In this document: positions 1 through 64,000 of the stretch, piece after piece | Position numbering within the stretch: the stretch's first letter is position 1 | Layout: the number at the start of each line of letters is the position of its first letter | Origin: Tetrapisispora phaffii CBS 4417 | Lineage: Eukaryota; Ascomycota; Saccharomycetes; Saccharomycetales; Saccharomycetaceae | NCBI RefSeq assembly: GCF_000236905.1 | Contig: NC_016528.1 | Location: 444,001-508,000, forward strand | Reading direction: 5' to 3' | DNA length: 64,000 bases | Notes under the pieces: model-generated | Seen by the model: the letters and a program-made list of their open reading frames with translations, nothing else | Told to the model about the DNA's origin: nothing | Databases searched by the model: none | Position numbers and translations under genes: made by a program

Positions 1-1317
1 AAACCAATAATATCCTTTAAACCAAGTTACAATTCTGTAATACGAGGTTGTCCTGGATTGCCAGATACACTTCCCCGCATAGAATATGAATTAAGAATCA
101 GATCTAATGATGGTAAAGAGTTCAAAATAGAAAGAATTGAAGTTATATTTAAAACTATAGAAGCTCTGCATGCTACTCATACGTTTAGTTCAAAACCTAA
201 GGTTGAGAAAACTTCTATTCATTATAAGAAAAATATAAAATTATCTGACAGTGTTCTTTTGGGTATCGATCTTCCTTTAACAATTGGTTTACCTGATCAA
301 ATAAAAGAGACTAATTTCAATCCAAATTTTGGTTACACCGTGAATTTTCTAGATTGCAACGTGTATTACTATGTAGGCGATGCATCAGAATTGTTAGTAG
401 AAAGTTATTCAGAACCCATAAATATAGAAAGATATACATATTTGCCTTCTAAACAATTGTTTCCCTCAATCAAGAAAAAATTTCACTCTCCAGATAAGAA
501 GTTTTCAGTGGATCTTTCAATTGAAAATCCTTGCGTTACGACTGATGATTTATTAAAAACAAAAATATCTATCAAACAGTCATCGTCAAGTTACCCAATC
601 TCACCACAAAAGGGACTTTTTAATAAAAAAACAAAGCTTAAAAGTGTTTCCTATGAAATAAAAGAACAACTAGAAGTATTAGACGCTGATAATGTTGATT
701 CAAAGGATAATACAATTATGCATTTCTCTCAAGCGGTAAACGAAACTCTATCATTTAATGAAATCAAATTAAAAGCTAATTTAAGAGTTCTTACAAAAAA
801 CGAATATTTTAAAGAATTTGAAACAACAATGCAAGAGCCTGCATTTTTATACAAGATACCAGACGATATTAAAATAGATAATACGATTAATTCAAATTCT
901 ATGATGGAAACTAAATTAATTCAAAACAGTACAGGAGACAAAATTCCATTTCAATACCATACATCAATAAGTACTAATGGTAGCTTATTTTCGGTAAATC
1001 ATATTCTTCGAATAAAATTCAAAATAAGTAATGGTAGAGATTTTGAGATCCACTACCCAATTACCATATCCCAATGGTCTATAACACAAGTGAGATACGT
1101 AGAGGAAATAATCAACCAAGAAAGGGAAACTGCAGGGTTCGCACAACAATTTTACGAAAGTTATGGTGGAATCAAGAGAAATAAAAATACAAGACTACTA
1201 GAGTACCCTTCGTTACCTCCTGCTGTTTACCTTAATAACGAGGACACCTTACAAAAACTCAACATCTTGTTTAACATAGAACATAAAAAGCCATTACGTA
1301 TTCCATTAATTGGTTAA
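1..1317 (+). CDS. RGL1: Arrestin-like protein, 5'-truncated by window edge (RGL1/YPL066W position)
   Basis: The reading frame is open from the first base, so the true start lies upstream and 438 codons are visible. The protein begins in a Pro-Gly-Leu-Pro segment followed by alternating beta-strand patterns, with short hydrophobic stretches such as LLGIDLPLTIGLP near visible residues 85-98. I read this as an arrestin-like N and C fold; that is my own pattern reading. The C-terminus (RLLEYPSLPPAVY) is well ordered. The gene lies directly upstream of VPS28 on the same strand. In S. cerevisiae that position is held by YPL066W/RGL1 (about 480 residues), a regulator of Rho1 signalling that works with Tus1. 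The size fits if about 40 residues are missing. The symbol therefore rests on synteny; a member of the arrestin-related trafficking adaptors is the alternative. Confidence 0.55.
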   Translation, partial: KPIISFKPSYNSVIRGCPGLPDTLPRIEYELRIRSNDGKEFKIERIEVIFKTIEALHATHTFSSKPKVEKTSIHYKKNIKLSDSVLLGIDLPLTIGLPDQIKETNFNPNFGYTVNFLDCNVYYYVGDASELLVESYSEPINIERYTYLPSKQLFPSIKKKFHSPDKKFSVDLSIENPCVTTDDLLKTKISIKQSSSSYPISPQKGLFNKKTKLKSVSYEIKEQLEVLDADNVDSKDNTIMHFSQAVNETLSFNEIKLKANLRVLTKNEYFKEFETTMQEPAFLYKIPDDIKIDNTINSNSMMETKLIQNSTGDKIPFQYHTSISTNGSLFSVNHILRIKFKISNGRDFEIHYPITISQWSITQVRYVEEIINQERETAGFAQQFYESYGGIKRNKNTRLLEYPSLPPAVYLNNEDTLQKLNILFNIEHKKPLRIPLIG

Positions 1318-1871
1318 CATATAAACCAAAAATAAGATACAGAAATATATACATGAAATAGACAATATGATTTTGATACATGATGTATCAAAAACAAAAT
1401 TATGGATATAAATAATTTCAGATCACAGACGAATGAATGTTTTTTTTTCAATTCACATATATACCAATGTTGAACATTGGTTAAAATTTACCTACTTACT
1501 CCCTTCCAGATTCCTATAAGTTATATAAATATCATAAATAGAACAAGGAGTACTTAGATGAACAGATGTGCTTATAATATTTAGTTATGACCATCAATTG
1601 ATTTAAATAATTAAGAGTATTATTTATATATGCTATCTTCAAAACTAGGACATTTGAATTTTCAGTTCGCTTCTGATGAGACAGAAGCTAAATCAAGAAG
1701 TTCACATCAGTATAACATAAACCCTTTAAACAGGAGTCACTTTCATTCTGATCGCAGATATGTGATTCAATATATTAGTGTTGTTATATTTGTTTCATCA
1801 AAGATAAGTATCCAATTAGTCTGATTGTAGATTTATAGATAAATTGAAGAAAACTGCCAATAAAACATACG
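1318..1871. other. Intergenic region, VPS28 promoter
   Basis: AT-rich spacer between the arrestin-like gene and VPS28. It holds the 3' UTR of the first and the promoter of the second. A 64-codon frame at 1630-1824 has no recognisable features and I do not call it a gene. No tRNA or repeat is seen. Confidence 0.6.
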
Positions 1872-2573
1872 ATGGCTCACTATCATTCTGCGTTATCTGA
1901 TGAGATTCCATTGTTTAATAATACTATAACTTTAGAGGAAAAGGAAAATATTGAATCACTAGCAGATATATATTCTATTATAATCACTACTGATAATGTT
2001 GAGAAGGCATACCTTAAGGATAGTATCAGCAATGAAGAGTATACAACTTATATTAACAAATTATTAGTCCAATACAAGACGTATTTATCAGAAGGTAATA
2101 CCAACCTATTAACACAATTTGGTGACCTTACTGCATTTAAGGATAAATACGATATTATTGCACCAAATGCAATAACGAGGTTGGAAAGGGGTATCCCAGT
2201 CACTGTAGAACATGCATTGGAGCCAACCAGGGATAGAAATTCAGACGGAGACGAAAATCATTCATCACAAACTATTATCAATACAAACAGTGGAAAAGAT
2301 ATAGCCGAAGCTACAGGTAATTTTATAACAGTAATGGATGCATTAAAGTTAAATTATAGAGCTAAAGATCAATTGCATCCTCTGATGTCTGAATTATTAT
2401 TAAGTATTAATAAAGTGACTAGATCAGAATTTAAAAATAGGTCCAAGTTAGTTGAGTGGATTGTTAAAATTAACAAGATGAAAATGAAGGACTTATTGTC
2501 AGAGGACGAAGCAAGAGAACTTTTGTTTGAATTAGATTTAGCTTACAAGGCCTTTTATACATTACTTCGTTAA
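1872..2573 (+). CDS. VPS28: ESCRT-I subunit Vps28
   Basis: A 233-residue protein, close to the 242 of S. cerevisiae Vps28. Vps28 is the ESCRT-I subunit that binds Vps23 through its N-terminal part and recruits ESCRT-II through its C-terminal four-helix domain, acting in multivesicular body sorting at endosomes. The N-terminal helices (EKENIESLADIYSIIITTD, residues about 23-41) and the C-terminal helical domain (about 145-233, with FITVMDALKLNYRAKDQLHP and the ending LLFELDLAYKAFYTLL) are both recognisable. The acidic and Ser-rich linker at about 115-140 is expected. CWC27 and TIM50 follow in the same order and orientation as on S. cerevisiae chromosome XVI, which supports the assignment. Confidence 0.93.
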   Translation: MAHYHSALSDEIPLFNNTITLEEKENIESLADIYSIIITTDNVEKAYLKDSISNEEYTTYINKLLVQYKTYLSEGNTNLLTQFGDLTAFKDKYDIIAPNAITRLERGIPVTVEHALEPTRDRNSDGDENHSSQTIINTNSGKDIAEATGNFITVMDALKLNYRAKDQLHPLMSELLLSINKVTRSEFKNRSKLVEWIVKINKMKMKDLLSEDEARELLFELDLAYKAFYTLLR

Positions 2574-2669
2574 TAATATCACTTATATAACATCAAATCG
2601 GCATTTAAGGAATATATAAAATATGATAAAAATAAAATATTCTGTTCTTTTGGAGAACATAACTCATCA

Positions 2670-3683
2670 TTATTTGTTTCTTCTTAAAATATTTTTCCCA
2701 GTGACATCATTTTGAAATTGTTTAAATAATTTCAATGTCTCTAATTCACGTTCTGTTTGTTCATGGTTTTCGTAAATAGTAGACTGTTCAGAGTTCAATT
2801 TGTCAGGCCTACTCTTGAGTTCTTTAGAATCATTGGATAATGCAATGTCCTTTTCACTCTTACGGTCACCTTTGATGGGTCCATCAGCATTATGAGAGTC
2901 AATATTGACATCATCATCATTCTTATTTATATTAGTATTCCTGTTTCTGTCACTCATTCTACCTTTACTGTCTTGAATACTTGATGATAATTTTATTTTC
3001 ATTTTTTTCCTCAGTGGAAGTGCCTTTGTATTGTTTAGATTAGCATCTAGATCTTCATCACTATCTTCATCATATAATACCCTGATTTTATAAGACTTGT
3101 TCTTATTGACTGGTTTCGGAGGTATGGCTTTATTGGAATTATCAAAAGGTGAAAGACGAGATTCAAGTTTGTTCAAATCTTTAAAATACGGTATCGTAAT
3201 TTCCGTTGATTTGATATCTACGGGATACATAAATTCAGAAGCATCATTTAATTCAGTATCACAAATGTCTCTGAATGTATAAATAGTTTGGTCCACTAGT
3301 TTGCCAAATATTACTAAGTCTTTTATAACGTCATTTTTTTTCATGAAATCCAATTCATTTACTGTAATCACCATGTTATTATTTCGTAAATCCCATGCAA
3401 CCAATCCTCCTCGATTGAACTTCAATCGATTGTTCTTCTCTTTCCTTATCTTTACCTCATCTAATTCCGATCCATTGTTTTCCGACTGTTCTAGAACCAA
3501 CAAATCATTATTGTTAGAAAGCTTTACAAATTTGTTCTTATTAATGTTGCCAGTTACACATACTTCTAAAAAGTGTTTTGTAATTAATGGACATTCTTTT
3601 GCCCAAAATTCAATATTTAAATTCCCTTTGCTGGTGCTAACAACACATTTTGCAGTGGTTTGGGGCTCAACACTCATTGACAT
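2670..3683 (-). CDS. CWC27: Spliceosome-associated cyclophilin-like protein Cwc27
   Basis: A 337-residue protein with an N-terminal cyclophilin-like domain (about 10-175; motifs KGNLNIEFWAKECPLITKHF and GLVAWDL) and a charged low-complexity tail rich in Asp, Asn, Lys and Ser. Typical cyclophilins carry a catalytic Arg and an FHRV-type motif; here the equivalent region is divergent (NKFVKLSNNNDLLVLEQ), so prolyl isomerase activity is doubtful, as for other Cwc27 proteins. Cwc27 is a component of the activated spliceosome (Cef1/Prp19-associated complex) in the nucleus. It is convergent with VPS28 (96 bp apart) and divergent from TIM50, exactly as VPS28-CWC27-TIM50 in S. cerevisiae. Two in-frame ATGs (codons 1 and 3) are both possible starts. 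Confidence 0.85.
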   Translation of the reverse strand: MSMSVEPQTTAKCVVSTSKGNLNIEFWAKECPLITKHFLEVCVTGNINKNKFVKLSNNNDLLVLEQSENNGSELDEVKIRKEKNNRLKFNRGGLVAWDLRNNNMVITVNELDFMKKNDVIKDLVIFGKLVDQTIYTFRDICDTELNDASEFMYPVDIKSTEITIPYFKDLNKLESRLSPFDNSNKAIPPKPVNKNKSYKIRVLYDEDSDEDLDANLNNTKALPLRKKMKIKLSSSIQDSKGRMSDRNRNTNINKNDDDVNIDSHNADGPIKGDRKSEKDIALSNDSKELKSRPDKLNSEQSTIYENHEQTERELETLKLFKQFQNDVTGKNILRRNK

Positions 3684-4171
3684 AGCTACGAAAATATCAC
3701 AAACTTAATATAATAACTTTAACACCATTCAAAAAACTGGAACCAAGTTGAATAACTACCAGATGACTATATGCATAAACTTAAATTATTTAATTAGATG
3801 TTGATTAATTCTGTTCTTAACTATGGCCCTTACTCATCTATTATATATCATCATCGCTTTTTAATGCTAATTGAAATTTACAACTCGATTGTCAACAATG
3901 GAAAAAAAAATAGTTTATCAAACAAATTATTCGAATTTAACTTGAATTTGGATAATAGTTATTTATTTATTAAACATATTCTGGAATTAAGATAGATATA
4001 CATTGGGATATAATATCTATTTATTTAGCTCATATTCTTGTTGTTCTACTACTTTCTAGTAACACGAGCTAAGTATCAACGAACTAGTTTTGGGAACTCT
4101 GCCGTTCAGTCATATTTATTTTCCATACTGTATCCCATTTATACAAGATATCAGCAGCTTAAATTTTTAAG
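3684..4171. promoter_or_regulatory. Divergent CWC27/TIM50 promoter region
   Basis: A 488-bp AT-rich spacer shared by two divergently transcribed genes. A 65-codon frame at 3798-3995 looks like chance, being composed of AT-rich codons with no motif. I see no strong factor site. Confidence 0.5.
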
Positions 4172-5608
4172 ATGTTGTCTACTATTATACGTACCACAAG
4201 AGCAAGTACTTTAGTGCATGCTTCAAGACCATTGGTGCTGAGAAGTTCTTCAATCTTTGGCACCAGGTCGTTGATGTACTCGCATAGATTATTAGCTGAA
4301 GAAAAAGACAGTAAGAGTAAAGATGCCAAGTCAATACTAACTGATGATATGCTATTTAAAGCTGGTGTTGATTTAGATGCAAAAGATGCTGGAAAAGAAT
4401 CCAAAGAAGAAACCACTTCGGCTGGTGAAACTGCTTCATCAGATCCGGTTAGTCCTAAGAAAAAGAAAAAGAGACAATCATCTACCGATATTAAGAGAGA
4501 AAAATATGCTAATTGGATGTACATTTTCTCTTTCTCTTCTTTGACTGGGTTAGGTTTATATATGACTAGAGATTGGGACGCAGATGAGCCCAAAGAATTA
4601 AAAGAATCTGTTGAGAATGGATACACCATCGGTTTAATGTATCAAAGATTCAAAGCCAGATTAAATAGTACCTTTTCATATTTCCAAGACCCTCCATTTC
4701 CAGATTTATTGCCACCACCACCTCCTCCTCCATACCAAAGACCACTTACTTTGGTTTTGACTTTAGAAGATTTCTTGGTTCACTCCGAATGGGACCAAAA
4801 ACATGGTTGGAGAACTGCAAAGAGACCAGGTACTGACTATTTCCTTGGTTACTTATCTCAGTACTATGAAATTGTTTTATTTTCGTCTAATTACATGATG
4901 TACAGCGAAAAGATCGCCGAAAAACTAGACCCAATCCATGCTTTCGTTTCTTACAATTTGTACAAGGAACATTGTGTGTATAAGGAGGGTACTCATATTA
5001 AGGACTTATCTAAACTGAACAGAGACTTAGACAAAGTCTTAATAATCGATTGCGATCCAAACAACTATAAATTCCAACCTGAAAACGCTATCCCAGTTAA
5101 ACCATGGAATGGTCAAGCTGACGATGAATTATTGAAGTTGATCCCATTTTTGGAATATTTAGCAACCCAACAAGTCAGTGATGTTAAGCCCATCTTGAAT
5201 AGTTTCCATGACAAAAGTCATATCCCAGTCGAATTTAACGAGCGTGTAGATAAATTGAAGACTAAATTCTACAATGACCAAAAAAACAAACAAAATAACT
5301 GGTTACTGAAAGCATTGAGTGTATCGATGGGAAACACAGTCAGTGGCAACTCCACAAAATTTCCACTAGATATGATCCGTGAAGAAGGTGAGAAGAATTA
5401 TGTCAGATTCATGAAATTGATTGAAGAAGAAAAAGAGAAAATGAAGCTTCAACAAGAGCAGTTAAGTGGACAAACGTTTACGTTGAAGGATTACGTTGAA
5501 GGTAACATACCAACCCCAGAAGAGCAAATGCAATTACAAATGGAGAAACAGAAAGAAATTGAGGAAATGTTTGAAACACGTAAGAAAGAGAACAATCAAA
5601 AAGTTTGA
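4172..5608 (+). CDS. TIM50: TIM23 translocase receptor subunit Tim50
   Basis: 478 residues, matching the usual length (476 in S. cerevisiae). It has an Arg/Ser-rich mitochondrial presequence (residues 1-40), a charged spacer with a Lys run (about 95-100), one membrane segment (about 113-131, [20 protein letters not shown]) and an FCP1/NIF-type domain (about 185-340: [43 protein letters not shown]). The first Asp of the phosphatase DxDxT motif is replaced (LTLEDFLV), consistent with the non-enzymatic role of Tim50: receiving presequences in the intermembrane space and passing them to Tim23. A Pro run (about 177-183) precedes the domain. The coiled C-terminal tail is rich in Glu, Gln and Met. 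Synteny with CWC27 is conserved. Confidence 0.95.
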
Positions 5609-6843
5609 TTGAAGAGGCCGAGTGAGAGCCCCAACAATTCTTTATACTCACCTTGAGCAAATTCAGTGCTTACACCATTGTACATAGTTAAAAACTTTTT
5701 GAGAACCCCATGTAAATGAATATGTTTATATATTTATACTTATAATCGTACTTCCCCTGCCTCACTTCCCAGACACACATATATATATATATTACCCGCC
5801 CTTCCCTGTCAGTCCCTTGATATATTTCAGAATAGCAAGCCTCTCAAGGTCTTCGTCAACGGATCAACCGGCAGACGATAAACGACAACCGATGCCCACT
5901 GCCTTAAGAAAGAAATAACTAGCACATGTCAGAGGCCACCTGTCAACTATAAAAAGAGGAAACAGTAAAGAGCTCGAAGTGTCGGATAGTCGAATGGCTA
6001 CCGGTCAATGACAAACAGCTATACAAACATTTTGCTAACTTCCTGTTTAGGAGATTCGAGATTCGAGATCCGGCACGTTATATGAGCTTTTTGCCCTTAC
6101 GCTTCCGTACTTTCCTGATTAGGCAGTGGGTAACACAATTCATTGTGAAAATAAAACATTTCGAAAGTTTTCTACGGCACATTCTCTCTTTCATCTTTCG
6201 AAATTTTAAAAATTCAGTTGCAACGCTTTTAATTTTAACATTCGTTAAAGCATCGGAAACATTGTTCTACCAATTACAAATTTAACATTAGGCAATTCGG
6301 AAGCAGCGAAAGCTCGGGTTTAATGTTTACTTTAGTTGGTAGAATCTCGCTGAATTGTCTTGGCTTTCACTTATTTGCAAGGCCCCTGCGTCTTGGCTTG
6401 TTGACAGATCTTTTGACATGGTAATTATACTATCAACAGTTGGAACAATATGGCTAGCGGAGACTGACGGTGCTAGGAATGTTCGCATTCGCTGATAGCA
6501 ATTGTCTTTTATTGCGGTATAATATACTATTTCGACCATTTCCAAGAACGGGTTCTTATCCCTTTAGGTTTATATTCTTCCATTTTGCTTTTATATGCTT
6601 CTCTTTTTGCCCTTTCTTGGAAATGTAGTGTTCAAAAAAAAAAAGAAAAAACAAACAGAAGCTGTCAATTTTGAACAAGTCGATATCGAAGTGTGTAATT
6701 TTCTCGAAACACTTATAAAGAGATCAATAACTTCAAACAGTTTGTCTTGTTCATACACACATATATTTTCTTTGCGAATTAACAGAATATCAATAGGGCT
6801 CACACCATATCTGTCGTTGATTTCTACAATCTTTACTCAAACA
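5609..6843. other. Long intergenic region upstream of the KTR-family gene
   Basis: 1.2 kb without a supported gene. It contains an AT dinucleotide run near 5777-5790, a less AT-rich patch at about 5840-6080 with a near-direct repeat of GAGATTCGA at about 6051-6068, and A/T tracts towards 6640. The open frame at 6082-6285 has no recognisable features. The KTR reading frame is open upstream of its likely start (back to 6595), but that part (poly-Lys and a hydrophobic mix) looks non-coding. Confidence 0.5.
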
Positions 6844-8295
6844 ATGTCTGATAACGAATCTATCACTGCAAACAAAAAGGTAGCGGATTCTATTCCTTCT
6901 GTTGAAAAATCGAAGACCGATAATGGAGGTTGGAATTTTCTCAACATCTCTTTATTGGGGATAGTACTAGCTTTATTGGCCACTGTGAGTGTCTTATACC
7001 AGGCCAACAGCAACGTTGCTCCAGTTATCGAGAAGATTTATGTAACCGAAACCGTCACGGCAACTACCACCGAAACTAGCATATCTACTTCAGTTAGCAT
7101 AAGTACTTCTGTCAGTGTCAGTTCCACTACTGCATATGAAACTAAAACTGTTGAAAAAAGAGCTGAATCCTCTGGTAATACATCTCCAAAAAGGGACAGT
7201 GATATCATTGAAATGAAATTTCACAAAGATCCAAGAATGATCAATGCTGGAAGAGATGAGGACTATCAGATGCCTTCCTCTGATAAATCTCAAAAAGTTG
7301 TCCACCCATTGGATGATGGTGTCAAAGTCAAAGCTGCAATGGTTACACTATGTAGAAACGGTGATTTATGGACTTTAGTTAAAACAATCAGAGACATTGA
7401 AGACCGTTTTAACGGAAGATACCATTACGACTGGGTTTTCTTGAACGAAGTAGAATTCACTGAAGAATTCATCGATGTTGTTTCATCTTTAGTATCTGGT
7501 AAGGTCAAGTTTGGTTTAATTGAAGAAAAACAGTGGTCGATTCCTGATTTTGTCGATGAAGATATACTAGACAACGTTCGAGATGAAATGTTTGATAACG
7601 AGGTTTTGTATGGTGAATCTGTTTCTTACAGACATATGTGTCGTTTCCAAGCTGGTTTCATTTTCCAACATCCATTATTGGCTGAATATGACTATTCATG
7701 GAGAGTCGATTCTGATATCAACATATTTTGTAATATTCCATACGATATATTCAAGTTTATGCAAGTAAACAAAAAGAAGTACGGTTTCATTTTATCTTTA
7801 GTCGAATATGAAAGTACCATTCCAACATTATGGACTCATGTCAAAAAATTTATTGGCATGCATCCTGAATATTTAAATGACAACAACTTAATGGAATTTA
7901 TTTCCGATGACGACGGTGAGACGTTCAATGGATGCCATTTCTGGACTAATTTTGAAATCATAGATCTAAACTTCTTTAGATCACAAGCCTACCAAGATTA
8001 CTTCAACTATCTAGATAGAACAGGTAATTTTTTTTATGAAAGATGGGGTGACGCTCCAATTCATTCTATTGCTGCCGCTTTATTCTTGGATAGAGAGGAA
8101 GTACATTTCTTCGATGGTTTAGGATTTTACCATCCTGATTTCTTATCCTGTCCAACAGAAGAAAGCATCAGATTCCAAAACGCTTGCACTTGTGAACCTG
8201 CTAAGGATGTCACTTGGTGGACTTTCTACTTCTGTACAAGGCAATTTTTCAGAGTCAATGGGTTAGACTTACCACCAGATGTTCTAGAAGTGTAA
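6844..8295 (+). CDS. KTR-family alpha-1,2-mannosyltransferase (Golgi type II membrane protein)
   Basis: The ATG at 6844 is chosen because it gives a classic type II layout: short cytosolic tail, membrane anchor at about residues 32-54 (WNFLNISLLGIVLALLATVS), a Ser/Thr-rich stem (about 65-105), then the GT15 (KRE2/KTR) catalytic domain. An upstream in-frame extension to 6595 lacks such features. The catalytic domain shows AAMVTLCRNGDLWTLVKTI, the donor-site region YSWRVDSDINIFC (about 283-295) and HFWTNFEIIDLNFF (about 363-376), which contains the Glu proposed as nucleophile in Kre2-type enzymes. A Cys-rich end (NACTCEPAKDVTWWTFYFC) is typical. These enzymes use GDP-mannose to extend O- and N-linked mannans. 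The length of 483 residues fits the family. KTR6 is possible from rough synteny (YPL053C), but I cannot resolve the paralog. Confidence 0.85.
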   Translation: MSDNESITANKKVADSIPSVEKSKTDNGGWNFLNISLLGIVLALLATVSVLYQANSNVAPVIEKIYVTETVTATTTETSISTSVSISTSVSVSSTTAYETKTVEKRAESSGNTSPKRDSDIIEMKFHKDPRMINAGRDEDYQMPSSDKSQKVVHPLDDGVKVKAAMVTLCRNGDLWTLVKTIRDIEDRFNGRYHYDWVFLNEVEFTEEFIDVVSSLVSGKVKFGLIEEKQWSIPDFVDEDILDNVRDEMFDNEVLYGESVSYRHMCRFQAGFIFQHPLLAEYDYSWRVDSDINIFCNIPYDIFKFMQVNKKKYGFILSLVEYESTIPTLWTHVKKFIGMHPEYLNDNNLMEFISDDDGETFNGCHFWTNFEIIDLNFFRSQAYQDYFNYLDRTGNFFYERWGDAPIHSIAAALFLDREEVHFFDGLGFYHPDFLSCPTEESIRFQNACTCEPAKDVTWWTFYFCTRQFFRVNGLDLPPDVLEV

Positions 8296-8728
8296 TTGTA
8301 AATAGCTTTGTATATGAGTTTGAAACAACAATGATGACTATGTTAGTAGCTTTTACAGAAGGGCGTATATTCATCATATAACCATACACATAATAAATAA
8401 ACATAAATAGTAACTCTAATAGAATATACGGAAAATATTAAAACTGTATAATATATATATATATATAAATCCTATTATTCTCAAATAGTACAAACAGGCG
8501 GCATCATTTACCTTTAGATACTTTAAATTCTGCGATGCTAACAATTCAATGATCCAACGATACACATTAAAAATATCACTTCCATCTTTTAAATCATTAA
8601 ATTCTATTGGTGTTTTCTATAAAATGTAAAAAGTTGTGTAATAACTTATCAAAGTGACCTCAAACCATTCATGCTTTTTTCTTTGTGTTTTTTAAAAATA
8701 TATTCTGTCGTCTCACTGTTTTAAAAGT
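8296..8728. terminator. Convergent 3' region between the KTR-family gene and YSY6
   Basis: 433 bp between two convergent genes, with an AT repeat at about 8451-8466 and AT-rich polyadenylation-like sequence. No gene or RNA is recognised. Confidence 0.4.
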
Positions 8729-8929
8729 TTAAAATAATAAACTTATAATTTCTAAAATACCACCACCGACAATTAAAAAGGCAAGAATATAGATCCAAAC
8801 CTTAGAGATCGGAGGTTGGTCTTTCTTTTTGGATAGTTCAATCTTCTTCTTACCTAGTTTTCTATGATGTTCATTCCTCTTCTTAAACTTTTCGTTACCA
8901 AGTTTTTGCTTTAAAGCGTTACTAGCCAT
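8729..8929 (-). CDS. YSY6: RAMP4/SERP1-family small ER membrane protein Ysy6
   Basis: A 66-residue protein starting MASNALKQKLGNEKF. The frame has another ATG 16 codons upstream (8977), but the RAMP4 family starts where chosen here. The first half is basic (KKRNEHHRKLGKKK), followed by PPISKVWIYILAFLIVGGG, a single tail membrane segment ending at the C-terminus. This matches the RAMP4/Ysy6 family of tail-anchored ER proteins linked to the Sec61 translocon and secretion stress. Length equals S. cerevisiae Ysy6 (65). Its neighbour TOS1 is also its neighbour in S. cerevisiae (YBR162W-A and YBR162C), and CSH1 follows, so a chromosome II gene trio is conserved. Confidence 0.92.
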   Translation of the reverse strand: MASNALKQKLGNEKFKKRNEHHRKLGKKKIELSKKKDQPPISKVWIYILAFLIVGGGILEIISLLF

Positions 8930-9706
8930 TGTATTATATATAATATTAGGAACTGGAATGCAACGTATTCTATACAATAATTTCTCTCAATAGATAATAA
9001 GAAACAGACCAATTATGTAAAATGATTACCTTATAATCAATTGATCCAAATAAACTTATATTGACAAAAATATGAACAGATCTTTCTAGATATATTTAAT
9101 CAATAATATTATCATCTTGATCGAATATCGAATTTCGAAATGTTTCATCAATTCTTTGACCTTTTTCATTGCAACACGTATCTAGTTCTTTTTTAAGAAC
9201 CGGGTAATAGTTGCCATCGGTCAGCGATGACAGTAATTTGGAAAAAAGCATTTGCTGTCATGAGATGCAAATATATTTTATAACAGACAGTAGATTGGCT
9301 ATGTATTTCTTTCCAATGGCAAAAATTATAACCAACTATTAATCACCATTGTTTCTCCAAACTAGCTCTTAGGAATGTACATTATTTTGGAATTTGTTTC
9401 CCTGATTTATTGAATTGACCACGATTTGAGGTAGACAAAGCAAAAGAAAGATACACCTCAAAAACTGAAACTCTGGATATTATTATTAAGAATCGCTTTA
9501 TCAATTCAAAAGTATGTCATGGAAAACTACCTTAAAATAAAAAAAGCTCTTTATCACTTGTAATTTTAATATCGTATATAAATCAACTATGCTTTGGAAT
9601 TGTATCCTTCATCCAATGGGGTATGATTCATCGCTATTTACAAATTCTAAAGAATCTGTTAAATTATATAAACCTTTATTGTAATTTAGAAACAAGAATT
9701 CTAGCC
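8930..9706. promoter_or_regulatory. Divergent YSY6/TOS1 promoter region
   Basis: 777 bp between divergent genes. AT-rich with A/T tracts; no convincing factor site was picked out by eye. The TOS1 frame is open for 28 codons upstream of its chosen start. Confidence 0.45.
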
Positions 9707-10846
9707 ATGTTTCTTTATACTCTAATAGCAATTTACTGTTCTATCTCATTTTTTTTTGATATACACTGCCTGGCAACTGACGCAATTGTATATTCCAATG
9801 TAGGTTATTCCGGATCATACATGGATGTGGTGAGCATGGATGAAAGCAGCTGCCAGTGTTCACAAACGTCGACATCATTTAGTGGGACTTTTGCTCCCTT
9901 TAACGAAGAGCTCTCTGTTCATTTTCGTGGCCCTATTACCTTGCTTCAATTCGGAGTTTACACACCTGGTGGTGGCTCCAGCTATAAAAAAAGAGAGGAA
10001 CAGGATAATGAACAAGGACATGAACATAGAAAGAGGGAAGCATCTGCAGTTTTAACCTCTACTGTAGAATCCCAATTACCGTCTTCATCATCGTCGTCGT
10101 CAACTGGGTCGTCGTCATCTGGAACATCTTCAAGCTGGAATCAGGTAGCTTATTTCTCTCCTGGGTCTTGCTCGAATGTCGTCTTCATGAACCATAAAGG
10201 TGATTGGAGCAATTGTTTTGGTAGTGCTCTTACATACTGTGCTTCAAATGGTGTCGATACTGCATCGTCTGCACAAGCTTTGGACGAGGTACAAGTCGGT
10301 TCCAACAATGAGTTCATTATTTTTTCAAGCACTGAGTGTAGTGGGAATGACTGTGGCTGTTGTAGAAGCAGCTCAGTCCCATACTACCACGGATTTGGTG
10401 GCACATCTAAAATGTTTGTATTTGAATTCAAAATGCCTAATGACTCAGGAAGTTCTACCACCGAGAACGTGGACATGCCTGCCATATGGCTGTTGAATGC
10501 GAAAATTCCTAGGACTGTGCAATATGGGTCCTCAAGTTGTTCCTGTTGGTCTACTGGCTGTGGAGAATTCGATATTTTTGAGGTTTTATCAAGCGGTTCT
10601 TCTGCTTTAAGCAACGATATACATGACGGACAAGGTTCTGATGGCACTTGCTCAGGGGGCGGTGGTTCCAGTGCTACTTTTGACAGACCTACGAGTAATT
10701 CAATGAAGGCAGTTGTAATATTCAATGAGGAGAGTGGCACTATCAACATTGTAAAAGTTTCCGATGATACTACATTTGGAGGAAGTATCGATGCATCAAC
10801 GGTGAGTGGGTGGCTCTCAACTTCTGGTAATTCAGTATCTCTTTAA
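9707..10846 (+). CDS. TOS1: Tos1-like cell wall protein (glucanase-like fold family)
   Basis: The start at 9707 gives a clean signal peptide (MFLYTLIAIYCSISFFFDIH). An in-frame ATG 28 codons upstream (9623) would place a charged segment before it and is less likely. The mature protein (379 residues total, somewhat shorter than the 455 of S. cerevisiae Tos1) has an N-terminal Cys-containing domain, dibasic Kex2-type sites (YKKREE and HRKREA, residues about 92-116), a Ser-rich linker, and a C-terminal domain with paired Cys (CSGNDCGCCRSS; CSCWSTGCGEFDIFEV). GEFDIFEV resembles the E-x-D-x-E catalytic strand of GH16-like beta-glucanases. Tos1 is a covalently bound wall protein and a target of SBF in S. 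cerevisiae. Convergent with CSH1. Confidence 0.85.
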   Translation: MFLYTLIAIYCSISFFFDIHCLATDAIVYSNVGYSGSYMDVVSMDESSCQCSQTSTSFSGTFAPFNEELSVHFRGPITLLQFGVYTPGGGSSYKKREEQDNEQGHEHRKREASAVLTSTVESQLPSSSSSSSTGSSSSGTSSSWNQVAYFSPGSCSNVVFMNHKGDWSNCFGSALTYCASNGVDTASSAQALDEVQVGSNNEFIIFSSTECSGNDCGCCRSSSVPYYHGFGGTSKMFVFEFKMPNDSGSSTTENVDMPAIWLLNAKIPRTVQYGSSSCSCWSTGCGEFDIFEVLSSGSSALSNDIHDGQGSDGTCSGGGGSSATFDRPTSNSMKAVVIFNEESGTINIVKVSDDTTFGGSIDASTVSGWLSTSGNSVSL

Positions 10847-11157
10847 TTGTTATCTATGACTGTGTATTTGTTTATTAATCTATGATGAGTTATGTATCAA
10901 AATCAATATCGTACTATATTATGCATATATATGTGTATATGTGTAAGCACTAAAAGTTACAGATAAGTTCAAGATATTATGCTATTGTATGCTGATTGTC
11001 ATAAAAGGTTATATTGAACTTGTGTGGGAATATTAAAAATATGTGATCAAATTTTGTCAAATTTGTTTAAGATTTGTATACATAAGAATTTGTTCATGTG
11101 TGTGTGTGCGTGTGTGCGTGCATGCGTGAGTCTTGAGTGTGAGTTTTACAAGTCTAA
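10847..11157. repeat. Convergent TOS1/CSH1 3' region with GT-rich microsatellite
   Basis: 311 bp between two convergent genes. At about 11095-11130 there is an alternating TG/CG run (gtgtgtgtgtgcgtgtgtgc), a simple sequence that could adopt Z-DNA. Otherwise AT-rich 3' UTR sequence. Confidence 0.6.
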
Positions 11158-12282
11158 TTAGTTCGCTATTGGCAAATAGCTTAAATTTGAGTCTTTTCTT
11201 GCAATTTTTAAATTGCTTAATTTTTTTAAACTTCTTTTCAATGAGAATTTATTTTTTGAAGATATTGAATTTTCAATTTGTATTTGTTCAATATCATTAT
11301 ATCTTGATTGCAATCTCGAAAACTTATTATTTTTCCTATTAGTTGCACATAACCAACAATAAAATAAATATTCGGAATATAAAATTGAAAAAGCCAAAAT
11401 AAAACCTGCCACAACACATGCTAGAATATGAACTGCTAATGATTTAATAAAATTAGCATCGCCTGCATGCCACGAAGAACCTTTTGCGATTGTGAAGAAT
11501 GAATTTTTATGCATTTTATAATCAGCTGGTTGTAAAATTTTCACCACTGAATTCAAATTCTTATTATATAAACTTGACCTTTTATATTGTTTCCAAACCA
11601 TACTTATGAATAATGGACCAGTGGAAGACATTATTGTAATATATGGAACAAACCAATTTCTATCATATTTTTTTAAACTCTCAATAACTTTTAAGAAAAA
11701 AGGATGTCCTGGAATCGAACCCATCACATCATTTGAAACACCAGTTGGAGATGTTTTTCTTAAGAAAGCAGGAGCTGTTAGTAAAGGATCTAATTTTCTT
11801 TGACAACCATCATCTAAATCTATATAAACACCACCAAAATGAGATAAAATGAAATACCTGATTGCATCTGCTCTCTCTATTGGATACTGATAATTTTTAA
11901 AAGTCTCTAAAAACCATGAATAGTTTTCTGCAATGAAGTCTTCTGCCATCGCATCAGTCCATAAGATATACTCATAATCTGGATGTAGATCTTTACATCT
12001 TTGTTGACCTTCTTTCCAATGTTCTGGGATATCGTTCGTTTTATAAGTTTGATGTATTATTTTTGGGATCAATTGCGGTTTATTCAACATGGAGGGCGTT
12101 AAAAATGACGGTAATTCATCATTAGATAAATTTCTATAATTATCGGGATTTAATTCATAGTCCCTAAATGAATCTTTAACTGTATCATCCACTGCTAAAG
12201 TTAATACATCGAATGTATAGTACAGCGTCACAACGACGAAAGCAAAATTAACTAAAAACAAATAGATTAATTCACGTTTCAT
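11158..12282 (-). CDS. CSH1: Mannosyl-inositolphosphorylceramide synthase catalytic subunit (Csh1/Sur1)
   Basis: 374 residues, like S. cerevisiae Csh1 (376) and Sur1 (382). It has an N-terminal membrane segment (about 5-26), a GT32 catalytic domain with PKIIHQTYKTNDIP (about 73-86), AIRYFILSHFGGVYIDLDDG containing the DxD-type metal and sugar-nucleotide motif (about 140-159), and a second hydrophobic segment near the C-terminus (about 280-312). The enzyme transfers mannose from GDP-mannose to inositolphosphorylceramide in the Golgi, together with Csg2. SUR1 (chr XVI) and CSH1 (chr II) are duplicates in S. cerevisiae. The YSY6-TOS1 neighbours match the chr II copy, while VPS28-TIM50 match chr XVI, so the pre-duplication locus is what is seen. 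Confidence 0.9.
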   Translation of the reverse strand: MKRELIYLFLVNFAFVVVTLYYTFDVLTLAVDDTVKDSFRDYELNPDNYRNLSNDELPSFLTPSMLNKPQLIPKIIHQTYKTNDIPEHWKEGQQRCKDLHPDYEYILWTDAMAEDFIAENYSWFLETFKNYQYPIERADAIRYFILSHFGGVYIDLDDGCQRKLDPLLTAPAFLRKTSPTGVSNDVMGSIPGHPFFLKVIESLKKYDRNWFVPYITIMSSTGPLFISMVWKQYKRSSLYNKNLNSVVKILQPADYKMHKNSFFTIAKGSSWHAGDANFIKSLAVHILACVVAGFILAFSILYSEYLFYCWLCATNRKNNKFSRLQSRYNDIEQIQIENSISSKNKFSLKRSLKKLSNLKIARKDSNLSYLPIAN

Positions 12283-13377
12283 AATGAAGTTTATATGATT
12301 TGCAATATTATAATATAGTTTATTATGATCTGATCATACAAGAATATATTATATATCTATACAAATTTAAACACTGTCTCACTGCTACGAGCAAGCAGGA
12401 ATTCTATCATGTTTATATACAAAATTTGGAACTATGCTCGGCGGCAGATTTACCGAAATTACCATCTGTTACTCGGGAAAACATTATCCAAAAAAAGAAA
12501 CTATAAAAGAAGCAAAGCCTGCACGTTTCTTGTTGTTGTACACGTCCTCCCCACGACACCTTCTCTTGCCATTGCGACTAAGACAAACAAAACCCACCGC
12601 AAGATATTTTTTATAATGCGGGTTGCACCTAAATATAGAAAAAGCTAATTTATCTTTTCGTCTCCGCCTCTGTGTCTCCCACTGTTGTCGTTCCGGTTTG
12701 CCGTTGCCCGCTGCCCCCAATTTTCTAGCTCAAACGCGCACGAAATCATTTTTAACGCTGTGTTTTTTGGTCTTGTCAGTTGTGAGTGGGTTCAGCGTCT
12801 TAGTCACGTCACAGACATTGCTGCGCACACCATCCACTGTGCCACCATCGCGTTTCGGGCCGATGGACTTGTGGGCTGATCTGAGTGGTCTGTGATAAGG
12901 AAGGCGGGCGAGGGGCGCAGTTCATTGCGTGCGGGATCTTAATTAGGAAATCTAAGTGATTTTTGAATTAAGGTTGACGATAAGTTCCATGAAAAGAGAT
13001 AGCCAGGAAAAAGGGACTCGCTAGATGGTGGCCAGAGATAGATTTCCCAGCTTACTGTGTGTGCGTGCATTTCCAATAGGAGGAGGGTTTAGATTTGGTG
13101 GAGTATGGGAGAGCAAAAAGAACTAAAAAAAAAAGCGACGATTCTTAGCGGTAATTCAGTCAGTTTGTTTTTAGGAATTGTAATTTTTGATGTGTTTTTG
13201 GGCGTCACACTGTGGCCCCGCATGTCTTCGTTGGTTACCCGTAAATGACCACGTGACTATCTACACTAAGTTACCGTTGGGTCAGACTGACACCGTGTTT
13301 ATTACAATCTTTGCTGTCATACGGTCCTAGCGTTTCAAATGGATACGCCTTTCTTGGACGTCACAATGTGATAGTAA
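12283..13377. promoter_or_regulatory. CSH1 upstream region and spacer before tRNA-Thr, with Reb1- and Cbf1-like sites
   Basis: A 1.1-kb spacer with a patch (about 12640-12930) clearly richer in G+C than its surroundings. A TTACCCG Reb1-type motif lies at 13235-13241 and a GTCACGTG (minus strand) Cbf1/CDEI-type motif at 13250-13257, 9 bp apart and about 120 bp upstream of the tRNA gene. Several short overlapping frames at 12409-12895 on both strands have no domain-like features and I do not call them. Confidence 0.45.
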
Positions 13378-13450
13378 GCTTCTATGGCCAAGTTGGTAAG
13401 GCGCCACACTAGTAATGTGGAGATCATCAGTTCGACTCTGGTTGGAAGCA
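13378..13450 (+). tRNA. tRNA-Thr, anticodon AGU
   Basis: 73-bp gene with a complete cloverleaf. The acceptor stem pairs GCTTCTA with TGGAAGC (one G-T pair; discriminator A at 13450). The A box includes TGGCCAAGTTGG, the anticodon loop reads ACTAGTAAT (anticodon AGT), and the B box is AGTTCGACTC. It is followed by CATAAC and T runs that terminate Pol III. It is nearly identical to S. cerevisiae tRNA-Thr(AGU), except in the T arm. No intron. An identical second copy lies at 49584-49656 on the other strand. Confidence 0.97.
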
Positions 13451-13557
13451 TAACTTTTTATTTTTTTGCTTATTTATATACAATTGGAATAGCAAATGAT
13501 ATAAAGAGCAATCATCTTCACTTTACAACGAAAGGTATAATATATATTAATATAAAA

Positions 13558-13574
13558 TCGTATATAAATAGGTG
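13558..13574 (+). promoter_or_regulatory. SRE-like TCGTATA overlapping a TATA box upstream of the small secreted-protein gene
   Basis: TCGTATATAAATAGG: the heptamer TCGTATA (13558-13564) equals the core bound by Upc2/Ecm22 in S. cerevisiae sterol and anaerobic genes, and it runs directly into a TATAAATA box. The next long frame starts about 90-100 bp downstream, a normal distance. The motif is short, so chance is possible. Confidence 0.35.
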
Positions 13575-13661
13575 CTCTTGCAAACAATCCCTTTTGCACT
13601 CAAACAAACTAAAAAATGCACAGCTAATTTTGCACACGCAAATAGATATACATACGTATAT

Positions 13662-13976
13662 ATGATGCTCGCTAGAGGTCTTTTTTTAATATTGTCATTG
13701 ACAATAGTCACCTTCACCAGTGCAGTCACTGTTTCTCGCTTCAATGAAGTTCATTCTTTATTAAATGCATGGATTGATAAACATAAAATAGATTCGAATT
13801 CCTATTTTTCTGCTTCGAACTCTATTACCTATAGTATAATTCAATTGAATGATCTATTGCTTGATGAAGCTCTAAGCCACATACAAAAGAATAGAAGTGA
13901 TATTAAAGATATTAAATCAATAATCCCATTGAGTGATAAATTAAGCGGATTCATAGTAGTGGAAGAAGAACAATAA
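13662..13976 (+). CDS. Small secreted protein of unknown function
   Basis: 104 codons starting MMLARGLFLILSLTIVTFTS, a clear signal peptide (cleavage likely after SA at about residue 21). The rest (about 83 residues) is helical-looking and free of Cys, with FNEVHSLLNAWIDKHKID and SIIQLNDLLLDEALSHIQ, and ends in an acidic tail (VVEEEQ). The ATG at 13665 is an equally possible start. The frame continues upstream to 13572, but that part reads like tRNA-flank sequence. A TATAAATA box lies about 95 bp upstream. I do not recognise a family. It is convergent with the bZIP gene (81 bp apart). Confidence 0.55.
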   Translation: MMLARGLFLILSLTIVTFTSAVTVSRFNEVHSLLNAWIDKHKIDSNSYFSASNSITYSIIQLNDLLLDEALSHIQKNRSDIKDIKSIIPLSDKLSGFIVVEEEQ

Positions 13977-14057
13977 ACAGAATGTATAGTTTAGCTAGTC
14001 TTTATTTATTTTCAATACACACACATATACCTATATCTATTTGTATGTTTTTTTATC

Positions 14058-14984
14058 CTAAGAGTTCCTTGACTCAGTTCGCGTCGGAGTCATTGCTTTG
14101 CTTTGTATATCTCGTATAATTTCAGTCTTTTTGGTTTCACATGAATCATCATTTGTAGTACTATCTTCATCAAATAATTTCGTACAATTTTTCTCACATG
14201 ACCACTCGTTTCCTTTAACCTTCTTTTGACAACATTCTTTAGATTTCGCATCTTGAATCTCGTTGAAATCAAGCTCATACGATCCGTTATTGAAATAAAG
14301 CGGAGGCTTCACTCTCTCACCATCAGCATTGAATTTCCTCTTCATCGTCGTTATACTAGTGATTGGCATCGTACTGGGGATGTGTTTGTAATCACCCTTT
14401 GGTACTTTTAAACTCTTGCATACGCAAATAAAATCTTTGTTATTTGGATCATCCGCAAACACACAACGTTCTTGTTGGATGTCACCCATCGACTCGTCGA
14501 GGAGCTTCTCATTGTTAATCATCTGTCTCTTCAAACTGACGGCTTTCATCGGTTTGAAATTGTCAATGATAGTTGTTAAGTTCGCATCTTTAAATGTATG
14601 GTTTCTCACAATATCAGGTGTTGCGGAAGGAGTTATCACTTCAGGGATCGTGATAGAAGGCAACGTAACAGCAGCAGCTTTCTCCCTTAATGAAGAGATA
14701 CCAGACTTCCACAAATCAACTTCTTTCAAAGCAATTTCATACTTTAAGTTTAACTCAGCGTATTTCTTCTCCCACTCCTTAATTGTTTTCTTCAAACTAC
14801 CAACCTCATCAGCCAATTCAGATATTCTACTTGTTTTCCTCTCTCTGAATGCACGCTGAGCTTTTCTATTTTGCAACAGCTTCCTTGCCTTCATCTCCTG
14901 TTCAGAAAGAACCACTGAAGAATTACCATCTTTCTTAGACTTTCTACCAGGTTTTAACCGTTCCTTTAATATTACGCTATCCAT
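14058..14984 (-). CDS. Yap-type bZIP transcription factor (Yap5/Yap7-like)
   Basis: 308 residues. An N-terminal basic region with the Yap signature (LLQNRKAQRAFRERK, residues about 36-50; N-x-x-A-Q-x-x-F-R) is followed by a leucine-zipper-like coiled coil (about 55-100). It is preceded by a KPGRKSKK segment like the Hap4-like stretch of Yap5/Yap7. Two Cys groups follow: one Cys plus CVCK (about 175-190), and a C-terminal group with CC, CEKNC and a later Cys (about 255-285). Yap5 uses Cys-rich segments to sense iron-sulfur status. RPR2, a YIR016W-like gene and MET28 lie nearby; in S. cerevisiae these neighbour YAP5 (YIR018W), and PRE6 lies in the YAP7 region. So this is the YAP5/YAP7 ancestor position; I do not choose between them. 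Confidence 0.75.
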   Translation of the reverse strand: MDSVILKERLKPGRKSKKDGNSSVVLSEQEMKARKLLQNRKAQRAFRERKTSRISELADEVGSLKKTIKEWEKKYAELNLKYEIALKEVDLWKSGISSLREKAAAVTLPSITIPEVITPSATPDIVRNHTFKDANLTTIIDNFKPMKAVSLKRQMINNEKLLDESMGDIQQERCVFADDPNNKDFICVCKSLKVPKGDYKHIPSTMPITSITTMKRKFNADGERVKPPLYFNNGSYELDFNEIQDAKSKECCQKKVKGNEWSCEKNCTKLFDEDSTTNDDSCETKKTEIIRDIQSKAMTPTRTESRNS

Positions 14985-15669
14985 CTTATGAGATAGTCTA
15001 TGCTTAGTTATTTTATTCTTATTCCTTATTAGTTCTTGCTACGAAAAATACTTGAATAAACCGCTACAGTATTTAGAAATTCAAAATACAAATATAGATA
15101 TTACTATTAATAATGTTAATTGGAAACGAACGAATCAGCTTGTAACCCATTGCATTATAAATTACAATTCAAGATAAATAATCCGCACTTCTTATTAAAT
15201 TAAAATTACTAATGTTATATATATAAATATATTATTACTACTCGTGAAAAGAAATTTTTTTGCAATTTAATATATGTAAAAATCTTAATTGCACGTCGTT
15301 TTTTTAGTAAAATTACGAAACTTCATACAAAAACTACAAAAAAAGCATTTCGAAAATTCTTTTCACCATTCCATGTACGAACCTGAATGAACTTACGATT
15401 AAACCATTTGTTGCAATAACAAGTACGAGTGGATTATAAAATCAATGCAGTAAGTATATGGTGTAAATTCATGTATAGTAAGCAGTAATTCCGATATGTT
15501 ACCTTCAGTGGTCAAGGTTCTTTTATTATTATCTGAAATGAGACTTTTCGTCGGCTATAAATAAATACAATGAGTTTAGTTTGTTGAAGTTACTGTGCTT
15601 GTTTGACGTTATTTTTATTTTTAGATTGTGAAAAGTAGAACATTAAGAAAAACAGACAGAGCATTGAAA
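14985..15669. promoter_or_regulatory. Divergent bZIP/RPR2 promoter with Yap-response-like sites
   Basis: 685 bp between divergent genes. TTACTAA at 15206-15212 and TTAGTAA at 15304-15310 both match the Yap response element TTAsTAA, about 222 and 320 bp upstream of the bZIP ATG. They suggest self- or cross-regulation by Yap factors; this is inference from two 7-mers in AT-rich DNA. Confidence 0.4.
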
Positions 15670-16068
15670 ATGTCAGCTGAAAACGCAGAGATAATTGCTA
15701 CAAAACCACCGAAGAATGCCAGTAATAAAGAACAGTTTCAAAGGATTAATTATCTTTATCAACTATCAATGCATTATAAGAATGCTAATTTAGATATTTC
15801 AAGAACGTATGTCAATTTGTTAGACACCATAAGTAAAAAAACAAATACGAAGATATCACCAAATATAAAAAGATCATACTGTAAGAAATGTAAACGATTG
15901 ATAGATTATAAAGACCCGAAAATGTTTAAAGTAGTAAAATCAAAGAATAAAAAGAATGATAAATTCATTATCAATTGTAAATGTGGTTCTAAGAAAACTT
16001 TCCCAATAGGACTCAACAGAGATTACAAAACATACACAGAGAAAGAAGGAAACCTACTGGAAATATAA
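15670..16068 (+). CDS. RPR2: RNase P protein subunit Rpr2
   Basis: 132 residues starting at ATG 15670 (MSAENAEIIATKPPK). The frame extends upstream only through a GTG, so this is the first ATG. S. cerevisiae Rpr2 has 144. A helical N-terminal half (FQRINYLYQLSMHYKNANLD) is followed by a zinc-ribbon Cys pattern: YCKKCKRLID (about 75-84) and NCKCGSKK (about 107-114), the hallmark of the Rpr2/Rpp21/Snm1 family. Rpr2 is specific to nuclear RNase P, which matures tRNA 5' ends. Synteny with MET28 and YIR016W (all on S. cerevisiae chr IX right arm) agrees. Confidence 0.9.
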   Translation: MSAENAEIIATKPPKNASNKEQFQRINYLYQLSMHYKNANLDISRTYVNLLDTISKKTNTKISPNIKRSYCKKCKRLIDYKDPKMFKVVKSKNKKNDKFIINCKCGSKKTFPIGLNRDYKTYTEKEGNLLEI

Positions 16069-16274
16069 AATTAATCAAATACTAACTTCGAAACAAAGTA
16101 TTGATGCATGTATACATCTATTATTATATTTGATCGATCTAATTATAATAGCAAGATAGTCGATGAGCTTGTGGAATTAATTATATGTTGCGCTCATTGT
16201 TTAACCCGGGCCCACCACATTGGTTAAAGTGGTTAATGGGTAATATGTGAAGGGAGACTCCATTTTCTTAGGAG

Positions 16275-16282
16275 CGGGTAAC
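16275..16282 (+). promoter_or_regulatory. Reb1-like site CGGGTAAC upstream of PRE6
   Basis: CGGGTAAC matches the Reb1 core (TTACCCG on the other strand). It sits between RPR2 and PRE6, 80 bp upstream of the PACE element, where a nucleosome-clearing factor would be expected. Confidence 0.5.
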
Positions 16283-16354
16283 GTTTGTGCTACAATTCTG
16301 AGAAAGCGAAAAGCTAACAGTTCCGTAACAGATTTCAATTTAATAGGAATTCAT

Positions 16355-16363
16355 TTTGCCACC
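16355..16363 (-). promoter_or_regulatory. PACE element (Rpn4 site) in the PRE6 promoter
   Basis: TTTGCCACC on the plus strand is the exact reverse complement of GGTGGCAAA, the proteasome-associated control element bound by Rpn4. It lies about 270 bp upstream of the PRE6 start and supports co-regulation with other proteasome genes. Confidence 0.8.
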
Positions 16364-16631
16364 CAATATAAAAGTAAAGAACTTATATATAAATAAATAT
16401 AGAACAATAATTATAATTATATATCTATTTAGACTGTACATCGAAGTGTACTAGAAAGAAATAATTTCTGCATAACTTAATTATCTGAAGGAGAGTTTAC
16501 CGTCGATCTGAAATCCTCAAAGAAGAAGGAACTTAAAAAGCAAAAAAATATACATAAATTGAGTATACACATATAATTGGTTTCAATTAAATAATAAGTC
16601 ATCGCATTACAAAAAATATAAATATACAGAC

Positions 16632-17402
16632 ATGAGTGGTTACGATAGAGCTTTGTCTATTTTTTCTCCAGATGGGCATATTTTCCAAGTTGAATATGCT
16701 CTAGAGGCAGTTAAAAGAGGTACCTGTTCCGTTGGTATTAAAGGTGAAGACTGTGTAGTATTAGGTTGTGAAAGAAGATCTACTTTGAAACTACAAGATA
16801 CTAGAATCACCCCTTCTAAAATCTCTAAAATTGACAATCATATTATACTTTCGTTTTCTGGTTTAAACGCCGATTCCAGAATTTTGATTGAAAAAGCAAG
16901 AATTGAAGCCCAAAGTCACAAATTAACGCTTGAAGATCCTGTATCAATAGAATATCTAACTCGTTATATTGCTGGTGTCCAACAAAGATATACACAATCA
17001 GGTGGTGTTAGACCATTTGGTGTTTCTACATTGATTGCTGGTTTCGATCCAAATGATAACAAACCAAGATTATATCAAACAGAACCATCAGGAATTTATT
17101 CCTCCTGGACAGCTCAAACTATTGGTAGAAATTCAAAAACTGTAAGGGAATTTTTAGAAAATAATTACAATAAAGATGAACCCCCAAAAAATAAAGAAGA
17201 ATGTATTAAATTAACAGTAAAGTCTTTATTGGAGGTAGTACAAACCGGTGCTAAAAATATTGAAATCACTGTTGTTAGACCAAATAATGATATTATAACT
17301 TTAGACAATGACGAAATCGATAAATATGTTCAAGAAATTGAACAGGAAAAGAAACAACAACAGGAGGAAGATAAGAAGAAGAAAAAGCCATCCTCCACAT
17401 AG
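16632..17402 (+). CDS. PRE6: 20S proteasome subunit alpha 4 (Pre6)
   Basis: 256 residues (254 in S. cerevisiae). The N-terminus carries the alpha-type signature ([20 protein letters not shown]), followed by [20 protein letters not shown], the conserved [19 protein letters not shown] (residues about 117-135) and [20 protein letters not shown] (about 153-172). The tail is Lys/Gln/Glu-rich, as in the ortholog. Alpha subunits form the outer rings of the 20S core and lack the catalytic N-terminal Thr; alpha 4 is the one replaced by a second alpha 3... in no seen feature here, so standard 20S assembly is assumed. The PACE element upstream fits Rpn4 control. Expression is probably strong, given regular codon use. 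Confidence 0.97.
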
Positions 17403-17760
17403 TTTAACTTGTCTATTTGATAAATATACATATATATACGTATATATAAATAAATAGATGGACTAAATATCTACACAAAAATTATATTTAACTTCTCTAG
17501 TTACATAATTAATATACAGCGCATGTAATAATAAGAGAGCATCTTCAAGCTATTCTACCCTTCCGTTTACTTTATAAAATTTGATTCTATGCTGCGTCGC
17601 TGAGTCTCAGAAAGAAATACCATAAAGTTTTGTGCGAAAATAAAACGACGTAAAATACATATATGTATATATATGTATAAATTAATATACCTATGCATTT
17701 CTTCATATGTTTACCAACATCTATAATTGATAATTAAAAGATAAAACTATTAATTTACAA
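17403..17760. other. Intergenic region PRE6 to YIR016W-like gene
   Basis: 358 bp, AT-rich, with two TATATA/GTATA palindromic runs (about 17429-17447 and 17658-17679). Contains the PRE6 3' UTR and the next promoter. Confidence 0.5.
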
Positions 17761-18291
17761 ATGTCTGTACCAGGAGCAATAGTAGAAGATTCTAATAATA
17801 TATTCGAAAGTCATAGAATATGGCAAGCCACTTATCCTAATTCAAATTTAACTGAAGTGTCGTTGACTGAGAGAGACAGTCTATTTGATAATGACGAGTT
17901 TAAATTAGTTGACGACTTCGATCTGCATTATCAACATTTTATGAGTGACACTACTACATCGAACGGGAAAAGCTCGACAGAAAGTACAATAAGGAAACGG
18001 GATCGAATTACTTTAAGACTCAAAGAGTTCAAGGATAAAGTAATCGGAAACTTCCGACGTATTAAAGAAGATAAGACACGTAAACATTCTGGGATAAAAA
18101 ACACAACCTCCCAGAATATGAATATTAAAAACTATAAAACTGATATAGACAAATATGAGGATCTATTTAGTGACACTGACAATATGAATGTTCCTATAAG
18201 AACAGATGCATATCAATGCCCCCAAGATATAAATATGCTTCAAGAACTCTCGCCAAAGCCAATGGAAAATGTAGAATTGCTTGAAACTTAA
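17761..18291 (+). CDS. Uncharacterised protein, YIR016W/YOL036W-like by position
   Basis: 176 residues, hydrophilic, no membrane segment. The N-terminal region has an aromatic-acidic stretch (DNDEFKLVDDFDLHYQHF, about 40-57), followed by a basic segment (TIRKRDRITLRLKEFKDKVI, about 75-94). I recognise no domain. It lies between PRE6 and MET28. In S. cerevisiae YIR016W lies between RPR2 and MET28, and its duplicate YOL036W is close to PRE6, so the position fits. S. cerevisiae YIR016W (265) and YOL036W (761) are longer, so the assignment is tentative. Confidence 0.6.
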   Translation: MSVPGAIVEDSNNIFESHRIWQATYPNSNLTEVSLTERDSLFDNDEFKLVDDFDLHYQHFMSDTTTSNGKSSTESTIRKRDRITLRLKEFKDKVIGNFRRIKEDKTRKHSGIKNTTSQNMNIKNYKTDIDKYEDLFSDTDNMNVPIRTDAYQCPQDINMLQELSPKPMENVELLET

Positions 18292-18462
18292 CAAATTATC
18301 CAGAATAGATCTCCTCAGATTAAAATATATAATAACGACGAAAATTAAGCAATAAGTCTGCATTTTAGATCGTCGTGTGAAATTTTTGAGATTGTGTCCT
18401 GTATACTTTGCGAATAAATAAGTATTTTGCTATTATAACATTAGTACTTCCTAGTTTAAAGT

Positions 18463-18993
18463 TTAATTTGTATTTTTTAGTTTAATTTCATTTAGTAACT
18501 CATTAGATTTTTGTTCATTGATTTTTTCTATTTTCTCTCTCCAATATTTATTTTCAATTGTTAAATCTTCTATCTTTGAGTACAATTCAGCGACTCTTCT
18601 ATTTAACATATCTCGTTTCTTCTTTGTCTCTTGTTCTCTCAACTTCTTTCTCTGTCTGAACCTTGCACTAGCCTCGATGTTCTTTCTTCTCTTCTCAAGT
18701 AACAACTCTTCTTGACATTTCTCATATTCAACAGGATCATCGGACTTGACAACCTCGGAATCTACCTCTAAATCTCGTTCACTCACAGTAAGTGACCTGG
18801 GTATCGAATATTCGTCTAAATTTGCCTTTGTTTGCACGCTATTATTGTTAATGGCATCAATTATCTCTTTAGAATTTTCACTACTGACTATAAGAAGCGA
18901 AAGTAATTGTGACCCTAATTCAGAATTATTTTTAATTAAGTCTTTCAATCTCTCAGATATATCTGAATTTTTCACATTCAATAGTTGTGACAT
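18463..18993 (-). CDS. MET28: bZIP cofactor Met28 (sulfur metabolism regulator)
   Basis: 176 residues (187 in S. cerevisiae). The C-terminal half is a bZIP: basic region RRKNIEASARFRQRKKLREQ (residues about 103-122), then a coiled coil (LNRRVAELYSKIEDLTIENKYW, with Leu at about 128, 135 and 142). The N-terminal part is acidic and Ser-rich. Met28 lacks its own activation domain and stabilises the Cbf1-Met4 complex on sulfur-gene promoters. Its own upstream region holds Met31/32-like and Cbf1-like motifs, as expected for an autoregulated gene. Synteny with RPR2 and the Yap gene (S. cerevisiae YIR015W-YIR018W) is conserved. Confidence 0.88.
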   Translation of the reverse strand: MSQLLNVKNSDISERLKDLIKNNSELGSQLLSLLIVSSENSKEIIDAINNNSVQTKANLDEYSIPRSLTVSERDLEVDSEVVKSDDPVEYEKCQEELLLEKRRKNIEASARFRQRKKLREQETKKKRDMLNRRVAELYSKIEDLTIENKYWREKIEKINEQKSNELLNEIKLKNTN

Positions 18994-19110
18994 TTTAAGG
19001 TTTTAATAAGTGATATGAATTTTGGATGCCTAGCATACAAGCTCATCCTATATTACAAGTCAACTAACATCAAAAGAACTGAAAGATGAATTTTATATAC
19101 TCTTTGTACA

Positions 19111-19146
<36 letters not shown>

Positions 19147-20167
19147 AACATGAAAATAAGTTTGATGGAATTTACCATACTACAATTTGAGACACTTCCT
19201 AGCCACAGCCACAACATTGTAGTTCAAGATATTTATAAACTAAGACGGCTACCTAATATAAACAACGATTTAATTTGATCGAAATGTATGAACTCACTAT
19301 CTCGGAGGTATTAAATTATAAAACATTACCTACTCCCGGTCAATCACATGCTATGGTAGTATAATGTCTTAAAATGTTATCCTAATGCAGAATGCATTTG
19401 CCAAGACAACATCAACCCTTATCACAAGCCGATGCCTATTCCAAATGAACGTTAGAGTATCTTCTACCCCTCCACACACACACTCCAGATATTATCAACC
19501 ACCACAACCACAACTATGTGTTTTGCTTACCTGCTTGGACGTCAAAGTTTTAAGTTTTGAGTACAATAGATAAGCTATAGTCAATTTGAATTCCACAGTT
19601 TTGTATACTTTTCGAAGCAAAACACTTCATCGGATCTGTATTATTATCATTTTGACTCTTAATTGCGTGAGTGTTTTTTTTTGGGCCTTTCCTGATTTTT
19701 GAGATCTAATAGAGTAGCTAGTTCTATTAATTGCGGTGGATATTTGATCTTTGTTGGTTTCGTTGTTGCTATCGTTATTTAGTTTGCTGTATTGTTGTGA
19801 TCATAGTACTTACTGGCGTGTCTGTTATAGCTAGTTTAGTCATGATCAGTCATTATTACTGCTATGTAATTGTGGCGCTTGACATCCCGATCCGGACAAT
19901 CGATTTAAAACTGCCGGGATATTAGTGTTAACTGTGTGTAACTGTGTGAGGGAGTAAGTGTGTGCGTGTGTATCTGACGTAGACGTCCGAAAAGGGAAAG
20001 TTCCGGAGATCGGGTAACATAGTGAGTTCATATGACTATCAATAATTAATAAATAATATATGGCCACCCTAAATGGTGACTAAAAAAAGGATACAACTAA
20101 GAGATGACATGTATTGGATGTTGGAAACTATATATATATATATAGAGGTTTATGGGTAGGTATGATT
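18994..20167. promoter_or_regulatory. Long MET28 upstream region with sulfur-regulon motifs
   Basis: 1.17 kb between the MET28 start and the SEC3 stop. Tandem GCCACA cores (Met31/32-type) lie at 19202-19213, an ATCACATG Cbf1-type site at 19343-19350, and CCACAGTTT, a full AAACTGTGG Met31/32 site on the minus strand, at 19593-19601. An (AT)n-(GT)n microsatellite lies at about 19111-19145 and a TA run at about 20130-20144. Short frames here have no features. Confidence 0.5.
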
Positions 20168-24394
<4,227 letters not shown>

Positions 24395-24941
24395 TTGCCG
24401 CTCAATATAAATATTTCTAGATATATAATTTTAATGCACTTAAGTGTGATGGTCCGGTAATTGATTTACTTGTTAATGAATTGCAACAATCAAACCAATG
24501 AACTCTTAAAGTTATCGAATCAATTACTTATAGTTATTATATATTGTTCCATATTGTCTCCATGCTTTATAAAAAAGGATAAACGATAAATTGGCAAACT
24601 GTTACCCGGTTTGAACATTTCCGAAATCGAAAAAATAAAAAATAAAAAATTTTAGCTTCTTTAGTTACTGCAAAACTACGTTAATAGTGTATGTGTGAAC
24701 TTGAACTAATCAATATTGTTACCACACAATATAATAATGCAATAGCAATAGCAATAATTGATTCGTATTAAAGACATTTACAATTGTAAGCTTATTAGCA
24801 ACTAATTGGTAGTTCTGCTATGTGTGACTTTTAGTATTCATTACTGAATATTTGCTTATTTTGTTGAAGTGTACTTATTTTATTTGCGTAAGCTCAATAT
24901 ATCTATATATCTATACATCATAGAACCAACAAACAAAAACG
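24395..24941. promoter_or_regulatory. Divergent SEC3/NTF2 promoter with Reb1-like site
   Basis: 547 bp with TTACCCG at 24602-24608 (Reb1 core) next to A-rich tracts at 24629-24650, a typical nucleosome-free promoter layout. Direct repeats of AGCAAT at about 24741-24757. Confidence 0.55.
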
Positions 24942-25313
24942 ATGGATTTCAACGGTCTAGCACAACAATTCACTGAATTTTACTACAATCAATTCGATTC
25001 TGACAGATCTCAATTGGGTAACTTATATAGAGATGAGTCTATGTTAACTTTCGAAACTACTCAATTACAAGGTACTAAGAACATCGTCGAAAAACTAACT
25101 TCTTTACCATTCCAAAAGGTTACCCACAGAATCACCACTTTGGATGCTCAACCAGCTTCTCCAAGTGGTGATGTTTTAGTTATGATCACTGGTGATCTAC
25201 TGATCGATGAAGAACAAAATGCACAAAGATTCTCTCAAGTCTTCCATTTAATTCCAGAAGGTAACTCTTACTATGTATTTAATGACATCTTTAGATTAAA
25301 CTATTCTGCTTAA
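24942..25313 (+). CDS. NTF2: Nuclear transport factor Ntf2
   Basis: 123 residues (125 in S. cerevisiae). The whole protein is one NTF2 domain: [20 protein letters not shown] (residues 11-30), a [20 protein letters not shown] stretch (about 44-63), [14 protein letters not shown] and the end FVFN-like [14 protein letters not shown]. Ntf2 forms a dimer that binds FG nucleoporins and imports Ran-GDP (Gsp1). Codon use looks strongly biased, fitting an abundant protein. The neighbour SEC3 is conserved. Confidence 0.97.
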
Positions 25314-25623
25314 CTCAATAAATAAATATTTTAATCTATGTATACATATATATTATATATATACTAAAATAACTATCATTCTCTTTTAGTTCATATCATT
25401 TTATCTATAATGGAATTCTTTCTTTCTTCTCTTCACTACTGTGTAAACCATTCATATAAATATATATAGGCGGTTAAAAGATAAAACTAAACTTTGTTTT
25501 ATTCTTTTGAACTTAATAAAGCATTAATTAATTGATGTTTATTTTTTAAGGGACTTTATTAGTACACAGAGAATTACTGATTATTGTAAGTTCAGGTTCA
25601 TGTTTGTAAATATTTATTTCTAA
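25314..25623. other. Intergenic region NTF2 to CRT10-like gene
   Basis: 310 bp AT-rich spacer holding the NTF2 3' UTR and the next promoter. No other feature seen. Confidence 0.5.
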
Positions 25624-28350
25624 ATGAACTTTGATTCTGATTTGTTCCAAAAATGGCTGTTCACTAGAAGAGTTAAAAACGTAAATTGCATTGGTTCACC
25701 CGTTTCTGAAAATGGTGCTGGTGGTAGAGAAGATATTCCAAATGAAATCGAAGAATTGAAAAAAATATATGATGTGTTATATATGAAAGATGTTAGAGAT
25801 GTGAAGACTGAATTCAGTGATTTGACTGTAGCTTCTGCAATGGAATATCAAAATAATTTAGCAAACCTTTCAGTATCTTCCAATTTTAAAGCAAATAATA
25901 ACGAATTGTATGATGAATTTATTAAGAGAGTGAAAAGAGAGAAGGTTAATAGAGAACCTGTTCTTTGTAAATCAAGAATTCAGGATCCCGCAATGTTATT
26001 ATTGCCTCCAAATGAAAGATTATTGGTTGAAGACTTAGAAAATGATATTTCAGAAATGCCTGGTGCACTCGATATAATAAACGTTTATGGCAATACCTTT
26101 TGTTGTTATAAAAACTGGTGTTTTACTGCAATCAAAGGAAAAATTTCAATACACAATATAGATGAATTAACCGATGGAAAACATATTTCAACTACCATTG
26201 ATTTAAATAAATTTTATCAATCAAATAATTTTAATGAGCTTTACTCTTCTTTAGGGATGTCTCGATATGCTCCAATGAAAAGGAACGATGAGTTAGATTT
26301 AGATATTGACATGGATATTGACAATGAATTGAATGAACATATAACATTTATGAAAATCTCAAAATTAATGGATATTGATGTTCTGTGTGTGACCACTGAA
26401 TTATCACATGCATTCATCATTAGTATTCAAGATATATTAGAACAAACTAACATTAATAACAAATCAAATAAGCTATGCAATTTCTCATCTGATATAAAAC
26501 CAGAAAATTTAAATATATGGATATTCAAAGTAAGTGAGAGTTGTTGGAGTATCGATATTTTTGATAATTTATCTGATGGAATGGCATTTATAGCTATTGG
26601 GCATAATAAACCAGGTATTACGATTTTTTCAATTCCATTTGAGAAATTAAAGAGAAACTATAGACCTAGTGTCGAGTACTCTAAATCTAGAAAAATTAAT
26701 GTTCAAGAAATCTTATGTGGTCATAATATTCCGTCTCTTAAATTTCTCCCTGAGCAGGTTGACTCTAATGGTAATATCCTATTAGTATTTGCATCAATTT
26801 TTGGTAACGTTGCTACAATGAAAATAAAACTAGATAAAGATTTTAATAAAATAGTGTGCAATATACATGATTACCAATTGTTTGATGAATATTGTTGGAA
26901 TATTATTAATCTAAAAAGAACTGATTTTTTGAAGGTATCAAAATTTGAATTTTTAACTCTAAATTATCAAAACAATTATAAAAAATCTATTATAAGTTCT
27001 ATTTATCAAGATAGTACTTTATTTGGTCTTGTACCAGAAAGTGTCCTTGTATCAGATGACTTAGGAATCGGTACTTTAACCACGCAAATATCGGTTCCTT
27101 TGTCAAATATATCACATAGAAGAACAGATTACATTGATTCTGATATAAAATTACGGTATACTTGTTTTGATGATGACAATTCGATAATAGAGGGTACTTT
27201 AAAACCTGAGATAGCATTGACATATGATCCATTAAGCGAGTACTATGACTACAATTATGATAATAGTTTAACCTGGGATGATAAAGTGAAATATTCAACA
27301 AGAATACAGTCACTTTGTCATTATCATCCGTTTATGGATTACTCTAAGTTTGATTTTGGCAGTAACTTCAATCAAACATTTGAAAAATGGATTATTTCAA
27401 ACGAGAAGTTAGATGATAATAATAGAAATGGTAATGGAAAAACAGAGTCTAATTATTTACTTGAATATGCTTTCACCTTTACTGATGGAAATGCTGAAGC
27501 AAATTTAGGTCGTTCTCAAAAATTGAAATTATGTCAAGAAATGATTGAGGATAATAAATATGAAAACAATAAGCCTAGTCAATTATTGTACATATCAAAT
27601 GATTGGTATGAAAGCTCTGATGATGAAAATCATATTGATATTACGACACGCTTACCAAATGAACTCATAAAGAACAAAAACTCTCAGAAAGAAATTCAAA
27701 TAGATAGCCATGCAAAGAAAGTTAAGAAACTATTATTCGAGCTTATAGATAAAGAAAAATCTTTAATTTCTTTAAGAGGATACGAATTGAAAGAATACGA
27801 CGATGATTTCCTTCTAGTCACTACCAAGAATAAAATATATTTAACCAAATTGCACCCTCTAATTATAACTTCTTTTACAACTGATGATATATTTCCAATA
27901 AGTGATATGTCATTTTGTGAATACAAAGAGATATTTCAAGCCATCCATGGCATTAAGTACGTGGTACATTTGAAGGAGGTCAATGCAGTAGCAGTAGCAT
28001 CATCTGCGGGGCTGATTTCTATATTGAGGCTTACTGAATTTAAAGGCTTGTACTCTTTTAGACAGGAATATATAATGGGTTGGGAGGTTCAAGATCCAAG
28101 GACGATGGATCGAACCAATTTTTACTGCATACTGGAAACAATATTGAGAGATGGATACAGCAATAGGTATTACTGTATGACTGACGATTTGCATTTACCT
28201 TTCAGGAACATATTAGGTATGGATTATAGGTATATGCCAGGAAATAAAATAGAGGACTACGAACCATATGTGATATTATATGTATATTACGAAAGTTATA
28301 TTCACCGGTTCAAAATCTCCGTCAATAGCGAATCTAACATCCCTATCTAG
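25624..28350 (+). CDS. CRT10: Crt10-like protein (regulator of ribonucleotide reductase genes)
   Basis: 908 residues without signal peptide or membrane segment. The N-terminus (FQKWLFTRRVKNVNCIG) and a beta-propeller-like middle (for example EILCGHNIPSLKFLPEQ at about 359-375) suggest a WD40-like protein. The C-terminus is ordered and aromatic-rich (GWEVQDPRTMDRTNFYCIL, about 819-837; NILGMDYRYMPG; ILYVYYESYIHRFKI). Length and character fit Crt10 (957 residues in S. cerevisiae, YOL063C), which influences RNR gene transcription and hydroxyurea tolerance. I recall the family only in outline and the position next to NTF2 does not prove it, so the symbol is a moderate-confidence call. Confidence 0.5.
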   Translation: MNFDSDLFQKWLFTRRVKNVNCIGSPVSENGAGGREDIPNEIEELKKIYDVLYMKDVRDVKTEFSDLTVASAMEYQNNLANLSVSSNFKANNNELYDEFIKRVKREKVNREPVLCKSRIQDPAMLLLPPNERLLVEDLENDISEMPGALDIINVYGNTFCCYKNWCFTAIKGKISIHNIDELTDGKHISTTIDLNKFYQSNNFNELYSSLGMSRYAPMKRNDELDLDIDMDIDNELNEHITFMKISKLMDIDVLCVTTELSHAFIISIQDILEQTNINNKSNKLCNFSSDIKPENLNIWIFKVSESCWSIDIFDNLSDGMAFIAIGHNKPGITIFSIPFEKLKRNYRPSVEYSKSRKINVQEILCGHNIPSLKFLPEQVDSNGNILLVFASIFGNVATMKIKLDKDFNKIVCNIHDYQLFDEYCWNIINLKRTDFLKVSKFEFLTLNYQNNYKKSIISSIYQDSTLFGLVPESVLVSDDLGIGTLTTQISVPLSNISHRRTDYIDSDIKLRYTCFDDDNSIIEGTLKPEIALTYDPLSEYYDYNYDNSLTWDDKVKYSTRIQSLCHYHPFMDYSKFDFGSNFNQTFEKWIISNEKLDDNNRNGNGKTESNYLLEYAFTFTDGNAEANLGRSQKLKLCQEMIEDNKYENNKPSQLLYISNDWYESSDDENHIDITTRLPNELIKNKNSQKEIQIDSHAKKVKKLLFELIDKEKSLISLRGYELKEYDDDFLLVTTKNKIYLTKLHPLIITSFTTDDIFPISDMSFCEYKEIFQAIHGIKYVVHLKEVNAVAVASSAGLISILRLTEFKGLYSFRQEYIMGWEVQDPRTMDRTNFYCILETILRDGYSNRYYCMTDDLHLPFRNILGMDYRYMPGNKIEDYEPYVILYVYYESYIHRFKISVNSESNIPI

Positions 28351-28770
28351 TTGTGATTGTTCCTAGAACTACACTAGATTTGGTTAGATGCTTTGCATCC
28401 GCTCTGGTAAGTATATTATTAATAAATAAAAGACTATATCATTCCAACTGATTGTGCTAGATGGTACATTGCATTTGTTAATAGAGTGTTATAATTAAGA
28501 ATATATTATTTTATACGAACTTGTTGGTACTTTATTTTCAGGTAAAAAAAAAGAGGCAAGGAATAAACGCGAGAACGAATAAGTACAAAGAAAAAATATG
28601 TATATATAGATATATACAAATAAAAAAAGGATAGAGATTCAAATTTATCAATAAAAGGATACATTTAAGAAGGTTAGATTGATTTTTGAGTAAACCTTGT
28701 TACCTCAAAGAGAAAGGGAGAGTATTAACTGAGAGAAAGGGAGAGTATTAACTGGGAACCCTTTAAAAAC
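28351..28770. other. Intergenic region upstream of AIM21, with a perfect 23-bp tandem duplication
   Basis: 420 bp. Two exact adjacent copies of a 23-bp purine-rich unit (agagaaagggagagtattaa plus ctg) lie at 28709-28731 and 28732-28754, ending 16 bp before the AIM21 ATG, so inside its 5' leader. TATATA runs at about 28601-28615. Confidence 0.75.
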
Positions 28771-30378
28771 ATGTCAGAAGATATACCTGTGGTGCCAAAG
28801 AGACCAACCAGAAGACAAACAGCATCGGAAATTCCAATTGCAAGCCAAGAAGAGAATGTCGACCAAGAGATAGCTAGAGCGAGAGCGATGGGGAAATCCA
28901 AGACAGAGGTAGATATTATTGGAACTAAACAAGATGTTACTCTGCCAAACATCCCTGCCAGGAGACCAATCAGGACCTCGACCACTCAAGAATTGAATGA
29001 TCTGATCGATAGCACGAATGAGCAATTGGATGAAATACAAGCGATCGTTCAACCTAATTTACAGGGGCAGCTAGCGACTCAGGTTGGAGCAGAGGAAGAG
29101 GAGATAAAAGAAGAAGAAGTAAAAGAAGAGGGCGAGCCGGAGGAAGAGATAGAAGCAGTGGAAACAGAAGAATCAGTTACATTAGAAGAGCCACTTGTGC
29201 CTAAGAGACCTTCTAAAGTTAGGACCGAAGTTAAAGAATCCGATAGCAATGGGACTGAGGAGACCGTTGCTAGTGTCGAAGGCACTATTGTTTCCAATGA
29301 ACTAGAAAAGGTGACTACTGAACCTGAGATTGGCATCGAGAATGAAAGCAATGAAGAAGAGCCAATAGTTCCAAAGAGACCAAAAAAGGTTGCTAGTGAC
29401 TCTAATGGCGCGACTGCCGAGGCACTAGAAAAAGAAACCGCGTCCGTTGAGCCTGAAGAGCCGATTATTCCTAAGAGACCTTCTAAAGTTGAAGACAACG
29501 AGAATGCTAATGATGCTCCAACAACAGAGAATAAGACTGAAGAACCCACCATTCCTAAGAGGCCTGTTAAAGTTAACAATGAGGTGAATGAGAACGCGAA
29601 CGAAGAAACACCAATAGTTCCTAGCGAACGTCCAGTACAAAAAAAGAAAAGCTCGGCGCCTCCCCCACCAGTTCCTAAGAAACCTTCTAGTCGCATAGCT
29701 GCATTTCAAAAGATGATTGAAGAACAACAAATGCAAAACATACAATCGTCTAGCCGTGGCGTTGCCACCAATACTAGTCAAGAGAATCTCAATGGACAAA
29801 CAACAGACCCAACAACAAAAACGAACAACGGTACTAGTAGTATTGGATCAAAAGCACAGCAATTGACTGGCTTATTTGCATTACCGGGCATGATGCCAAT
29901 GGGGGGCATTCCGGACTCATTAGCGAAGAAACTGCAACCACCCTCATCGACATCGGAAGGAGTGACAGCAAGTGTTGTCACAAGTGTGACACGCAGAGCG
30001 AAAGGACCAAGAGGACGTAAATTACCAAAAGCAGTTGCAAGCATCGAGAAGATTAACGTTGATATCCATAAAAATGATATTGAGATAATCCCCATGTGGA
30101 GATTTACATTTGGTGAACCGGCTGACACGGCCACAGTGACAGACACCACACCATCGCCACCGCCACAACCACTTGAAGTAGATGAACTAAATGAATCAGA
30201 TGGACCAAACGTTGATAATAATGATAATGGGACCGAGACCGAGATCGAGACTGACAGTATTCAAGACCGTGACCAATTGGCTCCTACCGAATCCTTAGAA
30301 AAAGACCTTGAAGAAGAGATCGAGACCCAAATGCAACACGAGATCCTAGATTCAGAGCCAGCAAGCCATGAACAATAG
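28771..30378 (+). CDS. AIM21: Actin patch regulator Aim21
   Basis: 535 residues (679 in S. cerevisiae), almost wholly disordered. It carries repeated short proline motifs of the type VPKRPxK/IPKRPxK (starting at residue 8 with VPKRPTRR, and at about 143, 196, 230 and 256), and RRPIRTSTTQELNDLIDSTN (about 68-87), which strongly resembles the Aim21 ancestor motif. An SH3-binding proline stretch follows (SSAPPPPVPKKPSSRIAAFQ, about 294-313). The C-terminus has GRKLPKAVA and an acidic tail. Aim21 binds Abp1 and Bbc1 SH3 domains and, with Tda2, controls barbed-end actin assembly in endocytic patches. MPH1 and PAN1, its S. cerevisiae chr IX neighbours, are in this window, but TIR genes separate them. 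Confidence 0.88.
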   Translation: MSEDIPVVPKRPTRRQTASEIPIASQEENVDQEIARARAMGKSKTEVDIIGTKQDVTLPNIPARRPIRTSTTQELNDLIDSTNEQLDEIQAIVQPNLQGQLATQVGAEEEEIKEEEVKEEGEPEEEIEAVETEESVTLEEPLVPKRPSKVRTEVKESDSNGTEETVASVEGTIVSNELEKVTTEPEIGIENESNEEEPIVPKRPKKVASDSNGATAEALEKETASVEPEEPIIPKRPSKVEDNENANDAPTTENKTEEPTIPKRPVKVNNEVNENANEETPIVPSERPVQKKKSSAPPPPVPKKPSSRIAAFQKMIEEQQMQNIQSSSRGVATNTSQENLNGQTTDPTTKTNNGTSSIGSKAQQLTGLFALPGMMPMGGIPDSLAKKLQPPSSTSEGVTASVVTSVTRRAKGPRGRKLPKAVASIEKINVDIHKNDIEIIPMWRFTFGEPADTATVTDTTPSPPPQPLEVDELNESDGPNVDNNDNGTETEIETDSIQDRDQLAPTESLEKDLEEEIETQMQHEILDSEPASHEQ

Positions 30379-31413
30379 ATGACACACACGCACACACACA
30401 CAGTGCCAAGAAACTGAAAGCGCACATTAGAAGTGAACCATGTTACACCGATCTATCACTTCAGACTCTCAGTTCATCATTGTTGGATGATCACCAGAAG
30501 TCTGGTTGGCATAAAGTGGATTGCAGATGAGTAGAGTAAATAAGTAAGTAAGTAGTGGCAGTAGTATTCTAGTTCCAACAGTTTTTTTTGTGTGTCTTTT
30601 ATTTTTGTGTCCTGCCCCCCTCCCCGCACGCACGCACGCACGACCACATAATAAAACATTGTCCAACACCCAAGTAATTGGACACTCACACACTCGCACC
30701 CAGAGAAGAGATAGAATCTAGCGTTGTAGTTGGGTTTTGCCGAACTTGCGCTCCATGGGTTGTTCCCTGTTTGCTGTTTGTCACGTCTTATTCTCACGCC
30801 ACCGACAAAATTGGAGACACAGAGACAGAGAGTGGCAAAGTGGGAAAATCAGAGTTCTGGTCATGTTTTTCGGATCGATTTTCCCGCACTTTTTGTTAAT
30901 TTTTTCTGTTGGATCAGTGTTTCCCGAAAAACAGTTTCTTTTTTTGTTTGCTGTCGCGGGCGCAGAGGTTAGGCGAAGTAGGGCTGTTGGGCTATCCGTC
31001 TCTCCAAACTGGTTGCGGCTGTCAAGTGGCATGCATGGGCGGCTTAGTTTCAGAAACTGACTGTTGCGTGGTGTTCTCAATTGTGAAGGTAAATCTTCAA
31101 CTGTTGGATTCTCGAACTCTTAAATGTGTATTTCTACTACTAGCACTGTCACTTGCCATACTAAAACAGTCGCACTTAGGATAGATAGAAAGATGGATAG
31201 AGAGGTCACCCCATGGTCATCTAATCGCTAGATACACTCTTCCATATATATTTCAAATACTATATAAACTAGCTTAGTTTCGTTCTACGTTTTTGGAACT
31301 CAATTGGACCTCTTAGTTTCATACCTAATTTTACTCTGCTATTTATTATACGTTTAATTGTTAAAGATATACTCCATACACTCACAACTGTACTCACACC
31401 TATACACATCGCA
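30379..31413. promoter_or_regulatory. Long upstream region of the first TIR-type gene
   Basis: 1.03 kb without supported genes. Simple CA runs at about 30382-30402 and (CGCA)n at about 30627-30641. A patch at about 30600-31060 is richer in G+C than its surroundings, with many overlapping short frames on both strands, none convincing. Long upstream regions are usual for conditionally expressed wall-protein genes. Confidence 0.45.
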
Positions 31414-32148
31414 ATGGCTGGCATCAAATATTTACTATTATCTGCTCTAATCTCTCTTGTCGCTGCTGACACCAACAGTGCTCAACTGGCAGAGATTCAA
31501 TTATTGGTTAACGATATCACTTCTAACCAACAAGAATATTTATCATTGATTGCTAACGGTCAAATCACTTTACCAGCTGATTTATTAGCTTTGTACGGTG
31601 TTTACGCCACCGCTACTGACAGTGCTTACACTACTCTTTTCACTCAAATCAATCCAACTGAAGTGCAATCCTTGGTTACGCAATTGCCATGGTACTCTTC
31701 CAGATTGGAAAGTGGATTTGAATCCATTCAAGCCGCTGCTTCCGGTGCTGTTTCAGGTGCTTCCTCTGCTTCTGCCGCTTCCTCCTCCGCTTCCAGCTCT
31801 AGCTCCTCCTCCTCGTCTGCTTCTGCTGTGTCCTCAGCCGTATCTGCTGCTTCTTCCAGAGCTTCTTCTGTTTCTGCTGCTGCTTCCTCCAGATCTTCTT
31901 CTGTTTCTTCTAGACTTTCTTCTATTTCCGCTGCTGTTTCTTCTAGACTTTCTTCTGCTTCTGCTGCTTCCTCATCCGAAACCTCTTCTGCCTCATCCGA
32001 AGCCTCTTCTGCCTCTTCCTCTAGAGCTTCTTCTGCATCTTCTTCCTCCAGCGCTTCTTCTAGCGCTTCTTCCACCTCAAACGCTGGTAACGCCGTCGGT
32101 GTCAGCGTTGGTGCTGGTTTAGCTGCTGTAGCTGCTATGTTGATCTAA
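31414..32148 (+). CDS. TIR/DAN-type GPI cell wall mannoprotein (SRP1/TIP1 family), TIR1 position
   Basis: 244 residues: signal peptide (1-19, MAGIKYLLLSALISLVAA), SRP1/TIP1 domain (about 20-105, with QLPWYSSRLESGF near 89-101), a long Ser/Ala-rich region (about 110-220) and a hydrophobic GPI-anchor signal (GVSVGAGLAAVAAMLI). These are serine-rich wall mannoproteins induced by cold or low oxygen in S. cerevisiae. It lies in the NTF2 neighbourhood, where S. cerevisiae has TIR1 (YER011W), so TIR1 is the closest positional match. The Ser-rich part makes paralog assignment by sequence unsafe. It is convergent with the next family member. Confidence 0.9.
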   Translation: MAGIKYLLLSALISLVAADTNSAQLAEIQLLVNDITSNQQEYLSLIANGQITLPADLLALYGVYATATDSAYTTLFTQINPTEVQSLVTQLPWYSSRLESGFESIQAAASGAVSGASSASAASSSASSSSSSSSSASAVSSAVSAASSRASSVSAAASSRSSSVSSRLSSISAAVSSRLSSASAASSSETSSASSEASSASSSRASSASSSSSASSSASSTSNAGNAVGVSVGAGLAAVAAMLI

Positions 32149-32634
32149 ACGTAGAGCCAACCCAATCAAATATCACCCCACAAAAATAAAAAATAAAAAA
32201 TAACACTCACAAGTAAATATTTTCCTCCATTACTAGCAACAGATAGTATACCCATGTATTTATAAATATATTTATACTATAGGATAATAAAAAATCAATA
32301 TAGTTTTTCGATATTAATCACTCGAGAGTTGCAAGTGTGTATAGACAGATAGATCGCTATTCTCTACCACTACCAAGTTACGCAACGCTCTCGTCCTTTA
32401 TCATATTCCATTCTCACTTTTCCTTCATCGACTTTGGCGGCTAAATCTTGGCGGTAAAAGAAGAAAACGCGAACAAGAAAAAGGGACAAAGTCGTATATA
32501 TAGAAAAGGAGTTTATCTATAATAATGTATATTAAATTTATCTATAAAATCTATAATACTTTCTTTCTATATTGAGAAAGGGTCATTTGTGAAAAGTGTT
32601 GTTCGTAAAGGAAAACTGAAGCAATTCGAGTCAC
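32149..32634. terminator. Convergent 3' region between two TIR-type genes
   Basis: 486 bp between convergent genes. TCGTATA occurs at 32492-32498 but lies downstream of both genes, so it is probably not functional there. AT-rich otherwise. Confidence 0.4.
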
Positions 32635-33951
32635 TTATAATAAAGCAACTAAAGCAACAATGATGGAACCGAAGCTGACACCGTATTTGAAAGCACCGTT
32701 GGTGTTTTCTAGAACAATTGGACTGGAGCTGTGAGCACCAGAACCTTCAGAAGAAATGCTGGAAACTTGAGCTAAAGTGGTAGCAGAGGCCTTGTTGTCA
32801 GCGTTGGCGTTAACGGCCTTGGTAGATACAACTTCAGAACATTTGTTATCTTCACAACTGGTAATAGTGATTAAAGTGGTGGTGGCGCCGTCGGTAATGG
32901 TGCTGTATAGGGTGACTGGAGAAGCTGTGGTTTCACCTGGGTTTGTGGTGGAAGTGGTTTCACATGGAACAACAACAGTCTCTTTGACAGTTCTGTGGAT
33001 GGTGCTGGTGATAGTTTGGTTCTTAACAATCTCGGTACAAGCATGGTCATCGCAGCTAGTAATAGTAGCTAATGTAGTAGAAAGATCGGTAAGAGTGACA
33101 ACAGTGGCACCAGCTTCGTTAGCAGAGGCGGCAGCAGCAGAAGAAGAGGAAGTCGAAGAGGCAGCAGAAGAAGAGGAAGTCGAAGAGGCAGCAGAAGAAG
33201 AGGAAGTCGAAGAGGAAGTCGAAGAGGCAGCAGAAGAAGAGGAAGTCGAAGAGGCAGCAGAAGAAGCTTCAGAGGAAAAACCGGCAACAGAAGAAGCTCT
33301 AGCGGAAGAGCCGGCAACAGAAGAAGCTTCAGCGTAATGGCCCGCAACAGAAGAAGCTTCTGCGGAAGAGGGAGAACTTGAACATAGAGTAACGGTTTCT
33401 TGAACGGTAGCTGAATCAGTGGAAGTTTCAGTGACGGTAACTTGGCTTACAGTCATGTCACCAGAAACAGTGGAAGAAGCTACGGCAGAAGAAGAAGAAG
33501 CGGAGGAAGATGCAACAGCAGAGGAAGATACAATGGTGGAAGATGCAACGGTGGAGGAAGCAGCTGGAGTGACTGCAGATGAGGTGGTAGCAACATTTTC
33601 ATCGTTAGTGTCAATACCAGCTTCAAGAAGAGCAGCAGAAACGGATGGAGCTAATCTGGCAGAATACCAAGATACACCGGTCATCATAAACTCGACTTCG
33701 CTTTCATCAATGGTGGAAAAGAATGAAGTGTAACTGATAGTGTTGCCAATAGCTATTTGAATGTATGCAGACATAATTTCAGATGGGAAAGCTTGACCGG
33801 GGTTAGCTTCTTGCATAGCAAGATATTGGTCCATGTTGTTCACGATATCAGTCATGTAAACTTCTAACTCAACAATAGCAGCAGATTTGTGGTCATAAGC
33901 GGAAGCGGTGGCAGCGGCGGCACTTAATAAGGCAATGTTAGATAACTTCAT
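32635..33951 (-). CDS. Large TIR/DAN-type GPI cell wall mannoprotein with Cys-pair modules
   Basis: 438 residues: signal peptide (1-18), SRP1/TIP1 domain (about 20-115, TGVSWYSARLAPSVSAAL), a Ser/Thr/Ala-rich region with tandem imperfect repeats (ASSVAG units at about 200-230; SSSAASSTSS units at about 235-275), then two Thr-rich modules with TITSCDDHACTE (about 300) and TITSCEDNKCSE (about 365), and a C-terminal GPI signal (FGSIIVALVALL). About 126 N-terminal residues are nearly identical to the gene at 46236-47036; after that the two diverge. It is divergent from the gene at 35620 across a promoter that is duplicated, inverted, in the right arm. Confidence 0.9.
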   Translation of the reverse strand: MKLSNIALLSAAAATASAYDHKSAAIVELEVYMTDIVNNMDQYLAMQEANPGQAFPSEIMSAYIQIAIGNTISYTSFFSTIDESEVEFMMTGVSWYSARLAPSVSAALLEAGIDTNDENVATTSSAVTPAASSTVASSTIVSSSAVASSSASSSSAVASSTVSGDMTVSQVTVTETSTDSATVQETVTLCSSSPSSAEASSVAGHYAEASSVAGSSARASSVAGFSSEASSAASSTSSSSAASSTSSSTSSSSAASSTSSSSAASSTSSSSAAAASANEAGATVVTLTDLSTTLATITSCDDHACTEIVKNQTITSTIHRTVKETVVVPCETTSTTNPGETTASPVTLYSTITDGATTTLITITSCEDNKCSEVVSTKAVNANADNKASATTLAQVSSISSEGSGAHSSSPIVLENTNGAFKYGVSFGSIIVALVALL

Positions 33952-34192
33952 TTTGTAGTCGATGTTTTGGTTGTGTTGGTTATTTTCAAATAGAATATAC
34001 AGAAAGACGAATTAATAAACCTTAAAGTGGAGACCTTTATAAGTGTATTTAAGAAGAACGGAACTCTCAGAATAATATTTGGTAATACTTATATATAAAT
34101 TATTATCTCAACGGAAATCTAGATTTTAATACAACACCAAAGCCAAAACCTAGAGATAACAATAATACTCATTCAAAGACGTTGTTGTCACA

Positions 34193-34199
34193 TCGTATA
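34193..34199 (+). promoter_or_regulatory. SRE-like TCGTATA, left arm
   Basis: TCGTATA equals the Upc2/Ecm22 core, about 240 bp upstream of the minus-strand TIR gene. It is repeated exactly at the mirror position in the right arm (45988-45994). A second SRE-like heptamer lies at 34995-35001 on the minus strand. Confidence 0.45.
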
Positions 34200-34719
34200 G
34201 TTTACAATAATTTTTTAATATTAGCCAATATACCAACACTGAATTGTTGACATCCAAACCCAAACTAGACTTTGATAAAACACACTTATGATAATAGCAG
34301 AACTCAGAAATTTTAATCTGTTTCCTTTTCGTGATTTGACATACAACTTTCAGTGATATTATCAGCTAAATATTATTCTAACGTTCATCGCACTTCTTAC
34401 ATCGAGGTCTCCATACCTAACTGTTGCCAAAATCTTCTATCCGCACCTCGATTAGAGGAACAAGTAAAGTTACCGACCTAAGCTGGTATGCTTTTGGCTT
34501 CAAAACGATCGTAAACTGGCATTGCTCTTCGATTAGGTATCATCCTTCTCAATCTCAATCGTTTACAGCCCTAGCTCTCACCTGGAACTTCATCTCTGCT
34601 CTTTATTTTCATTTCATGTTGTTTGTCGTTTAGGAGTCTACGCGCGTGCCTTACCGTAATTTTCCGATGCATTCCCAGATCTGGTCGTTGTTCCTTTTCA
34701 GTCCGTCGCTTTTCTACAT

Positions 34720-34727
34720 CTGAACGA
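34720..34727 (-). promoter_or_regulatory. AR1-like anaerobic element, left arm
   Basis: CTGAACGA is the reverse complement of TCGTTCAG, matching the AR1 consensus TCGTTYAG described for S. cerevisiae DAN/TIR anaerobic promoters. The same 8-mer is at 45460-45467 in the right arm, in the divergent TIR promoter. Confidence 0.5.
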
Positions 34728-34836
34728 CGATTTTCAGATGTTCCAGGCACTTCCTGTTTGGGTTGACGACGTAGAAGGCATGGTTTCCAGATTACTGGAT
34801 TTAGTCAGAAGGATCCTAAACGGTTGTTGAAAACTT

Positions 34837-35460
34837 TGCATAATTACTGTACCAATGTTCTATATACTTGTAACGAAAAAATTTGCAAGTTCATAGAATA
34901 AGTTCTAGCCTCACCTAGGGTACCATACCCATTGGATTGAACTAAATATGAAAGCTGCAAATATAGATCACCATTCCATCTAGCACCATGACACTATACG
35001 ATCGTGGTATTATAATAGGCCATTGTTGTATTTACTTTGCAAACGAATCGCTTCATTGTTTCCAATATGCACGGAATTCTACGAAATTTTTAGAATTTTA
35101 TTAACTTAGTAATAGGAAATGCTTCGTTAAGTTCCAAAGCATGTTCCTGGTGTTGGATTAAATCTGAAGACAGCACCACAAGTCGTTTACAGTTCGAGGA
35201 TACGTTTATTGGATCTGTGAGAGACTAATTTTGCATGTGCAGACAATAAAAACACGTCAGAAAGAACATTAAGTTAGTGTAACCATGTTTCAGGCCAAAC
35301 GAATGTGCTATACCTCTACTATATATTGCAGAGTGGCATGTTCGCGATGTTTATTTAATTTGATAGATTTGATGTTGTTTTTGTTGTTGATGTTATTGTT
35401 GTTTGTGTTTCTTGTCATGTTCAATTCTGGGATGATGTTGTATTTGTTTATGAGATTCTT
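34837..35460. other. Non-repeated core of the left divergent TIR promoter
   Basis: This part of the 1.67-kb divergent promoter does not match its counterpart (about 44680-45352) by eye, although both sides do. It holds AT-rich sequence, a TG-rich stretch (about 35370-35410) and no supported gene. Confidence 0.5.
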
Positions 35461-36185
35461 CTCAACTTAAAACAATTCCAATTGATATATAAATGGGTTA
35501 ATATTTGACAATTAAGACAATTGAGAGGATTGTTCTTTTTTATGTCTCATATTTTGGTATTACCAGTCTCACTCCAGTAGTACGAAATAATACCAATAAT
35601 ACCAATAATACCAACTACAATGCAAATGTCTATCGCTAAATTCGCTGCTTTATTAGCCGTTGCTGCTTCTGCCAGTGCCCTAACCACCGAACAACAAATT
35701 CAAGAAATGGAAATTCTACTAACTGATGTCGGTGCTAATTTAAATGATTACGTTGGTTTAGTTGGTCAAATGGACATCCCAGATGCCTTATTCGACATTT
35801 ACGGTGAAATGTTAACCGCCACTGATGACTCTTACACCACTTTATTAGCTCAATTGGATATGAGCCAAATCTCCACGATGATGACCGCTTTACCATGGTA
35901 CTCTTCCAGATTATTACCATTAGTCTCAACCTTCAATGACGTTGCTGCTGCTGCCGCCACTTCCAGCACCGCTGCCGCTGCCACCACATCCTCTTCTGTC
36001 GCTGCTGAAACCACATCTTCTTCTGTCGCCGCTGTTACCACATCCTCTTCTGTCGCCGCTGCTACCACATCTTCTTCTTCTGCCGCTGAAACTACTTCTA
36101 CCTCTGCCGCTGCCGAAACCACTTCATCTGCCGCTGCTGCCAAGACTACCGTTGCTGCTGTCTCGCAAATCACTGACGGTCAAAT
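35460..36185. repeat. Inverted repeat, left copy of segment A (TIR gene and proximal promoter)
   Basis: Matches about 43945-44680 in inverted orientation. From about 35460 through the ATACCAATA tandem repeats and the first about 188 codons of the gene it is almost identical, with few differences upstream and none seen in the coding part. Then, inside the gene, the copies diverge. Confidence 0.9.
35588..35615. repeat. Short tandem repeat AATAATACC before the TIR gene
   Basis: Three copies of a 9-bp AATAATACC unit immediately before the ATG; the mirror copy in the right arm (44518-44554) has four. This is one of the few differences between the arms here. Confidence 0.7.
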
Positions 36186-36291
36186 TCAAGCTACTACTGG
36201 TGCCACTATTAACGAACAACTCGAAAACGGTGCCGCTAGAAACGTTGCTGGTTTAGGTGCTGTTGCCTTCGCCGCTGCCATGTTATTATAA
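35620..36291 (+). CDS. TIR-type GPI cell wall mannoprotein, copy 1 of a converted pair
   Basis: 223 residues: signal peptide (1-20), SRP1/TIP1 domain (about 21-105, TALPWYSSRLLPLVSTFND), a short repeat region made of TTSSSVAA units (about 120-165), and a GPI signal (GLGAVAFAAAMLL). The protein is identical to the one encoded at 43838-44509 over residues 1-185, then differs in a short stretch (INEQLENGAARNV against IHVQTDNGATRNA). ATGs at codons 1 and 3 are both possible. It is divergent from the 438-residue TIR gene. Confidence 0.92.
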   Translation: MQMSIAKFAALLAVAASASALTTEQQIQEMEILLTDVGANLNDYVGLVGQMDIPDALFDIYGEMLTATDDSYTTLLAQLDMSQISTMMTALPWYSSRLLPLVSTFNDVAAAAATSSTAAAATTSSSVAAETTSSSVAAVTTSSSVAAATTSSSSAAETTSTSAAAETTSSAAAAKTTVAAVSQITDGQIQATTGATINEQLENGAARNVAGLGAVAFAAAMLL

Positions 36292-37077
36292 GCTCAATGG
36301 AAAATATAGAAATTATTTTATACTAAAATTTACGGAATAAATTTATTCGAATTTTCATGTATATATATTATACATTGCTACGTATCTTTGATGAAAAATC
36401 GAAGTTTTATATAACTAGTTATAGAATTAAAATAAAGGAATTAAATTAAAGGAATTATTTTGTTTTTGTTATTTATCGCAGGAGTTTTGCATTAAGCTTA
36501 ACACATAGTTAATTTTTAAGGTCAAAATGCGAAACAAATTAAGAACATTTTTTATTAGAACCACTCAAAACATGTTATATACAAAATGTAATTAACAGTT
36601 ACAGTTTATGGTTAGTAGTTTCAATTATAGAATAAAGACTAGTGTGTCATGTTACAGATTTAAAATACTCTTCTGTACTGGCGTCACAATTTATTTTTTA
36701 TTACCCGGTGTTGTGTCAGTGAATAGGGGTCTTTGTATGCATTTCGTTTCTTTAAATTTTATTATCATTTTCTCGCGAATATTAAAAAAATTAATTCATT
36801 TTTAATAAGACAAAAGCACAAAGGAATTGTCTGACGAATCTACTAGATATCACTTTTTTCAGCATAAATTTTTGACGAAAACTTACTATATAATTCATTA
36901 AAACTATAATATGCTAATTTATGTATTATATATATAAATACAATAATTTTCAAATTCTTTCAATTCAAATTTAAAGGTCCATTGTTACTTGGTGATTCTC
37001 TTCTTTAGTTTAAGAAGATAAAGCTAAGGTAACTGAACTGTATAGAGTGGAAAAATTCAAGAAGTTAAGCTAAGACC
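36292..37077. other. Intergenic region TIR copy 1 to PAN1
   Basis: 786 bp AT-rich, TIR 3' UTR and PAN1 promoter. No repeat of the right-arm 3' flank is seen here. Nothing else recognised. Confidence 0.45.
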
Positions 37078-37136
37078 ATGTTCAATTCCTACAAACAAGG
37101 TGGAATGCAGCCACAAGGTAATAGCTACTTTAATCC

Positions 37137-37170
<34 letters not shown>

Positions 37171-40100
37171 TTGAATAATGGTGCTTATAACAATTTCAAT
37201 TCCGGCTCACAACCTCAATTACAGAACCAGCAAAGTTTTGATAACAATATGTTTCAGCAGCCTCAGCAACCTCAGCAGCAGTCTCAGTTTGGTAACGGCC
37301 TTATGAGTTCTGGTACTCCTAGCAACAATTATATGCAAGTTCCTGGTGTCCAACAACAAGCATCTTCCATGTCATCTTTACAACAGCAGCAACTTGGTGG
37401 CTTTTCGTATAACTTTCAAAATCAACCAATGCAACAAGTCACCAATCCTAAGATGAGTCAACATTTTAATCAAGTTGGCTCAACGCCATTGAACTTGGCG
37501 TTATCAGCTTCCCAAAATGAAAATATGAACATGGGTTTCAATACGCCCGTTCAGGATTTTCAATCTCAAAGCCAAGCACCTCTACAAGGTCAGATGACTA
37601 ACGCAACCTCGGCAACTATGCCAAATGGGATTCAATCCATGAATCAACCTCAACCACTGCAACCACTGCAACCTCAAAGTACTGGTATGTTTCAACAACC
37701 ATTGCAACCTCAAAGTACAGGTATGTTTCAACAACCATTGCAATCTCAAGGTACAGGTATGTTTCAACAGCCTTTGCAATCTCAAGGTACAGGTATGTTT
37801 CAGCAATCTCCAATGCCAACTCAGCCTTTGCAGCCACAGCAAACAGGCTTTTATGTGCAACAAAATGCTGCTCCATTGGAACCTTTAAGACCTACTGCTA
37901 CTGGATTCGTTAATTCATTTGCAAACAACGGTATCAATAATGACTTGAACATCCCGGCTGTCAGATTATCTTTTATTACAGCCCAAGATCAAGCCAAATT
38001 TGAAACATTATTTAGAAGTCAAGTCCCAAAGGGATCAAATACCATTTCCGGTGAAAAATGTAGAAACATTTTAACCAAATCAGGTTTAGAACCTTCTAAA
38101 TTGGCTCGTATCTGGACTCTTGCAGATACAAATAAGGCTGGTGAACTATTATTCCCCGAATTTACTTTAGCAATGTATTTGGTTAATCAAGTATTGAAAG
38201 GTGATTCTATTCCTTATGAATTGAGTAGTAAAACTAAAAATGAAGTTGAACATTTTATTGATGTAATCAATAGTCATATTGTTAATACTAACGATAAACA
38301 ATCAACACCGTTTGACAATTTAATGGGTTTGTCTCAAAACTTCCAATTACAACCTCAGAGTACTGGTATGATTCCGCCAACTTCATTTGGCATGCCAATG
38401 CAAGTAACAGGTGGCACTTTACAACCTCAGTCAACTGGTTTCATGCCCCAAACCTCTTTCGGTATGCCAATGCAGGCAACTGGTGGCGCTTTGCAACCTC
38501 AATTGACTGGTTTTATGCCTCACACTTCTTTTGGTGCTCCTTTGCAAAATCAAGTTACCGGTGGTTTTACCTCTAACATGGGCACGCGACAAATACAGCC
38601 TCAAACTACTGGATCTATGGTTCCTGGAATTTCTCAAAATACCACAGGTAATTTCGGTGCAGTTGGACAACCATTCTTACAGTCTCAACCAACTGGTTTC
38701 TTGCCGCCTTCCAATTTTCAAGCTACCTTGCCATTAACTGCTCAGAAAACTGGTATGGGTAATAATGAAATTTATACCCACTCCAATTTTATTAACAACT
38801 TGAATCAGCCAGAACAAGAAACTATTACACCAGAAGAAAAATCTTTGTTTTATAAAATATTTGAAACTTATGACGTACAAAAGAAAGGATTATTGGATGC
38901 TCCAACAGCAGTCGAAATTTTCAGAAAATCAGGTTTGAACAGGAGTGACTTGGAACAAATATGGAATTTATGTGATATTAACAACTCAGGCCAATTAAAC
39001 AAGCAAGAATTTGCTCTTGGTATGCATTTAGTCTACAACAAATTAAATGGTAAAGTCATCCCAAATAGTTTACCTCCAAGTTTGGTACCATCAAGTAACA
39101 AGATTTTAGACAATGTTAAAAATCAATTAAAGACTGCTCCTGGTGCTTCTAATAAGAATTCAACTTCAGGTATAAATGGTTTAAGCTACAAAAATAATGA
39201 TGAGGAAAATAGTCTGCCAAGCTTCAGAAACCGTAGAAAAACATTTAATGCTGTTACTCCGGCTGTTGAGCAAAATAATGCTGAAGCACAAACAGCTCCA
39301 ACAGATCAAAATTCTGCAAAGTTGCCAACTGCTAACACTAGCGATGATAAGGCTACAAAATTGCAACACTTAATTCGTGAAAGAAGATCTCAATTGGAAA
39401 TAGAAATTTCAAAAAGTCGCCAATTATTAAATCAATCATCGCAAAGCCAACAATCAGATTTAAGAATCATTCAGTCTTTACAGAATAAGATTAGAGATAT
39501 CCCTGCCATTGTTGAATCCATAAACAGTGATACGCCTGCTGATATTAATGAACGTATCGATATGATCTTGACAAAATTACCAGTATTGTTTGATCAAATT
39601 TCTGAAATTGAAAATAGTATTAGTAGTGCAAAAATTTCTCTTTACAACATTCAAAATCCATCAGTGATCGTTGCCTCTGGTAAAAATGGTGAAATAACAG
39701 AAGAAGATAGGAAAAAAGCGAAGAGCAAGGCGTTATTAAAATCTAGAATGGCTTCATTGACTGGTAAAGGTGCCGATGTGTCACCTTCTATTGAAGAAGA
39801 AGAGTCTAGATATAATGAAGCAATTTCTAATATAAGAGCAGAGAATGTCAAAAACAAAAATATTATTTCTGATATCAGGAGATCCATATCAGAAATATTT
39901 TCATCCATGATGTCAACCGTCAGCGGCGGAACAATAGGTGCCAGTCCTGCTCAATTTGAAAGATGGGAATTTGGTGTTGGTCTTGAAAGTGAAGTCACTA
40001 ATTTCATCAAAGAATTGAAAAATAAAACGCAGGTTAACTCAACTGAATTAAATAGCTCAAAAGAAGATACATCATATTTACAAGAACAAGCTAATAAAAA

Positions 40101-41013
40101 GATGGAGCAAAAACTTGCAGAACTAAGATTAAGCCAACCTGGATCTAATATTCAAAACTTTGTTAAAGATCATTCAAACATGACTATATCTCAGAATGAT
40201 ACTGCATCTCCATTTAACAAATCTGAAGAAGAAAGTGATGATGAGGAAGAAAAGAGATTGCAACAAGAACTTGATAGCTTAAAAGAACAGAAAAAATATG
40301 AAAAAGAAAAGAAATTGGCTCAATTACGCCAACAATTAAAGGAAGAACGAGAATCTGAGAATGTAAATGTATCAGTTGATGAAACACCAATATCAGCTGT
40401 TTCCGTGCCAACTTATAATAGCCCTCAACCTATCCAAGATACTTTAGCGACACATCAGCAAAATATCTCTCAACAGACTGCTGAGCCAAAGAAACAGTAC
40501 TTCAAATCTGAAAAAACTGAATCTAGCCAATTTGATGCCAATGCTGCCGAAGTCCAAAGGAGATTGCAAAGAGGTTTAGATGATGATGATGACGGTTGGT
40601 CAGATGATGAAAATGCAGCTAAGGCTGCTGCTCCAGTTGTTCCAGCTCCAGTTGCCCCAACTATTCCAAATCAATTAAATGTAGAAGTTCCTGTTTCAAT
40701 TGCTCCACCTCCTCCATCAATTTCTACTGAAACAAGTGCACCAATTCCAGTTGCTCCACCAATTCCAAATCAATCAAATGTAGAAGTTCCTGTTGCAATG
40801 ATTCCACCTCCTCCATCAATTTCTACTGAAAAAAGTGCACCAATTCCAATTGCTCCACCACTTCCCCAAGTTAGTGTGTCATTACCTGATGTTATAGCGG
40901 CTCCACCACCTTTACCTAATATAAATGGTGGTGAATCAGCTATGGATTCGGATCATGATGACGTTCTCTCTATTCCAGAATCAGTAGAATCTAATGATGC
41001 CAACTTCGAGTAA
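37078..41013 (+). CDS. PAN1: Endocytic scaffold and Arp2/3 activator Pan1
   Basis: 1311 residues (1480 in S. cerevisiae). N-terminal Gln-rich region with a poly-Gln run (about 21-31), then repeats of LQPQSTG/LQSQGTG type (about 200-270 and 415-560), which match the Ark1/Prk1 phosphorylation motif LxxQxTG. EH domain 1 at about 300-385 (LARIWTLADTNKAGELLFPE) and EH domain 2 at about 585-675 (LEQIWNLCDINNSGQLNKQE). A coiled coil follows (about 760-900), then charged helices, an acidic Trp motif (DDDDDGWSDDE, about 1164-1174) for Arp2/3, and a Pro-rich end for type I myosin SH3 domains. Pan1 organises the endocytic coat with End3 and Sla1. The gene is flanked by the inverted TIR repeats. Confidence 0.96.
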
Positions 41014-41470
41014 GGTTTCTTTAATCTAAATTTTGACATCATTGTGATTTTTCACAGTTAGTAACTAAATAATATATGACTTTAGTGATATTTTGTTTAT
41101 TTTATTGAAATACATATAATTTACATTTTAAAAGTCAGTTTAGCTATTGAAGCATAATATTTGAGTTTTATTTATTATTGAATAAATATTTAATAATAAT
41201 ATAATATTACACTTTTAACCAATTTTTATATGTCCTAGAATATATAAAGAAAAATACGTATATTGTATATAATAAATTGGTTCTAGATTGAAATAAAGTC
41301 TTTTTTAGAGCAGATGCATATAAAGAAAAATTCTTTACCGATATTTATATGGAACGAAAGTCGTTGATGGTCGGACTTTTAGAATAAATATATCGAACGA
41401 ACTAAAATTTTAGTAAAGATGAAATGATTCCGAATTGGTATTAGGTAACAGGAAACATTAGAATTGGAAC
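41014..41470. terminator. Convergent 3' region PAN1 / wall protein gene
   Basis: 457 bp, strongly AT-rich, with AATAAA-like polyadenylation sequence on both strands. No other feature. Confidence 0.45.
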
Positions 41471-42259
41471 TTATAATAATAACGCGGCAATAGCAGTAAG
41501 TAAGGAACCAGCGCTGACAGCAGTCAATTTGAAACCAGCATTTTCAGCAACAAGAACACTAGCAACAGAAGTTTCAGCAGCTGCAGATGATGATGAGGTA
41601 TGAGACATTTGCAAGGTAGTTAAAGTAGTAGATATGATGTTAGTTTCGGTGACATAAGTGGTGGATTCAACAGAAGAAGAAGAGCTTGCGGAGGTAGTCT
41701 TAGCATCACAGGCATTATTAGAACAGGAAGTGATAGTGGCTAATTCCGTAGATAATTGAGTCAAAGTGGTGGTTTCATTAGAGTAACTGCTGGTAGTGGA
41801 GTTGTCGTAAGTAGAAGAAGAGTTGTAGAAACCAAAGGCTTGTAAGTCAGCGTAAGCAGAAGTAAAGGAAGTAGCTTCAGTAAAAGAAGATGATTCAATG
41901 ACGGTGGATGAGGTAACTGGTTCAACAGTAGTCGAAGAGGTGGTTGGCTCGACAGTAGTCGAAGAGGTGGTTAGTTCAACAGTAGTCGAAGAGGTAACTG
42001 GTTCAACAGTAGTCGAAGAGGTAACTGGTTCAACAGTAGTCGAAGAAGAAGAAGAAGAAGATTCGACAGAAAGAACTTCAACACTGGCAGCTACGATGGT
42101 AGTAACTGGAGTGGTGGTGGTGAAGGTGGTGGAAGTAGCATCTTTGGTGATGGTTTCATAAACGGTTATGACTGAAGTGGAAGTGGTAGTTAAGTCATCA
42201 GCTCTGGCAAAAGTAGCAGCAGATAAGGCTAAAATGGTTGATAATTTAGAGAATTGCAT
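41471..42259 (-). CDS. Ser/Thr-rich GPI cell wall protein without SRP1/TIP1 domain
   Basis: 262 residues: signal peptide (1-20, MQFSKLSTILALSAATFARA), a Thr/Val-rich head, five tandem 9-residue repeats of the type TTVEPVTSS (about 75-120), a Tyr/Ser/Asn stretch with N-glycosylation sites, one Cys-pair module (LATITSCSNNACDAK, about 168-182) and a GPI signal (GSLLTAIAALLL). It lacks the SRP1/TIP1 domain of its neighbours but shares the TSC-x4-C module with two of them. It could be compared with Sed1 or Ccw12-type wall proteins; I cannot name it. It lies between PAN1 and the right TIR pair. Confidence 0.85.
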   Translation of the reverse strand: MQFSKLSTILALSAATFARADDLTTTSTSVITVYETITKDATSTTFTTTTPVTTIVAASVEVLSVESSSSSSSTTVEPVTSSTTVEPVTSSTTVELTTSSTTVEPTTSSTTVEPVTSSTVIESSSFTEATSFTSAYADLQAFGFYNSSSTYDNSTTSSYSNETTTLTQLSTELATITSCSNNACDAKTTSASSSSSVESTTYVTETNIISTTLTTLQMSHTSSSSAAAETSVASVLVAENAGFKLTAVSAGSLLTAIAALLL

Positions 42260-43837
42260 TGTTTAGGTTGAAAATAAAAATTAAAGTTAAAGATTGAATT
42301 GGGGTGAGTAAAATTTCTAGTGAACGACTTAAAGTTTGCTTGCTTGTGGCTTTTTGGAAAAGAAAAAGGAGTGTGAATGTACTTTGATAAAAACAAGTGT
42401 TATATATGTATTATAATATAGAGTAAGAGAAAAGGTAACTATCAAAATATGATTAATATATAATATATGAAAATGATCTTTCATGAAGCTAACAACCAAT
42501 AAAGGTTTTGAAAGTTTGGAGATGTGCAATCTTTCGGATATCTATATATAATATTCCACTTTCTAGTTATTTGTTTGTTATTGCTATTGTTTGTTGTTTT
42601 CCACCTTCTTCTATGCATTGATTGATTTATCTGTATATGTGTCCAAGTTTAGTTTCGATATTCACTTAGTCGCTTCTACTTAGAAAAAATGGAACTAGTG
42701 CATATCCGTTATAGGAATTGAAAGATCTGAACAACAACGAAATGTTGATTTGTTTTTGTTATTTTTTTTTCTTTTTCTTCGACGGCTTGCAGAAGAGCGC
42801 GCACAAAACCGAATCAACAAATTTTTTCTTCCACGCAGATTTATCAATGTAGATGCCTGTAATTTTTGTCACATATCCGAATGCGGTAATATTCACACAT
42901 GCTAGAACCCTGTTGGCGTGTCGTTCTCAACGAAAAAGTTTATACTAGACCTAAAACGGAAATCAGTTTACCTCTTTGGGTTGTTTTTGTTTATTTTAAA
43001 TAAACAGATGTAGGATCTCCCAATTAGGAATCGTAAGTAGAGAATTTTATAATCAGAATGTATCTTAAAGAGGATACAAGAATTTTCAATTAGGCTTAAT
43101 TAGAATAAATCGGGATAACAAGTTCGGTTTTTAAAGTGGACTATCTGTAGTTCTACTGAATGTACAGTTCGTTTTCCGAATTCTTTTTGTTTTTTTATCT
43201 TTGAGGCATTACAGTACACTCTACTACACTACCGACACAATATATATTTATACCATGGTCTTATTATTTTTGCTTTCTACAATTACACTATTGAATGTTG
43301 GGTTATAGTTTGCACAAAGTCTTGAACAGTTAATTTTTTCTAGAAACTTCACACTGCTTTTCTGAACTCAATGTCTATCAAACTGTTAAGAATATCAGTA
43401 ATGAACTAGTACCAATATCTTACCATCTCATATTATGGTTCGAGTATAGGAACAATTAAGAGTTTCTAATATGAACAAAATGTATGACTATATATATGTA
43501 TATACGTGTGTGACCTTAAATAAGTTTTTGTCATTACAGTGGAAATGCATTAACTATTTCAAGTTTCAATGGTAATTAGAGATTTTTTTTTCATTACTGT
43601 GCAGTCATCTATTTTCAATGGTTATCTCCACTTTGACCACTATGTATCATCATCAATGTACTTAAAAGGAAGTACCCAAAATTGAATATCTGTACGATTA
43701 ATTTTATCTTAAAAAACCATATTCAGGTTTATATTGTGTTAGTCTATCAAAATTGTGTAAATAAATAAAGTTTATAAATTCAATAAAGGGTTGGGTATTA
43801 GTAATTGAGTTTGTTAGAATATTGAAGTTCTTCGAAC
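42260..43837. other. Long intergenic region between wall protein genes
   Basis: 1.58 kb upstream of the 262-residue wall protein gene and downstream of TIR copy 2. It holds AT-rich DNA with a T-rich tract at about 42762-42780 and a GC-richer patch around 42780-42960. No supported gene, tRNA or motif pair. Confidence 0.45.
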
Positions 43838-44509
43838 TTATAATAACATAGCAGCGGCGAAGGCAACAGCACCTAAACCAGCAGCGTTTCTAGTAGCACC
43901 GTTGTCAGTTTGGACGTGGATGGTGGCAGTAGTGGTAGCTTGAATTTGACCGTCAGTGATTTGCGAGACAGCAGCAACGGTAGTCTTGGCAGCAGCGGCA
44001 GATGAAGTGGTTTCGGCAGCGGCAGAGGTAGAAGTAGTTTCAGCGGCAGAAGAAGAAGATGTGGTAGCAGCGGCGACAGAAGAGGATGTGGTAACAGCGG
44101 CGACAGAAGAAGATGTGGTTTCAGCAGCGACAGAAGAGGATGTGGTGGCAGCGGCAGCGGTGCTGGAAGTGGCGGCAGCAGCAGCAACGTCATTGAAGGT
44201 TGAGACTAATGGTAATAATCTGGAAGAGTACCATGGTAAAGCGGTCATCATCGTGGAGATTTGGCTCATATCCAATTGAGCTAATAAAGTGGTGTAAGAG
44301 TCATCAGTGGCGGTTAACATTTCACCGTAAATGTCGAATAAGGCATCTGGGATGTCCATTTGACCAACTAAACCAACGTAATCATTTAAATTAGCACCGA
44401 CATCAGTTAGTAGAATTTCCATTTCTTGAATTTGTTGTTCGGTGGTTAGGGCACTGGCAGAAGCAGCAACGGCTAATAAAGCAGCGAATTTAGCGATAGA
44501 CATTTGCAT
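43838..44509 (-). CDS. TIR-type GPI cell wall mannoprotein, copy 2 of a converted pair
   Basis: 223 residues with the same layout as the gene at 35620: signal peptide, SRP1/TIP1 domain, TTSSSVAA repeats and GPI signal (GLGAVAFAAAMLL). Coding DNA from the ATG to about codon 188 appears identical to copy 1, including the synonymous sites and the repeat region. The last about 35 codons carry replacements and the 3' UTRs are unrelated, so the identity boundary lies inside the gene. Divergent from the gene at 46236. Confidence 0.92.
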   Translation of the reverse strand: MQMSIAKFAALLAVAASASALTTEQQIQEMEILLTDVGANLNDYVGLVGQMDIPDALFDIYGEMLTATDDSYTTLLAQLDMSQISTMMTALPWYSSRLLPLVSTFNDVAAAAATSSTAAAATTSSSVAAETTSSSVAAVTTSSSVAAATTSSSSAAETTSTSAAAETTSSAAAAKTTVAAVSQITDGQIQATTTATIHVQTDNGATRNAAGLGAVAFAAAMLL

Positions 44510-44680
44510 TGTAGTTGGTATTATTGGTATTATTGGTATTATTGGTATTATTTCGTACTACTGGAGTGAGACTGGTAATACCAAAATATGAGACATAAAA
44601 AAGAACAATCCTCTCAATTGTCTTAATTGTCAAATATTAACCCATTTATATATCAATTGGAATTGCTTTAAGTTGAGAAG
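43945..44680. repeat. Inverted repeat, right copy of segment A
   Basis: Inverted counterpart of about 35460-36185. It includes the TIR coding region except its end, and the proximal promoter with four ATACCAATA-type units. Confidence 0.9.
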
Positions 44681-45352
44681 AATCTCATAAATAAATACGA
44701 CATCATCCCAGAATTGAACGTGACAAGATATTCAAGAAATGTAAAGTACAACAAACAACTGAGCTAAACCAAACTCGTCAAATAAATACTTATCATGGAC
44801 ATACCACTCTGTAGGATCCATACAACCGGTTTAGGACATCCGTCTAGTATAAAACAAGTTTACACCTAAGCCGTCCCTTCTTCCGACGCGTTCGTTATAC
44901 ATACATGTCAAAATAGTCTCTAGCAAACCTGTTTTACAAATACTTACGATCCGTCGTCCCATCTTCAGGTTTAGTCTCAACATCGTGCGGAACATCGCGG
45001 ATCTCCATGATACATATCCGACGTCTGAACTTCATAAAGTGCCCAATGTTTCCCAGAAATTCTTGCGAATTGAAAATATAATTGAGATCCAGTCACAAAC
45101 AAAATAGACAGGTTCAATAACAGTACCATGGGCAGGAGTTCGTGAAAAAATTGACTACAAGGGTCTCTCACGAAACCAAGATTACATCTTAACATGTTGC
45201 TAGAAGAAAATTACGATCGGGATTTTGTACATACAGATCTGCATTACTTCTTAACGGACATGGCGTCCTATATGAGATTAGGACTTATTATGATGCAGCT
45301 ACAAGTATTTTATTCAATTAGACATGTGACGACGATACAGCACAAATGAAAA
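44681..45352. other. Non-repeated core of the right divergent TIR promoter
   Basis: Sequence between the two matching segments of the right arm. It does not align by eye with the left core and is about 60 bp longer overall. No supported gene; a 72-codon frame at 44977-45195 has no features. Confidence 0.5.
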
Positions 45353-45459
45353 GTTTTCAACAACCGTTTAGGATCCTTCTGACTGAATCCAGTAATCTGG
45401 AAACCATGCCTTCTACGTCGTCAACCCAAACAGGAAGTGCCTGGAACATCTGAAAATCG

Positions 45460-45467
45460 TCGTTCAG
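45460..45467 (+). promoter_or_regulatory. AR1-like anaerobic element, right arm
   Basis: TCGTTCAG matches the AR1 consensus TCGTTYAG of S. cerevisiae DAN/TIR genes. It is the mirror copy of 34720-34727. Confidence 0.5.
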
Positions 45468-45987
45468 ATGTAGAAAAGCGACGGACTGAAAAGGAACAAC
45501 GACCAGATCTGGGAATGCATCGGAAAATTACGGTAAGGCACGCGCGTAGACTCCTAAACGACAAACAACATGAAATGAAAATAAAGAGCAGAGATGAAGT
45601 TCCAGGTGAGAGCTAGGGCTGTAAACGATTGAGATTGAGAAGGATGATACCTAATCGAAGAGCAATGCCAGTTTACGATCGTTTTGAAGCCAAAAGCATA
45701 CCAGCTTAGGTCGGTAACTTTACTTGTTCCTCTAATCGAGGTGCGGATAGAAGATTTTGGCAACAGTTAGGTATGGAGACCTCGATGTAAGAAGTGCGAT
45801 GAACGTTAGAATAATATTTAGCTGATAATATCACTGAAAGTTGTATGTCAAATCACGAAAAGGAAACAGATTAAAATTTCTGAGTTCTGCTATTATCATA
45901 AGTGTGTTTTATCAAAGTCTAGTTTGGGTTTGGATGTCAACAATTCAGTGTTGGTATATTGGCTAATATTAAAAAATTATTGTAAAC

Positions 45988-45994
45988 TATACGA
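45988..45994 (-). promoter_or_regulatory. SRE-like TCGTATA, right arm
   Basis: TATACGA on the plus strand, the mirror copy of 34193-34199, about 240 bp upstream of the TIR gene at 46236. Upc2/Ecm22-type core. Confidence 0.45.
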
Positions 45995-46235
45995 TGTGAC
46001 AACAACGTCTTTGAATGAGTATTATTGTTATCTCTAGGTTTTGGCTTTGGTGTTGTATTAAAATCTAGATTTCCGTTGAGATAATAATTTATATATAAGT
46101 ATTACCAAATATTATTCTGAGAGTTCCGTTCTTCTTAAATACACTTATAAAGGTCTCCACTTTAAGGTTTATTAATTCGTCTTTCTGTATATTCTATTTG
46201 AAAATAACCAACACAACCAAAACATCGACTACAAA

Positions 46236-47036
46236 ATGAAGTTATCTAACATTGCCTTATTAAGTGCCGCCGCTGCCACCGCTTCCGCTTATGACCACAA
46301 ATCTGCTGCTATTGTCGAGTTAGAAGTTTACATGACTGATATCGTGAACAACATGGACCAATATCTTGCTATGCAAGCAGCTAACCCAGGTCAAGCTTTC
46401 CCAGCTGAAATTATGTCTGCCTACGTTCAAATGGCTAGAGGTAACACTATCAGTTACACTTCATTCTTTTCCACCATTGATGAAAGCGAAGTCGAGTTTT
46501 TGATGACCGGTGTATCTTGGTATTCTGCCAGATTAGCTCCATCCGTTTCTGCTGCTCTTCTTGAAGCTGGTATTGACACCAACGATGAAAATGTTGCTGC
46601 TGCCACTTCTCAAGCTGCTACTGCCTCCCAAGCTGCTGCCACTTCCCAAACTGCTGCCACTTCCCAAGCTGCTGCTGCCGCAAACACTATCAACTCTTCT
46701 AACTTAGTCATCTCTTCTAACTTATATTCTAACTACAACAGTACCGTCACAGCTAATGTTACTGATATTTCTACTACTTTAGCCACTATTACGAGCTGTG
46801 ATGATGGTAAATGTACTGAAGAAACTACCACCGTTAAGGTTACAGACAATGGCACCATTTTAGAAACTGTTACTAGTTGTGGTGAAACCGGGTGCACTGC
46901 ATCTGCTAGTATTAAAGTTCAATCCTCTGCTACTGCTAGTACTACCCCAGTTGTTGCTGAAAACCTAAATGGTTCTTCCAAGTTGAACTTCGGTATGGGT
47001 GCTATCTTAGCTGCCGCTATCCCTATGTTATTATAG
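46236..47036 (+). CDS. TIR/DAN-type GPI cell wall mannoprotein, paralog of the 438-residue gene
   Basis: 266 residues: signal peptide (1-18), SRP1/TIP1 domain (about 20-115) almost identical to that of the gene at 32635-33951, a short Ala/Thr/Gln repeat (ATSQAA units, about 127-147), a region with NxS/T sites, two Cys-pair modules (TITSCDDGKCTEE, TVTSCGETGCTAS) and a GPI signal (GMGAILAAAIPMLL). It lacks the long Ser-rich repeats of its paralog. Its promoter is the duplicated segment with AR1- and SRE-like motifs. Convergent with the next TIR gene. Confidence 0.9.
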   Translation: MKLSNIALLSAAAATASAYDHKSAAIVELEVYMTDIVNNMDQYLAMQAANPGQAFPAEIMSAYVQMARGNTISYTSFFSTIDESEVEFLMTGVSWYSARLAPSVSAALLEAGIDTNDENVAAATSQAATASQAAATSQTAATSQAAAAANTINSSNLVISSNLYSNYNSTVTANVTDISTTLATITSCDDGKCTEETTTVKVTDNGTILETVTSCGETGCTASASIKVQSSATASTTPVVAENLNGSSKLNFGMGAILAAAIPMLL

Positions 47037-47381
47037 ATAGCAATATTGTAACATTTATAGAAATTTTTAATTTATAGACAATAATAAATGCTTTATTTTA
47101 TTTAAAAACTCTATTTAAGTAGTTTCTCATATTATTTTTACGCACTACACATCATTAGATAGATGCAATTCACTTTGATTCTTATCTATCTATTCGTGAG
47201 GCTACAAGATATTATTTTAATTATATCAAACGAATAAAATAAAAATACTTTCTTTAATTATTATATATATTCTTTAAAAACGTCTTATAATACATCTAAT
47301 TGTACATTAATCTCTATATCTATATGTGGATGGGTATGTTCCTTTTAAATTTTTTTTATCACTTTAATTAAATAAAGTTGA
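47037..47381. terminator. Convergent 3' region between TIR-type genes
   Basis: 345 bp between two convergent genes, AT-rich with polyadenylation-like sequence. Nothing else seen. Confidence 0.4.
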
Positions 47382-48128
47382 TTATAATAACATAGCAGCG
47401 GCACCAGCGACCATAGCACCAACACCAGCACCTAAAGCAGCAGCGTTGTTTGCAGAAGTGCTAGTAGAGGAATGAGAAGCTGATGATAAGCTGGATGCGC
47501 TAGTAGAAGAATGAGAAGCTGATGATGAGCTGGATGCGCTAGTAGAAGAATGAGAAGCTGATGATGAGCTGGATGCGCTAGTAGAAGAATGAGAAGCTGA
47601 TGATGAGCTTGAAGAGGATGTTGAAGATGAGGCAGCTGCAGAGGAAGAAGCAGCAACAGAGGAAGAAGCTACGGTAGAGGAGGAAGCTACGGTAGAGGAG
47701 GAAGCAGTAGCAGAGGAGGAAGCAGCTGCACCAGTGGCAGCGGCATTGTGAATTGGTAAACCGTTAGAATCAGTAGAAATACCATTACTTGAGAAGTAAG
47801 AAGCTAGAACAACAGCTAATCTGGTAGTGTACCATGGTAGTTGGGTCATCACATCTTCGATGGCGCTAAAATCTAATTGAGTGAATAAACTGGTGTAAGC
47901 GTCATCATCTTTCTTGTAAGTTGTCATTTGAGTGTAGACTTCTAAAACACCGGCTGGTAAAACGAAGTTGGCATTGTTTTCAGCGTAAGAAATATAATCC
48001 ATTAAATTATTTTGAACATCATCTAAACAAGCTTGGAATTCAATAACGTCAATGCTGTCGATATCGTAAGCAGCGACGTTGGAGGCAGCAACGGCTAATA
48101 AAACAGCTAATTGTTTGAAAGATGGCAT
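47382..48128 (-). CDS. TIR-type GPI cell wall mannoprotein with 13-residue repeats
   Basis: 248 residues: signal peptide (1-20), SRP1/TIP1 domain (about 22-115, TQLPWYTTRLAVVLASYF), a Ser/Ala region, then about four tandem 13-residue repeats of ASHSSTSASSSSS type (39-bp DNA repeats at about 47454-47611) and a GPI signal (GAGVGAMVAGAAAMLL). The insertion KKDDDAY before the TSLFTQLDFS segment sets it apart from the other four. TCGTATA (SRE-like) lies at 48490-48496, about 360 bp upstream. It is the last wall-protein gene of the cluster. Confidence 0.9.
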   Translation of the reverse strand: MPSFKQLAVLLAVAASNVAAYDIDSIDVIEFQACLDDVQNNLMDYISYAENNANFVLPAGVLEVYTQMTTYKKDDDAYTSLFTQLDFSAIEDVMTQLPWYTTRLAVVLASYFSSNGISTDSNGLPIHNAAATGAAASSSATASSSTVASSSTVASSSVAASSSAAASSSTSSSSSSSASHSSTSASSSSSASHSSTSASSSSSASHSSTSASSLSSASHSSTSTSANNAAALGAGVGAMVAGAAAMLL

Positions 48129-49583
48129 TTTATATTTTTGAATGTGTATATGAGTGTGTCAGTGTGTACTGTTTTAATTGTGTTTTTCTGAAGACTAAGA
48201 TGTGAAAGGATATATAATAAAATCAAGAGGTCATTAACATTAGATCAATATAAAAAATGATAATTAATTGACTTTATATATGTCAAAAATAATTAATAAT
48301 GTCTATCAATTTTTACCATTTCAAATTAATCTTTACGATGAAATAAAACTATTATAACACCTCTTAATTCTTTTAGTTATTGATCATCCCATGGAAGTAT
48401 AAGTAAATTTATTATTAAAAAATAGCGTTACTTCTTCACCTTCTTATAATTATCTAAGGTAACACGTTGCTAAACATTGAGGTCAGTACTCGTATATGTA
48501 GCATTTGAATACAACTATGTTTATGAATTGTAACATTATCATATCATTATACTTTTGTTAAACAAAATTCTATTGACTTTTTTATAGAGGTACTCTTTTT
48601 TTTCTTTTTTTATGACTTCGTATAGAGGAATTCGGAATATTATATTCCAAAATTCGTTCAGCATTGCAATAAAACAAGCCAGAAAAATAAAGAGAAAGAC
48701 AATAGTTAGTTTCAAATAATAAGATTTCTGAAACTAATAATGGAAAGCAAACAAGCAAGAATGAAATAAATCTTGTAAAACTATGCTCTAAAACATGAAT
48801 ATAGGTAGATATCAATTTTTTATATAACCCAGTAATTAAGAGATTCCATAATGTTGCATTTAAACCGTACACTCGTAACAGCAATAAGGAGGAGAGAACA
48901 AAAGGTTTAGTTAACTTATAATCATCCGTAAACGAAAGTCAAGCACGATAATGAACATTTAGTTCAATAATATTTCTAAGTTTTATATATCCATATATGT
49001 TTCTACATATATGTGGATAGATGAATGCATTTGTTAGCGCACCAAACTACTTGCTAAGAGAGAGCAAGAAATGGCATAGCCATTTGTATGAGGGCTGTGT
49101 CTGTAAATTACAGTAACTCTGAAATTATCTTTGTACGAGATCTTTCTTTCTCAGTACTTGGATCTAAGGTTCCTCAGGTAAAACTATCTATTCGTAACTT
49201 GAAGTTGAACAAGAAAAAAATTGATTCCGTAGAACACAGCATAACTAATACTCAAGTGGTATGCTTATGATCCCTATAAGAATTTATGCTGTCCATAAAC
49301 TGATCAAATATTCACAAACGAGTGTACCATTTACGGAACAGTAATAATTGAAAGCTCCGTAAAACATTTCATACAACTTACACCCAGTAATTATATAATG
49401 CAAATGAGTATTACTAGAATTATCATTAATCTGCTTGCATTGTTGTAGGTTCTGGAAAAAATAAATAAAAAAAATTGAGAAAACGTTTATTACATTATGT
49501 CTCTGTCATTCTTATCTCAACAATCTGTCATGAAAAGACATTTTTTTGAAAGTAAAAATGTCGTAACAAACGCGAAAAAGTTA
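48129..49583. other. Intergenic region, last TIR gene to tRNA-Thr
   Basis: 1.45 kb with no supported gene. TCGTATA at 48490-48496 belongs to the TIR promoter. A small inverted repeat around 48990-49012 (ATATATG arms). Frames at 48582-48884 and 49088-49270 have no features. Confidence 0.45.
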
Positions 49584-49656
49584 TGCTTCCAACCAGAGTC
49601 GAACTGATGATCTCCACATTACTAGTGTGGCGCCTTACCAACTTGGCCATAGAAGC
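49584..49656 (-). tRNA. tRNA-Thr, anticodon AGU (second, identical copy)
   Basis: The reverse complement is identical, base for base, to the tRNA at 13378-13450: same acceptor stem, anticodon AGT, A and B boxes. The short flanks also match (AAGC before the gene; CATAACTTTTT after it), with an A5 run at 49576-49580, the Pol III terminator in its orientation. No intron. Confidence 0.97.
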
Positions 49657-49718
49657 TTATTAACATGCGATAACTATTGTAACACGGATAGTACAATAGA
49701 CAGAGTTAAGACAGGATT

Positions 49719-50064
49719 ATAATATAATAGATAGACAGATGTAAGACAGACTATTATATTATGGCAGATGGGAAGCGCAGGATCGGATCTTCTTATTATT
49801 TTCAACGTAAAACAGAAACTTGCTTCTTTTTATCTATTCTACATAATATCTAATAATAAGTTACATGATCATCCAAATACTAGAAGTATAAATAGGTCTC
49901 CTATTTATACTTTTAGTTTAGCTACAATTTGCAATGTGCCTCGTTGAACTTGTCATTGCATTCGTGGCGACATCAGCTGTTCCAGTTGGTGACAATATTT
50001 CCTAAACAGGAAATATTAATGTTTCGTAACTGTTTCAGTAATAGTTCCTAAATAGGAAATATTA
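49719..50064. repeat. Cluster of four inverted repeats upstream of tRNA-Thr
   Basis: Arms read directly: ATAATATAATAG 49719-49730 with 49751-49762; AAGTATAAATAGG 49884-49896 with 49900-49912 (3-base loop); AATATTTCCT 49994-50003 with 50008-50017; TAATAnTTCCTA 50039-50050 with 50053-50064. The last two share the TTCCTA core. All are able to form hairpins. Confidence 0.85.
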
Positions 50065-50245
50065 TTACTGTTATATCGTAATCTAACTCTTGCTGAGCTT
50101 ATATTACAACAATAACGGTTGATCAGATGTAATGATATAAACCAATTTAACTAATAACATAGATAAATTAGAAATAAGGCGAATCGATAATTATTAGGAA
50201 GTTAATGTAATGGGTAAAGGTCACTTTTGGGAATAATATTAAAAT

Positions 50246-50598
50246 TGTTGTTATCATTATATCCCAAAGTAGTTGAATTAGTACTTATTGTATGTAAAAA
50301 TATATATTCACCACAACCGTGAACTTAAACTGTTCTAGAAACGTTCGTTAGGTGCTATGACACTGACGAGATTAGCGAAGAGCACATAATGATATTATGT
50401 TCATTGGTCAACTAGATGCATTCAGATACTCACTAACTGGATCCCAAAACCAAGTGTTCAGATATATAAAGAAGAGACTCTTTCATGTAAGATCACATTA
50501 TATCCACTATGTTTACTATGTTTACTATATAATCTATATAATCTATAATAAAAGACAAATCTGTTTTACAACCTAAAAAGGTACTTAAAAATACAACA
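50246..50598 (+). mobile_element. Possible degenerate solo LTR
   Basis: 353 bp with ends TGTTGT and ACAACA, which are perfect 6-bp terminal inverted repeats of the TG...CA type seen in yeast Ty LTRs. Inside, a TATATAAAGA box (50463-50472) is followed by an AATAAAA signal (50547-50553), an order normal for U3-R. It lies about 590 bp upstream of the tRNA-Thr start, a preferred Ty insertion zone. There is no matching 5-bp target duplication (AAAAT against TTTGT), so it could be chance. Confidence 0.3.
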
Positions 50599-52019
50599 TT
50601 TGTATATGTGAACGCTATAATCGGTGCTGATCTTGCTATTAACACTCTCTTCTCTGTGAAAATAGTATCTAAGTTATATTTAATTTTCCACAGATTGAGT
50701 AAAAGATGAAGATGGATTTTAGTTTTTAGAATTTACAATATAGTAACAGGTAACTTTACATCTTATTAATCTATTATATTATGTATGTTAATTATGGTTC
50801 ATGTCGTAGTAAAATAAATATTAGCAACAGTTGTTTATCTGGAATATGTAAAAATGAATACAACTAAATTACTATCTAAATAGCATACTTCAAGAATAAT
50901 TTCAAAAGTCTAACTGGATTTAACTCAAATAATTGTATTATCAAGATCAGTAATTGTTGATAATGGCATGCCAGGGTCTCTTTTTCTACCACATTTATTT
51001 TCCATAAATAGTGGTGTAGAAGATGCGCATATTTTATATTATTTTATTAGATACAAAGTAAACATTCGAATATATAAAATAATAAATTGTATTTAAAAGT
51101 TACAATATACAATGTATATACTTCCTACACCAGACTAATACCACTATTTATATTTTGAACTTTAAACTAATATTTTAGAAGAAAAAGAACAACTCTCTAT
51201 ATGTTCCTCTTTGAGAATTAAACATTAATAATTTTTTTCAATGTTTATATAATTGATATTTTAGACATATTAAAAACAAAATAGACAATTTTACAATGCA
51301 TAATTCAATGATAAAAGAATTAATACTTAATTTCTTTTTATTTTAATACAATAATTAAATTGAAGCATTTTGTCATACCTGAAACAAAATCTCTTGAACA
51401 AGATATTAGAGGATCAAAATAATTTATTGATGCATTTTCGTTTCATTACCATAATATTATCAGAACAACTATTTATATTAAATTTACTCAAGACAATAAA
51501 TAATAAAATGAGACCTCGTAGATGAAACAAAGCAATCGAGGGACAATCTATGATCTCGATTCTTGTAGTTACAAAGTAACTATGGCGCAAAGCAGCGGCG
51601 GCAGTATCAGCAGCAGCAGCAGCTTATTTATTCCTCATAACCGTTAATATTTTGAATTATATTCTTTCAATATTTCAATAAAATAACCATGTATGTGGGT
51701 AGTAATTGATTTTATAATTAAATGCTCCATTCAGATCTTCGAATTTATTAAGTACTCTTACTATTTTACTCTGTTAACATCTCGCGTAGCTTTTAAATCT
51801 AGCTAACGCGCTTAATTTTATACACAATACTTTTGTCATACATTCTTTTTTATTTACATGTTTGTGATATACCTATAAAATATTCTATATAAATTATATG
51901 TTCGTAATTTAATTCTGTTCAGATATCGTAAAAGAAAGCAGTCTATATCAAAACAGAGGAGTAAGAATAATCACTACTTTTGCATTTAAACCGTATATGC
52001 GCTGCTGTTTTGAGGACCT

Positions 52020-55000
52020 ATGATAGATAATGAAGATCAATTCAGTGACTTCGAAGATGATGAATTTGATTCTTTATGGCAAAAAAATATTAATAAAGAA
52101 GTCACTACTGTAGTGACAAAAAGGGCGATTCCAGCACAGAGAAACTTATATGGCGAAGTTTTACCAGGTCAAAAAACCTTTTATGAAGAAGTCCAAACGT
52201 CCACTGTCTTTAAACCTACTCATCACAAGTTAAAAAGTGATCAATTAGGTTATTATGTTTATCCGACTAATTTTGAGGTCAGAGAATATCAATATAATAT
52301 TGTTAAAAAAGCACTAACAGAAAATGTATTATGTGCTATTCCTACTGGTATGGGTAAAACATTCATTGCAAGTACTGTAATGCTTAATTTCTTCCGATGG
52401 AGTGAAACAGGTAAAATTATATTTACTGCACCTACCAGGCCATTAGTAGCACAACAAATCAAGGCTTGTCTAGGTATAACTGGTATTCCATATGACCACT
52501 CCGCCATTCTTCTAGATAAATCAAGGAAAAATAGAGAGGAAATTTGGAAAGAGAAACGTGTATTTTTTACTACACCACAAGTAGTTGAAAATGATTTGAA
52601 AAGAGGTGTATTAGATCCCAGAGACATTATATGCCTGATTATCGATGAAGCTCATAGGGCAACTGGATCTTATGCATATTGTAAACTTGTTCAATTCATC
52701 GATAGATTCAATTCATCATATAGAATTCTAGCATTGACAGCCACTCCTGGTAGTGAGATCACCAACGTTCAAGAAGTAGTAAATAATTTAAATATTTCCA
52801 AGATTGAAATTAGAACAGAAGAGAGTATGGATATAGCAAAGTACATGAAAAAAAGATACAAAGAAAAAATAGAAGTTTCATTAACAACTGAAATAGAAGA
52901 TATCATTGAACAAATAGGAATAGCGATTACTCCCACATTACAACAAGCAGTTGAATTAGGAATCTATGATGATTGTCCACCATCATATATTAATGCATTT
53001 GTTGCATTACAGAAAAGTCAACAGATTATATTGAATCCAAGTTTACCCGAGGGAATCAAGTGGAGAAATTACTTCATATTACAATTGCTTAATCACGTAG
53101 GTCAAATGATGAAGAGAATAAAAATTTACGGTGTAATTACTTTTTATAAATACTTTCAAAATAAACATAAAGAATTTACTACGAAATACAGTTTAGGGAA
53201 ATCAACTAACAAGATAGCTGCCAGTTTTTATTATCATCCAATGATCAAAACTATGATGGATGCCTGTGACAAACATGTCAAAAACAGTAATTTTGTAAGT
53301 CATTTGAAGTTTCAACACATTCAAGAAGAACTGCATAATTTTTTTATAGATGGAAGATCGGATTCAAGAGTCATCATTTTTACAGAATTGAGAGATAGTG
53401 CTCTTGAGATTGTCAAATATATTGATAATCTTAATATTAAAACAATCATACCCCATATCTTTATTGGGCAAGCTAAAGGTAAAGAGGGGTTTGATGAGGT
53501 GGAATATAATAAGAAACATAAACCAAAGGGACGAAAGAAAGCTGAAAGACTAAAACAGCGAGAAGAATTTGTTGCATTAGAAGAAGAGAAAAAGAAGAAA
53601 CTTGAGAAAGAAAGTGCCGAAAGGTCTGCAAGAAGGACATTCAGTTCAGAAGAAGCCCAGCTCAAAGGGATGACCCAAAAACAACAAAAAGAAGTGATAA
53701 GTGACTTTAAAAAGGGTATTTACAATGTTCTTGTTTGTACATCAATCGGTGAAGAAGGTCTAGATATTGGTGAAGTCGACTTGATTATTTGTTTCGATAC
53801 AACTAGCAGTCCCATAAAGAACATCCAAAGAATGGGTAGAACAGGTAGAAAACGAGATGGTAAAATTGTTTTATTGTTTGCTAGCAACGAATCTAAGAAG
53901 TTTGAAAAAGCAATGGAAAGCTATTATGATCTGCAAAAACAGATAGGACAAAACTTTGTTTTATACAAAGATTCCGATAGAATTTTGCCGAAAGATATAG
54001 AACCTGAGTGTATTAAAGAATTTATTCAAGTAGGGGCTGAAAATGAAGAAATAAACAATATAAATGATTCAGATGAAGTGATTAGATACGCAACACAATG
54101 CATGAATGGAAAAAAACCAAAAAAGACTAAGTCAAGCGTTTACAAAAAAGAAAAAGCTGCATCTCAAAAGAGATTTTTTATGCCTGATAACGTTGTCACT
54201 GGAATCATATCAGCTAACTCACTTGTGAGAAAAGTGCAAGTAGTAAAAGATCCAGAGATATACATACCTTCAGAACATAAACCAAAAGAAGAGTTCACCT
54301 TACTTGATGAAATCGAAGATGAATTATTTGCGAGTCAGTCACCACAAAAGAATGACGCTTATACAAATGATGTTTTTTTAAGCGACATGCCTTTAAACTT
54401 AGTGACCTCCATTGTTTCTAAATATGATATACCAAAAATCGAGCCATCTAATTTTACAGCTTTCAAAAAGCAAACAATGACAATTAATAAATTAGAGAGT
54501 AATTCTTTAACAGATACACACGAGTTGATGACAATAGATAATGTTGAATCTAACAAAACAGAAAAAATGATAGAGAATGTTTCTCTTCTTTCAGATGACG
54601 AGGAAATCAAAAGTATTCCTAAAGATTCATTTGTCAAGGTAAATGCTTTAGAATTAGATAATAAGTCAATTGAGCGTAGTGCTTCAAAATTAAAAGACTC
54701 AAGAATGGATAGCACTTTATTCAAAAATAAATTTCGAAGTTCAGATGGTCTTCTAACAAAAATAGAAAAACTTTATTTTTCAGATAATTATTCACCAAAA
54801 TACACTGTAAGTATAGATACAATACCGAACTTAAAAATCACTACTGAACGCAACTATGTTGCTCATAATACCCATGTTCAAAAGATATTAAATATTTTTA
54901 AAAAAATGAATGAAAACGATACACAAACCCAAATCGATATCAACAGATCCAAATGTATCGCAAGAGGTATTATGGGAGGAAATATCAATTTAATCGATGA

Positions 55001-55136
55001 AACCGATTGTAATTCATCTATAATCTCAAATTCAGATATAAGTTTCAATATGAGAACCAGTGATGATTCAACTAAATTGTCAAGCACACAAAATGAAAAG
55101 TTAAATGAATTGCTTGATTCAGATTCAGACTTTTAA
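52020..55136 (+). CDS. MPH1: DNA helicase Mph1 (FANCM family)
   Basis: 1038 residues (993 in S. cerevisiae). SF2 helicase: NFEVREYQYNIVKKAL (Q-like region, about 84-99), Walker A IPTGMGKTF (about 107-115), FTAPTRPLVAQQ, DEAH box in IIDEAHRATGSY (about 207-218), ALTATPGS, an inserted helical domain (about 290-500), and the C-terminal helicase domain with SIGEEGLDIGEVDL and motif VI QRMGRTGRKR (about 602-611). The last 350 residues are disordered and Ser/Asp-rich. Mph1 unwinds D-loops and remodels stalled forks, limiting crossovers. S. cerevisiae MPH1 (YIR002C) lies next to AIM21 and near CEN9, consistent with the rest of this window. Confidence 0.96.
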   Translation: MIDNEDQFSDFEDDEFDSLWQKNINKEVTTVVTKRAIPAQRNLYGEVLPGQKTFYEEVQTSTVFKPTHHKLKSDQLGYYVYPTNFEVREYQYNIVKKALTENVLCAIPTGMGKTFIASTVMLNFFRWSETGKIIFTAPTRPLVAQQIKACLGITGIPYDHSAILLDKSRKNREEIWKEKRVFFTTPQVVENDLKRGVLDPRDIICLIIDEAHRATGSYAYCKLVQFIDRFNSSYRILALTATPGSEITNVQEVVNNLNISKIEIRTEESMDIAKYMKKRYKEKIEVSLTTEIEDIIEQIGIAITPTLQQAVELGIYDDCPPSYINAFVALQKSQQIILNPSLPEGIKWRNYFILQLLNHVGQMMKRIKIYGVITFYKYFQNKHKEFTTKYSLGKSTNKIAASFYYHPMIKTMMDACDKHVKNSNFVSHLKFQHIQEELHNFFIDGRSDSRVIIFTELRDSALEIVKYIDNLNIKTIIPHIFIGQAKGKEGFDEVEYNKKHKPKGRKKAERLKQREEFVALEEEKKKKLEKESAERSARRTFSSEEAQLKGMTQKQQKEVISDFKKGIYNVLVCTSIGEEGLDIGEVDLIICFDTTSSPIKNIQRMGRTGRKRDGKIVLLFASNESKKFEKAMESYYDLQKQIGQNFVLYKDSDRILPKDIEPECIKEFIQVGAENEEINNINDSDEVIRYATQCMNGKKPKKTKSSVYKKEKAASQKRFFMPDNVVTGIISANSLVRKVQVVKDPEIYIPSEHKPKEEFTLLDEIEDELFASQSPQKNDAYTNDVFLSDMPLNLVTSIVSKYDIPKIEPSNFTAFKKQTMTINKLESNSLTDTHELMTIDNVESNKTEKMIENVSLLSDDEEIKSIPKDSFVKVNALELDNKSIERSASKLKDSRMDSTLFKNKFRSSDGLLTKIEKLYFSDNYSPKYTVSIDTIPNLKITTERNYVAHNTHVQKILNIFKKMNENDTQTQIDINRSKCIARGIMGGNINLIDETDCNSSIISNSDISFNMRTSDDSTKLSSTQNEKLNELLDSDSDF

Positions 55137-55558
55137 AACACACAATACTGCATACATAACTTACACAGATTAGTTGTATAGATACATTTAGAAATATAGA
55201 AATCTCTGTTTCTATTTATTAAATAAAGATATATTTCAAATAAAAATAGTAGGTTATAAAATGGGTTCATTAAGCTAACATTTTAAAAAGCAATCCGTTA
55301 GCAACCACTTTCAAATGCCATTTGTGAAAGTGTAGCTAGCTCTTCTTTTTTTTTTTTTTTTTAGTTTTCGGCTCATCTTAATATTGGTAAGGTAAATTAT
55401 AGTTGTAATGGCTCATCTGAAATATTTTCAAATTTTATAAGCCGTTTGAAAATTATAACACTAGATAAAACAATCAACAGATTTAAAAGGATAAGGATAA
55501 ATTCAATCAGATGTTATAACTCAATCCAAAGAAAGTGATAGTTTAATAGTTGTCAAAA
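55137..55558. other. Intergenic region MPH1 to TMA20
   Basis: 422 bp with a T17-type homopolymer run at about 55347-55363. MPH1 3' UTR and TMA20 promoter. Two GGCTCATCT copies (55370-55378 and 55410-55418) form a short direct repeat. Confidence 0.5.
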
Positions 55559-56213
55559 ATGTTCAGAAAGTATGTTCAGTACCTATTTTTTTATCTCTTC
55601 AATTTTAATAAATGCAAAGCAAACTAACACCATATTTTATTATATAAATATTAAATTATTCTAATAAAATTATTGTAGATTTACCAAAGAAGATATTCAT
55701 TCGAGATCGAAAGTCAAATCTTCAGTCCAAAGAAATTTAAAATCTAAACTGGTCAGCCAATTCCCTCAATTAGAAGAAGTTATCGATGAGTTAATTCAAA
55801 AAAAAAGTCAAATTGAATTAATTAAGTGTGAGGATAAAATTCAACTGTATACAGTTGATGGTGAAGTATATTTTTTCCAACAGTTTGATGAATTAATTCC
55901 AACTTTAAAGTTAATCCATAAATATCCACAAGCATTCCCAACTATTCAAGTCGACAGAGGTGCTATTAAATTCGTATTATCAGGTGCAAATATCATGTGT
56001 CCTGGTTTAACTTCACCAGGTGCAAGATTACCAGAAACACCAGGTTACGAAAAAGATTCAATTATTATAATTAATGCTGAAAATAAAGAACATGCATTAG
56101 CTGTTGGTAAATTACTAATGAGTACCGATGATATCGCATCTATTAATAAAGGTCATGGTGTTGAAATGATCCATCATTTAGGTGATCCTTTATGGAATTT
56201 TAATATCGATTAA
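55559..56213 (+). CDS. TMA20: Ribosome-associated PUA protein Tma20 (MCT-1 homolog), spliced
   Basis: Two exons: 55559-55569 (ATGTTCAGAAA) and 55679-56213. Joining them gives 181 residues beginning MFRKFTKEDIHSRSKVKSS, the same length as S. cerevisiae Tma20, which also has an intron very near its start. The intron (55570-55678, 109 bp) has GTATGT at the 5' site, AACTAAC as branch site (55622-55628) and TTGTAG at the 3' site. The MCT-1 N domain (about 1-90) and PUA domain (about 92-175: VQVDRGAIKFVLSGANIMCP, HHLGDPLWNFNID) are both clear. Tma20 works with Tma22 in recycling 40S subunits after termination. Without splicing only a 72-codon frame from 55995 would be seen. Confidence 0.95.
55570..55678 (+). 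other. Intron of TMA20
   Basis: GTATGT donor at 55570, AACTAAC branch site at 55622-55628 (first base differs from the yeast UACUAAC optimum) and TTGTAG acceptor ending at 55678. The distance from branch A to acceptor is about 51 nt. Confidence 0.92.
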
Positions 56214-56289
56214 TATGTATCATGATTTATAATCAGTATCTAATATAAAATAGCAAAATCTACATATACTAGAAACTAACTGTTAATGT

Positions 56290-57795
56290 CTATGAAAAAT
56301 CGAGTTCTCTTGTTCCCACATGAATTATATCATTATTTCTAATCCCATAATCACTAAGTTGGACAAATTCTCTATGCAAATTTTCCATACTCCCTAAGTC
56401 TGATATTAAATATAACTCTGTTTCCAAGACATTCAATTTGTGTTTCGAACATATAACACTTTTTAAATAACGAATAGAACAATTTGCTAAAGTTGTTACA
56501 CGAGTGTCAAAGTGAGAGGAATTTTCAAAAGTTAGTCTAAGTTCCATAATCTGATCAGATAACCAAGAGATGCTGTCACTTTTTTCTCTTTTAGAGCAAT
56601 TGTACAGTTTTACTAGCGTTTTGTACCTTTGCAAATTTTCATTAATTAATATTTCGCCAGAAGAAACTTTAGAAATGAAGAACAACTCTGCCTCTTTTCT
56701 TGTCAACAAATCAAAGTCAGAACCATCCAAGGCTGTTAAATTATCAAACCTAGCTATTAGTTGGTAAAAATCTTGAAAATTTTCTGGATTAGCTTTGAAT
56801 ATTGGATTCCTTTGAATATTTAAGGAAGTTAAGTTATTAAATTTCACGTTTATCATATCAATCAAATCCCATTCAATCAATCCATTATCGGATATATTTA
56901 AATGAAATACGGAAGGTAATAACGTATCATTAAATGACTTAATCAGATTATTCGAAATGTTTAATATTTTAATGTTCGTTTTGCACAAACTGAGTGGTAT
57001 GTCGGTCAACAAACAACCAGATAAATGTAGTTCTTCTAACGACTGAGGAAATATCACATTGTTGAGTTTGAACTCATTTAATGGATTGTTACTAATATCT
57101 AATTTAATTAGATTGGGAAAACTTCGGAAAATATTAGTTAAGTTTTCTGATTTAATTTCGCAATTTTGCATGGTTACATGTTTGACCTTATTCAGAGTGA
57201 TATTGGAAATATTTTCCCATCCCTTATTTAATTTATTTCCTGATATATTGATAGAATCTAAATTTTTCAGCCTATGTAATAGTTTAATTGTAAAACTGAT
57301 GTCTGTTATTAGGTTAAAAGATATGTCCAACGATATAATGCTACTGCAGTGATATTCTATAATTTGCAGATCCTTTTCTGTCAATGTTTGATCACTTATT
57401 TGGAGTTTTCTTAATGATACAAATTGGAGTTTACTGAATAATTTATTTTTTTCTGTCAAGCTTTCAAACCCATAACCAATTACAGTCTTAGAACCAAATT
57501 TTAGTTCCCCAATATCATTCAAATCATCACCATATTTTACTCTCAATGCTTGGTCAAAGGTTCGAGGTGGTTGATGTTCTCTAAGCAACTTTGTTCCCCT
57601 CATAAATGAAGCAGACCCTGGGATTCGTACCGAAAAATATTCGATACCATCAATAGTACCAGAATGTTTACCACGAGAAGTATTATCCCACTCCAGCCCA
57701 TATGTCTCTTCACCTGGCCAGTTTTTTATTTCACCAATATATTTTATTGTACAAAGCTCATTATTTATGCTTAATCGTTCGCCAACTTTAAACAT
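56290..57795 (-). CDS. PAC2: Tubulin cofactor E homolog Pac2
   Basis: 501 residues (518 in S. cerevisiae). N-terminal CAP-Gly domain (about 1-75: GLEWDNTSRGKHSGTIDGIE, the GKHSG being the usual GKHDG loop with one change), a leucine-rich repeat region (about 130-350 with LKNLDSINISGNKL, LIKLDISNNPL and LEELHLSGCLL) and a C-terminal ubiquitin-like domain (about 415-501, ending IIHVGTRELDFS). Pac2 binds alpha-tubulin during folding and heterodimer assembly. It is convergent with TMA20 (76 bp), as YER007W and YER007C-A are in S. cerevisiae, and NUG1 follows. Confidence 0.93.
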   Translation of the reverse strand: MFKVGERLSINNELCTIKYIGEIKNWPGEETYGLEWDNTSRGKHSGTIDGIEYFSVRIPGSASFMRGTKLLREHQPPRTFDQALRVKYGDDLNDIGELKFGSKTVIGYGFESLTEKNKLFSKLQFVSLRKLQISDQTLTEKDLQIIEYHCSSIISLDISFNLITDISFTIKLLHRLKNLDSINISGNKLNKGWENISNITLNKVKHVTMQNCEIKSENLTNIFRSFPNLIKLDISNNPLNEFKLNNVIFPQSLEELHLSGCLLTDIPLSLCKTNIKILNISNNLIKSFNDTLLPSVFHLNISDNGLIEWDLIDMINVKFNNLTSLNIQRNPIFKANPENFQDFYQLIARFDNLTALDGSDFDLLTRKEAELFFISKVSSGEILINENLQRYKTLVKLYNCSKREKSDSISWLSDQIMELRLTFENSSHFDTRVTTLANCSIRYLKSVICSKHKLNVLETELYLISDLGSMENLHREFVQLSDYGIRNNDIIHVGTRELDFS

Positions 57796-58095
57796 AGTAG
57801 GTATTTGGTACGTAATATATTTAGTCTTGTTTTAATTGAATTCTGAAACTTTTAATGTTTTTTCATGTTTTCATTTATGGTATGTTTTTAATCCAATATC
57901 AGCTCTGTTTATGCTCTTCTCAACGCGATGACTTCTCAAACGACTGTCAATTATAATAGAAATATTGCTTCCCTGAGAATGGAAATATAGATCAAAACAT
58001 TATTGGATAACTGTTCAAATTTTTTTATCTATTTATTTTCAAGTATCAATTTATATTAAAAATCTATGCACTGTTATATGTATATACTAAAATAT
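57796..58095. other. Intergenic region NUG1 to PAC2
   Basis: 300 bp AT-rich spacer: PAC2 promoter and NUG1 3' UTR, both genes on the minus strand. Nothing further recognised. Confidence 0.4.
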
Positions 58096-59652
58096 TTATT
58101 CCATTAATGAATCTTCATTTTCTTTTGATGAAGATATAGCGTTATCAAGAGATGCAAACAATCCATCCAAATCAAATTCTTTCGACCAATCAGATACAAT
58201 AGTAGTTTGTTCAGATTTGGCTGGTTCTTGGGTAGCACCAGAACTTATAGTAGAGATTGTACCAGTAGCCATAGAGTCTTTAGAGGCTTTTGGAAGAACC
58301 CATCCATAAAACTTACCATCTCTCCAGTCACTCAGTACAGATATACCTGCACTTTCTAAGTTTGGTATGCCACCTTTACTTAATCTACCTCTCATACGAG
58401 CAACATGAATCAAAAAATGCTTGGTAAAGGTATCTGGATCATTTGAAGGAAGTGCTGGCAGTTCGTAGAATTTCTTGAAACTGTCAGTCATTTCATCTGA
58501 CTTTGATAGTCTCTTTATTAGCATCAAAACAGCTGGATATGGATCTATGATATGCTTAGCTGGAATAGCATTCAATAGAGCTAATTCAGCCTCTTGTTCT
58601 TTTCTAGTTTTCCTCTTATTGTCCGTTGGGAAGCAAATACCTGGAGAATCTAAAATCTTTAGCTTGTTGTCAACTTTAACTTCTCTCAAAGCAGTAGTGA
58701 CACCTGCTTGATCACCAACTGGACATGCTTTGGAAGAACCACCACGACGAGAAGTTAATGCATTAATAACAGATGATTTACCAACATTTGGATAACCAAT
58801 AACACCAACCACAATAGATCTCTTCAAATTACTGTTGTTAGAATATTTCTTTAATGCTTCCATTAAAGCAGATGCTGTGGCTGTTTGTGTGAGCTTTTTA
58901 TTAAAAGAGGTTGCATTAGTAGCACCAGAAGCTGCTCTCAAAGGAATAGTTGGGAAACTAGACTTCAAGACATTTAGCCACTGTTCTAATACATGAGGAG
59001 GAATCAAATCAACTTTATTTAAAATCAAAATCAATCTTTTACCTTGACTTTGTAAAACGGCTTGTTCAACTCTTCTAGATCTAGTTCCTTCTGGATCTCT
59101 AGCGTCCAAAACATAAAGAATAACATCAGATGCATCCACAACTGTTTTAAATATCTTATCATAAGCCTTTCTTGACTTCTCCAATTCAGTATTACCTTCA
59201 TCATTGTCATTATAAAAATCAATGTTATAATCAACAACGTCCAACTCTTCTTCAGGTTCGTCGAAATTACTGTGTCCATCATACTTAGATGCTGCTTCTT
59301 GAGCAGATGCAACCAAAGCTGCCAACCCATTCTGACCGTCATCCTCCTCCATACCATCTTCCATAATCGTTTCACCTTGCTCCAGTGCCAATTTCTTAGC
59401 TTCTAACCTCTGTTGTTTAGCAAGTTCTTTTTCTTCTAAATCCTTCATCTTCTTAGCTTCAATCTCTTCAATAATTTTGTTTTTGTAAGGGAAGTTAGCT
59501 GGAATACCAGGATCCTTTTTTCCTCTGGACTTCCAAGTCACATCCTTTTTAGCTAACTTTCTTTCTTTTCTATTTTGAGCAGCTGCCTTCTTCTTGATAC
59601 CCTCTTTCATACGGGTAGAAGTTCTCTTGGATTGCTTCTTTCTGACTCTCAT
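58096..59652 (-). CDS. NUG1: Nucleolar GTPase Nug1 (60S biogenesis)
   Basis: 518 residues (520 in S. cerevisiae). Basic N-terminus (MRVRKKQSKRTSTRMKEGIK), a Lys/Glu coiled-coil part (about 55-95), then a circularly permuted GTPase of the YlqF/YawG type: the G4 motif LNKVDLIPP (about 210-218) comes before G1 GYPNVGKSSV (about 284-293), and G3 is LDSPGICFP (about 330-338). A C-terminal domain (about 350-460) with RLSKGGIPNLESAG binds pre-60S RNA. Nug1 acts in nucleolar and nucleoplasmic 60S maturation and export, with the helicase Dbp10. Synteny with PAC2 (YER006W and YER007W) is conserved. Confidence 0.96.
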   Translation of the reverse strand: MRVRKKQSKRTSTRMKEGIKKKAAAQNRKERKLAKKDVTWKSRGKKDPGIPANFPYKNKIIEEIEAKKMKDLEEKELAKQQRLEAKKLALEQGETIMEDGMEEDDGQNGLAALVASAQEAASKYDGHSNFDEPEEELDVVDYNIDFYNDNDEGNTELEKSRKAYDKIFKTVVDASDVILYVLDARDPEGTRSRRVEQAVLQSQGKRLILILNKVDLIPPHVLEQWLNVLKSSFPTIPLRAASGATNATSFNKKLTQTATASALMEALKKYSNNSNLKRSIVVGVIGYPNVGKSSVINALTSRRGGSSKACPVGDQAGVTTALREVKVDNKLKILDSPGICFPTDNKRKTRKEQEAELALLNAIPAKHIIDPYPAVLMLIKRLSKSDEMTDSFKKFYELPALPSNDPDTFTKHFLIHVARMRGRLSKGGIPNLESAGISVLSDWRDGKFYGWVLPKASKDSMATGTISTISSGATQEPAKSEQTTIVSDWSKEFDLDGLFASLDNAISSSKENEDSLME

Positions 59653-60103
59653 TTTCGTAATATGATCGCCTTGTTTATTTCACACAGGTTAAATGGATAC
59701 TTGTGATATCTTAAGTTTACTAAAAGTGTTATATTGTAAATTTATAGAAATATACATTTTTTAAGTCATCTCATCATCACTTCCCATCATCTCAAGAATA
59801 TTTTTATTCCCAAAAAATTTTTCGGCATTGATTCAAAGCATAATAATTGTAGGCGATAGGAAATACTTAAAAGTGAAAACCTACCTATTAGTGAATATAT
59901 TTATGATAAACGCTAGCGACAGCTAATAAAAATGTTGGTTAAGTTTCTGAATGATTTCTATCTAATGCAAACTATATATAAAATGTCAATTATAATATTT
60001 TGGTGAAAGATTACAATGTTATGTTTTCTTTCCTTCGTTATACGGTGTGCATTATTCTTTAACATGACGCACGTAATAAATAAGAGCGGGTATCTGAATA
60101 ATA
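59653..60103. other. Intergenic region, p25-like gene to NUG1
   Basis: 451 bp, AT-rich. Includes the NUG1 promoter and 3' sequence of the p25-like gene. In S. cerevisiae YND1, FMP52 and PMI40 lie in this area; no trace of them is visible here. Confidence 0.45.
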
Positions 60104-60721
60104 TTATATTATATCACTTATTGTTATAGGCAATCCTAAATATCTTCTTTTAAATTGTTCTTTTATTTTATTCTTTATTCCAATTGGCAGTGTAACAATC
60201 TTAAAACCTTCACCAGCTTTTTTTAATGTCTTAAAAACGAAGGAATATGAAGGAATGATGGTTTTATCAGGAATGGTCACTTGTTCATCGATTACTACGC
60301 AGTTCCCGATCTTGCTGCCACGGCCTAATGTAACATTATTATATATTAGTACATAAGACCCGATTTCAATGCAATTGATTAGAGAGCTTTTACCTATATA
60401 AATATAGGATTGGAATTTCATAGGTGAACATAATGGGACCCTCTTTTTAGTTACATTATTTGCTATAAGTTCATAGCCAATAATCGGAGGTGTGATTATA
60501 CAACCTCTGTCCAAATAACACATGTATCCAAACGATATTGTATATATGAGTCTATTTCCTTGGCTTCGATTATATGATGGTTTTAGTTTTACATCAGATT
60601 CAATTAATACAGATTCATTTATCACACAAAATCCATGGAAATGTACCTTGTCTAATGACTTGATTAACGAAAGTTTGGATATTAAATTAAACTCCTCAAT
60701 TTCTACCAGTTGATGTTCCAT
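60104..60721 (-). CDS. Dynactin p25-like left-handed beta-helix protein
   Basis: 205 residues. The middle is built of hexapeptide-type turns: GKSSLINCIEIGSYVLIYNN (about 112-131) and LGRGSKIGNCVVIDEQVTIP (about 134-153), then TIIPSYSFVFKTL. This run, with the preceding VPLCSPMKFQSYIYIG, resembles the C-terminal half of dynactin subunit 5 (p25), where [20 protein letters not shown] and [20 protein letters not shown] occupy the same places. p25 sits at the pointed end of dynactin and helps bind dynein cargo adaptors. I know no p25 gene in S. cerevisiae. Other hexapeptide-repeat proteins, such as acetyltransferases, are the alternative; no catalytic His motif is seen. It sits between NUG1 and NOP16 on the same strand. 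Confidence 0.65.
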   Translation of the reverse strand: MEHQLVEIEEFNLISKLSLIKSLDKVHFHGFCVINESVLIESDVKLKPSYNRSQGNRLIYTISFGYMCYLDRGCIITPPIIGYELIANNVTKKRVPLCSPMKFQSYIYIGKSSLINCIEIGSYVLIYNNVTLGRGSKIGNCVVIDEQVTIPDKTIIPSYSFVFKTLKKAGEGFKIVTLPIGIKNKIKEQFKRRYLGLPITISDII

Positions 60722-61076
60722 TACGGTATTAAGTTATAAGTGCTATTGTTTAAGTGTTTCGATTTTTAATTTTTTAATGGTTGTTGATTAATCTTGGAAT
60801 AATTTCTACTATTTGCAAAATTCTTTCATAAACGCCAACTTATATAAAAACAGTAACTACGGATAAAAAAAGATGGTTAAATTAATGATAAACTTCGAAT
60901 TTGCATAATAATTTAGCAAGATTGGAAAAAGGTAAACTAAAATTATGAAACAAAATATTGAGGTTCAAAGTTAGACTATTAAAATTTAGACTTGAAGTTA
61001 TGTATTATATATGTATAAAATTACGCTTTTATAAATATTTAAAAAAAGCTTTTCTTGTATGCAAAATGTGATTAAT
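60722..61076. other. Intergenic region NOP16 to p25-like gene
   Basis: 355 bp AT-rich spacer. Promoter of the p25-like gene and 3' UTR of NOP16. No further feature. Confidence 0.4.
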
Positions 61077-61781
61077 TTACTTTATATTATGTACCTTCTT
61101 CCACTTTTCGATTCTTCTTCTCAAATCACCTTGACTTTGTTGATAGATATTTAGTTTGGTATCATAGAACATTTTCCTATAATCATCTCCATGCTTGTTA
61201 TACAATCTTTCAAGCCATTCTTCCTCTCTTGAACTTTGTAGTCTTTCTCTAACATTTTCAGGTCTATTAGCGTACTCTTCTAATAGCTTAACAACTTCTG
61301 TCTTCTCAGGCTCTGATTTTTCTAATCTAACTTTTAATTGTGCAACATTTTCATCTTCATCAAACTTTTTCATTTTCCCGTAGACAATCTTCAGAATATT
61401 ACCATCTTCATCACGCTGAATTCTGGCTTCACCTTCCAGAATTTTGTTCTCATCGTAATAACCATCACTATTTAATTCATCTTGGTCATTTTCATCCTCT
61501 TCTTCCTCCTCCTCCTCATCATCATCTTTAAAGTAATTTGATTGTAATGGCTGCTTCTTTATGATCTTGGTAAAATCTGCTTCATTACCACCAGCTGGTG
61601 TTTGTAATTTAGCTCTCAAACCCAACTTCTTATAGTTTTGGGCTAAAGTAAGAGAATAATCCCAATTTTCTGCTATAATAGCGTTCGATCTAATATTAAT
61701 TTGTTTCTTCTTATCTTTAGTTCTTCTTGTAGCCTTCCCAATGGAAGATCTATTCATCTTTCTCTTTCTAACAGATGTCAT
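61077..61781 (-). CDS. NOP16: 60S biogenesis factor Nop16
   Basis: 234 residues (231 in S. cerevisiae). The N-terminus is basic ([20 protein letters not shown]) with [20 protein letters not shown] (about 33-52) and [13 protein letters not shown], the most conserved Nop16 block. An acidic run (about 82-96) is followed by a C-terminal helical region ([20 protein letters not shown], about 174-193). Nop16 is a constituent of early 66S pre-ribosomes. In S. cerevisiae NOP16 (YER002W) is the second gene right of CEN5, which makes the region just upstream here the expected centromere position. Confidence 0.93.
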
Positions 61782-62868
61782 GTTTAATATTATTGTAGCC
61801 CTTTTGTGTATCTCTTATCTACGTTGGAAATGGTATTATGCAATTGAACTGATTAGTATAATGTGTTAAAATATACATAGTTATTTATAAGTAGCTATGA
61901 TATTTTCAAGTCATCAATGTCATCGCTAAAATTTTTCTTGAAATTTTCAAGCTCTGTCACAAGAAGAAGCGAATATTGTAAATGTCGAAAAATCAAATTA
62001 TGATGGAATAGTATTATTAACCAGAATGGTAATGCTACATACCTTGAAATATGTAACAAAAAGAATTATACAAAGTTATATTTTGTAATAGAAAACAGAA
62101 ATAAAATCAGCATATAGATCGTATACTTGACAAGGGCTCTTATAATTATAAAAAAACATAGATATGGATAGTGCACCTACTACAATTATATTCTGACCAA
62201 TATAAAACCTCTCAACATAAATTATATATTCGGATAAGATAATTATTGTGAACATCAAAAATATGAAATACAATTTATATTTAATTTATAAATGTATATT
62301 ACATAAACTTAATTGAAAATTGAAAATTTAAAAAATATTTTTAAAAGATAAAAGAAAAAATAAATTAAATTATATATTGTCACGTTATCAGTGAACATAT
62401 AATATTGGTTGAAAGTTTATATGTTATTATGCTATCTTTGTTATTTATTATATATTAGTTGCAATTATTGTAGGTCGAGACTAGAAGCAAGTTTGCTTGA
62501 AATTTCCTATCTATTCAGTTTCTTTCAACTTTATCTTCAGTTACTGATTTTGTACATCATTAATCATTCTATACATTCTCTCTTATTATCATATATCTTT
62601 TGAATATATGTGGCAGAGAAGCAGGTTATTTTATTATGACCATTTTTGCCGAAATTTCAAGTTTCTACAGCTCTACATGAGATTTCATGAAGTCGGGTGA
62701 GCAACGGTATGCGTGTCCAGATGTCTGAAATCCAGTTTTCAATAAATTTCAAATAATTAAGCATACCTTTCTTATTCCTATATAAAAATAAATCTCTTTC
62801 TAAATACACTATCAAGCAATTGAGCTGCATAGCAAAAGAAAGCAATATCAAAAAGCCCACCAATTAAT
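61782..62868. other. NOP16-IRC22 intergenic region (expected centromere interval)
   Basis: 1.09 kb between two divergent genes whose S. cerevisiae orthologs flank CEN5. It contains the candidate centromere (62219-62388) inside the most AT-rich part. Frames at 62076-62273, 62409-62603 and 62657-62863 have no features. Confidence 0.6.
62219..62388 (-). other. Candidate point centromere (CDEI-CDEII-CDEIII)
   Basis: Read on the minus strand: ATAACGTG at 62388-62381 matches CDEI (RTCACRTG) in 7 of 8 bases. Next, 135 bp (62380-62246) with 14 G/C, which is 90% A+T, as CDEII. Then TAATTATCTTATCCGAAT (from 62245) keeps the essential CCGAA of CDEIII (TGTTTnTGnTTTCCGAAA), followed by an AT tail. The CDEII is longer than the about 80-90 bp of S. 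cerevisiae. The position between NOP16 and IRC22 equals that of S. cerevisiae CEN5 (YEL001C/YER001W), and the next gene looks like YIL001W, next to CEN9. Confidence 0.55.
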
Positions 62869-63537
62869 ATGCAATTCTTTTTCTTACTTTGGTTAGCAAT
62901 CATTAATAATATTTTTGTTCGTGCTGAAACTGCCAACTCCACTGATTTCGACAATGAAATCAGCGATGATGTGAGTTCTAATGGTCGTGAGTTCATTAAC
63001 TTGAATGTTACTTACACTATTTTGGAAAAACCAAATGCTAATTTCACTGAACTATTAGAATTTGCTCCTGAACAAGGTTTAACGTTGAAATACAATTTAT
63101 ACAATGGTGAGGATTCTTCTGTCAATATTGTTGGTGTTTCTGGTAATGTTTACACTTATCCAGATGGTTATTTTGCGGCCAATATTACTGAATCTGCCGT
63201 TGACACCATTGTGGTTGCTTTTAATGAAACTACTACCTTCCAACAAGGTGTTAGATTGGCATTAGAAGAAGGTAGATACTTTGTTGAACCAATAGTCATC
63301 GTCGAGAAAGATGAACAGGTCTTGAGAGTTGCAGTCCAGCCTGTTATGGTCGAAATTGTTCCACTTCCATTGTCCTTCTTTAACCTAGAATTTTTATCAA
63401 TCCTAGTTGCTTTGTTTGCTATTATTGCTGGTACATATTACTTTTTTATTGGCAAATCTACTAAAGTATCTAAATCTAAGAATGCTAAGCCAATCAAAGT
63501 TGACGAGAGTTGGTTACCAGATAACTACAAAAACTAA
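62869..63537 (+). CDS. IRC22: ER membrane protein Irc22 (TRAP-alpha-like)
   Basis: 222 residues (225 in S. cerevisiae). Signal peptide (1-18, MQFFFLLWLAIINNIFVR), a lumenal domain with beta-strand pattern and several NxS/T sites (INLNVTYTILEKPNANFTEL; VVGVSGNVYTYPDG-like IVGVSGNVYTYPDGYFAANI), one membrane segment (about 168-191) and a basic cytosolic tail ending SWLPDNYKN. This layout matches Irc22 and the alpha subunit of the translocon-associated protein complex. In S. cerevisiae IRC22 is YEL001C, the gene immediately left of CEN5. Confidence 0.93.
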   Translation: MQFFFLLWLAIINNIFVRAETANSTDFDNEISDDVSSNGREFINLNVTYTILEKPNANFTELLEFAPEQGLTLKYNLYNGEDSSVNIVGVSGNVYTYPDGYFAANITESAVDTIVVAFNETTTFQQGVRLALEEGRYFVEPIVIVEKDEQVLRVAVQPVMVEIVPLPLSFFNLEFLSILVALFAIIAGTYYFFIGKSTKVSKSKNAKPIKVDESWLPDNYKN

Positions 63538-63645
63538 GTAATTTTAGCTTGATATTGATGCTATAATTCTGTAATAATAGTATATTTTACAATGTATATA
63601 TCCTTTCTAATTAAATACTTTCGAGTTTGTTAATGTGATACTATT
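63538..63645. terminator. Convergent 3' region IRC22 / YIL001W-like gene
   Basis: 108 bp AT-rich spacer between two convergent stops; both genes must end transcription here. Confidence 0.4.
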
Positions 63646-64000
63646 TTAAGCATTTAGTTTCAGTTTCTCAAGAACCTTTTCAATTAATCTGATGTCATTT
63701 TTATATTCTAAAATTCCTGAACTTTTTAATAAAGCGACATCAGTTTCTTCTTCAAAGAACTCTATATCGTCAGGTTCAAATGAATACTTTTCTAACAAAT
63801 AATACCTAATATCATCCACTAATTCAATTGTATCCGTATCTTGTCTTTCAGAGATTCTATTAGAACTCATTAAAATTGCATCATAAAATTCAGGCATTGA
63901 ATGATAATAATTTAAGTTATCTGCAAATATTTTGGCAACATAATGTTCAAGTCTTTCAATTCTTGCATTCCAAGCAGTATATAATATGTCGTATATTGAA
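63646..64000 (-). CDS. YIL001W-like protein, C-terminal part, truncated by window edge
   Basis: The frame is open from the window end to the stop at 63646, giving 117 complete codons; the first ATG (63897) is internal, not a start. The visible end reads WNARIERLEHYVAKIFADNL, RQDTDTIELVDDIRYYLLEK and a charged C-terminus. This suits the C-terminal region of a BTB-type protein. In S. cerevisiae YIL001W, a BTB/POZ protein of unknown function, lies beside CEN9, the duplicate of CEN5, so the position next to IRC22 fits. I rest this mainly on synteny. Confidence 0.6.
   Translation of the reverse strand, partial: SIYDILYTAWNARIERLEHYVAKIFADNLNYYHSMPEFYDAILMSSNRISERQDTDTIELVDDIRYYLLEKYSFEPDDIEFFEEETDVALLKSSGILEYKNDIRLIEKVLEKLKLNA

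Follow-up and report, generated by a model that had tools for sequence, protein, structure and literature searches.

From sequence we infer, with very little room for doubt, that an element at positions 62214-62388 of the window is, in binding and function, the point centromere of the C9 chromosome of Tetrapisispora phaffii, a post-genome-duplication budding yeast. The window is the whole 64-kb stretch of DNA that was analyzed (C9:444001-508000), and it comes from a genome of 12,115,070 bp in 17 contigs, 16 of them large. We base the identification, which supports the proposal of an earlier note on this DNA as far as sequence can, on the three-part anatomy of the element, its fit to the consensus of the genome's own centromere-like elements, its uniqueness in the window, and its conserved location. 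The result is a base-level placement of the centromere of this chromosome and a CDEIII consensus derived from the genome itself. The element itself is ordinary in kind and lies in the expected place; the part worth following is the departures of CDEI and the inverted CDEIII cores described below. On several chromosomes CDEI appears relaxed or even absent, whereas CDEIII remains strict, and inverted CDEIII cores gather at the CDEI end of some elements; these side results matter more than the placement.

Read on the minus strand from 62388 to 62214 (C9:506214-506388), the sequence forms a complete point centromere-like element made up of a CDEI-like E-box, CDEII, and CDEIII (Table 1). The E-box, when read as AACGTGAC, also agrees with CAYGTGAY at seven of eight positions. 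The CDEIII contains TATCCGAATATATAATTTATGTT, with TTATCCGAAT at 62236-62227 and CCGAA at 62233-62229, and its conserved 3' end (TNTGTT) reaches 62214, which is 5 bp past the start given in the earlier note; the 7/8 CDEI, the 135-bp segment of about 90% A+T, and the CDEIII-like sequence keeping CCGAA that the note had described were all found. Short motifs taken singly are ordinary in the window: with up to one mismatch, RTCACRTG occurs 100 times (143.8 expected by chance) and TTTCCGAA 68 times (66.8 expected). An A+T content of at least 89.6% is reached by 14 of the 63,866 windows of 135 bp scanned across the 64 kb, all of them inside 62234-62388. TCCGAA preceded at 120-164 bp by an E-box with no more than one mismatch is found at two places in the window; at the second (CCGAA at 30873, minus strand) the DNA between the motifs is 54% A+T, and only the element at 62214-62388 combines the motifs with high A+T.

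Table 1. Parts of the centromere-like element and neighboring genes, in window coordinates
Feature	Position	Strand	Basis
CDEI-like E-box, ATAACGTG	62381..62388	-	7/8 to RTCACRTG
CDEII, 135 bp, 89.6% A+T	62246..62380	-	base composition
CDEIII, core TATCCGAA, native 3' extension ending TATGTT	62214..62245	-	score and conserved positions
NOP16 (as YER002W), CDEIII side	61077..61781	-	PF09420, E 2.1e-69
205-aa hexapeptide-repeat protein, between NUG1 and NOP16	60104..60721	-	sub-cut-off dynactin subunit 5 match
NUG1-like GTPase (as YER006W), synteny marker	58096..59652	-	PF08701, PF01926
CAP-Gly/LRR gene, PAC2-like (as YER007W), synteny marker	56290..57795	-	PF01302, PF12799
MPH1-like DEAD/DEAH helicase (as YIR002C), CEN9-side synteny marker	52020..55136	+	PF00270, PF00271
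IRC22-like TRAP-alpha gene (as YEL001C), CDEI side	62869..63537	+	PF03896, E 5.5e-57

Moving outward from the CDEIII side, the genes are NOP16, the hexapeptide-repeat gene (29.9 bits against dynactin subunit 5, with a cut-off of 40), and the NUG1-like, PAC2-like, and MPH1-like genes; outward from the CDEI side they are the TRAP-alpha gene (IRC22), an ankyrin-BTB gene (as YIL001W), and OST48/WBP1 (as YEL002C). The names IRC22, NUG1, and PAC2 are our own reading of the protein families, and MPH1 follows the earlier note. A search with the IRC22-like protein gave two matches among 267 candidates, namely the protein itself and a relative at 55% identity. We take YEL001C, YEL002C, YER002W, YER006W, and YER007W to be the surroundings of CEN5 in S. 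cerevisiae, and YIL001W and YIR002C to be those of CEN9. Because the flanking genes match this order on both counts, we regard the site as the ancestral CEN5/CEN9 site. The earlier note had argued for an ancestral position from the NOP16 and IRC22 flanks and the presence of CEN5 and CEN9 genes in the window; that argument holds, with NOP16 on one side and IRC22, ankyrin-BTB, and WBP1 on the other, and is extended by the ankyrin-BTB and OST48 genes. The element also resembles CEN5 and CEN9 in lying between the IRC22 and NOP16 sides with CDEI on the IRC22 side, in the order CDEI-CDEII-CDEIII, and in the CCGAA core.

A survey of the genome found one centromere-like element on each of 15 of the 16 large contigs. 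Matches of pattern searches were judged by eye for A+T content from their first 80 bases, and five were fetched in full. CACRTG followed 130-160 bp on by TCCGAA gave 25 matches, against 63 for the reversed pattern; in six of the 25, each on a different contig (C1, C2, C3, C12, C13, and C16), the whole spacer was A+T-rich. With WCCGAA in place of TCCGAA, CACRTG-type searches yielded 43 matches at spacers of 135-165 (control 60) and 56 at spacers of 102-132 (control 65), and neither added an element. The AACRTG search (29 matches, control 19) recovered the window's own element, and the CATRTG search (47 matches, control 24) recovered those on C8, C5, and C7 and added C6 and C14. Two further AACRTG matches that looked A+T-rich, and one match from each WCCGAA search, were among those fetched in full and were rejected. 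In three of the five main searches the raw counts did not exceed the controls, so the patterns are no proof unless A+T content and synteny are added. We also searched with trehalase, dynamin, and citrate synthase (3, 6, and 2 matches), which we take to be centromere neighbors in S. cerevisiae; these neighborhoods led to the elements on C8, C5, and C7, and there is a trehalase gene at 1 kb from the element on C1 and a citrate synthase gene at 1.5 kb from that on C16 and another at 11 kb from that on C2. A native CDEIII pattern, TCCGAANNNANNNNNTNTGTT, designed from 12 elements with that of the window included, matched the genome 102 times with at most one mismatch (control 79). Among the matches listed for the 12.1-Mb genome nine were exact, eight of them in centromere-like elements: five already known (C3, C7, C8, C9, C12) and three new (C10, C11, C15), the ninth being a noncentromeric match on C8. 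The new elements, including those at C10:84020 and C15:39002, have 86%-89% A+T upstream of CDEIII.

The genes beside 11 of the surveyed elements are of kinds that lie near S. cerevisiae centromeres: trehalase and UTP20 (C1); a septin gene, CDC10-like (C2); an APS kinase gene, MET14-like (C3); an N6-adenine-methylase-family gene, EFM5-like (C6); RRP6 and a PHO80-like cyclin (C10); the TFIIIC 138-kDa subunit gene (TFC3) and an ERG26-like 3-beta-HSD gene (C11); phosphomannose isomerase (PMI40-like) and SacI-domain (INP51-like) genes (C12); a HlyIII-family gene, IZH2-like (C13); a HAT1-like gene (C14); DOM34 and a Ribosomal_L32p gene (C15); and an EAP30 gene, SNF8-like (C16). RRP6, DOM34, and the TFIIIC subunit were named from solved structures, and the DOM34-like protein beside the C15 element aligns to yeast DOM34 with 500 bits over 380 residues; the other names are our reading of families. 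Because PMI40-like (YER003C) and INP51-like (YIL002C) genes adjoin the C12 element, C12 is the likely duplicate partner of the C9 centromere region. The N6-adenine-methylase-family gene by the C6 element is read as two frame-matched pieces (local positions 585-1130 and 1134-1424, plus strand) with one stop codon between them.

Several further candidates were set aside, mostly for their composition. On C4, no element was found by any pattern search, by the trehalase/dynamin/citrate synthase neighbor search, or by the native CDEIII pattern; two candidates from the CDEIII pattern there had 66% and 70% A+T, and one with CACGTG had 78% A+T and a CDEIII score of -15.0. Also rejected were C8:191132 (exact native CDEIII pattern and a CDEIII score of 22.7, with CDEI scores of at most 0.7 and 71% A+T), C8:747216 close to the end of its contig (83% A+T, CDEIII 3.5), C1:293377 (58% A+T), and C1:454340 (75% A+T). 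On C9 itself, a second CDEIII-like match at C9:302333 (score 13.5) follows DNA of 72% A+T in which CDEI scores do not exceed 4.0, and among the matches of the five pattern searches, judged on their first 80 bases, there was no second A+T-rich CDEI-CDEIII arrangement.

Quantitative evidence comes from a scoring model built from 11 elements on other contigs, all found without use of the 3' extension, with the window element left out. The leave-one-out total for the window element is 59.2, the sum of CDEIII (21.3), CDEI (9.4), and an A+T term (28.5). The second-best match in the window (42.1) is on the opposite strand and shares A+T-rich DNA with the element, and the best score elsewhere in the 64 kb is 8.6; shuffling gave maxima of 14.4 (40 dinucleotide-shuffled windows) and 27.9 (intergene shuffled 2000 times). 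On CDEIII alone, 21.3 compares with a maximum of 18.5 in the 40 shuffles. Leave-one-out scores range from 6.8 to 13.6 for CDEI (12 elements scored) and from 10.6 to 27.0 for true CDEIIIs. The consensus of the 11 elements has A at +8 (in nine), T at +14 (nine), T at +16 (nine), G at +17 (eight), T at +18 (nine), and T at +19 (ten), and all six are present in the window CDEIII; the invariance of TCCGAA is by construction, because the searches demanded it. A consensus from the same genome's other centromeres was the check that the earlier note had proposed, and the window element passes it: no different native consensus absent from the window emerged. The note's remark that CDEIII matches only in part stands relative to S. 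cerevisiae and falls relative to the native consensus, which the 3' part of the window CDEIII follows at every conserved position.

A similar distinction applies to CDEII. At 135 bp it is longer than the roughly 85 bp of S. cerevisiae (PMC12925627), as the earlier note had observed, but within its own genome the length is normal. Spacing from E-box to CCGAA falls into two classes, 145-149 bp (mean 147.3) in seven elements (C1, C2, C3, C5, C7, C9, C11) and 134-138 bp (mean 136.3) in six (C6, C8, C12, C13, C14, C16), with no spacing between the classes and C10 and C15 outside the count; the corresponding CDEII lengths are 133-137 and 122-126 bp. The two classes are about 11 bp apart, which is close to one helical turn. 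Mixed CDEII lengths and 10-bp jumps are reported for Vanderwaltozyma and Jamesozyma genomes, and S. cerevisiae is reported to tolerate 10 bp of extra CDEII and not 5 bp (Helsen et al. 2025, PMC12925627). Reported A+T contents of CDEII span 76%-98% (PMC3141009), a range that includes the 89.6% of the window element. We consider the length normal because the long class has seven members and the two-class pattern is published for other yeasts; the window spacing of 147 bp is the same as that of C5 and C11.

The true rule-breaker in the window element is CDEI. Across the genome, CDEI is CACRTG or CATRTG in 11 of the 15 elements (CATGTG being CACATG on the opposite strand). The window CDEI is AACGTG, with the GTGAC half-site intact and an A replacing the outer C in its partner; that of C11, likewise spaced at 147, is CACGGG; and on C10 and C15 no CDEI scores higher than 2.7 anywhere between 115 and 184, with C15 having a CATATG at 249. 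In a compilation of 102 centromeres, four CDEI sites (C3, A4, T7, and G8) are reported as invariant (Gordon et al. 2011, PMC3141009); we rely on these four sites only, because the motif as printed there, NNCAVBTG, would exclude CACATG. By this measure the window CDEI, although in register and 7/8 to RTCACRTG, has A in place of the invariant C at site C3, a difference from S. cerevisiae as well, and the C11 element is broken at site T7. In S. cerevisiae, cells with a disrupted CDEI are reported to be viable with chromosome loss, and CDEIII is essential (PMC10381965). Since C10, C11, and C15 also depart and CDEI is not essential in S. cerevisiae, we do not treat the departure as barring the window element from the set; any single CDEI departure may be a sequencing error.

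By analogy with S. cerevisiae (PMC10381965, PMC6077249), CBF3 would recognize the CCG of CDEIII, bend the DNA, and recruit a single Cse4 nucleosome to the A+T-rich CDEII; Cbf1, as a dimer on CDEI, would seat one of two CCAN copies, and the kinetochore would then hold a microtubule. At the window element we expect CBF3 and Cse4 to act normally and the Cbf1 step to be weakened. With one E-box half broken, binding of Cbf1 is probably poorer here than on most chromosomes of the genome; a weaker site should be tolerated, because CDEI is not essential in S. cerevisiae. We consider it unlikely that this weakening has gone as far as a working centromere on CDEIII and CDEII only, in which ATAACGTG is no longer a Cbf1 site, as may hold for C10 and C15. 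The low CDEI scores of those two elements, against 6.8-13.6 in the 12 scored elements, and the lack in the window element of an otherwise invariant C (PMC3141009) would fit such a loss, but ATAACGTGAC sits in exact register (147, as in C5 and C11), retains one half-site unbroken, and has a score (9.4) inside the span of the 12 scored elements.

Two other readings would deny the element its function. It is very improbable that it is a nonfunctional relic of the ancestral centromere, with the active one elsewhere on C9. A damaged CDEI at the ancestral location could be read in that way, but both CDEIII and CDEII are undamaged and correctly spaced, CDEIII matches the conserved positions, and the pattern matches judged on C9 included no rival element; moreover, A+T-rich CDEII evolves fast, so that a relic should have drifted (PMC3155921). 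That the likeness arose by chance in an A+T-rich intergene is extremely improbable, and we reject it on the shuffles and on the joint pattern of motifs and A+T: single motifs are indeed as frequent as expected, but none of 2000 intergene shuffles and none of 40 window shuffles came near 59.2, and synteny is independent evidence.

Around the functional centromeres that we propose, a pattern noticed post hoc concerns the outer side of CDEI. A reversed CDEIII core (TTCGGA followed by A or T and then A) lies outside the CDEI end in four of 15 elements, at -165 (C5), -183 (C10), -155 (C12), and -172 (C14) from CCGAA; the window element has none there. The interval from -210 to -130, 1200 bp in total, contains four such cores, and 34,125 bp of further flank contain none in the same orientation; 3000 random draws placed one in at most one of 15 elements. 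With the looser TTCGGA/TCCGAA in either orientation, the observed count is again four of 15, and the draws reached three of 15 in 3 of 3000. The -183 position is occupied in C15 too, by the near match TTCGGG, and in both C10 and C15, the two elements with no recognizable CDEI, the cores are 178 bp apart. Scored with a model of all 15 elements, the inverted sites of C5, C10, and C14 reach 17.4-18.7, that of C15 12.7, and that of C12 7.1, for comparison with the leave-one-out range of the true CDEIIIs.

One possible explanation, which we put forward tentatively and do not favor, is that the genome is in a centromere transition, with CDEI eroding and a second, inverted CDEIII having arisen at the CDEI end on some chromosomes. 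The window element and C11 (CACGGG) would then be early stages, and C10 and C15 show no recognizable CDEI and an inverted CDEIII-like core where it would lie. If so, centromeres bracketed by CBF3 sites could turn round and dispense with Cbf1, which would fit the elements beside the trehalase genes. Both trehalase genes (C1 and C8, plus strand) have an element downstream, at C1:1010367 and C8:142721, and the gene is faced by the CDEI end on C1 and by the CDEIII end on C8 (spacings 148 and 136). The polarities are opposite, and therefore the element was turned round, or was replaced, in one of the two. Elements poor in CDEI and with inverted cores would offer a natural test of the extent to which an inner kinetochore can dispense with Cbf1 and of the way in which a point centromere could turn round.

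Among known systems, the closest in one respect are Vanderwaltozyma and Jamesozyma, whose genomes mix two classes of CDEII length that differ by one helical turn; their classes are about 75/85 and 50/60 bp, whereas those here are 122-126 and 133-137 bp, and loss of CDEI on some chromosomes, seen here, is not described in the excerpted account of those genomes (PMC12925627). The unconventional point centromeres of Naumovozyma are likewise short and sequence-defined, in a related post-duplication yeast, but are reported to be without conventional CDEI and CDEIII, whereas the CDEIII of the window element is conventional (PMC5499181, PMC3141009, PMC12925627). We found no paper on T. phaffii centromeres among openly licensed PubMed Central papers, and the atlas of Helsen et al. 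(PMC12925627) may already include the window element.

Elsewhere in the window, positions 31414-48128 hold a cluster of Ser/Ala/Thr-rich ORFs that look like secreted cell-wall proteins. Two 223-aa ORFs, at 35620-36291 (plus strand) and 43838-44509 (minus strand), are nearly identical and in opposite orientation, and a 1408-aa ORF with a long poly-threonine tract occupies 20168-24394 on the minus strand.
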